NCBI GenBank assembly: GCA_017517845.1 | Contig: JAFWXW010000024.1 | Location: 1 to 47,178, forward strand | Source: Paludibacteraceae bacterium | GTDB lineage: Bacteria > Bacteroidota > Bacteroidia > Bacteroidales > Paludibacteraceae | Direction of reading: 5' to 3' | DNA length: 47,178 nucleotides | In this document: piece by piece, positions 1-47,178 of the stretch | How positions within the stretch are numbered: the stretch's first letter is position 1 | Layout: every line of letters begins with the position of its first letter | Notes under the pieces: model-generated | What the model was told of the DNA's origin: nothing | Seen by the model: the letters and a program-made list of their open reading frames with translations, nothing else | Database searches by the model: none | Translations under genes and position numbers: made by a program

Positions 1-85
<85 letters not shown>

Positions 86-92
86 TTTTCAG

Positions 93-131
93 AAGAAGTC
101 TTACAACACTAGATTGTGAGACTTCTTTTTT
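93..131 (+). terminator. rRNA operon terminator
   Basis: A 14-bp stem (93-106 with 114-127, one G-U pair) is followed by a T run, directly after the 5S rRNA. Confidence 0.85.
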
Positions 132-251
132 GTATGTATTGATTTTTACAGAGATAATATATTCTTTCTTATATCTTTAATTGTTTTCTTTCTATATTTT
201 TATTTCCTATTTAAATCTTAATTATATAATATTCATTTAAATAATTTTATG

Positions 252-259
252 TATATTTG
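252..259 (+). promoter_or_regulatory. Bacteroidetes -7 element upstream of the antiporter gene
   Basis: TATATTTG matches the Bacteroidetes -7 consensus TAnnTTTG and lies 28 bases before the ATG at 288. No clear -33 TTTG is seen. Confidence 0.6.
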
Positions 260-287
260 TGTTTCTAACCTAAAATCAATTATTTAA

Positions 288-1745
288 ATGACATCTAAGC
301 GTAAAACTCCGTCTATTTATGTAGCCGTTGCTATTATTTTATTCTTAGTAATGATGCTATTTTTTACAATTAAAACTTTTGGTGTAGATTCGTTAGCTGG
401 TGGTAGTCAGATTTCATTACTTATTACATCATTTTTGTGTATTTTTATAGGTACTATATTTTATAAGAAACCTTGGAAAGAATATGAAGAAGCTATCAAA
501 GAAAGTGTAGGTAGTGTTGCTTCTGCTGTAATAATTTTATTAATCATTGGTGCATTAGGTGGTGCTTGGATGATAAGTGGTGTGGTTCCTACGTTAATTT
601 ATTATGGTTTACAGATAGTACACCCTTCCATTTTCTTATTTGCTACTTGTATTTTATGTGCTATTGTATCATTAGTAATCGGAAGTTCTTGGACCACAAT
701 TGCTACAGTAGGTGTGGCTCTTATTGGTATAGGTCAAGCTCATGATTATAGTGCAGCATTAGTCGCTGGTGCTATAATTTCTGGTGCATATTTTGGAGAT
801 AAAATGTCACCACTCTCTGATACTACGGTTGTTGCATCATCTTCTTCTGGTACTCCTCTGTTTGATCATATTAAATATATGACTATTACAACAGTACCAT
901 CTTTATTAATAACACTTATAATTTTTGCTGTTATAGGTTTTTTACATGTAGATGAAGGTGGTATTTCTCCAGAAGAATTGGCGACTAAGTTGGATGAAAG
1001 GTTTTTAATTTCGCCTTGGCTTCTTCTTGTACCTTTGTTTACTGCGGTGTTAATTGCTAAAAAATTGCCTCCAATTATTACTTTATTTCTATCTACTATA
1101 GCTGCAATTATAGTTGCAGTAATTTTCCAAAAAGAAGCAGTCTATGAAATTGCTGGTTCTGAGGATTTATTTAAAGGTGCTATGATAACATTATTTGGTT
1201 CTACTGCATTAGAGTCTGATCATGTTTTACTTGCAGATCTTATTTCTACTGGTGGAATGGAAGGAATGTTGCACACTGTATGGTTGGTGTTATGTGCCAT
1301 GACATTTGGAGCTTGTATGAAGGCTTGTGGACTGGTAGAAGTAATGACTAATTATTGCAGAAGATTAATTACTAAACGTGCTTCTTTGGTTGGAACAACA
1401 GTGGCTACAGGATTTTTCTTAAATGTTACTACTGCAGATCAATATTTGAGTATTATTCTAACATCTAATCTATTTAAAGATGTTTATGATAAGAATGGTT
1501 ATGAAAGTAGATTATTAAGTCGTTCTCTAGAAGATGGAGCAACTGTTACATCTCCTCTTATTCCATGGAGTACTTGTGGTATGACTCACTCAACAATATT
1601 AGGTGTATCAACATTTGCTTATTTCCCTTATTGTTTTTTCTGTTACTTAAGTCCTATAGTAAGTATAATAGTAGCTGCCATAGGTTATAAGATTTTTAAA
1701 CGTAATAATAAAGGAGAATTTGTTCCTGTGAGAGCAACTGAATAA
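288..1745 (+). CDS. nhaC: NhaC-family Na+/H+ antiporter
   Basis: This 485-residue inner-membrane protein has about eleven hydrophobic segments and the look of the NhaC antiporter family. Features include the conserved stretch around residues 150-185 (GAIISGAYFGDKMSPLSDTT) and an SPLIPWSTCG-like motif near residue 425, both typical of NhaC. The family exchanges Na+ for H+, and some members exchange organic acid pairs such as malate/lactate, so the exact substrate is not fixed by sequence. The gene is monocistronic: it has its own TAnnTTTG promoter on the left and a hairpin terminator on the right. The ATG at 288 is the first in frame and lies just after the predicted transcription start. Confidence 0.85.
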   Translation: MTSKRKTPSIYVAVAIILFLVMMLFFTIKTFGVDSLAGGSQISLLITSFLCIFIGTIFYKKPWKEYEEAIKESVGSVASAVIILLIIGALGGAWMISGVVPTLIYYGLQIVHPSIFLFATCILCAIVSLVIGSSWTTIATVGVALIGIGQAHDYSAALVAGAIISGAYFGDKMSPLSDTTVVASSSSGTPLFDHIKYMTITTVPSLLITLIIFAVIGFLHVDEGGISPEELATKLDERFLISPWLLLVPLFTAVLIAKKLPPIITLFLSTIAAIIVAVIFQKEAVYEIAGSEDLFKGAMITLFGSTALESDHVLLADLISTGGMEGMLHTVWLVLCAMTFGACMKACGLVEVMTNYCRRLITKRASLVGTTVATGFFLNVTTADQYLSIILTSNLFKDVYDKNGYESRLLSRSLEDGATVTSPLIPWSTCGMTHSTILGVSTFAYFPYCFFCYLSPIVSIIVAAIGYKIFKRNNKGEFVPVRATE

Positions 1746-1760
1746 TTAAAGGGTAAATAC

Positions 1761-1799
1761 AAAAAAAACTGCTAGTCTATAAAGATTAGCAGTTTTTTT
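1761..1799 (+). terminator. Terminator between nhaC and the acyl-CoA ligase gene
   Basis: A 12-bp stem (AACTGCTAGTCT with AGATTAGCAGTT, one wobble pair) is flanked by A8 on the left and T7 on the right. It can therefore work in both directions for these convergent genes. Confidence 0.8.
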
Positions 1800-1814
1800 G
1801 TTCCTAAATAATTA

Positions 1815-3578
1815 TTATGCGAATAATTTATCTATGTTTTCTTTATAGAATTCTATAGCTTTATTACGTTTAACTTTTAGGGTAGGAGTTAGAAGACCAT
1901 TCTTTTGTGACCATTCATCTGGAACGATGTCAAATTTCTTAATTTTTTCGTAATCCCCTAATTCTACATTGTATTTATTCACTTCTTTTCTTAATCTAGC
2001 TATAACTTCTGGATTTTTTACTAAATCTTCTAGAGTTTTAAATTCTATTTTATGAATTTGTGCCCAAGATTTTAGATATTGTGCATTTGGAGAAATAATA
2101 GCTGCTGCAAATTTTTGGTTTTCACCTACAACCATGATATTATCAATGAATGGAGATTGAGCCATTTTTTCTTCTATTAAGAATGGGTTAATGTATTTAC
2201 CCATAGATGTTTTAAATATACTCTTGATACGACCTGTAATGGTAATGTGTCCGTTTTCATCTATAGTTGCAGTGTCGCCAGTGTGGAACCAACCATCTGC
2301 TTCAATGGCTTCTGCTGTTAAATCTGGGGCTTTGTAGTAACCTTTCATCACATTATGACCACGGCATAATAGTTCGTTAGTTTCTGGAACCAGTTTTACT
2401 TCGACTCCTTTGATAGGGCGACCTACTGTTCCTATTTTTCTACCTTTTTCTGAGCGGTCGTGAACACAGATAACTGGTGATGTTTCTGTTAATCCATATC
2501 CTTCAAATACTGGCATACCAATAGCAGAGAAGAATGAGGCTATTTCTGGACGTATAGCAGAACCTCCAGATACCACAACGTCCCATGTACCACCGATAGC
2601 TTCACGCCATTTTTTATAGATTAATTTATCTGCTAGTTTTAATTTTGCATTGTATGAAGCACTTCTTCCATCTATTTTGTATTGAAGTGCTAGGTTTAAT
2701 GCCCAATAATAAATAACTTTTTGAGCATATGGAAGTTTTTTGCCAGAGGCATATAGTTTATCATATATTTTTTCTAATAGGCGTGGAACGCAGGTCATAA
2801 TATTAGGATCAACTTCTTTAATATTATCTACGATAGTACCCATATTTTCTGCGTAGTAGATAGATATTCCTCTATATTGGTATAGATAGATAAGCATTTT
2901 TTCGTATGCGTGACACATAGGTAAGAAGCTTAATGCTCTGTAACAAGTTTCAGAAGGAACATGTTGCACTGCTAGGACTTGGTTTATAATATTTGAGTGA
3001 GCATGCATTACACCTTTGGGTTGACCCGTAGTTCCAGAAGTGTAAATGATACAACAAGTATCTTCTGGTGTAATACTACTTTTAATTTCTTCTAATTTTT
3101 TCAAATCTAGGTTTTCTTTTCCCATTTCTAGTAATTGAGATAGATAATGGTGACGACCGCGGTCAACGAATGTGTAGATACCTTTGAGACTTGGAACTGT
3201 AGGAAGAATATGTTCTATTTTTCTAAGTAGTTCTTCTCCTTCTGAGAATACGTATTTAACTTCTGCGTGATTAAGAATATAGTTATAATCTGATTCACTA
3301 ATAGTAGGGTAGATTGGTACTGTGATAGCACCAATTTGCATAATACCCATATCTAGAATATTGTATTCTGGGCGGTTTGAACTTATTATGGCTATTTTGT
3401 CTTCTTTTTTTACTCCTAATTTTAAAAGTGCAGAACTTACATAATTAGCTTTTTCTACATAGTCTTTGATGGAATAGTTAATCCATTTTCCTTCTCTTTT
3501 ACAAGATAGGGCAACTTCTTGATTAGGATAATTTTCTGTGTAGTGATCTAGTAGATCAAAAATTCTTTTTACTTCCAT
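1815..3578 (-). CDS. Long-chain acyl-CoA synthetase (AMP-forming)
   Basis: A 587-residue member of the adenylate-forming superfamily, similar to FadD15/FAA1-type long-chain fatty acid-CoA ligases. It activates fatty acids through an acyl-AMP intermediate before thioesterification to CoA. The AMP-binding P-loop YTSGTTGQPKG sits at about residues 175-190 and GYGLTETSP follows further on. The C-terminal region carries the hinge (TGDTATIDENGHITITGR) and a lysine-containing end (TPTLKVKRN). The reading frame is open 14 codons further upstream, to 3620. However, the -7 element at 3618-3625 puts transcription start inside that extension, so the ATG at 3578 is chosen. It is a single gene, convergent with nhaC. 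Confidence 0.9.
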   Translation of the reverse strand: MEVKRIFDLLDHYTENYPNQEVALSCKREGKWINYSIKDYVEKANYVSSALLKLGVKKEDKIAIISSNRPEYNILDMGIMQIGAITVPIYPTISESDYNYILNHAEVKYVFSEGEELLRKIEHILPTVPSLKGIYTFVDRGRHHYLSQLLEMGKENLDLKKLEEIKSSITPEDTCCIIYTSGTTGQPKGVMHAHSNIINQVLAVQHVPSETCYRALSFLPMCHAYEKMLIYLYQYRGISIYYAENMGTIVDNIKEVDPNIMTCVPRLLEKIYDKLYASGKKLPYAQKVIYYWALNLALQYKIDGRSASYNAKLKLADKLIYKKWREAIGGTWDVVVSGGSAIRPEIASFFSAIGMPVFEGYGLTETSPVICVHDRSEKGRKIGTVGRPIKGVEVKLVPETNELLCRGHNVMKGYYKAPDLTAEAIEADGWFHTGDTATIDENGHITITGRIKSIFKTSMGKYINPFLIEEKMAQSPFIDNIMVVGENQKFAAAIISPNAQYLKSWAQIHKIEFKTLEDLVKNPEVIARLRKEVNKYNVELGDYEKIKKFDIVPDEWSQKNGLLTPTLKVKRNKAIEFYKENIDKLFA

Positions 3579-3617
3579 ATATAATGTTTTTACAATATAA
3601 TTACAATTTATCGAGGA

Positions 3618-3625
3618 CAAAGATA
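3618..3625 (-). promoter_or_regulatory. -7 promoter element of the acyl-CoA ligase gene
   Basis: TATCTTTG on the minus strand matches TAnnTTTG, 40 bases before the ATG at 3578. It decides that start against an upstream in-frame ATG at 3620. Confidence 0.6.
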
Positions 3626-3645
3626 ATTATATTTATTGATATAAC

Positions 3646-3685
3646 TAAAAAAAATTGCACATTTTTTCAAAAAATGTGCAATTTG
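3646..3685 (-). terminator. Terminator of the ATP synthase operon
   Basis: A long perfect hairpin (AAATTGCACATTTTTT with its complement) is followed by T7 on the minus strand, 25 bases after the atpG stop. It closes the operon. Confidence 0.85.
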
Positions 3686-3707
3686 ATAGAAGAATTATAA
3701 TATTTAT

Positions 3708-4583
3708 TTAACTTCTAAGTGCTTCTGCACCACCTACAATATCTAATAGTTCATTTGTAATTACTTCTTGACGAGCTCTATTGTATTGTTGGGTTATGGC
3801 TTCTAACATATTATTTGCATTATCAGATGCTATTTGCATTGCAGTGGTTCTTGCTCCATGTTCTGCTGTATTAGAATCTATTAATGCAGCGTAGAAACGC
3901 ATACGCACTACCATAGGAACTAATGAGTTAATGAAAGTGTCTATATCTGGTTCTGTAAAGTATAGATATGATTTATTACTACTTTTGGTCTCTATAGTGT
4001 CTAATGGTAAATATGTTTCTGTGGTAGGAATTTGTACTCCTGCGTTTTTATGGTGGTTGTAAAGTAAGATTATTTTATCTATTTCTTTATTTAAGAATTT
4101 ATCTACAAGAGGTGAGATAAATTCTATAGCACCATCATAACTAGGTTTGGCAGAAAGTTCATCTATGCTACATTGAGCAATACGATTGGTCTTTTTGACA
4201 TAGTCTGAAATCTTTTTGCCAATAGGGTATATTAAAACATCTTTTTCTGGTAAATTAGAATATTCTTTTAGAGTATTTTCTAACAACTTATTGATGTTTG
4301 AATTGAATGTACCACATAATCCTGTGCATGAAGAAATACAAATGATAGCCACCCTTTTTACTTCACGTTTTTCTGCTAATGTAATATTTACCTTTTCTGG
4401 ATCTACAGAAGAAAGGTATTGTGTAAGCATATCACTTAATTTGTTCTTATAGGGAACAAATTTTAGTGTTGCTTCCTCAGATTTATGAAGTTTAGCAGCC
4501 GACACCATTTTCATAGCAGATGTCATCTTCTGGGTAGAACTAACAGATGCTATTCTAGCTCGTATTTCTTTTAAAGAAGCCAT
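3708..4583 (-). CDS. atpG: ATP synthase F1 subunit gamma
   Basis: This 291-residue protein is the rotor shaft of F1. The N-terminal helix (SLKEIRARIASVSSTQKMTSAMKMV) and the C-terminal helix (YNRARQEVITNELLDIVGGAEAL) are the two strands of the conserved gamma coiled coil. The middle is the Rossmann-like domain. It is the last gene of the operon, two bases after atpA, and is followed by a strong terminator. Length and ends are normal for the family. Confidence 0.97.
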   Translation of the reverse strand: MASLKEIRARIASVSSTQKMTSAMKMVSAAKLHKSEEATLKFVPYKNKLSDMLTQYLSSVDPEKVNITLAEKREVKRVAIICISSCTGLCGTFNSNINKLLENTLKEYSNLPEKDVLIYPIGKKISDYVKKTNRIAQCSIDELSAKPSYDGAIEFISPLVDKFLNKEIDKIILLYNHHKNAGVQIPTTETYLPLDTIETKSSNKSYLYFTEPDIDTFINSLVPMVVRMRFYAALIDSNTAEHGARTTAMQIASDNANNMLEAITQQYNRARQEVITNELLDIVGGAEALRS

Positions 4584-4585
4584 AC

Positions 4586-6169
4586 TTAGTTCTTATATTG
4601 ATTAGCTAATAATTTAGCCTCTTCTTTTAAGATGGTAGTAATTTCATCATTAATTACACCTTCTTTAAGAGGTTTTAATACTGTATCCTTATATTTTAAT
4701 TCAAGAATGTCTAAGAAATTCTTTTCAAATTCTGCTACTTTTTCTACAGGAACATCTGCTAATAAACCATTGGTTCCGCAGTAAATAATAGCAACTTGAT
4801 GTTCTGCTGGAAGCGGCGAATATCTGCCTTGTTTAAGAATTTCTACATTCTTAGCTCCTTTGTCTAGGATAATTTTGGTTGCTGCGTCTATTTCTGCACC
4901 AAATTTTGAGAATGCTTCCAACTCACGATATTGTGCTTGGTCTAGTTTAAGTGTACCTGCCACTTTTTTCATAGACTTGATTTGTGCAGAACCACCTACA
5001 CGAGACACAGAGATACCTACGTTGATAGCTGGACGAATACCTGCGTTGAATAGGTTAGATTCTAGGAATATCTGACCGTCTGTAATAGAAATTACGTTGG
5101 TAGGGATATATGCTGATACGTCACCTGCTTGAGTCTCAATAATAGGTAGAGCTGTGATTGAACCACCGCCTTTTACTTTACCTTTTAATGATTCTGGTAG
5201 GTCATTCATCTGACTTGCTACAGTATCATTGTTGATAACCTTGGCTGCACGTTCTAGCAGACGTGAGTGTAGGTAGAAAATATCACCTGGATATGCTTCA
5301 CGACCTGGTGGACGACGAAGGATAAGTGACACTTCACGATATGCTACAGCTTGTTTTGAAAGGTCATCATAAATGATTAGTGCGTGGCGACCTGTATCAC
5401 GGAAGTATTCTGCTATAGCTACACCTGCGTATGGAGCGTAGAATTGCATTGCTGCAGGGTCTGATGCTGTGGCAGAAATAACTATGGTATATTCCATAGC
5501 TCCGTTTTCTTCTAGTGTTTGGACTAGGTTTGCTATGGTAGAACCTTTTTGACCGATGCCTACATAAATACAATAAATAGGATTTCCATTTTTAAAGTTT
5601 TCCTTTTGGTTGATAATTGTATCTATTGCGATAGCAGTTTTACCTGTTTGACGGTCACCAATAATTAACTCACGTTGACCACGACCAATAGGAATCATAG
5701 CATCAATAGCTTTAATACCTGTTTGTAGTGGCTCTTTTACTGGTTGACGGAAAATTACACCTGGTGCTTTGCGTTCTAGAGGCATTTCAAAGGTTTCTCC
5801 CTTGATAGGACCTTTGCCGTCTAGTGGTTCACCTAGCATATTTATAACACGGCCTAACATGCCTTCACCTGCATTAATAGAGGCGATACGACCTGTTCTG
5901 CGTACAGTAAAACCTTCTTTAATTTCTTGAGTAGGGCCTAAAAGTACCACACCCACGTTATCTTCTTCAAGGTTTAAAACCACACCCATGATTCCGTTCT
6001 CAAATTCAACAAGTTCGTTTGATTGAACTTTGTTAAGTCCGAAAACACGAGCCACACCGTCGCTTACTTGAAGTACTTTGCTTATTTCCTCAAATTCGAG
6101 TTTATTTTTAAACCCATCTAGTTGCATTTGCAACACGCTTGAGATTTCGCTTGCTTTAATGTCCGGCAT
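4586..6169 (-). CDS. atpA: ATP synthase F1 subunit alpha
   Basis: This 527-residue protein is the non-catalytic nucleotide-binding subunit of the F1 hexamer. The P-loop GDRQTGKT lies at about residues 170-177, and the signature [11 protein letters not shown] and arginine-finger region [10 protein letters not shown] are present. The N-terminal beta-barrel ([11 protein letters not shown]) and C-terminal helical domain are complete. The start overlaps the end of atpH by 14 bases, a usual arrangement in a translationally coupled ATP synthase operon. Confidence 0.98.
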
Positions 6170-6692
6170 ATTTATAAAGTTTTGATAATTGTCTAATAAT
6201 ACTTGCGTCTAAACGCTTTCCTTCTATATCTAAAATATATCCACCTATAATATCAGGATTAATCTCTGTTCTAAGTTCTGCTTTGGAGTTTTCTGATACT
6301 TCTACAGATTTGATAATTTGTTTTTTTATCTTGTCATCTGTCTCAACTGCTGTGGTTAGGTGGGTAACCACAATATTTTTATCTTTTCTATACAAATCTT
6401 GGTAGCTAAGTGCTATTCTATAAAAATAGTCTTCTCTGCCATGATCTACCACTAGAGATATGAAACTCTTGGTTAAATTAGAGGTTTTATTATTGAAGAT
6501 AGAATTTAATAATTTAATCTTCTCTTCTTTGGTTAGGGTAGGATTTGACATAGCTTGCTTTAGTAGATCGATCTGTGAAAATGCAGATTCAAGTGTAACC
6601 ATCTCTGAGTACACTTTTTCTTCTACTTTAGCTTCTTTTGCACTAGAAAGCAGGGCTTTAGCGTATCGTATAGAAATTTTACCGTTGTTCAT
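6156..6692 (-). CDS. atpH: ATP synthase F1 subunit delta
   Basis: This 178-residue protein is the delta/OSCP subunit that ties the F1 head to the peripheral stalk. It begins with the usual [10 protein letters not shown] helix and ends with the conserved [17 protein letters not shown] segment of the C-terminal domain. It starts two bases after the atpF stop and overlaps atpA by 14 bases. Length is typical. Confidence 0.96.
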
Positions 6693-6694
6693 CT

Positions 6695-7192
6695 TTATGA
6701 AAGACTTTTATTTTCTTTTAATAAAGTTTCTATATAAGCATTTTGTGCTTTTTTATCTGAAAGTTCTTTTTTAAGAACTTTTTCTGCAATGCTAATAGAT
6801 AATTGTGCTACTTCATTTCTAATCTCTTGAATAGCATTTTCTTTATCTTTTTGGATTTTGGCTTGTGCATCAGAAATAATTAGTTCTGCTTGCTTTTTTG
6901 CTTCCAATTTAGCATCTGCAATCATTTTATCAGTTAAAACTTTGGTGTCTTTAACTAAATTCATTTGCTGTGCTTGTGCTTGAGCTATGATTTCTTTCCC
7001 TTTAAGTTCTAAACCGGCTAATGCTTGGGTGGCTTCATCTGCTTTTTTTAGTGATTCTGCTATATGTTCTTCTCTCTCTTTAATAGAAGATAATATAGAT
7101 GGCCATGCAAATTTAGCTAACACAAAGAATACTAATGAGAAAGCTATAAGCATCCACACTACAAGTCCGGAATCTGGAAGGAATAAATTCAT
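6695..7192 (-). CDS. atpF: ATP synthase Fo subunit b
   Basis: This 165-residue protein is the peripheral stalk subunit. It has one N-terminal membrane helix (about residues 8-27) followed by a long charged, alanine-rich helix that forms the stalk dimer. It is separated from atpE by 149 bases, which are almost filled by a 123-bp hairpin element. The close spacing to atpH (2 bases) shows it belongs to the same transcript. Confidence 0.96.
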   Translation of the reverse strand: MNLFLPDSGLVVWMLIAFSLVFFVLAKFAWPSILSSIKEREEHIAESLKKADEATQALAGLELKGKEIIAQAQAQQMNLVKDTKVLTDKMIADAKLEAKKQAELIISDAQAKIQKDKENAIQEIRNEVAQLSISIAEKVLKKELSDKKAQNAYIETLLKENKSLS

Positions 7193-7210
7193 AATTTTTT
7201 ACTCTTTTCT

Positions 7211-7333
7211 ATGGAGTTGAATAAAAAGATGTAATTCAAGGCTTGCGCAGCCTAAGAAACCGGAGTTTACTAAGGTAAATGAGGATTTCGAAGGCAAGCG
7301 TAACGCAGAAGTACACTTTTTATTCAGTTCCAT
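7211..7333. repeat. Dispersed hairpin element, copy A (inside the atp operon)
   Basis: A 123-bp element with terminal inverted repeats (ATGGAGTTGAATAAAAAG at the left; ATGGAACTGAATAAAAAG is the complement of the right end) fills the gap between atpE and atpF. The core, read on the minus strand, contains AATCCTCATTTAC, a five-base centre and GTAAACTCCGG, shared with copies at 16688-16805 and 40047-40172. In this copy the core lies in the opposite orientation to the other two. Confidence 0.8.
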
Positions 7334-7341
7334 TAAGGTTA

Positions 7342-7596
7342 TTAGAATAGAATTGCTAAAGCACAAATAATGATGGCGAATAAAGTAACACCTTCTATAA
7401 GTGCTGCTGCAATAATCATACTAGAACGGATGTCACCTGCAGCTTCTGGTTGGCGAGAAATCGCTTCCATAGCAGCTTGACCAATGCGACCAATGCCTAA
7501 TCCAGCACCTAAAATTGCGATAGCAGCGCCTATACTTGCGCCAAATTTTGCTAATGCTGCACCTTCTAATGCAGCTTGAAGAATAACTAGTAACAT
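7342..7596 (-). CDS. atpE: ATP synthase Fo subunit c
   Basis: This 84-residue two-helix proteolipid forms the rotor ring. The polar loop is SRQPEA and the ion-binding carboxylate is the Glu in AALIEGVTLFA of helix 2. The Gln and the Ser next to the Glu that mark Na+-type rings are missing (Ile and Gly in their places by alignment to the RQP loop), so proton coupling is the better inference. The protein lacks a separate signal sequence; the first residues are hydrophobic. Confidence 0.97.
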   Translation of the reverse strand: MLLVILQAALEGAALAKFGASIGAAIAILGAGLGIGRIGQAAMEAISRQPEAAGDIRSSMIIAAALIEGVTLFAIIICALAILF

Positions 7597-7635
7597 AATA
7601 TAAAATATTTAAGTGTTAATATTAATTTTTTTTAT

Positions 7636-7670
7636 AACTCCTAACTCCTAACTTCTAACTCCTAACTCCT
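7636..7670 (-). repeat. GGAGTTA heptamer array, downstream of atpB
   Basis: Five heptamers of the type GGAGTTA, one of them a variant (GAAGTTA), read on the minus strand. They directly abut the atpB stop codon. Confidence 0.85.
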
Positions 7671-8753
7671 TTAATGATGATGTTCGACTTGAGATAATCC
7701 TATGAATATTGCTGAAAGCATGGTAAATACGTATGCTTGGATAAATGCTACTAATAATTCCAAACAATACATAAATACAGAGAATGCTACTGATACCACA
7801 GAAACTCCTGCTCCTACTGCTACTCCCATTAGACTAGTGAAGATGAATATTAATGCCATTAGCACTAGAATAATCATGTGTCCTGCAAATATATTTGCGA
7901 AAAGACGAATCATTAGTGCTATTGGTTTAGTTAATGTTCCTATCACTTCTATAAGTGGCATAAGTGGAATAGGGGCTTTTAGGAAAACTGGAACTTCTGG
8001 CCAAAAAATCTCTTTATAATATTCTTTTGTACCGAAAATATTTGTAATCAAATATGTAAATAATGCTAACACTAAAGTAACTGAAATGTTACCTGTTAGG
8101 TTCGCTCCAAATGGGAAAATAGGAATTAGTCCCATAAGGTTGTTTAATAGGATAAAGAAGAAAACTGTAAGCAAATATGGTGAAAATCTCAAATAATTTT
8201 TACCTAATGCTGGTTTTATAACGTCATCTTCTATATAGTTAATAACTACTTCAAATATATTATCACTAGTACAAGGTACTCCTAATGGTTTTTTCTTATA
8301 TCTGTTTGCCATAGGTAGGAAAATGGCCAATAAGATTACGCATGATAGTAGTAGGGCGAATACGTTTTTGGTGATAGAAAGGTCAAAAGGTCTTACTTGT
8401 TCTCCTTCTGCATTTAATTCTACTATTTTTCCGTCATAACTACCACCTTCTGCTATAAACCAACCTTCGTATTCGTGACCATGTGCTACTCTAGATGAAG
8501 AGAAACAATACCAACCTCTTTCTGAACTATAAACGATTATTGGTAGTGGAACAGAAACTGGGTGACCATTAATTTCTGTTATGTGAAATTCATACGAATC
8601 ACCAATGTGTCCGAAAATAAAACTACCTGCATCGAATTTTTCTTCTTGATGTGCTTCTGCATCGTGTCCTGCATTTTCTTCTGTATTTTCTGCATATATG
8701 CTAGCAGAAAATGCCATCATGACACACAATAATATGTATTTAATTTTTTTCAT
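7671..8753 (-). CDS. atpB: ATP synthase Fo subunit a, with N-terminal extension
   Basis: This 360-residue protein is the proton-channel subunit. It begins with a cleavable signal-like peptide (MKKIKYILLCVMMAFSASIYA) and a periplasmic extension of roughly 120 residues with His/Glu-rich stretches, as known in Bacteroidetes. The usual membrane domain follows. The essential arginine is in KPIALMIRLFANIFAGH. The reading frame is open 13 codons upstream, to 8792. The ATG at 8753 is preferred because it opens the signal peptide and lies one base after the stop of the preceding gene. The protein ends in HHH. Confidence 0.95.
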   Translation of the reverse strand: MKKIKYILLCVMMAFSASIYAENTEENAGHDAEAHQEEKFDAGSFIFGHIGDSYEFHITEINGHPVSVPLPIIVYSSERGWYCFSSSRVAHGHEYEGWFIAEGGSYDGKIVELNAEGEQVRPFDLSITKNVFALLLSCVILLAIFLPMANRYKKKPLGVPCTSDNIFEVVINYIEDDVIKPALGKNYLRFSPYLLTVFFFILLNNLMGLIPIFPFGANLTGNISVTLVLALFTYLITNIFGTKEYYKEIFWPEVPVFLKAPIPLMPLIEVIGTLTKPIALMIRLFANIFAGHMIILVLMALIFIFTSLMGVAVGAGVSVVSVAFSVFMYCLELLVAFIQAYVFTMLSAIFIGLSQVEHHH

Positions 8754-8754
8754 C

Positions 8755-9129
8755 TTATTTTTTAGCACCATTTTTGGTGATTTGTACACCAATTGTGGTT
8801 TCTATCATTAAGAATATGAAATATGTTATCAATAATCTAATAAAAAATGCTATTCCTATTTCTGGCATTGCAAATAATACTAATCCTATTAATAGTATTG
8901 TAGCAATTAATTTACTTATTTTATGAATAAAAAACCATAAATTCACCATTTTTCCTGTCCACTTAACAGATGACATTACTACAAAAGCTCCTTCTGCAAG
9001 TAGGAAGAATACTGGAATTAGAATATAAGCATTTATATAAGGCTCCTTCATAACGAATTGGTGTACTAGATAAAAAAGTACTTCCAATATTACTAGGGTA
9101 GAGATGACTATTAATGCTTTGTTTTTCAT
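8755..9129 (-). CDS. AtpI-like small membrane protein of the ATP synthase operon
   Basis: This 124-residue protein has four hydrophobic segments and sits between atpC and atpB, where Bacteroidetes carry an AtpI-like gene. AtpI proteins are thought to help c-ring assembly or Mg2+ supply. The sequence here is too divergent to be sure, so the call rests on position and topology. The ATG at 9129 is chosen over an in-frame ATG at 9147, because it leaves two bases after atpC rather than a 16-base overlap. Confidence 0.7.
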   Translation of the reverse strand: MKNKALIVISTLVILEVLFYLVHQFVMKEPYINAYILIPVFFLLAEGAFVVMSSVKWTGKMVNLWFFIHKISKLIATILLIGLVLFAMPEIGIAFFIRLLITYFIFLMIETTIGVQITKNGAKK

Positions 9130-9131
9130 TT

Positions 9132-9367
9132 TTATTGCTCTACGCAAATAGTAATTTCGTTATCGTGAACTTCTACAAACCCGCTAACTATTTCTATTTC
9201 AGTATTTTCTTCTTTATTAGTTATAGTGATAACACCTTTGTCTAATGTGGAAACTATAGGGGCATGGTTTTCTAGAACTGTAAACGCACCTATCTTTCCA
9301 GGAAGATTTACTGATGTTGCTTCCCCTTGGAATAATGTTTTAAGCGGAGATAAAATAGAAACGTTCA

Positions 9368-9368
<1 letters not shown>
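9132..9368 (-). CDS. atpC: ATP synthase F1 subunit epsilon (short form)
   Basis: This 78-residue protein corresponds to only the N-terminal beta-sandwich of epsilon (the motif LPGKIGAFTVLENHAPIVSTL is clear). The C-terminal two-helix domain, which inhibits ATP hydrolysis in many bacteria, is missing. The short form is usual in Bacteroidetes, so this is not a truncation. Its ATG overlaps the atpD stop codon by one base. Confidence 0.95.
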
Positions 9369-10891
<1,523 letters not shown>

Positions 10892-10904
10892 TTAAAAATT
10901 ATCC

Positions 10905-10912
10905 CAAAGTTA
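10905..10912 (-). promoter_or_regulatory. -7 promoter element of the ATP synthase operon
   Basis: TAACTTTG on the minus strand, 23 bases before the atpD ATG, matches TAnnTTTG. Confidence 0.65.
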
Positions 10913-10967
10913 GTGATTATTTTCTATAAAATTCAATAAATTTAAAAAAAATCTCTTTTTTAACACA

Positions 10968-10993
10968 AAAAGCGACTTTAGAAGTCGCTTTCA
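10968..10993 (-). terminator. Terminator after purC
   Basis: The stem AAGCGACTT/AAAGTCGCTT with a short loop and a T5 tail on the minus strand, immediately after the purC stop. It separates purC from the ATP synthase promoter. Confidence 0.85.
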
Positions 10994-10995
10994 CT

Positions 10996-11937
10996 TTATT
11001 TTAGGTAGTTTGAAATGTTATTTTCTATTCTACTTGCTATGTCTTCTGATTGTGCTTTTTCAAATTTTTCACCTGTTATATTTTCATATAATTCAATATA
11101 ACGATTGGTGATACCTTCTACTATTTCAGGAGTCATTTCTGGCACTTGTTGACCTTCTTTCCCTTGGAATCCATTTTCCATTAACCATTCACGAACAAAT
11201 TCTTTGGAAAGTTGTTTTTGTGGTTCTCCTTTTTCAAAGCGTTCTTCATAACCTTCTGCATAGAAATAACGTGATGAGTCTGGAGTGTGGATTTCGTCCA
11301 TCAAATATATTTCTCCGTTGTATTTTCCAAATTCATATTTTGTGTCAACTAGGATTAGTCCACGTTTTGCTGCTATTTCTGAACCGCGTTGGAATAGTGC
11401 TAATGTGTATTTTTCTAATTTTTCATATTCTTCTTTTGAAACTAGACCTTGTGCTATGATTTCTTCTTTGGAAATATCTTCGTCGTGTTTTCCTATTTCT
11501 GCTTTTGTGGTAGGGGTAATGATAGGAGTTTCAAATTTTTGGTTTTCACGCATACCATCTGGGATTTTAACTCCACAGATTTCTCTTACTCCATTTTTGT
11601 ATGCTCTCCATGCACTACCGCATAGGTAACCACGAACAATCATTTCTACTGGATAACCTTCGCAACGGCGACCAATGGTAACCATTTCATCTGGTGTGGC
11701 AAGTTTCCAGTTTGGAACTATGTCTGATGTTGCGTCTAGGAATTTAGCTGCAATTTGGTTAAGCATTTGACCTTTGAATGGAATGCCTTTTGGTAAAACA
11801 ACATCGAATGCAGAGATTCTGTCTGTTGCTATCATTACTAAAATATCGTTACCGATACTATAAACGTCACGTACTTTTCCGTGATATACGTTTGTTTGTC
11901 CTTTAAAATTAAAGTTTGTAGATGTTAATGCGTTCAT
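10996..11937 (-). CDS. purC: SAICAR synthetase (phosphoribosylaminoimidazole-succinocarboxamide synthase)
   Basis: This 313-residue enzyme joins aspartate to CAIR in de novo purine synthesis. Conserved segments include [21 protein letters not shown] near the N-terminus and [29 protein letters not shown], the middle-domain [16 protein letters not shown] and DTKYEFG are also intact. Length matches the roughly 310-residue form found in Bacteroidetes. It lies downstream of phoH with a heptamer array between them and ends at a good terminator. Confidence 0.96.
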
Positions 11938-11952
11938 ATCTTTTTTTGTTTA

Positions 11953-11984
11953 AGTTAGGAATTAGGAGTTAGGAGTTAGGAGTT
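11953..11984 (+). repeat. GGAGTTA heptamer array at the phoH 3' end
   Basis: Four heptamers (one GGAATTA variant) read on the plus strand, opposite to phoH. The phoH stop codon (TAA at 11969-11971) lies inside the array, so its last residues are array-encoded. Confidence 0.85.
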
Positions 11985-12922
11985 TTCTCCTTGTCCAACT
12001 CATCATAAGCTTCGACGATGCGTGAGACGAGTTTGTGACGGATAATGTCTTTTTTATTGAATTCTATAAAAGAAATGCCTTTGACGTTTTTCAGAACTCG
12101 CATGGCATGAATAAGACCAGATTGTTGTGATGCTGGCAAGTCTATCTGAGTCATATCGCCAGTGACTATCATTTTTGAGTTAAATCCTAGACGAGTAAGG
12201 AACATCTTGATTTGTTGTGGTGTGGTGTTCTGTGCTTCGTCCAAAATAATAACTGCATCACTTAATGTACGACCACGCATAAAAGCAAGAGGTGCTATCT
12301 GTATAACGTGAGTTTCTAGGTATTCTCTCAACTTAAATGGTGGTATCATATCTTCTAGTGCATCATATAATGGTTGAAGATATGGGTCTATTTTATCTTT
12401 CATATCGCCAGGTAGGAAACCAAGTTTTTCTCCTGCTTCTACGGCTGGACGTGAAAGGATTATTTTTCTAACTTGTTTGTTCTTGAGTGCCCTAACTGCC
12501 AATGCAATAGCTGTATAGGTCTTTCCTGAACCTGCAGGACCAGTGGCAAACATTAGGTCGTTTTTGTCGAAATCTGCTAATAGTTGTTCTTGATTGGCAG
12601 TGCGAGCGGTAATGGGTTTGCCGTTTAGTCCGTGTAAGATAAGGTTATTTGGTTTTACTTCTTCTTTTAGTTTGCCTTTGACAATATCTGTGATGACAGT
12701 CTCGTTTAAATCATTAAATTCTGTGGCGTGTTTTTCCAAAAGTACTATCTTTTCGTCAAAGTCTGCTAATGAAACTTCGTCGCCAGTGGCTTTAATGGTA
12801 TTGCCTCTAGCCATGATTTTAATTTTTGGAAATAGGACTCTGAGTAAACGAATATTAGAATTGTTTACTCCGTAAAACACAACAGGGTCTGCAGAATTTA
12901 ATATATAGGTGTATTCTGTCAT
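11969..12922 (-). CDS. phoH: PhoH-family ATPase
   Basis: This 317-residue protein belongs to the PhoH/YbeZ family: an N-terminal KH-like segment, then the ATPase domain with P-loop GPAGSGKT (about residues 128-135) and the DEAQN motif (about 227). YbeZ-type PhoH proteins are linked to RNA processing with the YbeY endonuclease; the ATPase role is well supported, the exact target is not. The C-terminus (EKTPNS) is encoded by the heptamer array that also supplies the stop. It lies two bases after rmlD and forms part of the same run of minus-strand genes. Confidence 0.9.
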   Translation of the reverse strand: MTEYTYILNSADPVVFYGVNNSNIRLLRVLFPKIKIMARGNTIKATGDEVSLADFDEKIVLLEKHATEFNDLNETVITDIVKGKLKEEVKPNNLILHGLNGKPITARTANQEQLLADFDKNDLMFATGPAGSGKTYTAIALAVRALKNKQVRKIILSRPAVEAGEKLGFLPGDMKDKIDPYLQPLYDALEDMIPPFKLREYLETHVIQIAPLAFMRGRTLSDAVIILDEAQNTTPQQIKMFLTRLGFNSKMIVTGDMTQIDLPASQQSGLIHAMRVLKNVKGISFIEFNKKDIIRHKLVSRIVEAYDELDKEKTPNS

Positions 12923-12924
12923 TA

Positions 12925-13800
12925 TTATAGGTTACTAAGTTCTTTAATACATTTAATTAAAGAAGTTTCCCAATGAGGAATTGTAATGTTAAAGGCTTGT
13001 TTAATTTTTGTTTTGTTTAAAACACTATAGTGTGGACGTGCTGCCTTGGTAGGGTAGTCTTTGGTTTCTATAGGGTTTACTTTACATGTTTTAATGCCTG
13101 CTATCTCGTGGATTTTTAATGTAAAGTCGTACCAACTGCAGACTCCTTCATTGCTGAAATGATAAATTCCTGCTTTGTCGTGTTGAGTATCTATGGTTTG
13201 GTTCATGATTTTTAGAATAGCATCTGCTAGGTCTTCTGCGTATGTAGGTGTTCCTACTTGGTCAAAGATTACATTTAGTGAATCTCTCTCTGAACCTAAT
13301 TTAATCATGGTTTTTACAAAATTGTTGCCAAATGGCGAATATAACCATGCTGTACGAAGAATGATAGCATTTGGGCATGCTTTAAGAAGATTTTTTTCTC
13401 CTTTCAATTTGGTTTTTCCATAAACAGAGCATGGTTTGGTAGGCATGTCTTCTGAATATGGTTTACATGAACTACCATCGAAAACATAGTCTGTGGATAC
13501 ATGAACTATTCCTGCACCTGCTTCTGCGGCTGCAATGCCTAGGTTTTTTACTGCTGTGGCATTGATTTTTTCGCATAGCTGAGTTTCATCTTCTGCTTTA
13601 TCTACTGCGGTCTATGCTGCACAGTTGATTATATAACGAATGTCGTTTCCTGTAACGAAGTCTATTAATTCACTTTTATCTGTGATGTCTAAACTATCCA
13701 CGTCTGTAAACATGAAATTATATTGTGGGTAGTTTGCAGAAAGAATACGAATCTCGTTTCCTAATTGGCCGTAAGCCCCTGTGACAAGAATATTTTTCAT
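12925..13800 (-). pseudogene. rmlD: dTDP-4-dehydrorhamnose reductase, interrupted by an amber codon
   Basis: A continuous 292-codon frame matches RmlD, which reduces dTDP-4-keto-L-rhamnose with NAD(P)H. The N-terminus has the nucleotide-binding GAYGQLGNE. The catalytic YxxxK is YGKTK further on, and the segment STDYVFDG is intact. A single TAG (13612-13614 on the plus strand as CTA) interrupts INCAA[stop]TAVDKAED. The family usually has Tyr there (INCAAYTAVD), so one C-to-G change from TAC explains it. No frameshift is present and the rest looks under selection. It could be a recent nonsense mutation, a sequencing error, or weak readthrough. Neighbours rmlC and rmlA are intact; rmlB is not in the window. 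Confidence 0.9.
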
Positions 13801-13803
13801 AAT

Positions 13804-14352
13804 TTAAAAGTTGGTTATAACGTCTTTGAAAAATGGATGTTTAGTATCTTTTTCTGAAATTATACGTTTTTCTTCTGGAATCATCCAGTCTATGTTTAGG
13901 TCTGGATCGTCTAGACGAATGCCGCCTTCTAGTGAAGGGTTGTATAAATTGTCACATTTGTATGTGAAAACAGCTCTTTCGCTTAGGACAGAAAAACCAT
14001 GTGCAAATCCTTGTGGTATAAGGAACTGAGTTTTACTTTCTGCATCTAGGATAATGCCGTACCATTTGCCAAAAGTAGGAGAGTCTTTGCGTAAATCTAC
14101 TGCTACATCATAAACTTTGCCTTCTACTACAGAAACTAATTTGGATTGGCTTTCTGGGTGAAGTTGGTAGTGAAGACCACGAATTACTCCGTATGTGGAG
14201 CATGAAAGGTTGTCTTGGCAGAAGTTTTGAGTAATGCCAGCGTCTTGGTAACGTTTTTTATTGTATGTTTCACAGAAATATCCGCGACTATCTCCGAAAA
14301 TCTTAGGTTTTATAATTAATAAACCTTCTATGTCTGTTTCTATTATTTCCAC
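13804..14352 (-). CDS. rmlC: dTDP-4-dehydrorhamnose 3,5-epimerase
   Basis: This 182-residue cupin epimerises dTDP-4-keto-6-deoxyglucose on the way to dTDP-L-rhamnose. The catalytic His is in RGLHYQ and the Tyr/Asp region VYDVAVDLRKDSPTFGKWYG is present. PQGFAHGF and the substrate-binding DPDLNIDW motif follow. Length is typical. It lies between rmlA and rmlD, three bases upstream of the latter, consistent with co-transcription. A heptamer array separates it from rmlA. Confidence 0.96.
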   Translation of the reverse strand: MEIIETDIEGLLIIKPKIFGDSRGYFCETYNKKRYQDAGITQNFCQDNLSCSTYGVIRGLHYQLHPESQSKLVSVVEGKVYDVAVDLRKDSPTFGKWYGIILDAESKTQFLIPQGFAHGFSVLSERAVFTYKCDNLYNPSLEGGIRLDDPDLNIDWMIPEEKRIISEKDTKHPFFKDVITNF

Positions 14353-14361
14353 GATATAAAA

Positions 14362-14393
14362 AGTTAGGAGTTAGGAATTAGGAGTTAGGAGTT
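14362..14393 (+). repeat. GGAGTTA heptamer array between rmlA and rmlC
   Basis: Four heptamers (GGAGTTA with one GGAATTA) on the plus strand, between the rmlA stop and the rmlC start. Confidence 0.85.
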
Positions 14394-14425
14394 TATTTCT
14401 CCTTTCTCCTTTATTAATTTCTCAT

Positions 14426-15304
14426 TTAGTATATAAAAGGTTCGTCTGCTATTTTGATTAGGTATTGGCCGTAGTAGTTTTTCTTTAATGGTTCTGCTAA
14501 GGCTAATAATTGTTCACGTGTGATATAGCCATATTTATAAACTATTTCTTCAAGACATGCAACTTGAAGTCCTTGGCGACCTTGAATAGTGGCAATGAAG
14601 TTTGATGCTTCTAATAAACTATCATGTGTGCCAGTGTCTAACCATGCAACTCCGCGTCCTAATTGTTTTACATTTAATTTGCCCTCTGCAAGGTATAATT
14701 TGTTAAGGTCTGTGATTTCTAATTCGCCACGTGCAGATGGTTTAAGTGATTTCGCTTTTTCTACTACATCATTTCCGTAGAAATAAAGACCTGTCACTGC
14801 GTAGTTTGATTTTGGTTTAAGTGGTTTTTCTTCTAATGAAAGAACTTTTCCATTCTCATCAAATTCTGCAACTCCATAACGCTCTGGGTCGTTTACATAG
14901 TAACCGAAAACTGTGGCTCCGTCTTTTAATTGTGCTGCCTCTTGAAGCATACTAGATAGTGTATAGCCATAGAAAATATTGTCTCCAAGTACCATTGCAA
15001 CGCTATCGTCTCCTATAAAATCTTCCCCGATAAGGAATGCTTGTGCTAAACCATCTGGTGATGGTTGAATAGCGTATTCAAAATGGACGCCTAGTTGTGA
15101 ACCATCTCCTAAAAGATTTTCATAAAGGTGAATGTCTTGTGGAGTGGAAATGATAAGTATTTCTTTTATTCCTGCCAAAAGTAGGATGGATATTGGGTAA
15201 TAAATCATTGGTTTGTCATAAACTGGAATGATTTGTTTAGAAATACTTTTGGTGATAGGGTATAGACGTGTACCAGAACCACCTGCTAGAACGATACCTT
15301 TCAT
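14426..15304 (-). CDS. rmlA: Glucose-1-phosphate thymidylyltransferase
   Basis: This 292-residue nucleotidyltransferase makes dTDP-glucose from dTTP and glucose-1-phosphate, the first step of the dTDP-rhamnose pathway. The signature [13 protein letters not shown] is at residues 6-18, followed by [15 protein letters not shown] and the metal-binding VLGDNIFYG. The frame is open nine codons further upstream, to 15331. The -7 element at 15336-15343 and the conserved MKGIVLAGG start favour the ATG at 15304. It heads the rmlA-rmlC-rmlD-phoH-purC group of same-strand genes. Confidence 0.96.
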
Positions 15305-15335
15305 AAATATGCAGTTTTTGGTTAAAATCAATTTA

Positions 15336-15343
15336 CAAAGTTA
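15336..15343 (-). promoter_or_regulatory. -7 promoter element upstream of rmlA
   Basis: TAACTTTG on the minus strand, 31 bases before the rmlA ATG, matches TAnnTTTG and supports the start at 15304. Confidence 0.6.
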
Positions 15344-15413
15344 AAAATAAAAACTTAGAAAAAAAAGTTTAGAAGAAACAATTTGAGTAAGGGAGGATAT
15401 TTTGAGGGATATA

Positions 15414-15449
15414 TAAAGAAAAACCTCCAGCAAATGCTGAAGGTTTTCT
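15414..15449 (-). terminator. Terminator after tRNA-Asn
   Basis: The stem AACCTTCAGC/GCTGGAGGTT with loop ATTT and a T-rich tail, on the minus strand just downstream of the tRNA. Confidence 0.75.
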
Positions 15450-15455
15450 GTTTTG

Positions 15456-15529
15456 CTCTTCCTCTTGGACTTGAACCAAGGACCCTCTGATTAACAGTCA
15501 GATGCTCTAACCGACTGAGCTAAGGAAGA
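15456..15529 (-). tRNA. tRNA-Asn (anticodon GTT)
   Basis: A 74-base cloverleaf: acceptor stem TCTTCCT/AGGAAGA, D arm TAGCTCAGTCGGTTAGAGC, and anticodon loop CTGTTAATC with GTT at 15493-15495. The T arm is CTTGG-TTCAAGT-CCAAG and the discriminator is G. The CCA end is not encoded. It has its own -7 element and terminator. Confidence 0.97.
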
Positions 15530-15551
15530 GTGTTCTTTCTCAAAAGCGATG

Positions 15552-15559
15552 CAAAGATA
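15552..15559 (-). promoter_or_regulatory. -7 promoter element of tRNA-Asn
   Basis: TATCTTTG on the minus strand, 23 bases before the tRNA 5' end. Confidence 0.6.
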
Positions 15560-15599
15560 TGACGATTTTTTTAATCTTGCAAATTTTTAGAGAAAAAAA

Positions 15600-16022
15600 T
15601 TACATATTTTCTTCACTTTTTTCTTCCTCTTCTAGGGCAAAATCAGTTAAGTTATTCTTTAATAGTAAGTTATACCATTGGATTAATTTTTTAATATCGC
15701 TGTTGTGAACACGGTCTCTGTCGTATTCTGGTAGAGCTTTTGCCATAAAGTCATGTAATTCTTTTTCTGAAGCTTTCTTATAATCTACTTCAATTGGGTT
15801 TTCTCCATAGATTTTTTGGATATTCATGAACACTTCATTTAAAGGAACTTCTGTTTCTTCTGTGTACATAGCAATATCTGAAAGTGATATAACTCTGTCT
15901 GTAGTGTAGGCTGGGATACGTTTCCCGTCGATAAGTGATTCTACAACTACCATTCTTTTACTACCAGAGATTAATTTGTATAATCCTGGTTTCCCTGAGA
16001 TTGCTAAAATTTTTTCTAACAT
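15600..16022 (-). CDS. DUF5606 protein
   Basis: This 140-residue protein starts MLEKILAISGKPGLYKL and has the compact beta-rich N-terminal half of DUF5606, a family known from Bacteroidetes with no assigned function. No signal peptide or membrane segment is visible; the C-terminus is acidic (EEEEKSEENM). The frame is open to 16058, but the ATG at 16022 gives the family's usual start. It lies downstream of iorB behind a heptamer array. Family recognition is from memory of the N-terminal motif. Confidence 0.75.
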   Translation of the reverse strand: MLEKILAISGKPGLYKLISGSKRMVVVESLIDGKRIPAYTTDRVISLSDIAMYTEETEVPLNEVFMNIQKIYGENPIEVDYKKASEKELHDFMAKALPEYDRDRVHNSDIKKLIQWYNLLLKNNLTDFALEEEEKSEENM

Positions 16023-16090
16023 GTTATTTTGTGTTTTAGTATTTTCTAATGGTGCCACCCTACGGGTGCTCTTAATAGGTTTATCTTTTT

Positions 16091-16122
16091 AACTCCTAAT
16101 TCCTAACTCCTAACTCCTAACT
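16091..16122 (-). repeat. GGAGTTA heptamer array at the iorB 3' end
   Basis: Four heptamers (one GGAATTA variant) on the minus strand. The iorB frame runs into them and ends V-R-S-stop (GTT AGG AGT TAG). Confidence 0.85.
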
Positions 16123-16673
16123 ATGTTTAGTGCTTTTAGGTTTAGGTTTACGATGTCTTCGCCTTTTGATGCAAAAAGGTCTTTTACACCTTGTTCTATG
16201 TATTCTTTTGGAAGTCCTAAATATGGCAGGGCAGCACCTAATAAAACCATATTTGCTGTGCGAAGCGAACCAGCTTGTTTTGCAAGTGCTTCTACATCTA
16301 TAAGAACGTGGTTTTTGTGTTTCTTTATTTCATTAATAATTTCTTCTGCATTTGGATAATCTGGAATATTTACGAAGTTTACACTGCTAGTAACTATCCA
16401 GCCATCTTCTTTTAAGAATGGAAGGTATCTAAGGGCTTCCATTGGTTCTAGAGAAAGTATTAGATCTGCCCCTTTGAGTGGGATCAAATCTGAATAAATA
16501 GGAGAGTCGCTTATGCGAAGATTGGACTGAACATCTCCACCACGTTGGCTCATGCCGTGAACTTCGGATTGTTTAATATACAAATCGTTGTTTAGAGCAG
16601 CTTTACCTATAACTGCGGCAATAGATAAAATACCTTGACCGCCTACACCAGATAGTATTATATTTGTGTTCAT
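16110..16673 (-). CDS. iorB: Indolepyruvate ferredoxin oxidoreductase, beta subunit
   Basis: This 187-residue gamma-domain protein (POR/KOR gamma family) pairs with IorA in oxidative decarboxylation of aryl pyruvates to aryl-acetyl-CoA with reduction of ferredoxin. The start MNTNIILSGVGGQGILS is the conserved nucleotide-type loop, and EVHGMSQRGGDVQS is the signature segment. The frame is open upstream to 16739, but those 22 codons are encoded by hairpin element B, so the ATG at 16673 is chosen. The last residues VRS and the stop come from the heptamer array. Confidence 0.9.
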   Translation of the reverse strand: MNTNIILSGVGGQGILSIAAVIGKAALNNDLYIKQSEVHGMSQRGGDVQSNLRISDSPIYSDLIPLKGADLILSLEPMEALRYLPFLKEDGWIVTSSVNFVNIPDYPNAEEIINEIKKHKNHVLIDVEALAKQAGSLRTANMVLLGAALPYLGLPKEYIEQGVKDLFASKGEDIVNLNLKALNIVRS

Positions 16674-16687
16674 GTTAATTCGTTTAC

Positions 16688-16805
16688 GACTGAATTTATA
16701 GGGTGCTTTTCTCGCCTTGCTTGCCATCGCAATCCTCATTTACCATTTGTAAACTCCGGTTGCTCAGGCTTCACAATTCTAAAAATCCCTCCTCTAAATT
16801 CAGTC
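16688..16805. repeat. Dispersed hairpin element, copy B (between iorA and iorB)
   Basis: A 118-bp element with terminal inverted repeats (GACTGAATTTATAGGG at the left; the complement of the right end is GACTGAATTTAGAGG). Core: AATCCTCATTTAC-N5-GTAAACTCCGGTTGCTCAGG. It fills almost the whole iorA-iorB gap. Confidence 0.8.
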
Positions 16806-16813
16806 TTAGTTAT

Positions 16814-18385
16814 TTATTGTTTTTTCTTTCTTTTCAAGGTTTGTAAACACTCACGACGAGGAATAATAACAGATACTCCATTGTATTCTATTTCTTCACG
16901 GATTACCTGTTTCATTTCTTCAAAGTTTTTCTTTAGAGGTACTAGAACTCTAATGTGTTCTGGTTTTACACCCAGACCAGCACAAATAGCTTCTAATTTG
17001 CCTGTACCTGCAGAATCTTGTCCGCCTGTCATTGCAGTGGTTTCATTATCTGATATAATCACTGTGATATTAGTATTTTCATTGACTGCGTCAAGTAAAC
17101 CTGTCATACCAGAGTGGGTGAAGGTAGAGTCTCCAATAACAGAAACAGAAGGGAATAGACCTCCGTCTGCAGCACCTTTTGCCATAGTAATAGAAGCTCC
17201 CATGTCTAGACAAGAGTCTATAGCTTTGAAAGGAGGAAGTGCTCCAAGTGTGTAACAACCTATGTCACTAAATACTTTGCCATTTGGATATTCTTCCATT
17301 ACAGCGTTTAATGCTTCGTACATATCTCTGTGTCCGCAACCCATACATAGTGCAGGTGGACGCATTTTTACTATTTCTGGAATAGTGGTGTTGAACTCTG
17401 TTTTAAGTCCTAATGCTTTTGCTACTAGGTCTGGATTTAATTCGCCTTGTCTGTTAAGAGTTCCGTCTAAGCGGCCATGAATTTTTAATCCTTTGGAAGT
17501 ATAACCTTTTACCAATTCTTCTATCAATGGGTATCCTTCTTCTAGAACCAAAATCTCTTCACATTCTTCTAAAAGTTTGAATACTTGTTTTGGAGGAAGA
17601 GGGTATTGACCTATTTTTAAAATAGGATATGGGCAACCTTCTGGATAGTTTTCCATTAGGTAATTGTATGAGATACCGCATGCAATGATGCCTAGTTTTT
17701 TGTTGTCGGCATCTATATATTGGTTGTATGCAGAGTTTTCTGAACTTTCTTTGTATAAAGCTTGCGAAGCAAGTAAGTCTGCATAACGTTTTTTAGCATT
17801 CGCTGGTAATAAAATGAACTGACGTTCAATGCTAGGGAACTTAAGAGCGTTTTGTGGTTTTGGTTCTCTGCGTGTGATGCTAGAACGTGAGTGTGCTAGT
17901 CTAGTGGTTATTCTTAACATCACTGGACGACCTAGTTTTTCTGATAGTTCTAAACCTTCATAAGCCATGTCGTATGCTTCTTGTTGATTAGAAGGCTCAA
18001 GTACAGGAATTAGGGCAAACTTGCCGTAGTAACGTGAGTCTTGTTCATTTTGAGAAGAGTGCATAGAAGGGTCGTCTGCTGCTACCACTAAGATACCTCC
18101 ATTAACACCTGTTACTGCCATGTTCATAAAAGCATCTGCTGCTACATTCATACCTACGTGTTTCATACATACCATAGATCTCTTTCCTACGAAAGACATA
18201 CCAACTGCTTCTTCCATGGCTGTTTTTTCATTGGTGGACCATCTGCTATGAATACCTGTGCCCACTTTTTGGATATATTCGGTGATTTCTGTAGATGGTG
18301 TGCCTGGGTATGCGTACACTGCAGATAATCCGCCGTCTAATGCTCCTTGTGCAATGGCCTCGTCGGCCAATAATAATATTTTCAT
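16814..18385 (-). CDS. iorA: Indolepyruvate ferredoxin oxidoreductase, alpha subunit
   Basis: This 523-residue thiamine-diphosphate enzyme subunit has the pyrimidine-binding part first (YAYPGTPSTEI, then AMEEAVGMSFVGKRSM). The ThDP-binding part follows at about residues 345-450 (CMGCGHRDMYEAL, SDIGCYTLGALPP, then GDSTFTHSG and ISDNETTAMTGGQ). Many archaeal IorA proteins carry a C-terminal double [4Fe-4S] ferredoxin domain. Here the chain stops at RRECLQTLKRKKKQ, so no such cluster domain is encoded. It lies 12 bases after dnaB and upstream of iorB. Role: amino-acid fermentation or aryl-acid production. Confidence 0.9.
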   Translation of the reverse strand: MKILLLADEAIAQGALDGGLSAVYAYPGTPSTEITEYIQKVGTGIHSRWSTNEKTAMEEAVGMSFVGKRSMVCMKHVGMNVAADAFMNMAVTGVNGGILVVAADDPSMHSSQNEQDSRYYGKFALIPVLEPSNQQEAYDMAYEGLELSEKLGRPVMLRITTRLAHSRSSITRREPKPQNALKFPSIERQFILLPANAKKRYADLLASQALYKESSENSAYNQYIDADNKKLGIIACGISYNYLMENYPEGCPYPILKIGQYPLPPKQVFKLLEECEEILVLEEGYPLIEELVKGYTSKGLKIHGRLDGTLNRQGELNPDLVAKALGLKTEFNTTIPEIVKMRPPALCMGCGHRDMYEALNAVMEEYPNGKVFSDIGCYTLGALPPFKAIDSCLDMGASITMAKGAADGGLFPSVSVIGDSTFTHSGMTGLLDAVNENTNITVIISDNETTAMTGGQDSAGTGKLEAICAGLGVKPEHIRVLVPLKKNFEEMKQVIREEIEYNGVSVIIPRRECLQTLKRKKKQ

Positions 18386-18397
18386 ATATATTAAATT

Positions 18398-19927
18398 TTA
18401 AAATGGATTCTCTGAATCTGCTTGTGGTATATCACTAATAGGGTATGGTTCTATAGCCTTGTTATTTCTAGAACCGAAGTCCATATTATTGGTATTGCCA
18501 GATAAATCAATATTTGAGAACTTGATAAGTTCTTTTGTAAATCTAAGTCTAACTGTTCCCACAGAACCACTACGGTGTTTTGCAATGATGATTTCTGCAA
18601 CACCTTCATTGGAGTTTCCGTCTTTGTCTGTGGTAATTCCGTAATATTCTGGACGGTGAATGAAGAGTACCATGTCGGCATCTTGTTCTATGGCTCCAGA
18701 TTCACGAAGGTCTGAAAGTTGTGGGGTTTTGTCGTCGCGAGAACGTTGCTCAACACCACGATTCAATTGTGATAGTGCTATGACTGGAATATTTAATTCT
18801 TTTGCTAAACCTTTTAGGGAACGTGAAATGATACTTACTTCTTGTTCACGGCTACCATAACTCATACCACTTGCGTTCATAAGTTGAAGGTAGTCAATGA
18901 TAATACACTTAATACCTCTTTCTGAACTAAGTCTTCTTGCTTTGGAACACAATTCTGATATAGACATATTGGCAGTGTCGTCAATATAAATAGGTGCACT
19001 TTCTAGGCATTCTATTCTGGTTTGGAGCTGTTTCCATTCTGCATTGGAAAGGTCACCTCTTTTGATTTTTTCGCCTGGAATTTCGGATACATTAATAACT
19101 AGACGTTGAACCAACTCTTGGTTTGACATTTCCAGAGAGAAAATAGCAACAGGTGAGTTGTGGTCTATAGCCATGTTTTTTGCCATTGATAAGACGAATG
19201 CTGTTTTACCCATGGCAGGACGAGCTGCTATAATGTTTAATGTGGAAGGTTGCCAACCATTGGTGTATTCGTCTAGTTTATCAAAACTAGTTCTCAAACC
19301 AGTAAAGCCACCTTCGTTTTGTTTTGCTGCACGGATGCGGTCAACTACTTCGTTAAGAACGTCTTTAACCTTGGTAACTTCCTTTTTTACGCGTCTTTGG
19401 TTAAGTTCAAACATTTGACCTTCTGCATATTCCATAAGAGTTTTAATCTCTGTGCCGTCATTGAAGGCTTGAGTTTCTATGGAAGATGCTATTCTGATAA
19501 GGTCTCTAGCTAGGAATTTATCATAAATAATGTCTGCGTATTCTTCTAAACTTACTGCAGAAGTTCCTATATCTGATAATTCGGCTAGATATTGGTAGCC
19601 ACCAACTTCTTCAAATGTTCCGTTTTTCTTAAGTTGTTCGGCAACGGTTATGGAGTCTATAGATTTTTGCGATAGAGCTAATTCTGATATGGCTTCGTAT
19701 ATATATTGGTGTATTTTAAGGTAAAAAACCTCTGGTATTAACTGTTGGCACACTTCGTCAAATGAGTGCTCGTGAGTTAATAATACACCTAATAGACCTC
19801 TTTCTGTTTCTACTGCTTGAGGTGGTAATTTAAGTTGCTCTTTAATGAGTTTTTCTGGGACTTTTCCTAATTCTGGCCCTTTCTTGGAACTATTATATGA
19901 GCGATTTGTTTTATTCTCTGTAGCCAT
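18398..19927 (-). CDS. dnaB: Replicative DNA helicase DnaB
   Basis: This 509-residue hexameric helicase has the N-terminal collar domain (LPPQAVETERGLLGVLLT) and a RecA-fold motor. The motor has P-loop ARPAMGKTAF at about residues 232-241, EMSNQELVQRL, and Walker B IIIDYLQLM. The segment IPVIALSQLNRGVEQR and arginine finger EIIIAKHRSG complete it. No intein is present. It has its own -7 element and is divergent from the small Cys/His-rich gene. Confidence 0.97.
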   Translation of the reverse strand: MATENKTNRSYNSSKKGPELGKVPEKLIKEQLKLPPQAVETERGLLGVLLTHEHSFDEVCQQLIPEVFYLKIHQYIYEAISELALSQKSIDSITVAEQLKKNGTFEEVGGYQYLAELSDIGTSAVSLEEYADIIYDKFLARDLIRIASSIETQAFNDGTEIKTLMEYAEGQMFELNQRRVKKEVTKVKDVLNEVVDRIRAAKQNEGGFTGLRTSFDKLDEYTNGWQPSTLNIIAARPAMGKTAFVLSMAKNMAIDHNSPVAIFSLEMSNQELVQRLVINVSEIPGEKIKRGDLSNAEWKQLQTRIECLESAPIYIDDTANMSISELCSKARRLSSERGIKCIIIDYLQLMNASGMSYGSREQEVSIISRSLKGLAKELNIPVIALSQLNRGVEQRSRDDKTPQLSDLRESGAIEQDADMVLFIHRPEYYGITTDKDGNSNEGVAEIIIAKHRSGSVGTVRLRFTKELIKFSNIDLSGNTNNMDFGSRNNKAIEPYPISDIPQADSENPF

Positions 19928-19945
19928 ATTCTAAAAATTGGGTTT

Positions 19946-19953
19946 CAAAGATA
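19946..19953 (-). promoter_or_regulatory. -7 promoter element of dnaB
   Basis: TATCTTTG on the minus strand, 18 bases before the dnaB ATG. It is back to back with the plus-strand element at 19987-19994. Confidence 0.6.
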
Positions 19954-19986
19954 CAAAAAACGAGCGAAACTTTAAAAAAAAATTAT

Positions 19987-19994
19987 TATCTTTG
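19987..19994 (+). promoter_or_regulatory. -7 promoter element of the Cys/His-rich gene
   Basis: TATCTTTG, 19 bases before the ATG at 20014. Confidence 0.6.
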
Positions 19995-20013
19995 CAATGC
20001 AAAATTTAAACAA

Positions 20014-20274
20014 ATGTGTCATAGTTGTGAACATAATCATCACCATCATCACGAACAACATAAACAAGTGGTTTGTGGTAATAATGAATATGGGTTTGTA
20101 GCGTGCGACCATAAGTGTTGTCATGCAGACGCAGAGTGTGATGCTCATGTTTCTCAGATTTCATGCTCTTGTGTAGAGTGTCATGAAAATCATACTTCAT
20201 ATTATATTCCATTAATTTTAATGATTTCTCTTTATGTAGCGTATTTGGAATTATATGCTACACTTCTTATTTAG
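20014..20274 (+). CDS. Cys/His-rich small membrane protein; possible remnant of a metal P-type ATPase
   Basis: This 86-residue protein begins MCHSCEHNHHHHHEQHKQ and contains ten cysteines and sixteen histidines in its first 65 residues, clearly a metal-binding segment. One hydrophobic segment follows (about residues 67-86). The layout matches the N-terminus of Bacteroidales P1B-type Zn/Cd ATPases, where a His/Cys-rich leader precedes the first membrane helix. After the TAG stop the same frame continues for 20 codons with aromatic residues (RFTFFSWDNYVLACSQLI) and then stops, so this may be the stump of a longer transporter. A good promoter precedes it, and the next gene is a His-rich TonB receptor, which suggests a shared metal role. 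No function is proven. Confidence 0.6.
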   Translation: MCHSCEHNHHHHHEQHKQVVCGNNEYGFVACDHKCCHADAECDAHVSQISCSCVECHENHTSYYIPLILMISLYVAYLELYATLLI

Positions 20275-20349
20275 CGGTTTACATTTTTTTCTTGGGATAA
20301 CTATGTTTTGGCGTGTAGCCAATTAATAAGAACTTAATGTAAACAAATT

Positions 20350-22437
20350 ATGAAAAGAATATGCTTAATTTTATGTTTAGCACTAAGCAGTGCTATGGTT
20401 TTAGCTCATGAGAAAGATTCTCATGCAGGTCATTCTCATGCAGATCATTCACACAGTCACGAACATGTTCATAATGAACTAGAAGAGGGACATGACCATG
20501 AATTGGAATGGTTTTTGGATACTCTTGGCATTCACATGGAAGGTGAATTGGACGAGGTGAGTGTTGGTGGGGTTCGTTCTACTCTAGATTCTAAAATGAC
20601 AGTGGGACAGGTTCAGAAAATAACTGTAAATGAGTTGTGTAGAGCTGCTTGCTGCAATCTTTCTGAGAGTTTTGAAACTAATGCTTCTGTGGATGTAAAT
20701 AGTACAGATGCAGCTACAGGTGCTAAGCAAATCAAATTGCTGGGACTGTCTGGAACCTATGTTCAAATGCTTACAGAAAATATGCCAAATTTTAGTGGAT
20801 TGGCTACTCTGTATGGTTTGGGTTATGTGCCAGGTACTTGGCTTTCTTCTATATCTATTTCAAAAGGAACTTCTTCTGTTTCTTCTGGTGCGGAGGGTAT
20901 TGCTGGACAAATAAGTATTGACTATAAAAAACCACAAAATTCACCTAAATTTTCTGTGAATTTTATGGGAAATTCATCTTCTAGAATGGAACTGAATATA
21001 GATGGTGCATGGAAAATAAATGATCATCTTTCTACAATGGTGTTGGGCCATGTGGCAAATGAAACTATTAGAAAAGAAGATGGAAATCACGATTCTTTCC
21101 TAGATGGACCACTTATGGAAGAATATCATTTGATGAACAGATGGAATTATGATTCTCACGAATATAAAGGTCAGTGGGGTGTGAATGCGCTATATGAAAA
21201 ACGTACTGCAGGACAACTCTCTGATGTACAAAATCGTTATGGAATAGGCATTGATGCAATCCGTGCAGAGGCATTTTCAAAAAATGCTTGGGAGACAGAC
21301 CACGAAAAAGAATCTTCTTTGGCATTGATTTTACAAGGTATTTACCATAAACATGATAGTTTTTATGGACATAAAACATATAATGCTCAACAAGGTAATC
21401 TTTATGGAAATTTAGTTTTTATGTCCAATTTGGTGGATCATAGTAATATGCACAAGATAAAAGCGGGTGTGGGTGTTACTGCAGATTGGTTAGATGAAGT
21501 TATTTTGGGTAATGTGGTGAAAACCAATAATATAGTACCTGGGGCATTTGTGGAATATACACTAAATGTGGATGACAAATATGTGCTTTTGGCAGGTTTG
21601 AGAGCAGATTATAGCACAAAATTTGGCTTTTATTACACTCCAAGACTTCACTTTAAATATATGCCAATAGAGGAATTGGTTGTGAGAGTGTCTGCAGGTA
21701 AAGGTTATAGAACCCCTTATATTTATGCAGAAAACAACAACTTGATGGCTTCTTCTCGCGAAATGGTGGTGGCAGATGATTTGCGCCTAGAAGATGCTTG
21801 GAACACTGGTATTAGCATTCAGGGGGATATTCCTATTGGAAATAGAACTTTGAGTTTGAAAGGTGACTATTATTATACTCACTTTATGAACCAAATTGTG
21901 GCTGATATGGATGCTGATGCACATAAAGTGTTGTTTTGCAACTCAAATGGAGCGTTAAACTATTCTCACAATGCTCAAATTGAGGCAACTATGGAGGCTT
22001 TCACTGGCTTTACTATTACTGCAGCCTACAAATATAGCAATGTGATGAACACAACTGGTGGTGTGCTTAGAGAAAAGGCTCTACTGTCTGCCCACAAAGG
22101 TTTGGTAACTGCTTCTTATAAGACTCAAAAATATGATTGGCAGTTTGACTTTACTTGGCAAATAAACGGTGGTGGACGTATGCCACTTGCAGATGAGGAA
22201 AATCCTCTTTGGGAAAACTATTATGAGCCACATCATATTTTGCTTGCACAAGTAACCAAAAATTTCAAAAACAATATTTCTCTGTATGCTGGTGCAGAAA
22301 ATATGACAAACTATACTCAAAAAAATCCTATAATCTCTGCCGAAGACCCTTGGTCAAATGATTTCGATGCCACCATGATTTACGGCCCAGTAGCAGGGTG
22401 GAAGGTGTATATAGGAGCAACGTTTACGTTGGAGTAG
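20350..22437 (+). CDS. TonB-dependent outer-membrane receptor with His-rich N-terminus (probable metal uptake)
   Basis: This 695-residue protein has a signal peptide (MKRICLILCLALSSAMVLA) and then a mature N-terminus packed with His (HEKDSHAGHSHADHSHSH). The plug domain follows, with the typical LCRAACCNLSESFETN, IKLLGLSGTYVQML and SISKGTSSVSSGAEGIAGQI motifs, and then a 22-strand-type barrel ending in an aromatic-rich C-terminus (YIGATFTLE). No N-terminal carboxypeptidase-like domain and no SusD partner are present, which fits metal or siderophore import better than glycan import. The His-rich stretch suggests Zn, Ni or Cu, by inference. The stop codon lies at the border of a heptamer array. 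Confidence 0.85.
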   Translation: MKRICLILCLALSSAMVLAHEKDSHAGHSHADHSHSHEHVHNELEEGHDHELEWFLDTLGIHMEGELDEVSVGGVRSTLDSKMTVGQVQKITVNELCRAACCNLSESFETNASVDVNSTDAATGAKQIKLLGLSGTYVQMLTENMPNFSGLATLYGLGYVPGTWLSSISISKGTSSVSSGAEGIAGQISIDYKKPQNSPKFSVNFMGNSSSRMELNIDGAWKINDHLSTMVLGHVANETIRKEDGNHDSFLDGPLMEEYHLMNRWNYDSHEYKGQWGVNALYEKRTAGQLSDVQNRYGIGIDAIRAEAFSKNAWETDHEKESSLALILQGIYHKHDSFYGHKTYNAQQGNLYGNLVFMSNLVDHSNMHKIKAGVGVTADWLDEVILGNVVKTNNIVPGAFVEYTLNVDDKYVLLAGLRADYSTKFGFYYTPRLHFKYMPIEELVVRVSAGKGYRTPYIYAENNNLMASSREMVVADDLRLEDAWNTGISIQGDIPIGNRTLSLKGDYYYTHFMNQIVADMDADAHKVLFCNSNGALNYSHNAQIEATMEAFTGFTITAAYKYSNVMNTTGGVLREKALLSAHKGLVTASYKTQKYDWQFDFTWQINGGGRMPLADEENPLWENYYEPHHILLAQVTKNFKNNISLYAGAENMTNYTQKNPIISAEDPWSNDFDATMIYGPVAGWKVYIGATFTLE

Positions 22438-22474
22438 GAGTTAGTTAGGAGTGAGGAGTTAGGAATTAGGAGTT
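22430..22474 (+). repeat. GGAGTTA heptamer array after the TonB receptor gene
   Basis: Imperfect heptamers (GGAGTTA, GGAGTGA, GGAATTA) on the plus strand, beginning at the receptor's stop codon. Confidence 0.8.
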
Positions 22475-22494
22475 TTATATACTTATGACATATT

Positions 22495-22538
22495 ACCGTT
22501 TCTTGTTGGTTATTCAGCAAGGAACGGTTTGTTTTTTT
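22495..22538 (+). terminator. Terminator of the TonB receptor gene
   Basis: The stem ACCGTTTCTTG/CAAGGAACGGT (one wobble) with a T7 run close behind. Confidence 0.8.
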
Positions 22539-22571
22539 ATAGATACTTCTTGCAATTCCTTTATACTTCTA

Positions 22572-22602
22572 TTGTGATATTTTAAAATTAATCTTAACTT
22601 TG
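22572..22602 (+). promoter_or_regulatory. Promoter at the head of the accessory island
   Basis: -33 TTG at 22572-22574 and -7 TAACTTTG at 22595-22602, with 20 bases between. Transcription would start near 22608, about 400 bases before the first island gene. A long leader or separate RNA is therefore made. Confidence 0.6.
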
Positions 22603-22785
22603 CAAGATATAAAGCTGAAACCTACTTCTTGGTAAGTAGGTAATATATTTTTACATAAAAAGGCGTTTACTACGCTTTGGTTTTGACGGTTAGAAATCCT
22701 GAGAAAATTTCAAAAATGCAAGTCAAAAACAAAGCAACGTGAATGCCCCGTAGGTGTGTATCTTCATATCTATAAGATGTCTTGT

Positions 22786-22809
22786 GTAGGGACACTGCGT
22801 GCAGTGTCC
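22786..22809. repeat. 24-bp palindromic repeat, copy 1
   Basis: GTAG followed by the perfect palindrome arms GGACACTGC and GCAGTGTCC around GT, shared with 31537-31560 and 42515-42538. This copy is in the opposite orientation to the other two. Confidence 0.85.
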
Positions 22810-22904
22810 GTTGCCTAGATATTTTGTACGGTTTGTTTACATATCGGCGTGGGGCTTATGCGTTGCTCGTTTCGACTTGCAAGGCAATCTCAGGGCCTCT
22901 AACC

Positions 22905-22942
22905 GTGAAGCGAGCAATAGTGCAGGGCTTCACGCTTTTTTT
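22905..22942 (+). terminator. Intrinsic terminator at the end of the leader RNA
   Basis: GTGAAGC pairs with GCTTCAC and is followed by T7. It lies about 70 bases upstream of the helicase GTG start, so readthrough or a second promoter is needed for the island genes. Confidence 0.6.
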
Positions 22943-23013
22943 GTGTAGTAAAATCAATACTAGGATTCACACTCAGGGGAAAAGAAGTCCGCCCCCTTGT
23001 ACGTAAGTATATC

Positions 23014-26000
23014 GTGAGTACAAAATTCTTCAACAATGGACTTGGTAATACGCTTTTTGATAAACTAAAGGGTATTGCATCAGAAATGACTTCATTTGAC
23101 CGCTTTTTAGCGGTTGTTGGTTTCTTCCGTTCTTCTGGTTACTTCAAACTTCGTAAAGAATTGGGTGATATATCTGAGATTAAAATATTAGTAGGTATTA
23201 ATATTGATGATATTTTCCGTAAGCACAATAAAGGTGTCTTAATGCTTGCTGATGCAGATAAGGCAAAAGAAATTTATGAGAAAGGATTTAAAGAAGATAT
23301 TCTCAATGCTCGATATGCCCCTGAAGTGGAAGAAGGTATTTTGCAAATGTGCGACGACCTAGTATCTGGACGTTTGCAGATGCGTATTCATGCCAACAAA
23401 AATCTACATGCCAAATTCTATTTATGTCTGCCTCAAAAACATACTGAACACAGCGATGGCTGGGTTATTATGGGTTCTTCTAATATTTCAGATGCTGGAC
23501 TAGGCATCAAACAGCCACCACAATATGAACTTAATGTGGCAATGAAAGATTATGATGATGTGAAGTATTGTACTGATGAATTTTGGACGCTATGGAACGA
23601 GGCTATCCAACTATCTGCAGAAGATATTGTTAAATACAAAAATAATACTCACATAGGCGACTATCAACCTACACCATACGAACTGTATATAAAAGTGTTG
23701 ATTGACACATTTGGTGACCAAGTTGAAGATGATTTTAATATTCAAATGCCAGATGGTTTCAAAGACTTGAAATACCAAAAAGATGCAGTTATTCAAGGGT
23801 ATCAGATGCTAATGCAACACAATGGCTTGTTCCTTGCCGATGTAGTAGGTTTGGGTAAAACCTTGATTGCTACCATGATAGCAAAACGTTTTATAGAAGC
23901 CAATGGAAAGAATACCAATATCTTAGTTGTGTCTCCTCCTGCCATAGAAGATAGCTGGGATAAAGCATTTAAGGATTTTAAAATAAGAAATAAAGTACAA
24001 ATTGTAACTAATGGTAGTTTGTCGAAAGTTCTTACTGGAAAAGATAATTTTAAAGATAAAGAGGAGTTTGATATAATAATTGTGGACGAGGCTCATGGTT
24101 TTCGTAGTGATAGTTCTGGAAAATACGATGATTTGCAAAAGATATGCAAATCACCTTGTATGAATATGGGTTTACTAAAAAGTACTCATAAAAAAGTGAT
24201 GCTTTTGTCTGCAACTCCATTAAATAACCGCCCTGAAGACTTACTTAACTTATTGCTTTTATTTCAGAATAGCCAAAATTGTACTATTGATGGGATTCCA
24301 AACTTAAAGGCATTTTTTGCTCCATTTATAGCGGACTATAAGAAATTGATGAAGGAACGTGATGAGCGCGATGTTACTGATGATGTAGATAAAATCTATG
24401 CACAAATAAGAAATAAGTTATTAGATAAAGTAACTATTCGTCGTACTCGTAATAATATTATAAATGACCCTGATTATAAAGAAGATATAACTAAACAAGG
24501 AATTGGGTTCCCTACAATCCTTCCTCCAAATGAATTGGAGTACTACATGGACGATGATACCAGAAATCGTTTTTATGATACTCTATGGCAATTAACCAAT
24601 GGTAAATCAGATAAAAATCCAGATGGAGATGGATTGAATTATGCTCGTTATCGTGCTGTGGAATTTTTAAAACCAGAATACCGCAATAAATACAAAAATG
24701 CAGTCCATGTGGGTCAATCGTTGGCTGGCATTTATAAAGTTCACATGGTAAAACGCTTGGAAAGTAGTTTTTATGCGTTTAAGAAATCACTGCAAACACT
24801 ACTTCGTATCACAGTGGATATGATAGATATGTTTAAAGAAGATAAAGTGATAATTGCACCCGAGTTGAATGTAAAAGAACTGCAAGCTAAAGGTTTGGAC
24901 TTGGATGAAATCATCGAATATGCCATTGCAAAAGGCTATGTAAAAGAAGATATTCTTTATCATTCTGATGCTTTTGAGCCTGAATTTCTTGAAATGCTTC
25001 AACACGATAAAGAAATTCTAATCAAACTAAATGAAGATTGGGAGCATGAGAATGATGATCCAAAATTTGATAAGTTCTACGAGAACTTTATGAATAAGTT
25101 CTTTGATGAGCGTATTAATCCTTCTGGCAAATTGGTATTATTTTCGGAAAGTGTAGATACATTAAAATACCTATACAAAAGATTAAAAGAAGATATAGGT
25201 CGCTCCGATGTACTTATGGTAACTGCATCAAATCGTGGTAATTTGGTGCAAACCATCAAAGAAAACTTTGATGCAAACTATGAGACAGACGCAAAAAAAT
25301 ATAACATAATCATAACTTCAGATGTACTAGCTGAAGGTGTAAACTTGCATCGTTCAAATGTGATAGTAAACTACGATTCACCTTGGAATGCGACCAGATT
25401 GATGCAAAGAATTGGTCGTGTAAATCGTATTGGTTCGGTCGCTCCAAATATCTACAATTTTATGTTTTACCCATCACAACAGGGTGATAATGAGATTCGT
25501 TTGTATAAAAATGCACTTGTAAAATTGCAAGGTTTTCACTCGGCGTATGGCGAGGATGCACAAATATTTTCTAGAGAAGAAATTGTAAAAGAGTTCAAAC
25601 TGTTTGACAGCAATGTTAAGGATAGCATCGATAAAAAGATTGCCCTGTTGCGTGAGGTGCGTGAACTTTATAATACCAACAGGGAACTTTATCACAAAAT
25701 AAAGAATCTTCCTATAAAAAGCCGTGTGATGCGTGAAAATAGCAAACACAGTGGCAAGTCTATAATATTTGTTTCTTCAAATCTAAAAACAGAATTTTAT
25801 TTGGCAGACTCAAAAGGAGTAGAGGTAATTGACTTCCTAGATGCTGTAAAATATTTGAAAGCAAAACCAGATGAAAAAGCATTGCCTTTTACCAATGCAG
25901 AAGAACACTACAAGCAGGTAAATATAGCCCTTGAAAAATATGAAACCGAGTACATAGAAGCTGCAGATGTATCTGTTTTGCATGCCAATCGTAAAGATTT

Positions 26001-26316
26001 AGACAAATCTTCGTTAATAGCCAATAAATTTTTGCGTACAATCAAACAAGTTGTTGACAATAAGGAATTGCATAGTATGTGTGATACCTTGACCACATAT
26101 ATCAATGAAGGTATTTATTCACAACTACCTAGATACTTAAAAGAATTGTCTGGTGAATACAAGAATGACCGAGCAAAAATAAAGCAAGATGAATCTAATC
26201 TGCAAAAAGAAATATCAGATTTGCTTAGTGAATACCAAACTATGAATAAAGAGCAAAGGCACGATGCGTTGAGTATTTCCGACCCGCAGATAGTGATTTC
26301 TGAAACTTTCGTATAA
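23014..26316 (+). CDS. PLD-domain SNF2-type helicase of a restriction-like defence system
   Basis: This 1100-residue protein has an N-terminal phospholipase-D-like nuclease domain with NLHAKFYL (His at about 131) and GSSNISDAGL (about 153). It is then a superfamily-2 motor: P-loop DVVGLGKT (about 276-283), DEAH box VDEAHGF (about 356), LLSATPLNNRP (about 396) and helicase-C QRIGRVNRIGS (about 800). PLD nucleases bind and cut nucleic acid through HKD-type motifs. The gene starts with GTG; no better ATG exists near the conserved start STKFFNNGLGNTLFDKLKG. It lies 37 bases before a large adenine methyltransferase gene, an association known from phage-restricting helicase-methylase systems. It resembles DISARM and similar systems but the other DISARM genes are absent. 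Confidence 0.8.
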   Translation: MSTKFFNNGLGNTLFDKLKGIASEMTSFDRFLAVVGFFRSSGYFKLRKELGDISEIKILVGINIDDIFRKHNKGVLMLADADKAKEIYEKGFKEDILNARYAPEVEEGILQMCDDLVSGRLQMRIHANKNLHAKFYLCLPQKHTEHSDGWVIMGSSNISDAGLGIKQPPQYELNVAMKDYDDVKYCTDEFWTLWNEAIQLSAEDIVKYKNNTHIGDYQPTPYELYIKVLIDTFGDQVEDDFNIQMPDGFKDLKYQKDAVIQGYQMLMQHNGLFLADVVGLGKTLIATMIAKRFIEANGKNTNILVVSPPAIEDSWDKAFKDFKIRNKVQIVTNGSLSKVLTGKDNFKDKEEFDIIIVDEAHGFRSDSSGKYDDLQKICKSPCMNMGLLKSTHKKVMLLSATPLNNRPEDLLNLLLLFQNSQNCTIDGIPNLKAFFAPFIADYKKLMKERDERDVTDDVDKIYAQIRNKLLDKVTIRRTRNNIINDPDYKEDITKQGIGFPTILPPNELEYYMDDDTRNRFYDTLWQLTNGKSDKNPDGDGLNYARYRAVEFLKPEYRNKYKNAVHVGQSLAGIYKVHMVKRLESSFYAFKKSLQTLLRITVDMIDMFKEDKVIIAPELNVKELQAKGLDLDEIIEYAIAKGYVKEDILYHSDAFEPEFLEMLQHDKEILIKLNEDWEHENDDPKFDKFYENFMNKFFDERINPSGKLVLFSESVDTLKYLYKRLKEDIGRSDVLMVTASNRGNLVQTIKENFDANYETDAKKYNIIITSDVLAEGVNLHRSNVIVNYDSPWNATRLMQRIGRVNRIGSVAPNIYNFMFYPSQQGDNEIRLYKNALVKLQGFHSAYGEDAQIFSREEIVKEFKLFDSNVKDSIDKKIALLREVRELYNTNRELYHKIKNLPIKSRVMRENSKHSGKSIIFVSSNLKTEFYLADSKGVEVIDFLDAVKYLKAKPDEKALPFTNAEEHYKQVNIALEKYETEYIEAADVSVLHANRKDLDKSSLIANKFLRTIKQVVDNKELHSMCDTLTTYINEGIYSQLPRYLKELSGEYKNDRAKIKQDESNLQKEISDLLSEYQTMNKEQRHDALSISDPQIVISETFV

Positions 26317-26353
26317 CAAACAACTAACTAACCTTAATCGTACATACTATAAA

Positions 26354-29300
26354 ATGGCCACAATATTTTCTGCAGAAGAATTGAGAACCATGTTCCAATC
26401 TTCTTTTAGCATGCAAACTTGGTACAATTGCTTGCAAAACTTATTCAATGCGAGTGAATTAAAAGTTACGCCAGAAAAGATAAACAATAGTACGTTAGAA
26501 AATGGCTATTACTTAGGTAATATCGATACGGTGGATCGTTACAGAATAGGCCTGTTTTATTATAAAATAACACAAGGTTCTGTGGCGAAGCGTAAAATAG
26601 GATTGCGCAACTTTGTGCGTTCATTTATCAATCCTACATGGGGTGAATTTGATGCTGCTTTGGTGGTATTTGATAGTGGTGACTTGTGGCGTTTATCGTT
26701 TATTTGTGATATAAAGGGAGAGGCAACCTCGCCTAAACGATATACGTACGTTTTTGGTAATCACGGGATTTTGTATAGAACTCCTATTGAGCGATTCCGT
26801 TTTTTACAAAACAAAGGAGTCTCTTTTGAGAACTTAAAAACAGCCTTCTCTGTAGAGGCACTTTCGGACGAGTTCTTTAATAGATATCGTGAACAGTATG
26901 CAGACTTTATTCAATATATCACAGGTAAACGTTTTATCAAAGTAGGCGGGAAATGGGAAGAAAAGGTGCTAGGGCTACCTAATGATTCTTTAATGCTGGC
27001 GTTTGAATTTAATGAAAAGAAAATACGCGATTACATTAAAAAGATGATGGGACGTCTTACTCTCTTGCATTTTTTACAGCGCAAGGGATGGTTGTGTGGT
27101 GATTTAAACTACCTACAAAACTTATTTGTGCGTTCTCAATACCAAGACGACTATTTGGATAATGTGTTGGAACCACTTTTCTTTGGTATTTTAAATACAA
27201 AACCAGAGGGCAGAAAACAAATATTTGAACAATATAATTGGGATTTAGCACTCTTAAAAGAGTGGGAGAGCATTCCCTATTTGAATGGAGGTTTATTTGA
27301 ACGTGACAAAGAAGATGAACCCGAAAGTAAATTCCCTGCCGATTATTTTAAACGATTATTCCAGTTCTTTAGTGAATATAACTTTACCATAGACGAGAAT
27401 GACCCTAACGATGCTGAGGTAGGGGTGGACCCAGAAATGTTGGGTAAAATCTTTGAGAACTTGCTGGAAGATAACAAGGACAAAGGTGCATTTTATACGC
27501 CCAAAGAGATTGTGCGTTATATGTGCCAAGAATCACTTATTGCTTATCTTGAAACCAATACTTCAATAGCAAAAGAAAAGATACGTCAGTTTGTACTTGT
27601 TCCAGACGAGAACGTTGAGGAGATACCAGAAAACAAAAGGTCTAAGTTGTTAGAAGCACTTAAAGATGTGAAGATTTGTGACCCAGCGATAGGTTCTGGA
27701 GCTTTTCCTATGGGTTTGTTGAATGAATTATTAAACTGCCGTGAAGCATTGGAGCATTTGGACGTGCCACGTTCTGAAATAAAGAAAAGTATTATTCAAA
27801 ATAATATTTATGGTGTAGATATAGAAAAAGGAGCGGTAGATATTGCTCGTCTGCGTTTTTGGCTTTCTATTGTGGTAGATGAAGAAAAAGCATCGCCATT
27901 GCCAAACTTAGACTATAAGATTATGCAAGGAAATTCACTTATAGAAAGTTATAAGGGGTTAGATTTGAGTAAACTTACTTATGAGAAGGAAGGTAAAAAA
28001 GATAGCGGTGAAGTAGAACTTTTTGATGATGAAAAGAAACAGATGCAAAAAAGATTGTCAATCTTGCTTTCTAAATATTATTCATGTTCAGATCACGATG
28101 AAAAGGAACGTATTAAGCAGGAAATCTTTGAAACCATTTATTTGCAATTAAAACAGTTGGCGTATTCAGATGCAATTCTCTCTGAACTAAAAAATATAAA
28201 CTTTGCCGAGAATAATCAGTTTTTCTTATGGCACACATGGTTTAGTGATGTCTTCAATCGCCCAAACGGCAAAAGTGGGTTTGATATAGTGATTGGGAAT
28301 CCGCCGTATGTGAATATTGCAAATATAAAGGACGAAACTCTACGAAAAACATACCAACAAAATTACAAAACTATAAAAAATAAAAGTGATTTATATAGCA
28401 TATTCACAGAAAGAGCTCATTGGTTGTTAGGAGAAAAAGGAATATGCTCATTTATTTTTTCAAATAGTTGGATGGGAACAGACAGTTTCTCTTTATTTAG
28501 AAAGTTCTTAGTTAATGAAACAAAAATTATAAAATTAATTGATTTACCAGATAGAGTTTTTGAAACAGCTCAAGTAAAAACATGTATTATTTTATTTGCC
28601 AAAGAAAAGATTGAAAATACCACGATTGTTTTATGTAACTATGATGGGTTACAATTTTCAACTTTGAACCATGTTTTAACATATAACAATATTAGGAAAT
28701 ATGAGAATTATCCTTTTTCGTTTGAACGAGGTATAGATTTGACAAAAATAAAGACTGTAACATTAGGTCAGATTGCTAAATTTTCTCTTGGAATTAAAAC
28801 AAGCAACGATAAAAAATTTATAAGTCATGAACCTTTTCTTGAGGATAATTATAAATTAATAAGAGGAAGAAATATTCAAAGATATAGTTATCCTATCAGT
28901 AACGAATGGATTTGGTATAGGCCTGATTTGTTTATGGAAAAAGCAGGTTCGGGGGCAAGAAAATTAGAATATTTTCTAACTGATACAAAAATTGTTATTC
29001 AAGATATTGGGACTGAAATTTGTGCAACTATTGATAGGAATAAGTTTTTATGTAATGATACTATAAATTTGATTTATCAGGTAGATAAGGATTATTCATT
29101 TGAATATGTATTGGGGTTGCTTAATTCAAAAACCATTAGATTCTGGCACAAAAAAGTATTTCCAGAGGGACTTCATATAAAAAAATACCAATTAATGGCA
29201 ATTCCTATTGCTGAAGTAGCATGTGATGTTCAATTTTCAATCGCCAGGTTAGTTTCTGAAGTTTTAGATAATAAGGTGTTAAATCCACGAGCAGATACAA

Positions 29301-29389
29301 CAGAATTAGAAAAACAAATAGACAAACTTATATATCGTATATATAATTTAACAGAAGAAGAAATTAAAATTATAGAAGAAAATATGTAA
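26354..29389 (+). CDS. Large N6-adenine DNA methyltransferase (Eco57I/TaqI class) of the defence pair
   Basis: This 1011-residue protein has methyltransferase motif I DPAIGSGAFPMGLL (about residue 441) and catalytic motif IV GNPPYVNI (about 648), the gamma-class signature of Eco57I-like enzymes. TPKEIVRYMCQESL introduces the domain. The roughly 350-residue N-terminal part contains FDAALVVFDSGDLWRLSF, common in this class and possibly a helper or nuclease region. The C-terminal 300 residues look like a TaqI-type target-recognition domain. Together with the upstream helicase it likely distinguishes self DNA by adenine methylation. The recognition site cannot be read from the sequence. Confidence 0.85.
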   Translation: MATIFSAEELRTMFQSSFSMQTWYNCLQNLFNASELKVTPEKINNSTLENGYYLGNIDTVDRYRIGLFYYKITQGSVAKRKIGLRNFVRSFINPTWGEFDAALVVFDSGDLWRLSFICDIKGEATSPKRYTYVFGNHGILYRTPIERFRFLQNKGVSFENLKTAFSVEALSDEFFNRYREQYADFIQYITGKRFIKVGGKWEEKVLGLPNDSLMLAFEFNEKKIRDYIKKMMGRLTLLHFLQRKGWLCGDLNYLQNLFVRSQYQDDYLDNVLEPLFFGILNTKPEGRKQIFEQYNWDLALLKEWESIPYLNGGLFERDKEDEPESKFPADYFKRLFQFFSEYNFTIDENDPNDAEVGVDPEMLGKIFENLLEDNKDKGAFYTPKEIVRYMCQESLIAYLETNTSIAKEKIRQFVLVPDENVEEIPENKRSKLLEALKDVKICDPAIGSGAFPMGLLNELLNCREALEHLDVPRSEIKKSIIQNNIYGVDIEKGAVDIARLRFWLSIVVDEEKASPLPNLDYKIMQGNSLIESYKGLDLSKLTYEKEGKKDSGEVELFDDEKKQMQKRLSILLSKYYSCSDHDEKERIKQEIFETIYLQLKQLAYSDAILSELKNINFAENNQFFLWHTWFSDVFNRPNGKSGFDIVIGNPPYVNIANIKDETLRKTYQQNYKTIKNKSDLYSIFTERAHWLLGEKGICSFIFSNSWMGTDSFSLFRKFLVNETKIIKLIDLPDRVFETAQVKTCIILFAKEKIENTTIVLCNYDGLQFSTLNHVLTYNNIRKYENYPFSFERGIDLTKIKTVTLGQIAKFSLGIKTSNDKKFISHEPFLEDNYKLIRGRNIQRYSYPISNEWIWYRPDLFMEKAGSGARKLEYFLTDTKIVIQDIGTEICATIDRNKFLCNDTINLIYQVDKDYSFEYVLGLLNSKTIRFWHKKVFPEGLHIKKYQLMAIPIAEVACDVQFSIARLVSEVLDNKVLNPRADTTELEKQIDKLIYRIYNLTEEEIKIIEENM

Positions 29390-29393
29390 AAAT

Positions 29394-30236
29394 ATGGAAA
29401 AATATTATCATTTCACATCAATTGACACGCTTTATAATATGTTGACAAGTTCACTTATAGTTGTTGATGATACAAATTGTAAGTACATAGAGTTTTGGGC
29501 AACTGGAATAAATGCTTTGAATGATACAACAGAACGTGATTTGTTTGTTAATGCTCTAATAAAAGAAGTTAGGCAATATGCTAATAACAAAGGAAATACA
29601 TTAACAAGTGAACAAGAAAAGGAATTAGGTAAACTTTGTTATACTGACTTATATGTAATATCATTAACTGGTAGCAACCTATCTGTTTCAGATGAGTTAA
29701 ATATGTGGCGTGGTTATGGAGGTAATGGGAGTGGAGTTTGTATAGAATTTGATTTTTCAAAGGTACAACCAATTAATCCTATTGGAATAAATGCATTTCA
29801 AATGGAAGATAAGTATATACTGCGTGAGTGTGAATATCTAATGCCTGAAGATATTACATTAAAACAAGACCTAATAATGCAGATTTACGATGCTTTGTTT
29901 ATCAATGAAAAAGATAATATGAAAACAACTGTATATATGGCTGGTATAATTGCCAGCATAGCAAAGTTATCTCCATATTATAAACATAAAGCGTATGAAT
30001 CAGAACATGAATGGAGAATTGTTAAACATTCTCTTGAACAACCAAAGTATAGGAAGCGTGGTGATTTAGTAATACCATATATTACATATCGTATCCCTGT
30101 TACTGCAATAACATCTGTAAAAATTGGTCCATGTATAAAGAGCACCTTTATAATTGATAATCTGGTAAGTTTTATTTATAGAAAACTTGGTCCAAATATA
30201 GAAATAAAATATTCAGATATTCCGTATAGAGGTTAA
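29394..30236 (+). CDS. DUF2971-like protein, third gene of the defence operon
   Basis: This 280-residue protein begins MEKYYHFTSIDTLYNMLTSS. It contains SVSDELNMWRGYGGNGSGVCIEFDF (about residues 95-122) and YESEHEWRIVKH (about 200-212), the three conserved blocks I associate with DUF2971. The opening HFTS, the ...GVCIEFD block and the closing EHEWRI recall the spaced His/Glu pattern of ADP-ribosyltransferase-like folds such as DarT, but this is inference. The gene begins four bases after the methyltransferase stop, so it is very probably co-transcribed and may be an effector of the system. No signal peptide. Confidence 0.65.
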   Translation: MEKYYHFTSIDTLYNMLTSSLIVVDDTNCKYIEFWATGINALNDTTERDLFVNALIKEVRQYANNKGNTLTSEQEKELGKLCYTDLYVISLTGSNLSVSDELNMWRGYGGNGSGVCIEFDFSKVQPINPIGINAFQMEDKYILRECEYLMPEDITLKQDLIMQIYDALFINEKDNMKTTVYMAGIIASIAKLSPYYKHKAYESEHEWRIVKHSLEQPKYRKRGDLVIPYITYRIPVTAITSVKIGPCIKSTFIIDNLVSFIYRKLGPNIEIKYSDIPYRG

Positions 30237-30310
30237 TTTTTTGTATATGATAACAATAGTCTATAGTGTAATTACCTTTGAAATATTGATGATTTTTCAA
30301 CATTTTGTAG

Positions 30311-30318
30311 TATATTTG
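30311..30318 (+). promoter_or_regulatory. -7 promoter element of a candidate small RNA
   Basis: TATATTTG, about 53 bases before a strong terminator hairpin at 30371-30410, with no ORF between. A second match, TACCTTTG, lies at 30273-30280. Confidence 0.45.
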
Positions 30319-30323
30319 CCAAT

Positions 30324-30412
30324 GCGACTTGACTAGACTTATTATAGTCGGCAACTCGCATGTCGAGAGTAGAGTTGTTTGATATTTCAGAATCAAGCAA
30401 CTCTATTTTTAT
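30324..30412 (+). ncRNA. Candidate small RNA between the defence operon and the DUF3990 module
   Basis: From the -7 element at 30311-30318 a transcript of about 90 bases is expected. It would contain a small GACTA/TAGTC hairpin and end at a 13-bp terminator hairpin (AGAGTTGTTTGAT with ATCAAGCAACTCT, one wobble) followed by ATTTTT. A further hairpin TTACCTC-AAAT-GAGGTAA lies just beyond (30412-30429). No start codon with a useful frame is present. Function unknown; it may belong to either flanking operon or to neither. Confidence 0.4.
30371..30410 (+). terminator. Terminator of the candidate small RNA
   Basis: A 13-bp stem at 30371-30383 and 30392-30404, with T5 after one A. Confidence 0.7.
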
Positions 30413-30553
30413 TACCTCAAATGAGGTAAGATGGACAAAATGTAGATTATATTCCATTGTGTTATAATCTTTTTCCTAACCTTGTTTCATAAAATTTTGT
30501 TAATAGAATTAACTATATTAATTCTCTCACATTGATGGCAGAAAAAAAATTAT

Positions 30554-30561
30554 TATATTTG
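30554..30561 (+). promoter_or_regulatory. -7 promoter element of the DUF3791-DUF3990 operon
   Basis: TATATTTG, 39 bases before the ATG at 30600. The same octamer stands before the second copy of the module (40441-40448). Confidence 0.6.
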
Positions 30562-30599
30562 CGTGGGAAGTGGCATAAATGCTGCTACACAATATTGTT

Positions 30600-30818
30600 A
30601 TGAAAGATAAATACATGATTCCATACATCAATGCTTGCATAAGAGCTTTTGCAAAAAGATTTAGCCTCTCTGTGCGTAGTGCATTTGAATATCTTTATAG
30701 ATTTAAAGGTATAAGTTTTCTTGTGGAGTTTTATGATGTAATGCATCTGTCATCAATAGATGATGCAGTAGATGACCTAATCGTATGTTGTTTAAATAAT
30801 GGAGGAACACTTAAATGA
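30600..30818 (+). CDS. DUF3791-type small protein, probable antitoxin or accessory (intact module)
   Basis: A 72-residue protein. The segment RFKGISFLVEFYDVMHLSSI, the DDAVDDLI stretch and the ending NNGGTLK recur almost position by position in the second copy at 40467-40691 (RFNGLSHLTTYYDIIHTLSF, NGGKLK). I read it as the DUF3791 family. An ATG at 30579 is also possible, but comparison with copy 2 favours 30600. Its TGA overlaps the ATG of the next gene (ATGA), which implies translational coupling. Confidence 0.75.
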   Translation: MKDKYMIPYINACIRAFAKRFSLSVRSAFEYLYRFKGISFLVEFYDVMHLSSIDDAVDDLIVCCLNNGGTLK

Positions 30819-31285
30819 TACTATATCATGGCACGAATATTGATTTTGATACTATAAATCTTACTAAATCTCATAAATATAAAGATTTTGGTCAAGGTTT
30901 TTATTTAACAGATATTCGTAAGCAGGCTGAAGAATTAGCTTCTAAAAGATCTCGTCTTTTTGGTGGTTATCCTGTTATTCAAGAATATGAATTTGATGAA
31001 AAACTCTTGGAAGAAGGAGAATTACGTGTATTAAAGTTTGATAGACCATCAGAAGAATGGGCAGATTTTATATTTAAGAATCGTAATAGAGAAACTAATT
31101 ATATTCACGATTATGACATTGTAATAGGTCCTATTGCTGACGATGGTGTGGCTTATCTTTTGGGTCTTTATGATGAGGGGGTTATTAAAATAGGAGATTT
31201 AAGTAAACGGTTGGAATATAAAAATCTTAATAGACAATATTTTTTTGGAACAGAAAAATCTCTTAAATATTTAAAACGATTATGA
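30815..31285 (+). CDS. DUF3990 protein, ADP-ribosyltransferase-like; probable toxin
   Basis: This 156-residue protein starts MILYHGTNIDFDTINL and then has KDFGQGFYLTDIRKQAEELASKRS-like blocks typical of DUF3990. The His in YHGT (residue 5) and the Tyr in GFYLT (residue 30) sit where ADP-ribosyltransferases of the H-Y-E class bind NAD+. A C-terminal acidic residue for the third position is likely but not certain. It is coupled by ATGA overlaps to small genes on both sides. In the second copy of the module exactly this gene is gutted while the flanks remain, which is what one expects of the harmful component. The biochemical activity is inference. Confidence 0.75.
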   Translation: MILYHGTNIDFDTINLTKSHKYKDFGQGFYLTDIRKQAEELASKRSRLFGGYPVIQEYEFDEKLLEEGELRVLKFDRPSEEWADFIFKNRNRETNYIHDYDIVIGPIADDGVAYLLGLYDEGVIKIGDLSKRLEYKNLNRQYFFGTEKSLKYLKRL

Positions 31286-31503
31286 CAGAACAAGTAAAAA
31301 AGAATTATCTAGTTAGTCATATTGTGGATAGATTAACGGAATATCTTATTTTGGATAGGGATATAGAGTTAGTTGATGCACTAAAAATAGTATATCAATC
31401 TAAAACGTATCAATTATTACAAGATGAGGTAGGCGATTTATATAGCCAAAGTCCATCTTATATTTACGAGTTATTAAAAGAAGAGATAGATTTTGTTCGG
31501 TAA
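31282..31503 (+). CDS. Small DUF3990-associated protein (intact module, third gene)
   Basis: A 73-residue, largely helical protein. DALKIVYQSKTYQLLQDEVG and LYSQSPSYIYELLKEE match copy 2 (KAMDILYNSDTFARLQD, LYYQSPGYVYSFLNNE). I have seen this motif accompanying DUF3990 genes but know of no assigned function. It starts within the stop of the DUF3990 gene. It is probably an antitoxin partner or regulator; either it or the DUF3791 protein could neutralise the enzyme. Confidence 0.75.
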   Translation: MTEQVKKNYLVSHIVDRLTEYLILDRDIELVDALKIVYQSKTYQLLQDEVGDLYSQSPSYIYELLKEEIDFVR

Positions 31504-31536
31504 TCTATTTATATATTAAGTGCGGTTTATCTTTGC

Positions 31537-31560
31537 GGACATTGCACGCAGTGTCCCTAC
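31537..31560. repeat. 24-bp palindromic repeat, copy 2
   Basis: GGACATTGC-AC-GCAGTGTCC followed by CTAC; one arm position differs from the perfect palindrome of copies 1 and 3 (a G-U pair as RNA). It follows the module's last stop codon by 34 bases. Confidence 0.8.
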
Positions 31561-31704
31561 GCTTAGTTCTGCTATCACTTGTACAGCAATTCCTAATTAT
31601 TCGGGCTATGCCCTCATGATTTCGCTCCCGCTCGGCATAGTTCAAACAAGTTTGACTCTGCTCTCGCTTACTCGCGGAATTATTCCCTTCGGTCATCAAC
31701 TCGT
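31561..31704. repeat. Non-coding patch with nested inverted repeats
   Basis: No gene is supported here. The stretch contains CTATGCC ... GGCATAG (7-bp arms) and TCAAAC-AA-GTTTGA near 31640. It is more GC-rich than its surroundings. It looks like repetitive intergenic material at the right edge of the accessory island. No second copy occurs in this window. Confidence 0.35.
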
Positions 31705-31723
31705 CCTAACTCCTAACTTCTAC
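31705..31723 (-). repeat. GGAGTTA heptamer array at the metallo-hydrolase 3' end
   Basis: A short array (minus strand: GTAGAAGTTAGGAGTTAGG) that supplies the ending V-R-S-stop of the neighbouring gene. Confidence 0.75.
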
Positions 31724-32458
31724 CTTCATTCCGTCGTAGGCGAGGTGTTGCCCGAAGGGTAGCTCTTTTGAAACTTCTGCGTGACGGCCGAGGCTGTGGC
31801 AGATGTGGGTGAAGTATGTAGTTTTTGGGTGAATTTTGGAGGAAAATTCTTGGGCTTGTTCAAGGCTGAAATGTGAGAAATGTGGAGTTTTTCGCAAAGC
31901 ATCTACTATAAGCACTTCAAGTCCCTGCAGTTTTGCTAGTTCTTCGTCTTGGATGCTAGAAATATCGGTGATATAGGCAAAATTTCCTATTCTGTAGCCC
32001 AAAATAGGTAGGGCAGCATGCATGTATCTAATAGGAATGATTTCTATATCGTCTAGTAGAAATGGTTTTTCTGAGATTTGATGAAGTGTAAGCTTGGGTA
32101 TTCCAGGGTATTTTACTTCTGCGAAACAATATGGGAAAGTTCTGCGAACAGAAGCACATACATTCTCCTCTGCATAAATATGTACATCACCAAATGGGCG
32201 TAAATCTCCTATGCCAAATGTATGGTCGAAGTGCTCATGAGTGAGCAGAATATAGTCTATTTTGTCTATGTTGTTTTGTAAAACTTGACTTCTAAAGTCT
32301 GGACCACAGTCAATTAGGATATTCTTTCCCTTTACTTCTATAAAAATAGAAGCTCTCATTCTTTTGTCTTTTGGGTCTGTAGAAAGACAAGTTTCACATT
32401 TACATCTTACTTCTGGTACGCCACCTGATGTCCCTGAACCTAAAACGGTAATTTGCAT
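31706..32458 (-). CDS. Metallo-beta-lactamase-fold phosphodiesterase (PhnP-like)
   Basis: A 250-residue MBL-fold hydrolase. It has a GSGTSGGVPEVRCKCETC start with paired cysteines and the metal motif LTHEHFDHTFGIGDLRP (HxHxDH). Later ligands lie in YITDISSIQ and FTHICHSLG. The arrangement is that of the PhnP / cyclic-phosphodiesterase branch, cytosolic. Its start overlaps the end of the RNA methyltransferase gene by 19 bases. The C-terminal residues EVRS and stop come from the heptamer array, as in two other genes of this window. Confidence 0.85.
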   Translation of the reverse strand: MQITVLGSGTSGGVPEVRCKCETCLSTDPKDKRMRASIFIEVKGKNILIDCGPDFRSQVLQNNIDKIDYILLTHEHFDHTFGIGDLRPFGDVHIYAEENVCASVRRTFPYCFAEVKYPGIPKLTLHQISEKPFLLDDIEIIPIRYMHAALPILGYRIGNFAYITDISSIQDEELAKLQGLEVLIVDALRKTPHFSHFSLEQAQEFSSKIHPKTTYFTHICHSLGRHAEVSKELPFGQHLAYDGMKVEVRS

Positions 32459-33741
32459 AATTCTTCTGGTATATTCATTCTAATTCTCCACAAATCGGGG
32501 TAGAGATTATTACATCTATTTCCAATATTTTTTACCCAACCTAGATTTACTCCATCGTATTTTACTAAAACATATCCGATAGGGGCTTCGGCAAGTGTAA
32601 TGCTTTCGCATTTTAAAAACTTAAGTGCGGTAAGCCTATCTAGTTCCACGCTTGCCCAACTGTTTGTGTTAATGTCTTTGCAAAGAGCAAGTTGTGTGTC
32701 GGGGATAAATTGCATTTTCTTTTTGTTTTCAATCTTTTCTCCTAGTTTTACCCCAATTTTTAGGACTCTTAATTTAGAACAAAGATAAGAAATTTCTGCC
32801 TCAAAAGCCCTAGGTATGCTATAAATTTCATTGCCTTTTTCTATTATAGCCCAGTTTTCTGGATTGATTAATAACTCTTGATGTGGACTATATTTGCTAG
32901 GTTTGGATTTTATATGTTTAAAATTTGGAGCAGATGAGGTTTTTCTCATTGAGGCAATAAAAAATCCCTCGCTCATATCTGTGTGGAAATAAAAATGTCT
33001 GCTTTCTATTAGTTCTGCACCTAGATTTTCACATACCCATTGTACGTTTTCTTCATTCTCTTTACGATTAAATGTACAAGTACTATAAATGAAAATGCCA
33101 TTTTCTTTGAGAGCGTCCCATACGTCTGATACTATTTCACGTTGGCGAGTAGCACAATGTTCTACAGCTTCTAGCGACCAATCTTTTACAGCTTGTTCAT
33201 CTTTTCTAAACATTCCTTCGCCAGAGCAGGGGAGGTCTGCCACTATAATATCTGCAAAAGCACCTAGTTTTCCAAAATCTTTTGCACTATTATTGCAAAC
33301 TAAAACTTCGCTACGACCCCATTTACACATGTTTTCGTGAAGAATATTAGCCCTAGCGGGCAATGCTTCATTACATATCAACAGACTATCTTTTGTGATG
33401 AGGTTTGCCAAATGAGTAGATTTCCCTCCAGGGGCAGCACAGAGGTCCAAAACTATTTGATTATTTTCTATATAAGGAGAAATAATTTTCTCTAGATACA
33501 TAGAACCTGCTTCTTGCACATAATATGCTCCTGCATGGAATCTAGGATCTAGTGTGAAAATTGGTCTGCTATCTAAATAATATCCAGTGGGACAATGCTT
33601 TACAATATTGTCCGAAGGACTAAGTTTTACCTTGTCATTGATACGAATACTAGTGGGAATATCTTCTTTTAGTGCCTCAAAAAATGCTTCCCATTCGTTA
33701 GGTAAAATCTCTTTTATTATGTTTTTAAAGTCTTCGATAAT
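32440..33741 (-). CDS. RsmF/NOL1-NOP2-Sun family RNA m5C methyltransferase
   Basis: This protein of about 430 residues methylates cytosine-5 in RNA, probably rRNA. It has the SAM motif LDLCAAPGGKSTHLA, catalytic motif IV ADLPCSGEGMFRKDE and motif VI YSTCTFNRKENE. The C-terminal PUA-like part is present. The start is doubtful. The frame is open to an ATG at 33822, but a -7 element (TACTTTTG at 33759-33766) lies inside that extension, and family alignment begins near IIEDFKNIIKEILP. No ATG or GTG occurs there; ATT at 33741 is the candidate used here. The stop TAG overlaps the next gene, so TAG is a genuine stop in this organism. Confidence 0.85.
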   Translation of the reverse strand: MIEDFKNIIKEILPNEWEAFFEALKEDIPTSIRINDKVKLSPSDNIVKHCPTGYYLDSRPIFTLDPRFHAGAYYVQEAGSMYLEKIISPYIENNQIVLDLCAAPGGKSTHLANLITKDSLLICNEALPARANILHENMCKWGRSEVLVCNNSAKDFGKLGAFADIIVADLPCSGEGMFRKDEQAVKDWSLEAVEHCATRQREIVSDVWDALKENGIFIYSTCTFNRKENEENVQWVCENLGAELIESRHFYFHTDMSEGFFIASMRKTSSAPNFKHIKSKPSKYSPHQELLINPENWAIIEKGNEIYSIPRAFEAEISYLCSKLRVLKIGVKLGEKIENKKKMQFIPDTQLALCKDINTNSWASVELDRLTALKFLKCESITLAEAPIGYVLVKYDGVNLGWVKNIGNRCNNLYPDLWRIRMNIPEELCKLPF

Positions 33742-33758
33742 ATTTTTATATTTTTTTA

Positions 33759-33766
33759 CAAAAGTA
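33759..33766 (-). promoter_or_regulatory. Possible -7 element of the RNA methyltransferase gene
   Basis: TACTTTTG on the minus strand fits TAnnTTTG. It would place transcription start downstream of the ATG at 33822, implying a non-AUG start. It may also be chance in this T-rich stretch. Confidence 0.35.
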
Positions 33767-33828
33767 ATGATTTTTTTTATATCTTTACAAGATATTTCTA
33801 ATCTTCTAATTAGGAAGTACATTATTTT

Positions 33829-35349
33829 ATGTCATCAAGGTTAAAATCTTTTATAAATCAATTGGTGAGAGATATAGTTAATCTTACTATTTCTTTCTTT
33901 CTTGTTATGTGGATTACTCCACTTCATACTCCAGAGCCTGTGGCAAAATATTATATGCCATATTTGGGATATTGTTTACTATGGATTATAGTTGCAATCT
34001 TGGTTGGTAGGTATAAGTTACCTATTAAATATCAGGGATATGTTCCATCGGTGTATAAGGTGTTCAATACCACGCTTTTCGTTTATGCAGTTGCCTTTTC
34101 TTTTATTTATTTTACTCAGGCTAATTATTCTGTATTAGTATTTTTAATTATAAGTTTGTGTGTTTTTGGATGTTCCTTTATTATGCAAACTTTGTACTTT
34201 GCATTTTTATATGCTTCTGATCCAGAAGATGATGTTCACCCAATAGAAAAACGTGAACCTAAATCTTTAATTACCACGCCAGAAGAAATTTCAGAAGAAG
34301 CGTTCAAAAGTCGTAAGGAGGCGATGGTGAAGTGGATGGGTGAAAGAGCATTTAGATATTTAGGCAAAAAAGTAGGTCTTAATTTAAACACAACAAAGGT
34401 TTTAGCCACTACATCAAATTTTAATATAGAGGAAATTACTCCATATCAATATGATGTTATAATAAACGTTCGTAGTTTAAACAACATCAGAGGTATAAAC
34501 AAAATGTTCTCAAAGGTAAATGAGAAACTACCAGATAATGGTATTTTTGTAGGCTGTTTTAAACAAAAAAGTGTTACCAAAAGAGAAATTTTATTCAAAT
34601 ATCCAGCAGGGATTAATTGGATAGTTTATTCATTTTATTACTTCGTAAAACGTATAATTCCAAAACTTTTCCTTACTAAACGTTTATATTATGATATAAC
34701 CAAAGGTAAACGCAGAGTACTTTCCAAAACAGAAGTGTTCGGACGTTTGTATTATTGTGGTTTTGAAATATTAAATGAGAAGAAGATAGATAGATATACC
34801 TATTTCATCGCTCGTAGAGTAAAAGAACCACCTATGATAAAGAAACGTCGTTATGGACCTATCATTTCACTAAATCGTGTAGGTAAAAACGGACGTGTAT
34901 TCAAGTTTTATAAGATGCGAACCATGTATCCATATTCTGAATTTCTCCAAGAATATGTTTATAAAAAATGTGGTCTTCAAGAAGGTGGAAAATTTACTCA
35001 TGATATTCGTGTGAGTACAATAGGTAGATTTATGAGAAAATATTGGATAGACGAACTTCCTATGTTTATAAACCTATTCAAAGGTGATATGAAATTGGTA
35101 GGTGTGCGTCCTCTAAGTAAACACTATTTTAGTTTATATTGTACAGAATTACAAGAGTTAAGAACTAAATTTAAACCAGGTCTTCTGCCTCCTTTTTATG
35201 CCGATATGCCTAAAACTCTAGATGAGATTCAGCAGTCTGAGCTTAATTATCTAAAAATGTGTCAGAAGAGGGGAGTGTTTGTTACAGATGTGGTTTACAT
35301 ATGGAAGATTTTTGTGAATATTGTTTTTAAGAAAGCAAGATCTCATTAG
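33829..35349 (+). CDS. Bacterial sugar transferase (phosphoglycosyltransferase), membrane-anchored
   Basis: This 506-residue protein has four N-terminal hydrophobic segments (about residues 12-135) and a middle part with nucleotide-type features. The PF02397-like catalytic end (about 335-500) contains FKFYKMRTMYPYS, DIRVSTIGRFMRKYWIDELP and NLFKGDMKLVGVRPLS. These enzymes start glycan assembly by moving a sugar-1-phosphate to undecaprenyl phosphate. The middle (about 170-260, NIEEITPYQYDVIINVRSLN) is unlike WbaP or PglC and is not identified. It heads a polysaccharide cluster and is divergent from the RNA methyltransferase. A weak -7 (TATCTTTA) lies at 33779-33786. Confidence 0.85.
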   Translation: MSSRLKSFINQLVRDIVNLTISFFLVMWITPLHTPEPVAKYYMPYLGYCLLWIIVAILVGRYKLPIKYQGYVPSVYKVFNTTLFVYAVAFSFIYFTQANYSVLVFLIISLCVFGCSFIMQTLYFAFLYASDPEDDVHPIEKREPKSLITTPEEISEEAFKSRKEAMVKWMGERAFRYLGKKVGLNLNTTKVLATTSNFNIEEITPYQYDVIINVRSLNNIRGINKMFSKVNEKLPDNGIFVGCFKQKSVTKREILFKYPAGINWIVYSFYYFVKRIIPKLFLTKRLYYDITKGKRRVLSKTEVFGRLYYCGFEILNEKKIDRYTYFIARRVKEPPMIKKRRYGPIISLNRVGKNGRVFKFYKMRTMYPYSEFLQEYVYKKCGLQEGGKFTHDIRVSTIGRFMRKYWIDELPMFINLFKGDMKLVGVRPLSKHYFSLYCTELQELRTKFKPGLLPPFYADMPKTLDEIQQSELNYLKMCQKRGVFVTDVVYIWKIFVNIVFKKARSH

Positions 35350-35406
35350 AGCTGTTTTTAAGGGTACTCTTCTAAAATCACTCTAAAATGTCCTAATAAA
35401 TAACAA

Positions 35407-37167
35407 ATGAAACGATTATATTTTTCTATCTTTATACTTTTGTTTTTCTCTGGGGTGGTGTTTGGTCAAAACATACCAGAGAATTTGTCGTATTACAGAA
35501 TTTACGATTTTTTAGATGAGTTGGCAACAGATGGTGTGATAGATGTAAATTCTGCTATTAAACCTTATAACAGAAATACCATAGCATCTGCACTTAAAGA
35601 GGCTAAGAGTAAAGATTCTCTTTTGCACAAAAGACAAAAAGCCGATTTAGAGTTCTTTATGAGCGATTTTGCAAATGAATTGGACACAATGCCCAAGGCG
35701 TATGTGCATTGGACAGATAAAAAATCTTTTGACCTATCACTGCTTCAACCACAATTTCTTTATCAAAATAAATATTTTAAATTTCATTTGAGACCTATTA
35801 TTGGTATGGACCTTATAGGTAACCGTAAGGGGTTAATTATGAAACGTTGGTGGGGTGGCGATATTCAGATGGATATTGTGAAACATGTTTCTCTTTGGGG
35901 AAGTTTGAGAGATATTTCATTTAATGGAAATTATTTAAGTGATGAATATTTTCCTAATAGTGCTGCTAAAATGTATGGTGCTCGCATTACACAACCTGGA
36001 TTTTTGAATAATCTACCTGGTGTACAGTACAAAGAAGCAACATACGGTGGTGATTATAGTGATTTTAGAGGTGGTATTAAAGCATATACTTGGTGGGGAA
36101 GCATAGGTGTGGTAAAAGACCAACTTCAATGGGGTGAGTCTTATAATTGTTCAAATATAATCTCTGGCAGAGCACCTTCGTTCCCTATGATTACTCTTAA
36201 TTTAACACCATGTGATTGGTTTGAATTTAATTATATACATGGTTGGATGGTGAGCAATCTAGTGGATAGCACATATTATTATACAGAAGAAACATATACC
36301 ACAGATACTTCTAAACGTCATTATAGACCTATGAATAAGTTTATAGCGGCTAATATGTTTACTTTTACTCCTATCCCTAGACTTAATATTTCATTTGGTA
36401 ACTCTATAATTTATTCAGAACGCAATGTGCAACTGATGTATTTTATTCCTTTTGCATTCTTTAAGTCTTTGGACCACCTTATGACAAAAGGTTTGGCAGT
36501 GGAGAACCAAAATTCTCAGATGTTTATAACATTGAGTTCTAGAAATATCAAGCATCTTCATTTGTATGCCTCATTTTTTATAGACGAGTTTAATACAAAA
36601 AGACTTTCTAATGAAGAACATAACCTTATTTCTTACAAAGCAGGTTTTAATGTGTCAAACTGGCCACTTAAAAATTTAAATTATGGTTTTGAATATACTA
36701 GAACCAATACTCTTAATTATAAACATTCTATTCAAGCTATTACTTGGGCTTCAAATTCATACAATTTAGGACACTATTTAGGAGATAATGCTCAACAATT
36801 TTATGCTTACATTGGTTACAAACCAATAAGAAAAGTGGATATAAAACTTTCTTATACAAAAGACCAAAAAGGTAATGATTATGACTATGTGCGTCGTAAT
36901 ACCAAACAAATTTTGGCACAGCCAATCCTAAAAGATATAGTTTGGGAAAACGATTTGGTCTCATTAAAGGCTACATACGAGGTTTTCCCTAATGCTTATG
37001 CAGTAGTAAACTTAGAATACAACAACGCTCGTGGTCATGACATCACTTCTGAACCTATTGAGGGTGAGAACAGACTTGATGCACAAGGTTATCTTGATAA
37101 ATATACGCCTAAGTTTTATAAGGGAGAGAATTGGACTATAACAGCGGGATTTAGTATAGGTTTTTGA
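35407..37167 (+). CDS. Wzi-type outer-membrane capsule assembly protein
   Basis: A 586-residue protein with signal peptide MKRLYFSIFILLFFSGVVFG. It is followed by the Bacteroidetes Wzi-like N-terminal helix region (DFLDELATDGVIDVNSAIKPYNRNTI) and a beta-barrel with many alternating aromatic segments. The last residues TITAGFSIGF give the usual terminal Phe. Wzi proteins bind capsule or O-polysaccharide at the cell surface. It lies 57 bases after the sugar transferase gene and before the diacetamido-uronate genes, consistent with one surface glycan pathway. Confidence 0.85.
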   Translation: MKRLYFSIFILLFFSGVVFGQNIPENLSYYRIYDFLDELATDGVIDVNSAIKPYNRNTIASALKEAKSKDSLLHKRQKADLEFFMSDFANELDTMPKAYVHWTDKKSFDLSLLQPQFLYQNKYFKFHLRPIIGMDLIGNRKGLIMKRWWGGDIQMDIVKHVSLWGSLRDISFNGNYLSDEYFPNSAAKMYGARITQPGFLNNLPGVQYKEATYGGDYSDFRGGIKAYTWWGSIGVVKDQLQWGESYNCSNIISGRAPSFPMITLNLTPCDWFEFNYIHGWMVSNLVDSTYYYTEETYTTDTSKRHYRPMNKFIAANMFTFTPIPRLNISFGNSIIYSERNVQLMYFIPFAFFKSLDHLMTKGLAVENQNSQMFITLSSRNIKHLHLYASFFIDEFNTKRLSNEEHNLISYKAGFNVSNWPLKNLNYGFEYTRTNTLNYKHSIQAITWASNSYNLGHYLGDNAQQFYAYIGYKPIRKVDIKLSYTKDQKGNDYDYVRRNTKQILAQPILKDIVWENDLVSLKATYEVFPNAYAVVNLEYNNARGHDITSEPIEGENRLDAQGYLDKYTPKFYKGENWTITAGFSIGF

Positions 37168-37170
37168 TAA

Positions 37171-37203
37171 AAGTTAGGAGTTAGGAGTTAGGAATTAGGA
37201 GTT
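37171..37203 (+). repeat. GGAGTTA heptamer array after the Wzi gene
   Basis: Four heptamers (one GGAATTA) on the plus strand, three bases after the stop codon. Confidence 0.85.
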
Positions 37204-37210
37204 TTTTTAT

Positions 37211-37218
37211 TATATTTG
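37211..37218 (+). promoter_or_regulatory. -7 promoter element of the aminotransferase operon
   Basis: TATATTTG, 72 bases before the ATG at 37290. The leader carries a small GCCGC-AAA-GCGGC hairpin (37245-37257). Confidence 0.55.
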
Positions 37219-37289
37219 CAACTTTGTAACAAAATTGTAACAAAGCCGCAAAGCGGCAAATTAAATACCAAACGTATAAACAAAATTTT

Positions 37290-38419
37290 ATGAAAAAAAT
37301 TCAAATGGTTGACTTAAAAAGTCAATACGAAAAAATCCGCGAAGATGTAAATGCAGGTATTCAAGAAGTAATTGATACCACAACCTTTATTAAAGGTGGC
37401 AAAGTAAACGAATTCCAAAAGAACCTAGAAGCTTATTTAGGTGTAAAACACGTTATTCCAACAGGAAACGGTACAGATGCACTTCAAATAGCTCTTATGG
37501 CATTGGGTTTGAAACCAGGTGATGAGGTTATTACTCCAACCTTTACTTTCATTGCTACTGCAGAAGTTGTGGCACTTCTTGGTCTTACTCCAGTGGTAGT
37601 GGATGTAGAAGAAGATACCTTTAATATGGATATAGAAGCCGTTAAACGTGCTATTACTCCAAAACCAAAGCAATTGTTCCAGTTCACCTATTCGGTCAAA
37701 ATGCTAATATGGATGCTCTTTTACAATTGGCAAAAGAAAATAATTTATACATTGTAGAAGATGCTTGCCAATCTATTGGTGCAGAATACACTTTTGCAGA
37801 TGGTAGCAAGGCAAAATCTGGTTGTATAGGTAATATTGGTTGTACCTCATTCTTCCCATCAAAAAACTTGGGTTGCTATGGCGACGGTGGTGCAATCTTT
37901 ACAAACGACGACGAACTTGCTGCAAAAATGCGTGCTATTGCAAATCACGGCATGGTGGTACGTTATCATCACGATATGATAGGTGTAAACAGCCGTTTAG
38001 ACAGTATTCAAGCAGCAGTTCTTGATGTTAAACTTCGTCATTTAGATGAATACATCGCAGCTCGTCAAGCTGCAGCAGCTTATTATAACAATGCTTTTGC
38101 ATCTTGTGACAAATTAATCACTCCAGTAACATCAGATTTTACCACTCACGTATTCCACCAATATACTCTAAAACTTGTAGGTGTAGATAGAAATGGTCTT
38201 CAAGAATACTTAAAAGAAAAAGGTATTCCTGCAATGATTTATTATCCAGTGCCATTGCACCTTCAAAAAGCATATCAAGACCCTCGCTACAAAAAAGGTG
38301 ATTTCCCTGTAGCAGAAAAATTGATGGATTGTGTTCTTTCTCTTCCTATGCACACAGAACTAGACGAAGAACAACTTGCTTATATTACATCATCTGTTTT
38401 AGAATTTGTGAATAAATAA
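37290..38419 (+). pseudogene. wbpE: DegT/DnrJ aminotransferase (WbpE/WlbC/PorR-like), frameshifted
   Basis: The gene encodes a PLP-dependent sugar aminotransferase of about 376 residues that aminates UDP-3-keto-GlcNAc-uronate. Frame 1 (37290 to about 37660) has MVDLKSQYEKIREDVNAGIQ, PTGNGTDALQIAL and PTFTFIATAEVVAL. Frame 2 has VEDACQSIGAEYTF and the PLP-lysine segment FPSKNLGCYGDGGAIFTNDD (Lys in SKNLG), and it runs to a normal end. A single A missing from CCAAAACCAAAGC at 37661-37664 explains the break, since CCA AAA ACC AAA GCA would restore TPKTKAIVPVHLFGQN. This could be phase variation in an A tract, a recent mutation, or a sequencing error. It lies one base upstream of the acetyltransferase gene. 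Confidence 0.9.
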
Positions 38420-38420
38420 T

Positions 38421-38996
38421 ATGGAATATTTCAAGCACGAGTCATCATACGTAGATGAAGGTTGCCAAATAGGCAACGGTACAAAAATTTGGCACTTTAG
38501 CCACATTATGAGCAATTGTACCATCGGTGAAAACTGTAATATAGGTCAAAATGTGGTTATTTCCCCAAAAGTGGTGTTAGGTAACAACGTAAAAATCCAA
38601 AACAACGTGTCTGTCTATGAAGGCGTAATTGCAGAAGACGATGTGTTTATGGGACCTTCTATGGTGTTTACCAATGTGCTAAACCCTCGTAGCCACGTTA
38701 GCCGCAAAGACGAATACCGTGCAACCATTCTTCGTAAAGGTTGTAGTATAGGTGCTAACGCAACCATAGTTTGTGGTCACGAGATAGGTGAGTACGCACT
38801 AATTGGTGCAGGTACAGTAGTAACTAAAAATGTAAAACCTTACGCTTTAATGGTAGGAAATCCTGCTCGCCAACTTGGTTGGGTAAGCGAAAATGGTCAA
38901 AAACTTCACTTCGACGAAGAAGGTTTTGCAACATGCCCAGCAACAGGACAAAAATATCAACTTAAAGACGGATTTGTTAGTGAAGTTAGGAGTTAG
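38421..38996 (+). CDS. wbpD: UDP-2-acetamido-3-amino-glucuronate N-acetyltransferase (WbpD/WlbB-like)
   Basis: This 191-residue hexapeptide-repeat acyltransferase has a left-handed beta-helix: repeats around NGTKIWHFSHIMSNCTIGEN, then VVISPKVVLGNNV, PSMVFTNVLNPRS and ATIVCGHEIGEYALIGAG. It acetylates the 3-amino group made by the upstream aminotransferase. The last residues EVRS and the TAG stop are encoded by a heptamer array, so the native C-terminus is array-derived. It starts one base after the aminotransferase stop. Confidence 0.9.
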   Translation: MEYFKHESSYVDEGCQIGNGTKIWHFSHIMSNCTIGENCNIGQNVVISPKVVLGNNVKIQNNVSVYEGVIAEDDVFMGPSMVFTNVLNPRSHVSRKDEYRATILRKGCSIGANATIVCGHEIGEYALIGAGTVVTKNVKPYALMVGNPARQLGWVSENGQKLHFDEEGFATCPATGQKYQLKDGFVSEVRS

Positions 38997-39016
38997 GAAT
39001 TAGGAGTTAGGAGTTA
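38983..39016 (+). repeat. GGAGTTA heptamer array at the acetyltransferase 3' end
   Basis: Heptamers (GGAGTTA, one GGAATTA) on the plus strand. The CDS ends inside it as GTT AGG AGT TAG. Confidence 0.85.
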
Positions 39017-39051
39017 AAATCCTAAATTTAATTTAATAGAAAATTATTCAT

Positions 39052-40062
39052 ATGATAAATTTTGCAGTAGTAGGTCTAGGACACATTGGCAAACGCCATG
39101 CAGAAATGATTCGCAGAAACCCAGGTGCAAACCTAGTAGCAGTATGCGATGTGCTTCCAAAAGATAAAATAGACCCAGAAATAAAAGAAGATTATTACAA
39201 CGACTATGACGAACTTCTAAAACGCGAAGACATCGACGTAGTAAATATTTGTAACTTAAACGGTTTTCACGCAGAATATGCTATTAAAGCATTGGAAGCT
39301 AAAAAACACGTAGTACTAGAAAAACCAATCGCGCTAAACAAAGCTGACGCAGAAAAAATCGTGTTCAAATCACTTGAAATGTCACGTTCTGTATTCTGCG
39401 TAATGCAAAACCGTTATTCTCCACCAATGGCGTGGTTGAAGCAATTAGTTAGCGAAAAACGCCTAGGTGAAATCTATTTTGTGAAAGTAGATGCATTTTG
39501 GAACCGTGACGAACGTTACTACCAACGTGGTAGCTGGCACGGCACCAACAAACTAGACGGTGGTACACTTTACACCCAATTCTCTCACTATGTGGATATG
39601 CTTTACTGGCTATTTGGTGACATCACCAATATCCGTGGTAAATTTGCAAACTGCTCACACGGCGACTTAATTGAGTTTGAAGATACCGGTTGTGTAGATT
39701 TCGACTTTATCAATGGTGGTATGGGTTCACTAAACTATTCAACATCAGTTTGGGACAAAAACCTAGAAAGTTCTGTTACAATCATTGGTTCCAAAGGTAC
39801 TGTGAAAGTAGCTGGTCAATATATGGATACTGTAGTTCACTGCCACATCCAAGACTACGAAATGCCAGAGCTAAAAGAACCAACCCACGAAAACGACTTT
39901 GGTGCGTACAAGGGTGCTGCTCAAAATCACGGTTTTGTAATCAAAAACGTAATCGACACCCTAAAAGCAGGCTCTGCTATCGCAACCAACCTTCTAGAAG
40001 GTATGAAGGTGGTGGATATAATAGAACGCATCTATCAAGAACGCGATAAAAATAAATTTTAA
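39052..40062 (+). CDS. wbpB: UDP-GlcNAc-uronate 3-dehydrogenase (WbpB/WlbA-like, Gfo/Idh/MocA family)
   Basis: This 336-residue NAD-dependent oxidoreductase has the Rossmann loop AVVGLGHIGKRHAEMI at residues 4-19, the catalytic segment HVVLEKPIALN (Lys at about 95) and GGTLYTQFSHYVDMLYWLFGD. It oxidises C3 of UDP-GlcNAcA so that the DegT enzyme can aminate it. With the two preceding genes it gives three of the enzymes for UDP-2,3-diacetamido-glucuronate. In Porphyromonas gingivalis the homologues make the sugar that links T9SS cargo to A-LPS. The stop codon lies in the left arm of hairpin element C. Confidence 0.9.
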   Translation: MINFAVVGLGHIGKRHAEMIRRNPGANLVAVCDVLPKDKIDPEIKEDYYNDYDELLKREDIDVVNICNLNGFHAEYAIKALEAKKHVVLEKPIALNKADAEKIVFKSLEMSRSVFCVMQNRYSPPMAWLKQLVSEKRLGEIYFVKVDAFWNRDERYYQRGSWHGTNKLDGGTLYTQFSHYVDMLYWLFGDITNIRGKFANCSHGDLIEFEDTGCVDFDFINGGMGSLNYSTSVWDKNLESSVTIIGSKGTVKVAGQYMDTVVHCHIQDYEMPELKEPTHENDFGAYKGAAQNHGFVIKNVIDTLKAGSAIATNLLEGMKVVDIIERIYQERDKNKF

Positions 40063-40172
40063 AGAGTGATTTTGTCGCCTTGCTCGCCTTCGCAATCCTC
40101 ATTTACTACCAGTAAACTCCGGTTGCTCAGGCGTCGCAATTCTAAAAATCCCACCTTTAAAATTCATTTTTA
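40047..40172. repeat. Dispersed hairpin element, copy C
   Basis: A 126-bp element that starts inside the last codons of the preceding gene. Its ends are inverted repeats (TAAAAATAAATTTTAAAG at the left; the complement of the right end is TAAAAATGAATTTTAAAG). Core: AATCCTCATTTAC-N5-GTAAACTCCGGTTGCTCAGG, identical to copy B outside the five central bases. Confidence 0.8.
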
Positions 40173-40185
40173 GGAATATATTTAG

Positions 40186-40216
40186 AGACTCACTGAACCA
40201 TCGGTGAGTCTTTTTT
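40186..40216 (+). terminator. Terminator of the wbpE-wbpD-wbpB operon
   Basis: Perfect AGACTCAC/GTGAGTCT stem with a T6 run. Confidence 0.85.
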
Positions 40217-40226
40217 GTATCTAATA

Positions 40227-40304
40227 GTGCAATATATTGCACAAATGCTTTGAAAATATAAATACTCTTTCGTGTTTACCTATCAAAGGTGCAGTATAAT
40301 GCAC
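40227..40304. promoter_or_regulatory. Two operator-like palindromes upstream of the second DUF3791 module
   Basis: GTGCAATATATTGCAC (40227-40242, perfect) and GTGCAGTATAATGCAC (40289-40304, one mismatched pair) share the form GTGCAnTATAnTGCAC, 62 bases apart. The region 40217-40440 holds no gene. They could be regulator sites for the downstream genes or a palindromic repeat pair. Confidence 0.4.
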
Positions 40305-40440
40305 TTTTGTATTTAAAAAAGCAAAAGAATGTGGCTTCGCTCTTATCAAGAACGACTATACCGCTTCCAAAGGGTAGAAGTGTAGTTATGTGTTTGATAT
40401 TTTTTTGATTAATAATTTTGTTGATGTGGAACATAATATT

Positions 40441-40448
40441 TATATTTG
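40441..40448 (+). promoter_or_regulatory. -7 promoter element of the second DUF3791 module
   Basis: TATATTTG, 18 bases before the ATG at 40467. It overlaps the TTG at 40446 and so excludes that as a start. Confidence 0.6.
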
Positions 40449-40466
40449 TTCAAGAAAATATATGTT

Positions 40467-40691
40467 ATGTCTAGAGAAGAAAGAAATAGATTAAACTATA
40501 CAATAGCATTGATAGCTGAGTTTGCAAGCAGATTTGGTATAGGCGAGAAACAGGCACATAATTATTTGTCACGTTTTAATGGCTTATCTCATCTGACTAC
40601 ATATTATGACATAATACATACACTATCATTTGATGATGCTGTTGATGCAATGATACAAGTATGTGAACATAATGGAGGAAAATTAAAATGA
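40467..40691 (+). CDS. DUF3791-type small protein (copy with deleted toxin gene)
   Basis: A 74-residue homologue of the protein at 30600-30818, with the shared FNGLSHLTTYYDIIHTLSFD, DDAVDAMI and HNGGKLK blocks. A TTG at 40446 in frame is part of the promoter, so ATG at 40467 is the start. The frame is intact, which indicates it is either still useful or recently orphaned. Its TGA overlaps the ATG of the deleted DUF3990 remnant exactly as in the intact module. Confidence 0.75.
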   Translation: MSREERNRLNYTIALIAEFASRFGIGEKQAHNYLSRFNGLSHLTTYYDIIHTLSFDDAVDAMIQVCEHNGGKLK

Positions 40692-40741
40692 TATTATATC
40701 ATGGTACTTCATTGGCTCTTGAAAAACTGAAAAGACTATGA
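40688..40741 (+). pseudogene. Internally deleted DUF3990 gene, 17 codons left
   Basis: The frame reads MILYHGTSLALEKLKRL and stops. The first seven residues equal the start of the intact DUF3990 protein (MILYHGT), and the last four with their preceding Leu-Lys equal its end (LKRL). About 140 codons are missing in between. Both ATGA overlaps with the flanking small genes are preserved, so the deletion was in frame or has been kept in frame. No catalytic Tyr or Glu remains. Confidence 0.8.
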
Positions 40742-40971
40742 AATTGACATCATCTCAAATAAAGATTATGCAAGAAGATATGTATGCAGACTTAATACAA
40801 CTTCTTATAGAAAGGCATGGATATACAGTAGAAAAAGCAATGGATATTCTGTATAATTCAGATACTTTTGCTCGATTGCAAGATGCAAATACTGGTTTAT
40901 ATTATCAAAGTCCTGGGTATGTATATTCATTTCTTAATAATGAACTTTGTCTTTGTGACTATAGAATATAA
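40738..40971 (+). CDS. Small DUF3990-associated protein (copy with deleted toxin gene)
   Basis: A 77-residue homologue of the 31282-31503 protein, with KAMDILYNSDTFARLQD and LYYQSPGYVYSFLNNE. The reading frame is complete and begins in the stop codon of the deleted gene. Function unknown; its retention together with the DUF3791 partner argues that neither is toxic. Confidence 0.75.
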   Translation: MKLTSSQIKIMQEDMYADLIQLLIERHGYTVEKAMDILYNSDTFARLQDANTGLYYQSPGYVYSFLNNELCLCDYRI

Positions 40972-41027
40972 ACTCTAATGTTATTTCTTGAATTATATAA
41001 TAATAATTTGTGATAAAATATACTCTG

Positions 41028-41063
41028 AGCACGTTTTTTAATAAATTGAATAACGTGCTTTTG
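41028..41063 (+). terminator. Terminator after the second DUF3791 module
   Basis: AGCACGTT pairs with AACGTGCT and is followed by TTTTGTT. Confidence 0.7.
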
Positions 41064-41113
41064 TTATTGTGTAACTCAGTGTATTAAGACTAAACTACTA
41101 ATCAAAAAATTAT

Positions 41114-41584
41114 ATGCCTATGAAACTAAAGACTTTTACAACATTTCTTTTGTTGTTGTTAGCTTCTTTGCTTTATGCAAATGATGTAATAAAAATGGTT
41201 GCAGTGTCTGCCGATGACGATAACACAACTTATGCTTTAGCAGATGTAAATCGTATCAATGTGATTGCAGATGCAAATACAGCTTCAATGACCATTGTAG
41301 ACAATGATGGAAATTAGTATGCAGGTTATGTAAAGATTCTTTTTGCAGAGGCTCCAACAGACATTGAAGAACTTGGTTTTACACAAGTCTATGTATTCCC
41401 AAATCCAGTGGTAAATACCTTAAATATTCAAGGTGTGGATGAAAATACTCCTCTTGAAGTATATAATTTAACAGGAAAATCTGTATTAAAAGACAAAGGC
41501 ACAGAGCTTGATGTTACCTCTTTAAGTCAAGGAACATATATTCTTCGCATCAACAATCAATATGTAAAATTCATTAAAAAATAA
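41114..41584 (+). pseudogene. Secreted protein with T9SS type A sorting tail, interrupted by an amber codon
   Basis: A continuous 156-codon frame has a signal peptide (MKLKTFTTFLLLLLASLLYA, from 41120) and a short N-terminal domain. It ends with a T9SS sorting domain: VFPNPVVNTLNIQG, then PLEVYNLTGKSVLKDK, TYILRINNQYVKFIKK. A TAG at 41315-41317 (GGA AAT TAG TAT GCA) splits it after NDGN, so only the first 67 residues are made unless read through. The downstream half has no bias of decay. The sorting tail shows that the host has a type IX secretion system. Confidence 0.8.
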
Positions 41585-41590
41585 TACATT

Positions 41591-42496
41591 ATGAAAAAGT
41601 TTACTTTATTACTTATGTCTTTGCTAATGGTAACTTCATTAGCTTTTGCACAAAAGAAACTATGTGTTCATAAATTGGATGGAACAAAATTAGAAGTATT
41701 AGCTTCTGAGGTTTCATATATAGATTTTGAAGATATAGCTACAGACCCAGATGATGACCCAGTTGTTCCTGAAACTGGCGGTTTTGTTGCTAAACCTTTC
41801 TCTGTGTCAGAAAATAAAACGGTTACTTTCTCTCCTGGTAATTTACAGTATCATGCAGCAAATAATGAGTGGCGTTTTGCTCCAAGTCAAACTGATTATA
41901 TAGGTGAAGCTAATGAAAATATTAGTTCGACCTATAATGGTTGGATTGATTTGTTTGGTTGGGGTACAGGCAATAATCCTACAAATGCAAGTACTGATTA
42001 TAACGATTACCAAACCTTTGTAGATTGGGGAGTAAATAAAATAGGCAATGATGCTCCTAATACTTGGCGTACATTAACTTACGCCGAATGGAAGTATCTT
42101 ATCGAAGAGCGTCCTAATTATGACAAATTAATCGGTGTAGCACAGGTTAATGATGTTAATGGTTTGATTCTTTTGCCAGATAATTGGACTTGCCCAAGTG
42201 GTGTTACATTCAAATCTGGTTTCCACGAAGATTATGGTACAGATTATTATGCAGCTTACCAAACTTTCAGTGCTTCAGATTGGGCTAAGTTAGAGAACTC
42301 TGGTGCAGTATTCTTTCCTGCTGCGGGTCACCGCGGCGGTTCCAATGTCAACTACGTGCTGAACTACGGCAAGGTTTGGTCTGCCACTGTGAATAATTCG
42401 GGCGGCACGAACGGCCTTGGCTTCGACTCAGGCGAAGCGGGCGTGAACTTCAGCATTCGCGACCTCGGTCACTCTGTGCGTCTAGTTCAGGATTAA
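41591..42496 (+). CDS. Secreted protein with C-terminal C-lectin/FGE-like (FISUMP-type) domain
   Basis: A 301-residue protein with signal peptide MKKFTLLLMSLLMVTSLAFA and a short N-terminal unit (KLCVHKLDGTKLEVLASEVS) resembling the start of the preceding gene. A domain follows with NGWIDLFGWGTG, TWRTLTYAEWKYLI, FFPAAGHRGGS, GKVWSATV and the ending RDLGHSVRLVQD. These are hallmarks of the FISUMP / formylglycine-enzyme-like fold that many diversity-generating retroelement (DGR) target proteins use. The last 160 coding bases are 60% GC (96 of 160 counted) against 35% in the gene just upstream (21 of 60 counted). No T9SS tail is seen. Confidence 0.8.
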   Translation: MKKFTLLLMSLLMVTSLAFAQKKLCVHKLDGTKLEVLASEVSYIDFEDIATDPDDDPVVPETGGFVAKPFSVSENKTVTFSPGNLQYHAANNEWRFAPSQTDYIGEANENISSTYNGWIDLFGWGTGNNPTNASTDYNDYQTFVDWGVNKIGNDAPNTWRTLTYAEWKYLIEERPNYDKLIGVAQVNDVNGLILLPDNWTCPSGVTFKSGFHEDYGTDYYAAYQTFSASDWAKLENSGAVFFPAAGHRGGSNVNYVLNYGKVWSATVNNSGGTNGLGFDSGEAGVNFSIRDLGHSVRLVQD

Positions 42497-42514
42497 CTTG
42501 TTGCAAATGCGTTA

Positions 42515-42538
42515 GGACACTGCACGCAGTGTCCCTAC
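42515..42538. repeat. 24-bp palindromic repeat, copy 3
   Basis: GGACACTGC-AC-GCAGTGTCC followed by CTAC, 18 bases after the stop of the lectin-like gene. Confidence 0.85.
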
Positions 42539-42603
42539 ACGAGTTTGCAGTTTAAACCATATTAAAATAGCATTTAAAAGGTATTTAAACCGTATCTCAA
42601 ATG

Positions 42604-42633
42604 GCACTCAGATGTTTATCTGGGTGCTTTTTT
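42604..42633 (+). terminator. Terminator after the lectin-like gene
   Basis: GCACTCAGAT/ATCTGGGTGC stem with T6. The right half (ATCTGGGTGCTTTTTT) recurs at 44281. Confidence 0.8.
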
Positions 42634-42746
42634 GTATATTACTCATAACAATGAAAAATAGAACTACTTGACTTGTCAAATAGTTCTATCTTGGTAGCTA
42701 GTCATCTTAACTCATTGGGAAGGCAGATTACTAACTTACTGATAGT

Positions 42747-44195
42747 TTATGAAAACAAATTCTCAAGGGTTATAACCTGTTGAAAAGCCCCGCTATACTC
42801 ATTATAAGCAAGTCCGTAAGTTGTTATGAGTGTGCTGTGAACTGCATACTTCCTTGGAAGTTTTTCGTGAATTTTGTTGACTCTGGATGCAATTTTTTTG
42901 TAAAAATCTCCACTCACAACGAAATCTTCGTTGTAGAACTTCATCTCACACATATTCACTACATTGTCATTTCGGTTGATAAGTAAATCTATCTGCATTC
43001 CAGACTCATCTTCATTACCAGGTACAATCCAATTTGATTGAGATGTTATAACTCCAGAAATACCCAGTGCACTCTTGATTTGTGGCATGTGTCTAATGCA
43101 AAGATCTTCAAATGCAATACCTCGCCAACTGACAACACTTTGAGCCAATTGATTGTTAGTCCAGAAATTTGTGTTGATGACGTTTTTTCCAGATACATAT
43201 TTAATATAGAATAAGCAGAACGGATCGATTAATCTGTAGTGATCTTCTCTTGTTGTCTTACCAAAAGGAGTATATCTCACAATAAAATCACTTGCAATTA
43301 AGGCATCAAGTAAGGTGCTAATGTCACCACCTTCTGCTAGTTCAAGTTTGGAAATTATTTCCTTTCTAGTAAATCCGCTATGGCGTGTTGCCAATAGTCT
43401 AATTATCTTCTTCATCACTTCGGGATTCTTGAATACCGAAGCAAAAAGACGGTCAAACTCGTTATGCAATTTTGGCTTCTGAGAAAAGAATAAATTGTCT
43501 ATATTCTGTGCGAGGCTGTTATGCTTGGTTAAATATCCAAGGTAGTATGGAATACCGCCAAGAATCATATTGCACTGCGCAATATCATATCGCGACATCT
43601 TGATTTCTTTGCTATGTAAGAAATCCTCTGTCTCTTTTAGCGTAAATGGCGACAACTTAATTTCGTAGGTTGTTCTTCCGTAAAGTCCTCCTGTATCATT
43701 AATTAGGTTATCCAAAATCCATGAGTTAGCGCTTCCGCACACTATTACCATAAGGTTGTCGCGGTGACAACCCCATGTATTCCAAAATGCCTCAAATGCA
43801 GTTAGGAATCCTGAGCGTGGAGTATCCAACCAAGGAAGCTCATCGAGAAATACTACTTGTCTATCTCCATTATCAATGTTGCTCAAATGTTGCTCAAGCA
43901 TAAAGAATGCATCCAACCAAGATGTCGGTTGTTTACTCTTCTTCATGCCATGCATTAACAATGAATGATAAAAGTGCTTCAACTGGTTTTTGAACATATT
44001 TTTTTTGCCAGAATCTTCGTTGTTTGGAGAGAGACCAGCATGTCTAAATGTGATTCTGCCCTTCAAGGCCTCATCTACCAAGAATGTCTTGCCAACTCTA
44101 CGTCTTCCATAAACAGCCACCATCTGTGCTTTGTTGCTGTTATACAAGTCATTCAACTCTTGAATTTCTTGTTTTCTACCAATTATATTTTCCAT
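42747..44195 (-). CDS. AAA+ ATPase with DUF234-type C-terminus
   Basis: This 482-residue protein starts with MENIIGRKQEIQEL and the P-loop VYGRRRVGKTFLVDE (about residues 28-42). Walker B is VVFLDELPWLDT (about 112) and the sensor is IVCGSANSWILD. A winged-helix region follows (about 270-320, ATRHSGFTRKEIISKLEL). The C-terminal domain has a D-(E)xK pattern, MQIDLLI and MCEMKFYNE, typical of DUF234 / PD-(D/E)xK-like folds. Such archaeal-type ATPases are common in gut Bacteroidales in many copies; the role is unknown. It has its own -7 element and is flanked by a 16-base direct repeat (42618, 44281), so it may be an insertion. Confidence 0.85.
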   Translation of the reverse strand: MENIIGRKQEIQELNDLYNSNKAQMVAVYGRRRVGKTFLVDEALKGRITFRHAGLSPNNEDSGKKNMFKNQLKHFYHSLLMHGMKKSKQPTSWLDAFFMLEQHLSNIDNGDRQVVFLDELPWLDTPRSGFLTAFEAFWNTWGCHRDNLMVIVCGSANSWILDNLINDTGGLYGRTTYEIKLSPFTLKETEDFLHSKEIKMSRYDIAQCNMILGGIPYYLGYLTKHNSLAQNIDNLFFSQKPKLHNEFDRLFASVFKNPEVMKKIIRLLATRHSGFTRKEIISKLELAEGGDISTLLDALIASDFIVRYTPFGKTTREDHYRLIDPFCLFYIKYVSGKNVINTNFWTNNQLAQSVVSWRGIAFEDLCIRHMPQIKSALGISGVITSQSNWIVPGNEDESGMQIDLLINRNDNVVNMCEMKFYNEDFVVSGDFYKKIASRVNKIHEKLPRKYAVHSTLITTYGLAYNEYSGAFQQVITLENLFS

Positions 44196-44218
44196 AAAAC
44201 CATTGTTTATTTCTCCAC

Positions 44219-44226
44219 AAATATAT
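44219..44226 (-). promoter_or_regulatory. -7 promoter element of the ATPase gene
   Basis: TATATTTG on the minus strand, 24 bases before the ATG at 44195. Confidence 0.6.
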
Positions 44227-44366
44227 AAAAAATATAGATTGCGGAGAAATAAAACGACTTATTTCTTCGTGTAAAGGTAAATCTGGGTGCTTTTTTTGTC
44301 AAAAATGGCAGAAAATTGTCATTGGTATACAATTTGATTGTTTGATTAGTGAAAGGAGAAAAAATT

Positions 44367-46958
44367 ATGAACTTTGAGAAATTCACAATCAAATCACAAG
44401 AGGCTATTCAAAAAGCCATTGAGATAGCCCAAGAAAATGGCAGTCAAGCCATTGAAACACCTCATTTATTCAAGGGTGTTATATTAGCGGGTGAGGGTGT
44501 GTGCAAATTCTTATTTGCTAAACTCGGAGTAAATACACAAGCCTTACACCAAGTAGTAGATAGCCAAATAAAATCTTATCCCAAAGTTTCTGGGGGAAGT
44601 CCATTCTTTAGTAATGAGACAAATAAGGTGCTAACTAAAGCCATGTCTTTATCTGATAAAGGCGGAAATAGTTTTGTACCATTAGAAATGATTCTTATGG
44701 CATTATTGACCGAGAAAAATGCTGTACAGAGTATTCTTAAAAATGCAGGCTTTACAGAAAAAGGATTAGAAAGTGCAATTACAGAATTAACCCAAAACAG
44801 CAAAACCACTTCACCAAGTGCCGAAGAAACATATCAGTCACTAGCCAAATATGCAGTGAACTTAAATGAAAAGGCACGCAGTGGCAAACTTGACCCTGTA
44901 ATTGGTCGTGACGAGGAAATTAGGCGTGTGCTTCAAATCTTGAGTCGTCGTACCAAAAACAATCCTATTTTGATAGGTGAACCGGGGGTGGGTAAAACTG
45001 CGATTGCCGAAGGCCTTGCACATCGTATAGTACGCGGAGACGTGCCAGAAAACCTAAAATCTAAGCAATTATATTCACTTGATATGGGTGCTCTTGTGGC
45101 AGGTGCCAAGTTTAAAGGCGAATTTGAGGAACGTCTTAAAGCTGTTATAAATGAGGTAGTTAAGTCTGATGGTGAGATTATTCTATTTATAGATGAAATT
45201 CACACTCTTGTAGGTGCAGGTGGCGGAGAGGGTGCTATGGACGCAGCCAATATCCTTAAACCAGCTCTGGCTCGTGGCGAACTAAGAAGCATTGGGGCAA
45301 CCACCTTAAACGAGTACCAAAAGTACTTTGAAAAAGACAAGGCACTAGAACGTCGTTTCCAAATAGTGATGGTAAATGAACCAGATGAGGCTAGTACAAT
45401 TTCTATTCTTCGTGGTCTTAAAGAACGCTATGAAAACCACCACAAGGTGCGTATCAAAGACGAGGCTATTATAGCAGCGGTAGAACTTTCTAACAGATAT
45501 ATTTCTGATAGATTTCTTCCAGACAAGGCTATAGACCTTATAGATGAGGCTGCAGCCAGACTGCGTTTGCAAATGAACTCTGTGCCAGAAGAACTTGATA
45601 AGTTGGAACGTAATATCAAGCAATTAGAAATAGAACGTGAGGCTATTAAACGTGAAAACGACACAGAAAAGTTGGCACAACTATCTAAGGAAATTGATAA
45701 TCTAAAAGAGGAAGAAAAGGCTCAAAAAGCCAAATGGCAATCTGAAAAATCACTTATTGACCAAATTCAACAGAGTAAAATAGACATAGAAAACCTAAAA
45801 TTTGAAGCCGAAACAGCCGAACGCAATGGCGATTATGGCAAGGTGGCAGAAATAAGGTATGGTCATATAAAAGCCAAAGAAGAAGCTATTGCTGCTGCTC
45901 AAAAGAAATTACAAGGTATGCAAGCAGAAAATCCAATGATTAAGGAAGAAGTGGATAGTGATGATATTGCCGATATTGTAAGTCGTTGGACTGGAGTTCC
46001 TGTTACCAAAATGGCTCAAAGTGAACAAACTAAATTATTAAATCTAGAGGCAGAATTGCACAAACGTGTCATTGGTCAAGATGAAGCCATCGAGGCAGTG
46101 GCAAATGCAGTACGTCGTAGCCGTGCAGGGCTTAAAGACCCAAAACGTCCTATAGGTTCATTCATTTTCTTGGGTACCACAGGTGTAGGTAAAACCGAAC
46201 TTGCAAAAGCATTGGCTGAAAGTTTGTTTGACGACGAGAATATGATGACTCGTATAGATATGAGTGAATATCAAGAAAAATTCTCTGTGACTCGTCTTAT
46301 TGGTTCGCCTCCAGGATATATTGGTTATGAAGAAGGTGGTCAGCTTACCGAGGCAATTCGTCGTAAACCATATTCAGTAGTGCTATTTGACGAAATAGAA
46401 AAGGCTCACCCAGATGTGTTCAATATCTTGCTTCAAGTGCTAGATGATGGTCGTCTTACAGACAACAAAGGTAGGGTGGTAGATTTTAAAAATACCATTA
46501 TTATTATGACCTCAAACCTTGGCTCGCAACTTATTCGCGAAAAAACAGAGTCATTGTCTGCGTCAAACCGCGAACAAGTGCTAGAAGATACTCGCAAGAG
46601 TGTGTTTGAACTTCTAAAACAAGTGATTAAACCAGAATTTTTGAATCGTATTGATGATTTAATTATGTTTACACCACTTGCAGAAGCAGAAATAGCACAA
46701 ATTGTTCGCCTACAAGTGGAAGGTGTGGCAAAAATGCTTAAACATAATGGCATTGATTTGCAACTAACGCCTAAAGCTATAGACTTGATTGCATATGAAG
46801 GTTTTGACCCACAATTTGGTGCTCGTCCTATCAAACGTGCAATGCAACGTTTGCTTCTAAACGAACTTTCTAATAAGATAATAGCTAGAAGTATCGACAA
46901 GGAAAAACCAATAGTAGTAGATGCAGTAGAAGGAAAGTTGGTGTTTGATAATAAATGA
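44367..46958 (+). CDS. clpB: ATP-dependent disaggregase ClpB
   Basis: This 863-residue Hsp100 chaperone resolves protein aggregates with DnaK. It has the N-terminal Clp repeats ([20 protein letters not shown]) and the first AAA+ module with [15 protein letters not shown] (about residue 204). A coiled-coil middle domain follows (about 405-525). The second AAA+ module has [15 protein letters not shown] (about 603), [13 protein letters not shown] and [10 protein letters not shown]. The frame is open from a GTG at 44349, but AGGAG eleven bases before the ATG at 44367 and the conserved MNFEKFT start decide for 44367. A terminator follows. Confidence 0.97.
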
Positions 46959-47005
46959 GTGAGATAGATTCTAAGGTCAAAAAACTTGACCATAAAACTA
47001 CAGTG

Positions 47006-47041
47006 AACTCCACACTTAACATACTGAGTGTGGAGTTTTTT
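47006..47041 (+). terminator. Terminator of clpB
   Basis: A perfect 11-bp stem, AACTCCACACT/AGTGTGGAGTT, and T6. Confidence 0.9.
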
Positions 47042-47065
47042 GTTAATAAAATAAATTTTTTAAAA

Positions 47066-47097
47066 TTTGTAAAAAATAATTTTCTTTACTACTTTTG
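47066..47097 (+). promoter_or_regulatory. Promoter of the last, partial gene
   Basis: -33 TTTG at 47066-47069 and -7 TACTTTTG at 47090-47097, with 20 bases between them. Confidence 0.55.
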
Positions 47098-47103
47098 TAA
47101 AGT

Positions 47104-47178
47104 ATGAGTAATGCTTTGTTTAATATTAAAAGTAGTCTATCTATGCACGAGCCTGTAGCGAGTGCATACATACATACA
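47104..47178 (+). CDS. Start of an unidentified gene, cut by the window end
   Basis: Twenty-five open codons begin MSNALFNIKSSLSMHEP, seven bases after a good promoter. Too little is present to assign a family. Confidence 0.45.
   Translation, partial: MSNALFNIKSSLSMHEPVASAYIHT

What the first reader, a model, noticed from the sequence alone, without database searches (positions are those of the whole stretch)
40441..40971. A toxin-antitoxin-like triad whose middle gene has been cleanly gutted, leaving both partners and both ATGA couplings
Seen: 40467-40691 and 40738-40971 are homologous to the first and third genes of the intact operon at 30600-31503. Between them a 17-codon frame keeps the first seven residues (MILYHGT) and the last residues (LKRL) of the DUF3990 gene, with about 140 codons missing. 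Both ATGA overlaps survive. Inference: the ART-like DUF3990 protein is the toxic part, and the two small proteins were kept, perhaps as an anti-addiction or immunity pair against the intact copy. The deletion therefore acts as a natural experiment assigning roles.
Basis: partly seen in the sequence, partly recalled or inferred. Interest (0 to 1): 0.78.

Follow-up and report, generated by a model that had tools for sequence, protein, structure and literature searches.

The report
Toxin-antitoxin operon that lost its toxin
A three-gene bacterial operon that looks like a toxin-antitoxin system has lost its predicted toxin gene through a small in-frame deletion, and related gut bacteria show that this middle gene is lost often while its small partner genes are almost always present where it is intact.

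Summary
At 40467-40971 a DUF3791 gene and a PDC-M13C-type gene flank a 17-codon frame (MILYHGTSLALEKLKRL), with ATGA overlaps at both junctions. A same-genus genome has an open DUF3990 frame ending ...FFGTSLALEKLKRL, then an 86%-identical third gene. The short frame is therefore derived: about 142 codons went between two short matching sites (YHGT, FFGT) in one reading frame, so clean coupling needs no selection.

It is not unique. About a quarter of DUF3791 loci in relatives lack an intact DUF3990: 18 of 69 in 101 genomes, 31 of 130 in a capped family-wide listing. One in another genus shows the same YHGT/FGT deletion. All 140 gene-1-anchored loci with intact DUF3990 also have gene 3; 24 of 48 loci without it do. 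This fits DUF3990 (invariant H-Y-Q, ADP-ribosyltransferase-like) being the toxic part.

Toxicity was not tested.

The parts
40467..40691 (+). Gene 1 of the gutted triad: DUF3791 protein, 74 aa, intact; probable antitoxin part
   Evidence: Pfam PF12668 E 3.9e-18; PADLOC PDC-M13A 4.3e-23; 75% identical to gene 1 of intact triad L109
40688..40741 (+). 17-codon remnant of the DUF3990 gene (MILYHGTSLALEKLKRL); keeps the HGT motif and the last residues, lacks the invariant Y and Q
   Evidence: Sequence; C-terminal part identical to the open DUF3990 frame of G013 (L049:1-411); conserved residues
40702..40707 (+). TGGTAC at the deletion junction: start-side site (YHGT) joined to end-side site (FFGT); about 3-6 nt of shared sequence, exact length unknown
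   Evidence: The DNA match to G013 begins at 40702; end-side site ttTGGTACa in L049; the two sites of L109 share TGG only
40738..40971 (+). Gene 3 of the gutted triad: PDC-M13C-type small protein, 77 aa, intact; probably paralogous to DUF3791
   Evidence: PADLOC PDC-M13C 1.1e-16; 86% identical to gene 3 of G013; profile comparison with gene 1, E 7.6e-6, probability 84%
30600..30818 (+). Gene 1 (DUF3791) of the intact triad
   Evidence: Pfam 8e-20; PDC-M13A 1.5e-26
30815..31285 (+). Gene 2 (DUF3990, predicted ADP-ribosyltransferase-like toxin) of the intact triad, 156 aa, with H5, Y30, Q141
   Evidence: Pfam DUF3990 3.6e-49; ART-PolyVal 2.2e-5, below its cut-off; PDC-M13B 2.2e-50; invariant residues
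31282..31503 (+). Gene 3 (PDC-M13C type) of the intact triad
   Evidence: PADLOC 4.4e-16
23014..30236 (+). Defence-type neighbours of the intact triad: HKD/SNF2-type helicase, type IIG-like methyltransferase, DUF2971 (weakly PDC-S31) protein
   Evidence: PADLOC and Pfam hits
42747..44195 (-). PDC-S27 ATPase near the gutted triad (context only)
   Evidence: PADLOC 2e-193

Best explanation
The locus is a disarmed toxin-antitoxin-like triad of the PDC-M13 kind (DUF3791 - DUF3990 - M13C). SHOWN by comparison: relatives carry an open DUF3990 gene between the same two partners, and here about 142 codons between YHGT near its start and FFGT near its end are gone, leaving a 17-codon in-frame stub and both ATGA couplings. 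SHOWN: DUF3990 is broken or absent at about a quarter of DUF3791 loci in related genomes, while intact DUF3990 in those genomes almost always has its partner genes. INFERRED: DUF3990 is an ADP-ribosyltransferase-type toxin (invariant H-Y-Q) and the two small, probably paralogous proteins together hold it in check. Losing a partner first would then be harmful and is hardly seen; losing the toxin first is tolerated, after which the partners drift towards loss. INFERRED: the deletion arose by ordinary pairing of short repeats, and the preserved couplings follow from the repeats sharing one reading frame. The remaining pair most probably has no lasting role, though it may still be expressed and able to bind its lost toxin.
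For: Same-genus relative with identical C-terminus and 86%-identical gene 3; complete triads L109-L111 with 78-82%-identical gene 3. Recurrent loss: 18 of 69 first-gene loci in 101 genomes, 31 of 130 uncensored loci of a capped listing from 358 genomes. Same YHGT/FGT in-frame deletion (420 nt) in L162 against L157, another genus. Five different deletions in one cluster of related operons. Gene 3 in 140 of 140 gene-1-anchored loci with intact DUF3990 (133 downstream, 7 upstream or fused) against 23 of 48 lost loci near gene 1, P 3.6e-18 without correction for relatedness; L130 keeps gene 3 beyond an insertion, making 24. Gene 3 and gene 1 domains fused in one protein before DUF3990 on conjugative plasmid pBF9343, near a zeta toxin gene, and in PDC-M10B proteins after DUF3990. 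In viral contig L285 DUF3791 is fused to a helix-turn-helix domain (HTH_3 3.5e-12, DUF3791 6.5e-13) directly before DUF3990, an architecture usual for antitoxins ('usual' recalled). H5, Y30, Q141 invariant in 57 of 57 aligned proteins, matching the HY-[E,D,Q] triad described for CmdT (PMC11618068, passages).
Against: No toxicity or neutralisation data. CmdT alone was not toxic, apparently for lack of folding without CmdA, so partners being present could partly mean that they are needed to make DUF3990. Most loci were found through DUF3791, so gene 1 is present in the 140 by construction; loss of gene 1 is tested only by the DUF3990 list of 101 genomes. In 33 more distant DUF3990 loci of viral contigs my models find both partners in 14, gene 3 alone in 4, gene 1 alone in 1 and neither in 14; the models miss some (L278 has DUF3791 by Pfam), and 10 of those last 14 have an unassigned 66-181 aa gene just downstream, but a partner of this kind is not shown there. 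Most genomes are probably MAGs; an assembly error at this deletion cannot be excluded without reads. dN/dS shows no clear relaxation in genes 1 and 3, which also fits continued function.
Confidence: 0.75

Rival explanations
1. The two small proteins are maintained by selection as a toxin-less immunity (anti-addiction) pair that neutralises DUF3990 toxins from the genome's own intact operons or from incoming plasmids.
For: Both genes are open and show low dN/dS (window gene 3 against G013 0.149; pooled pN/pS of lost loci 0.204 for gene 1 and 0.105 for gene 3, intervals overlapping those of intact loci). DUF3990 modules ride on Bacteroidales plasmids (75 plasmid records of all taxa with a DUF3990 match, 28 of the 75 typed conjugative). 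11 of 14 genomes with a lost copy also hold an intact one.
Against: Losses do not persist: 42 changes for 48 lost tips, shuffles 43.2, only 3 all-lost pairs. Half of the lost loci have no full gene 3. In-genome paralogues are distant. Multi-copy genomes would show lost and intact copies together anyway.
Confidence: 0.15
2. DUF3990 is not toxic; it is an accessory enzyme of a phage-defence module that is lost when not needed, while DUF3791 and gene 3 have an independent house role.
For: PADLOC lists the family only as a phage-defence candidate (PDC-M13); about a quarter of DUF3791 loci lack intact DUF3990; distant viral DUF3990 loci often lack recognisable partners.
Against: In the 101 genomes intact DUF3990 lacks a gene 1/gene 3-type partner in 1 of 54, and gene 3 is missing in half of the loci once DUF3990 is gone, which a house role would not predict. 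DUF3990 also forms part of the C-terminal domain of a T6SS Rhs protein with a downstream gene predicted to encode immunity in Serratia (PMC4524185, passage; no test of that pair seen).
Confidence: 0.12
3. The deletion at 40.7 kb is an assembly or strain-mixture artefact of this genome.
For: The genome is 81% complete in 38 contigs, and no reads are available.
Against: The junction is in frame and has the same architecture as a separate deletion in another genome (L162). Repeats of 3-6 nt are too short to make an assembler collapse (general knowledge), and many other losses of DUF3990 exist.
Confidence: 0.04

Closest known systems
PDC-M13 / PDC-M10 phage-defence candidates (PADLOC-DB)
   Same: Component models match gene 1, DUF3990 and gene 3; the M10B model (147 positions) matches gene 1 in its first half and gene 3 in its second
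   Different: The window's second locus lacks the DUF3990 component; most PDCs lack experimental validation (PMC12988326, passages)
CmdTAC toxin-antitoxin-chaperone system
   Same: Three-gene module with an HY-[E,D,Q] ADP-ribosyltransferase and two partners (PMC11618068, passages)
   Different: No SecB-like chaperone found here: the partners are two short, probably paralogous proteins; the target is unknown
Orphan antitoxins of type II/IV TA systems
   Same: Antitoxin genes left without toxin are common, many in contexts that point to degraded pairs (Klebsiella: 2253 orphans; PMC7192599, passages)
   Different: Here two partner genes flank the lost gene, and the lost gene is a predicted ART
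Chromosomal CcdA as anti-addiction antitoxin
   Same: A chromosomal antitoxin can neutralise a plasmid toxin (review PMC7354431, passages)
   Different: No evidence of cross-neutralisation here, and low identity to in-genome paralogues
DUF3990 in the C-terminal domain of the T6SS protein Rhs5 of Serratia
   Same: Same Pfam domain, with a predicted immunity gene downstream (PMC4524185, passage)
   Different: Secreted polymorphic toxin, not a small operon

Membership tests
PDC-M13 (PADLOC) | Gene 1 of the DUF3791 / M13A kind | tested here: met
   4.3e-23 for 40467-40688 and 1.5e-26 for 30600-30815
PDC-M13 (PADLOC) | DUF3990 component present | tested here: not met
   Met at 30815-31285 (2.2e-50); at the finding only a 17-codon stub is left, so the locus is a remnant, not a member
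PDC-M13 (PADLOC) | Gene 3 of the M13C kind | tested here: met
   1.1e-16 and 4.4e-16
ADP-ribosyltransferase superfamily (for intact DUF3990) | H-Y-[E/D/Q] catalytic triad | tested here: met
   H5, Y30, Q141 invariant in 57 of 57 and in 133, 134 and 134 of 134; that these residues are catalytic is inferred
ADP-ribosyltransferase superfamily (for intact DUF3990) | ART fold | not testable with these tools
Toxin-antitoxin module | Toxic protein neutralised by a co-encoded partner | not testable with these tools
   Only genomic asymmetry and domain fusions
TAC systems such as CmdTAC | SecB-like chaperone gene | tested here: not met
   No SecB match in Pfam up to E 1 for the four small proteins of the window's triads
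Orphan antitoxin | Antitoxin-family genes without intact toxin | tested here: inconclusive
   DUF3990 reduced to 17 codons: met; the antitoxin role of genes 1 and 3 is inferred

The most novel reading that the evidence does not exclude
DUF3791-DUF3990-M13C operons are prone to disarming: short repeats coincide with conserved features (HGT near the start and FGT near the end of the toxin, or the ATGA overlaps at both gene borders), so a single slip can remove the toxin cleanly and leave a coupled two-gene neutraliser. Bacteria under repeated plasmid-borne DUF3990 addiction would turn operons into such pairs again and again and use them for a time as vaccination-like immunity.
Probability: 0.12. 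Interest if true: 0.72.

Novelty: new member of a known kind. Interest (0 to 1): 0.5.

Why it matters
PDC-M13 is reported as abundant in rumen genomes (3324 occurrences in PMC13356809, passage). In the held library 4 papers name DUF3990 and 1 names DUF3791, with no overlap, and one search found none combining them with related terms; so I found no functional study of the pair there. The recurrent, one-sided loss gives a testable role assignment: DUF3990 as the toxic enzyme, DUF3791 plus gene 3 as a joint restraint. It also supplies natural loss alleles; one architecture appears in two genera.

Tried and rejected
Rejected: 'the short frame is ancestral' (open DUF3990 in the same genus). Rejected: 'gene 3 is dispensable, since 7 of 140 intact loci lack it downstream': in those 7 gene 3 lies upstream, in one frame with gene 1 in 5 and separate in 2. 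Rejected: 'several intact DUF3990 genes lack partners': G024 has the permuted order DUF3990-gene 3-gene 1 at two loci; G036:C149 and G056:C133 carry a downstream PDC-M10B protein (3.7e-61, 7.2e-59); G056:C179 is cut by its contig end; G050:C9 has a different downstream protein and stays as the one exception.

Weak or without result: gene 3 in viral contigs (none). Distant viral DUF3990 loci: neither partner recognised in 14 of 33; of these 14, 10 have an unassigned small gene just downstream, and three such genes tested have no Pfam or PADLOC family. dN/dS could not date the deletion or exclude selection after it. NCBIfam had no relevant model. PDB sequence search found nothing significant. 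In one search the L194/L187 pair gave no breakpoint, and the breakpoints of the more distant pairs are rough.

Counting notes: the 192 gene-1 loci (distinct by sequence) include loci fetched by similarity to gene 3 (among L109-L117), so rates are quoted only from the 101-genome list (10 of 79 rows dropped: 5 third genes, 5 fragments) and from the 132 listed family loci that lie outside that set (listing cut by the tool, best scores first; 2 of 132 censored by contig ends). 'Lost' includes frameshifts and internal stops. Some gene-1-only loci have no recognisable DUF3990 remnant, so their former partner is inferred.

Full report
What is there. The first and third genes match PADLOC models PDC-M13A (4.3e-23) and PDC-M13C (1.1e-16), and the first matches Pfam DUF3791 (3.9e-18). 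The intact operon at 30600-31503 matches all PDC-M13 components and lies beside an HKD/SNF2-type helicase, a type IIG-like methyltransferase and a DUF2971 protein. The genome is 81% complete, with five DUF3990 genes and six DUF3791 first genes. Of 10 named relatives of gene 3, 9 are labelled with Bacteroidales taxa, 3 of them Paludibacteraceae, and 6 come from cattle, deer, goat or horse gut.

The short frame is derived. A genome of the same genus (G013) has gene 3 at 86% amino-acid identity, preceded by an open DUF3990 frame ending QYFFGTSLALEKLKRL. The DNA match to the window starts at the junction, 40702. G013's contig begins inside DUF3990, so its start-side sequence is not known. Three further relatives (L109-L111) have complete triads with DUF3990 starting M(K/R)LYHGS and ending FFGT(P/S)LALSKL... 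Against the 159-aa DUF3990 of L109, 142 codons are missing. The start and end sites share TGG in L109 and would share up to TGGTAC if the ancestor had HGT with the codons seen in the window. Both sites are in one reading frame, so a slip between them keeps the frame and both overlaps.

It recurs. In 101 genomes (the window's own included), 18 of 69 first-gene DUF3791 loci have no intact DUF3990. Among 132 further loci in the capped listing of a 358-genome family search, 31 of 130 uncensored ones do not. Junctions vary. L162 has a 17-codon frame, MILYHGTERTIKLLKKL, from a 420-nt in-frame deletion against L157: the same YHGT/FGT architecture as the window, in another genus. L209 lost DUF3990 exactly, between two ATGAAAC copies at the starts of genes 2 and 3. 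In L142 gene 1 now overlaps gene 3 by ATGA. L184 keeps a 5-codon stub. In one cluster of operons of genus g21 (gene 1 at least 85% identical), 2 loci are intact and 5 carry five different deletions.

The asymmetry. Of 192 distinct gene-1 loci, 140 have DUF3990 intact (at least 130 model positions in one open frame). Gene 1 is present in these by construction. All 140 also have a gene-3 domain, 133 downstream and 7 upstream or fused. Of 48 loci with broken or absent DUF3990, 23 have a full gene 3 near gene 1 (Fisher P 3.6e-18, not corrected for relatedness), one more (L130) keeps it beyond an insertion, and 4 have a fragment. The test for gene 1 uses the DUF3990 list of 101 genomes: of 55 intact genes, one is cut by a contig end, 49 have DUF3791 upstream, 2 have genes 3 and 1 downstream, 2 have a downstream PDC-M10B protein, and 1 has another protein. 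Loss is thus one-sided, 18 of 69 against 1 of 54 (P 1.1e-4). A single deletion of genes 2 and 3 together explains part of the missing gene 3s; it does not explain why no intact locus of this set lacks one.

Further signs that genes 1 and 3 work together as restraint. They are probably paralogous (profile comparison E 7.6e-6, probability 84%). On the conjugative plasmid pBF9343 they are fused in one 149-aa protein directly before DUF3990, with a zeta toxin gene two genes on; in PDC-M10B proteins they follow it in one chain. In the viral contig L285 DUF3791 is fused to a helix-turn-helix domain directly before DUF3990, as in many antitoxins (recalled). Against a universal rule: of 33 mostly distant DUF3990 loci in viral contigs my models find both partners in 14, one in 5 and none in 14. 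L278, counted as lacking gene 1, does have DUF3791 by Pfam, so the models under-detect; 10 of the 14 have an unassigned small gene just downstream.

Enzyme type. DUF3990 belongs to the Pfam ART clan (PMC7955679, passage). In 57 aligned proteins H5, D24, G26, F29, Y30, R90, D101, G105, A108, D110 and Q141 are invariant. H-Y-Q fits the HY-[E,D,Q] triad described for CmdT (PMC11618068, passages). The 17-codon stub keeps the H and lacks the Y and Q. The fold could not be predicted.

Is the remaining pair kept? The lost state is scattered over the gene-1 tree (190 tips, 42 changes for 48 lost; 1000 shuffles mean 43.2, sd 2.1; 3 all-lost pairs). The tree rests on about 68 residues and is weak. Lost states thus seem rarely to outlast speciation. 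Pooled pN/pS at dS 0.01-1 is 0.204 (95% 0.068-0.384, 21 pairs) for gene 1 of lost loci against 0.114 (0.073-0.156, 79 pairs) for intact, and 0.105 (9 pairs) against 0.146 (80 pairs) for gene 3. At dS below 0.3 lost loci are slightly higher for both (0.056 against 0.038; 0.094 against 0.046), with overlapping intervals. That fits recent loss or continued selection. Window gene 3 against G013 has dN/dS 0.149, above the 0.03-0.08 of intact pairs L109-L111, yet it is no further in nonsynonymous change from L109 than the intact G013 copy is (0.135 and 0.149). The in-genome paralogues share 21-48% with the pair (4 of 5 measured). 11 of 14 genomes with a lost copy have an intact one too, but multi-copy genomes would show this anyway. 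I read the pair as a young, probably transient remnant and give lasting immunity 0.15.

Known context. PDC-M13 is a candidate system, abundant in rumen genomes (PMC13356809, passages); most PDCs are unvalidated (PMC12988326, passages). Orphan antitoxins are common (PMC7192599, passages), and anti-addiction was shown for CcdA (PMC7354431, passages). Of the 4 papers naming DUF3990 I saw passages of two and listings of the others; of the one naming DUF3791 only the listing.

Noticed in passing
L130 (G006:C78:600-7600), 1457-5440: A DUF3990 gene is split by about 4 kb holding a transposase that looks IS1595-like and restriction-modification-like genes (names from reading the translations, not from a library search).
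   Followed up: partly
L310 (pBF9343), 3555-5615: Conjugative Bacteroides plasmid with a gene-3/gene-1 fusion, DUF3990, an 86-aa protein and a zeta toxin gene in a row; 75 plasmid records match DUF3990, 42 of them Bacteroides.
   Followed up: partly
L285 (IMG/VR contig), 2092-3271: Helix-turn-helix plus DUF3791 fusion directly before DUF3990, followed by a 68-aa gene of no known family.
   Followed up: partly
L121 (G070:C215:3700-6152), 2004-2171: A short in-frame DUF3990-like ORF with N- and C-terminal ends but no middle, about 800 nt after a lone DUF3791 gene: possibly another gutted copy, in another family.
   Followed up: no
L122, L125, L208: Three further gene 1 - stub - gene 3 loci whose stubs (36, 33 and 17 codons) keep the YHG start; two share a QICI-like piece.
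   Followed up: no
L119, L127, L281-L284: Permuted order DUF3990 - gene 3 - gene 1 in two loci of one genome and in four IMG/VR contigs.
   Followed up: partly
window 42747-44195: PDC-S27-type ATPase (PADLOC 2e-193) about 1.8 kb from the gutted triad, so both triads lie near defence candidates.
   Followed up: no
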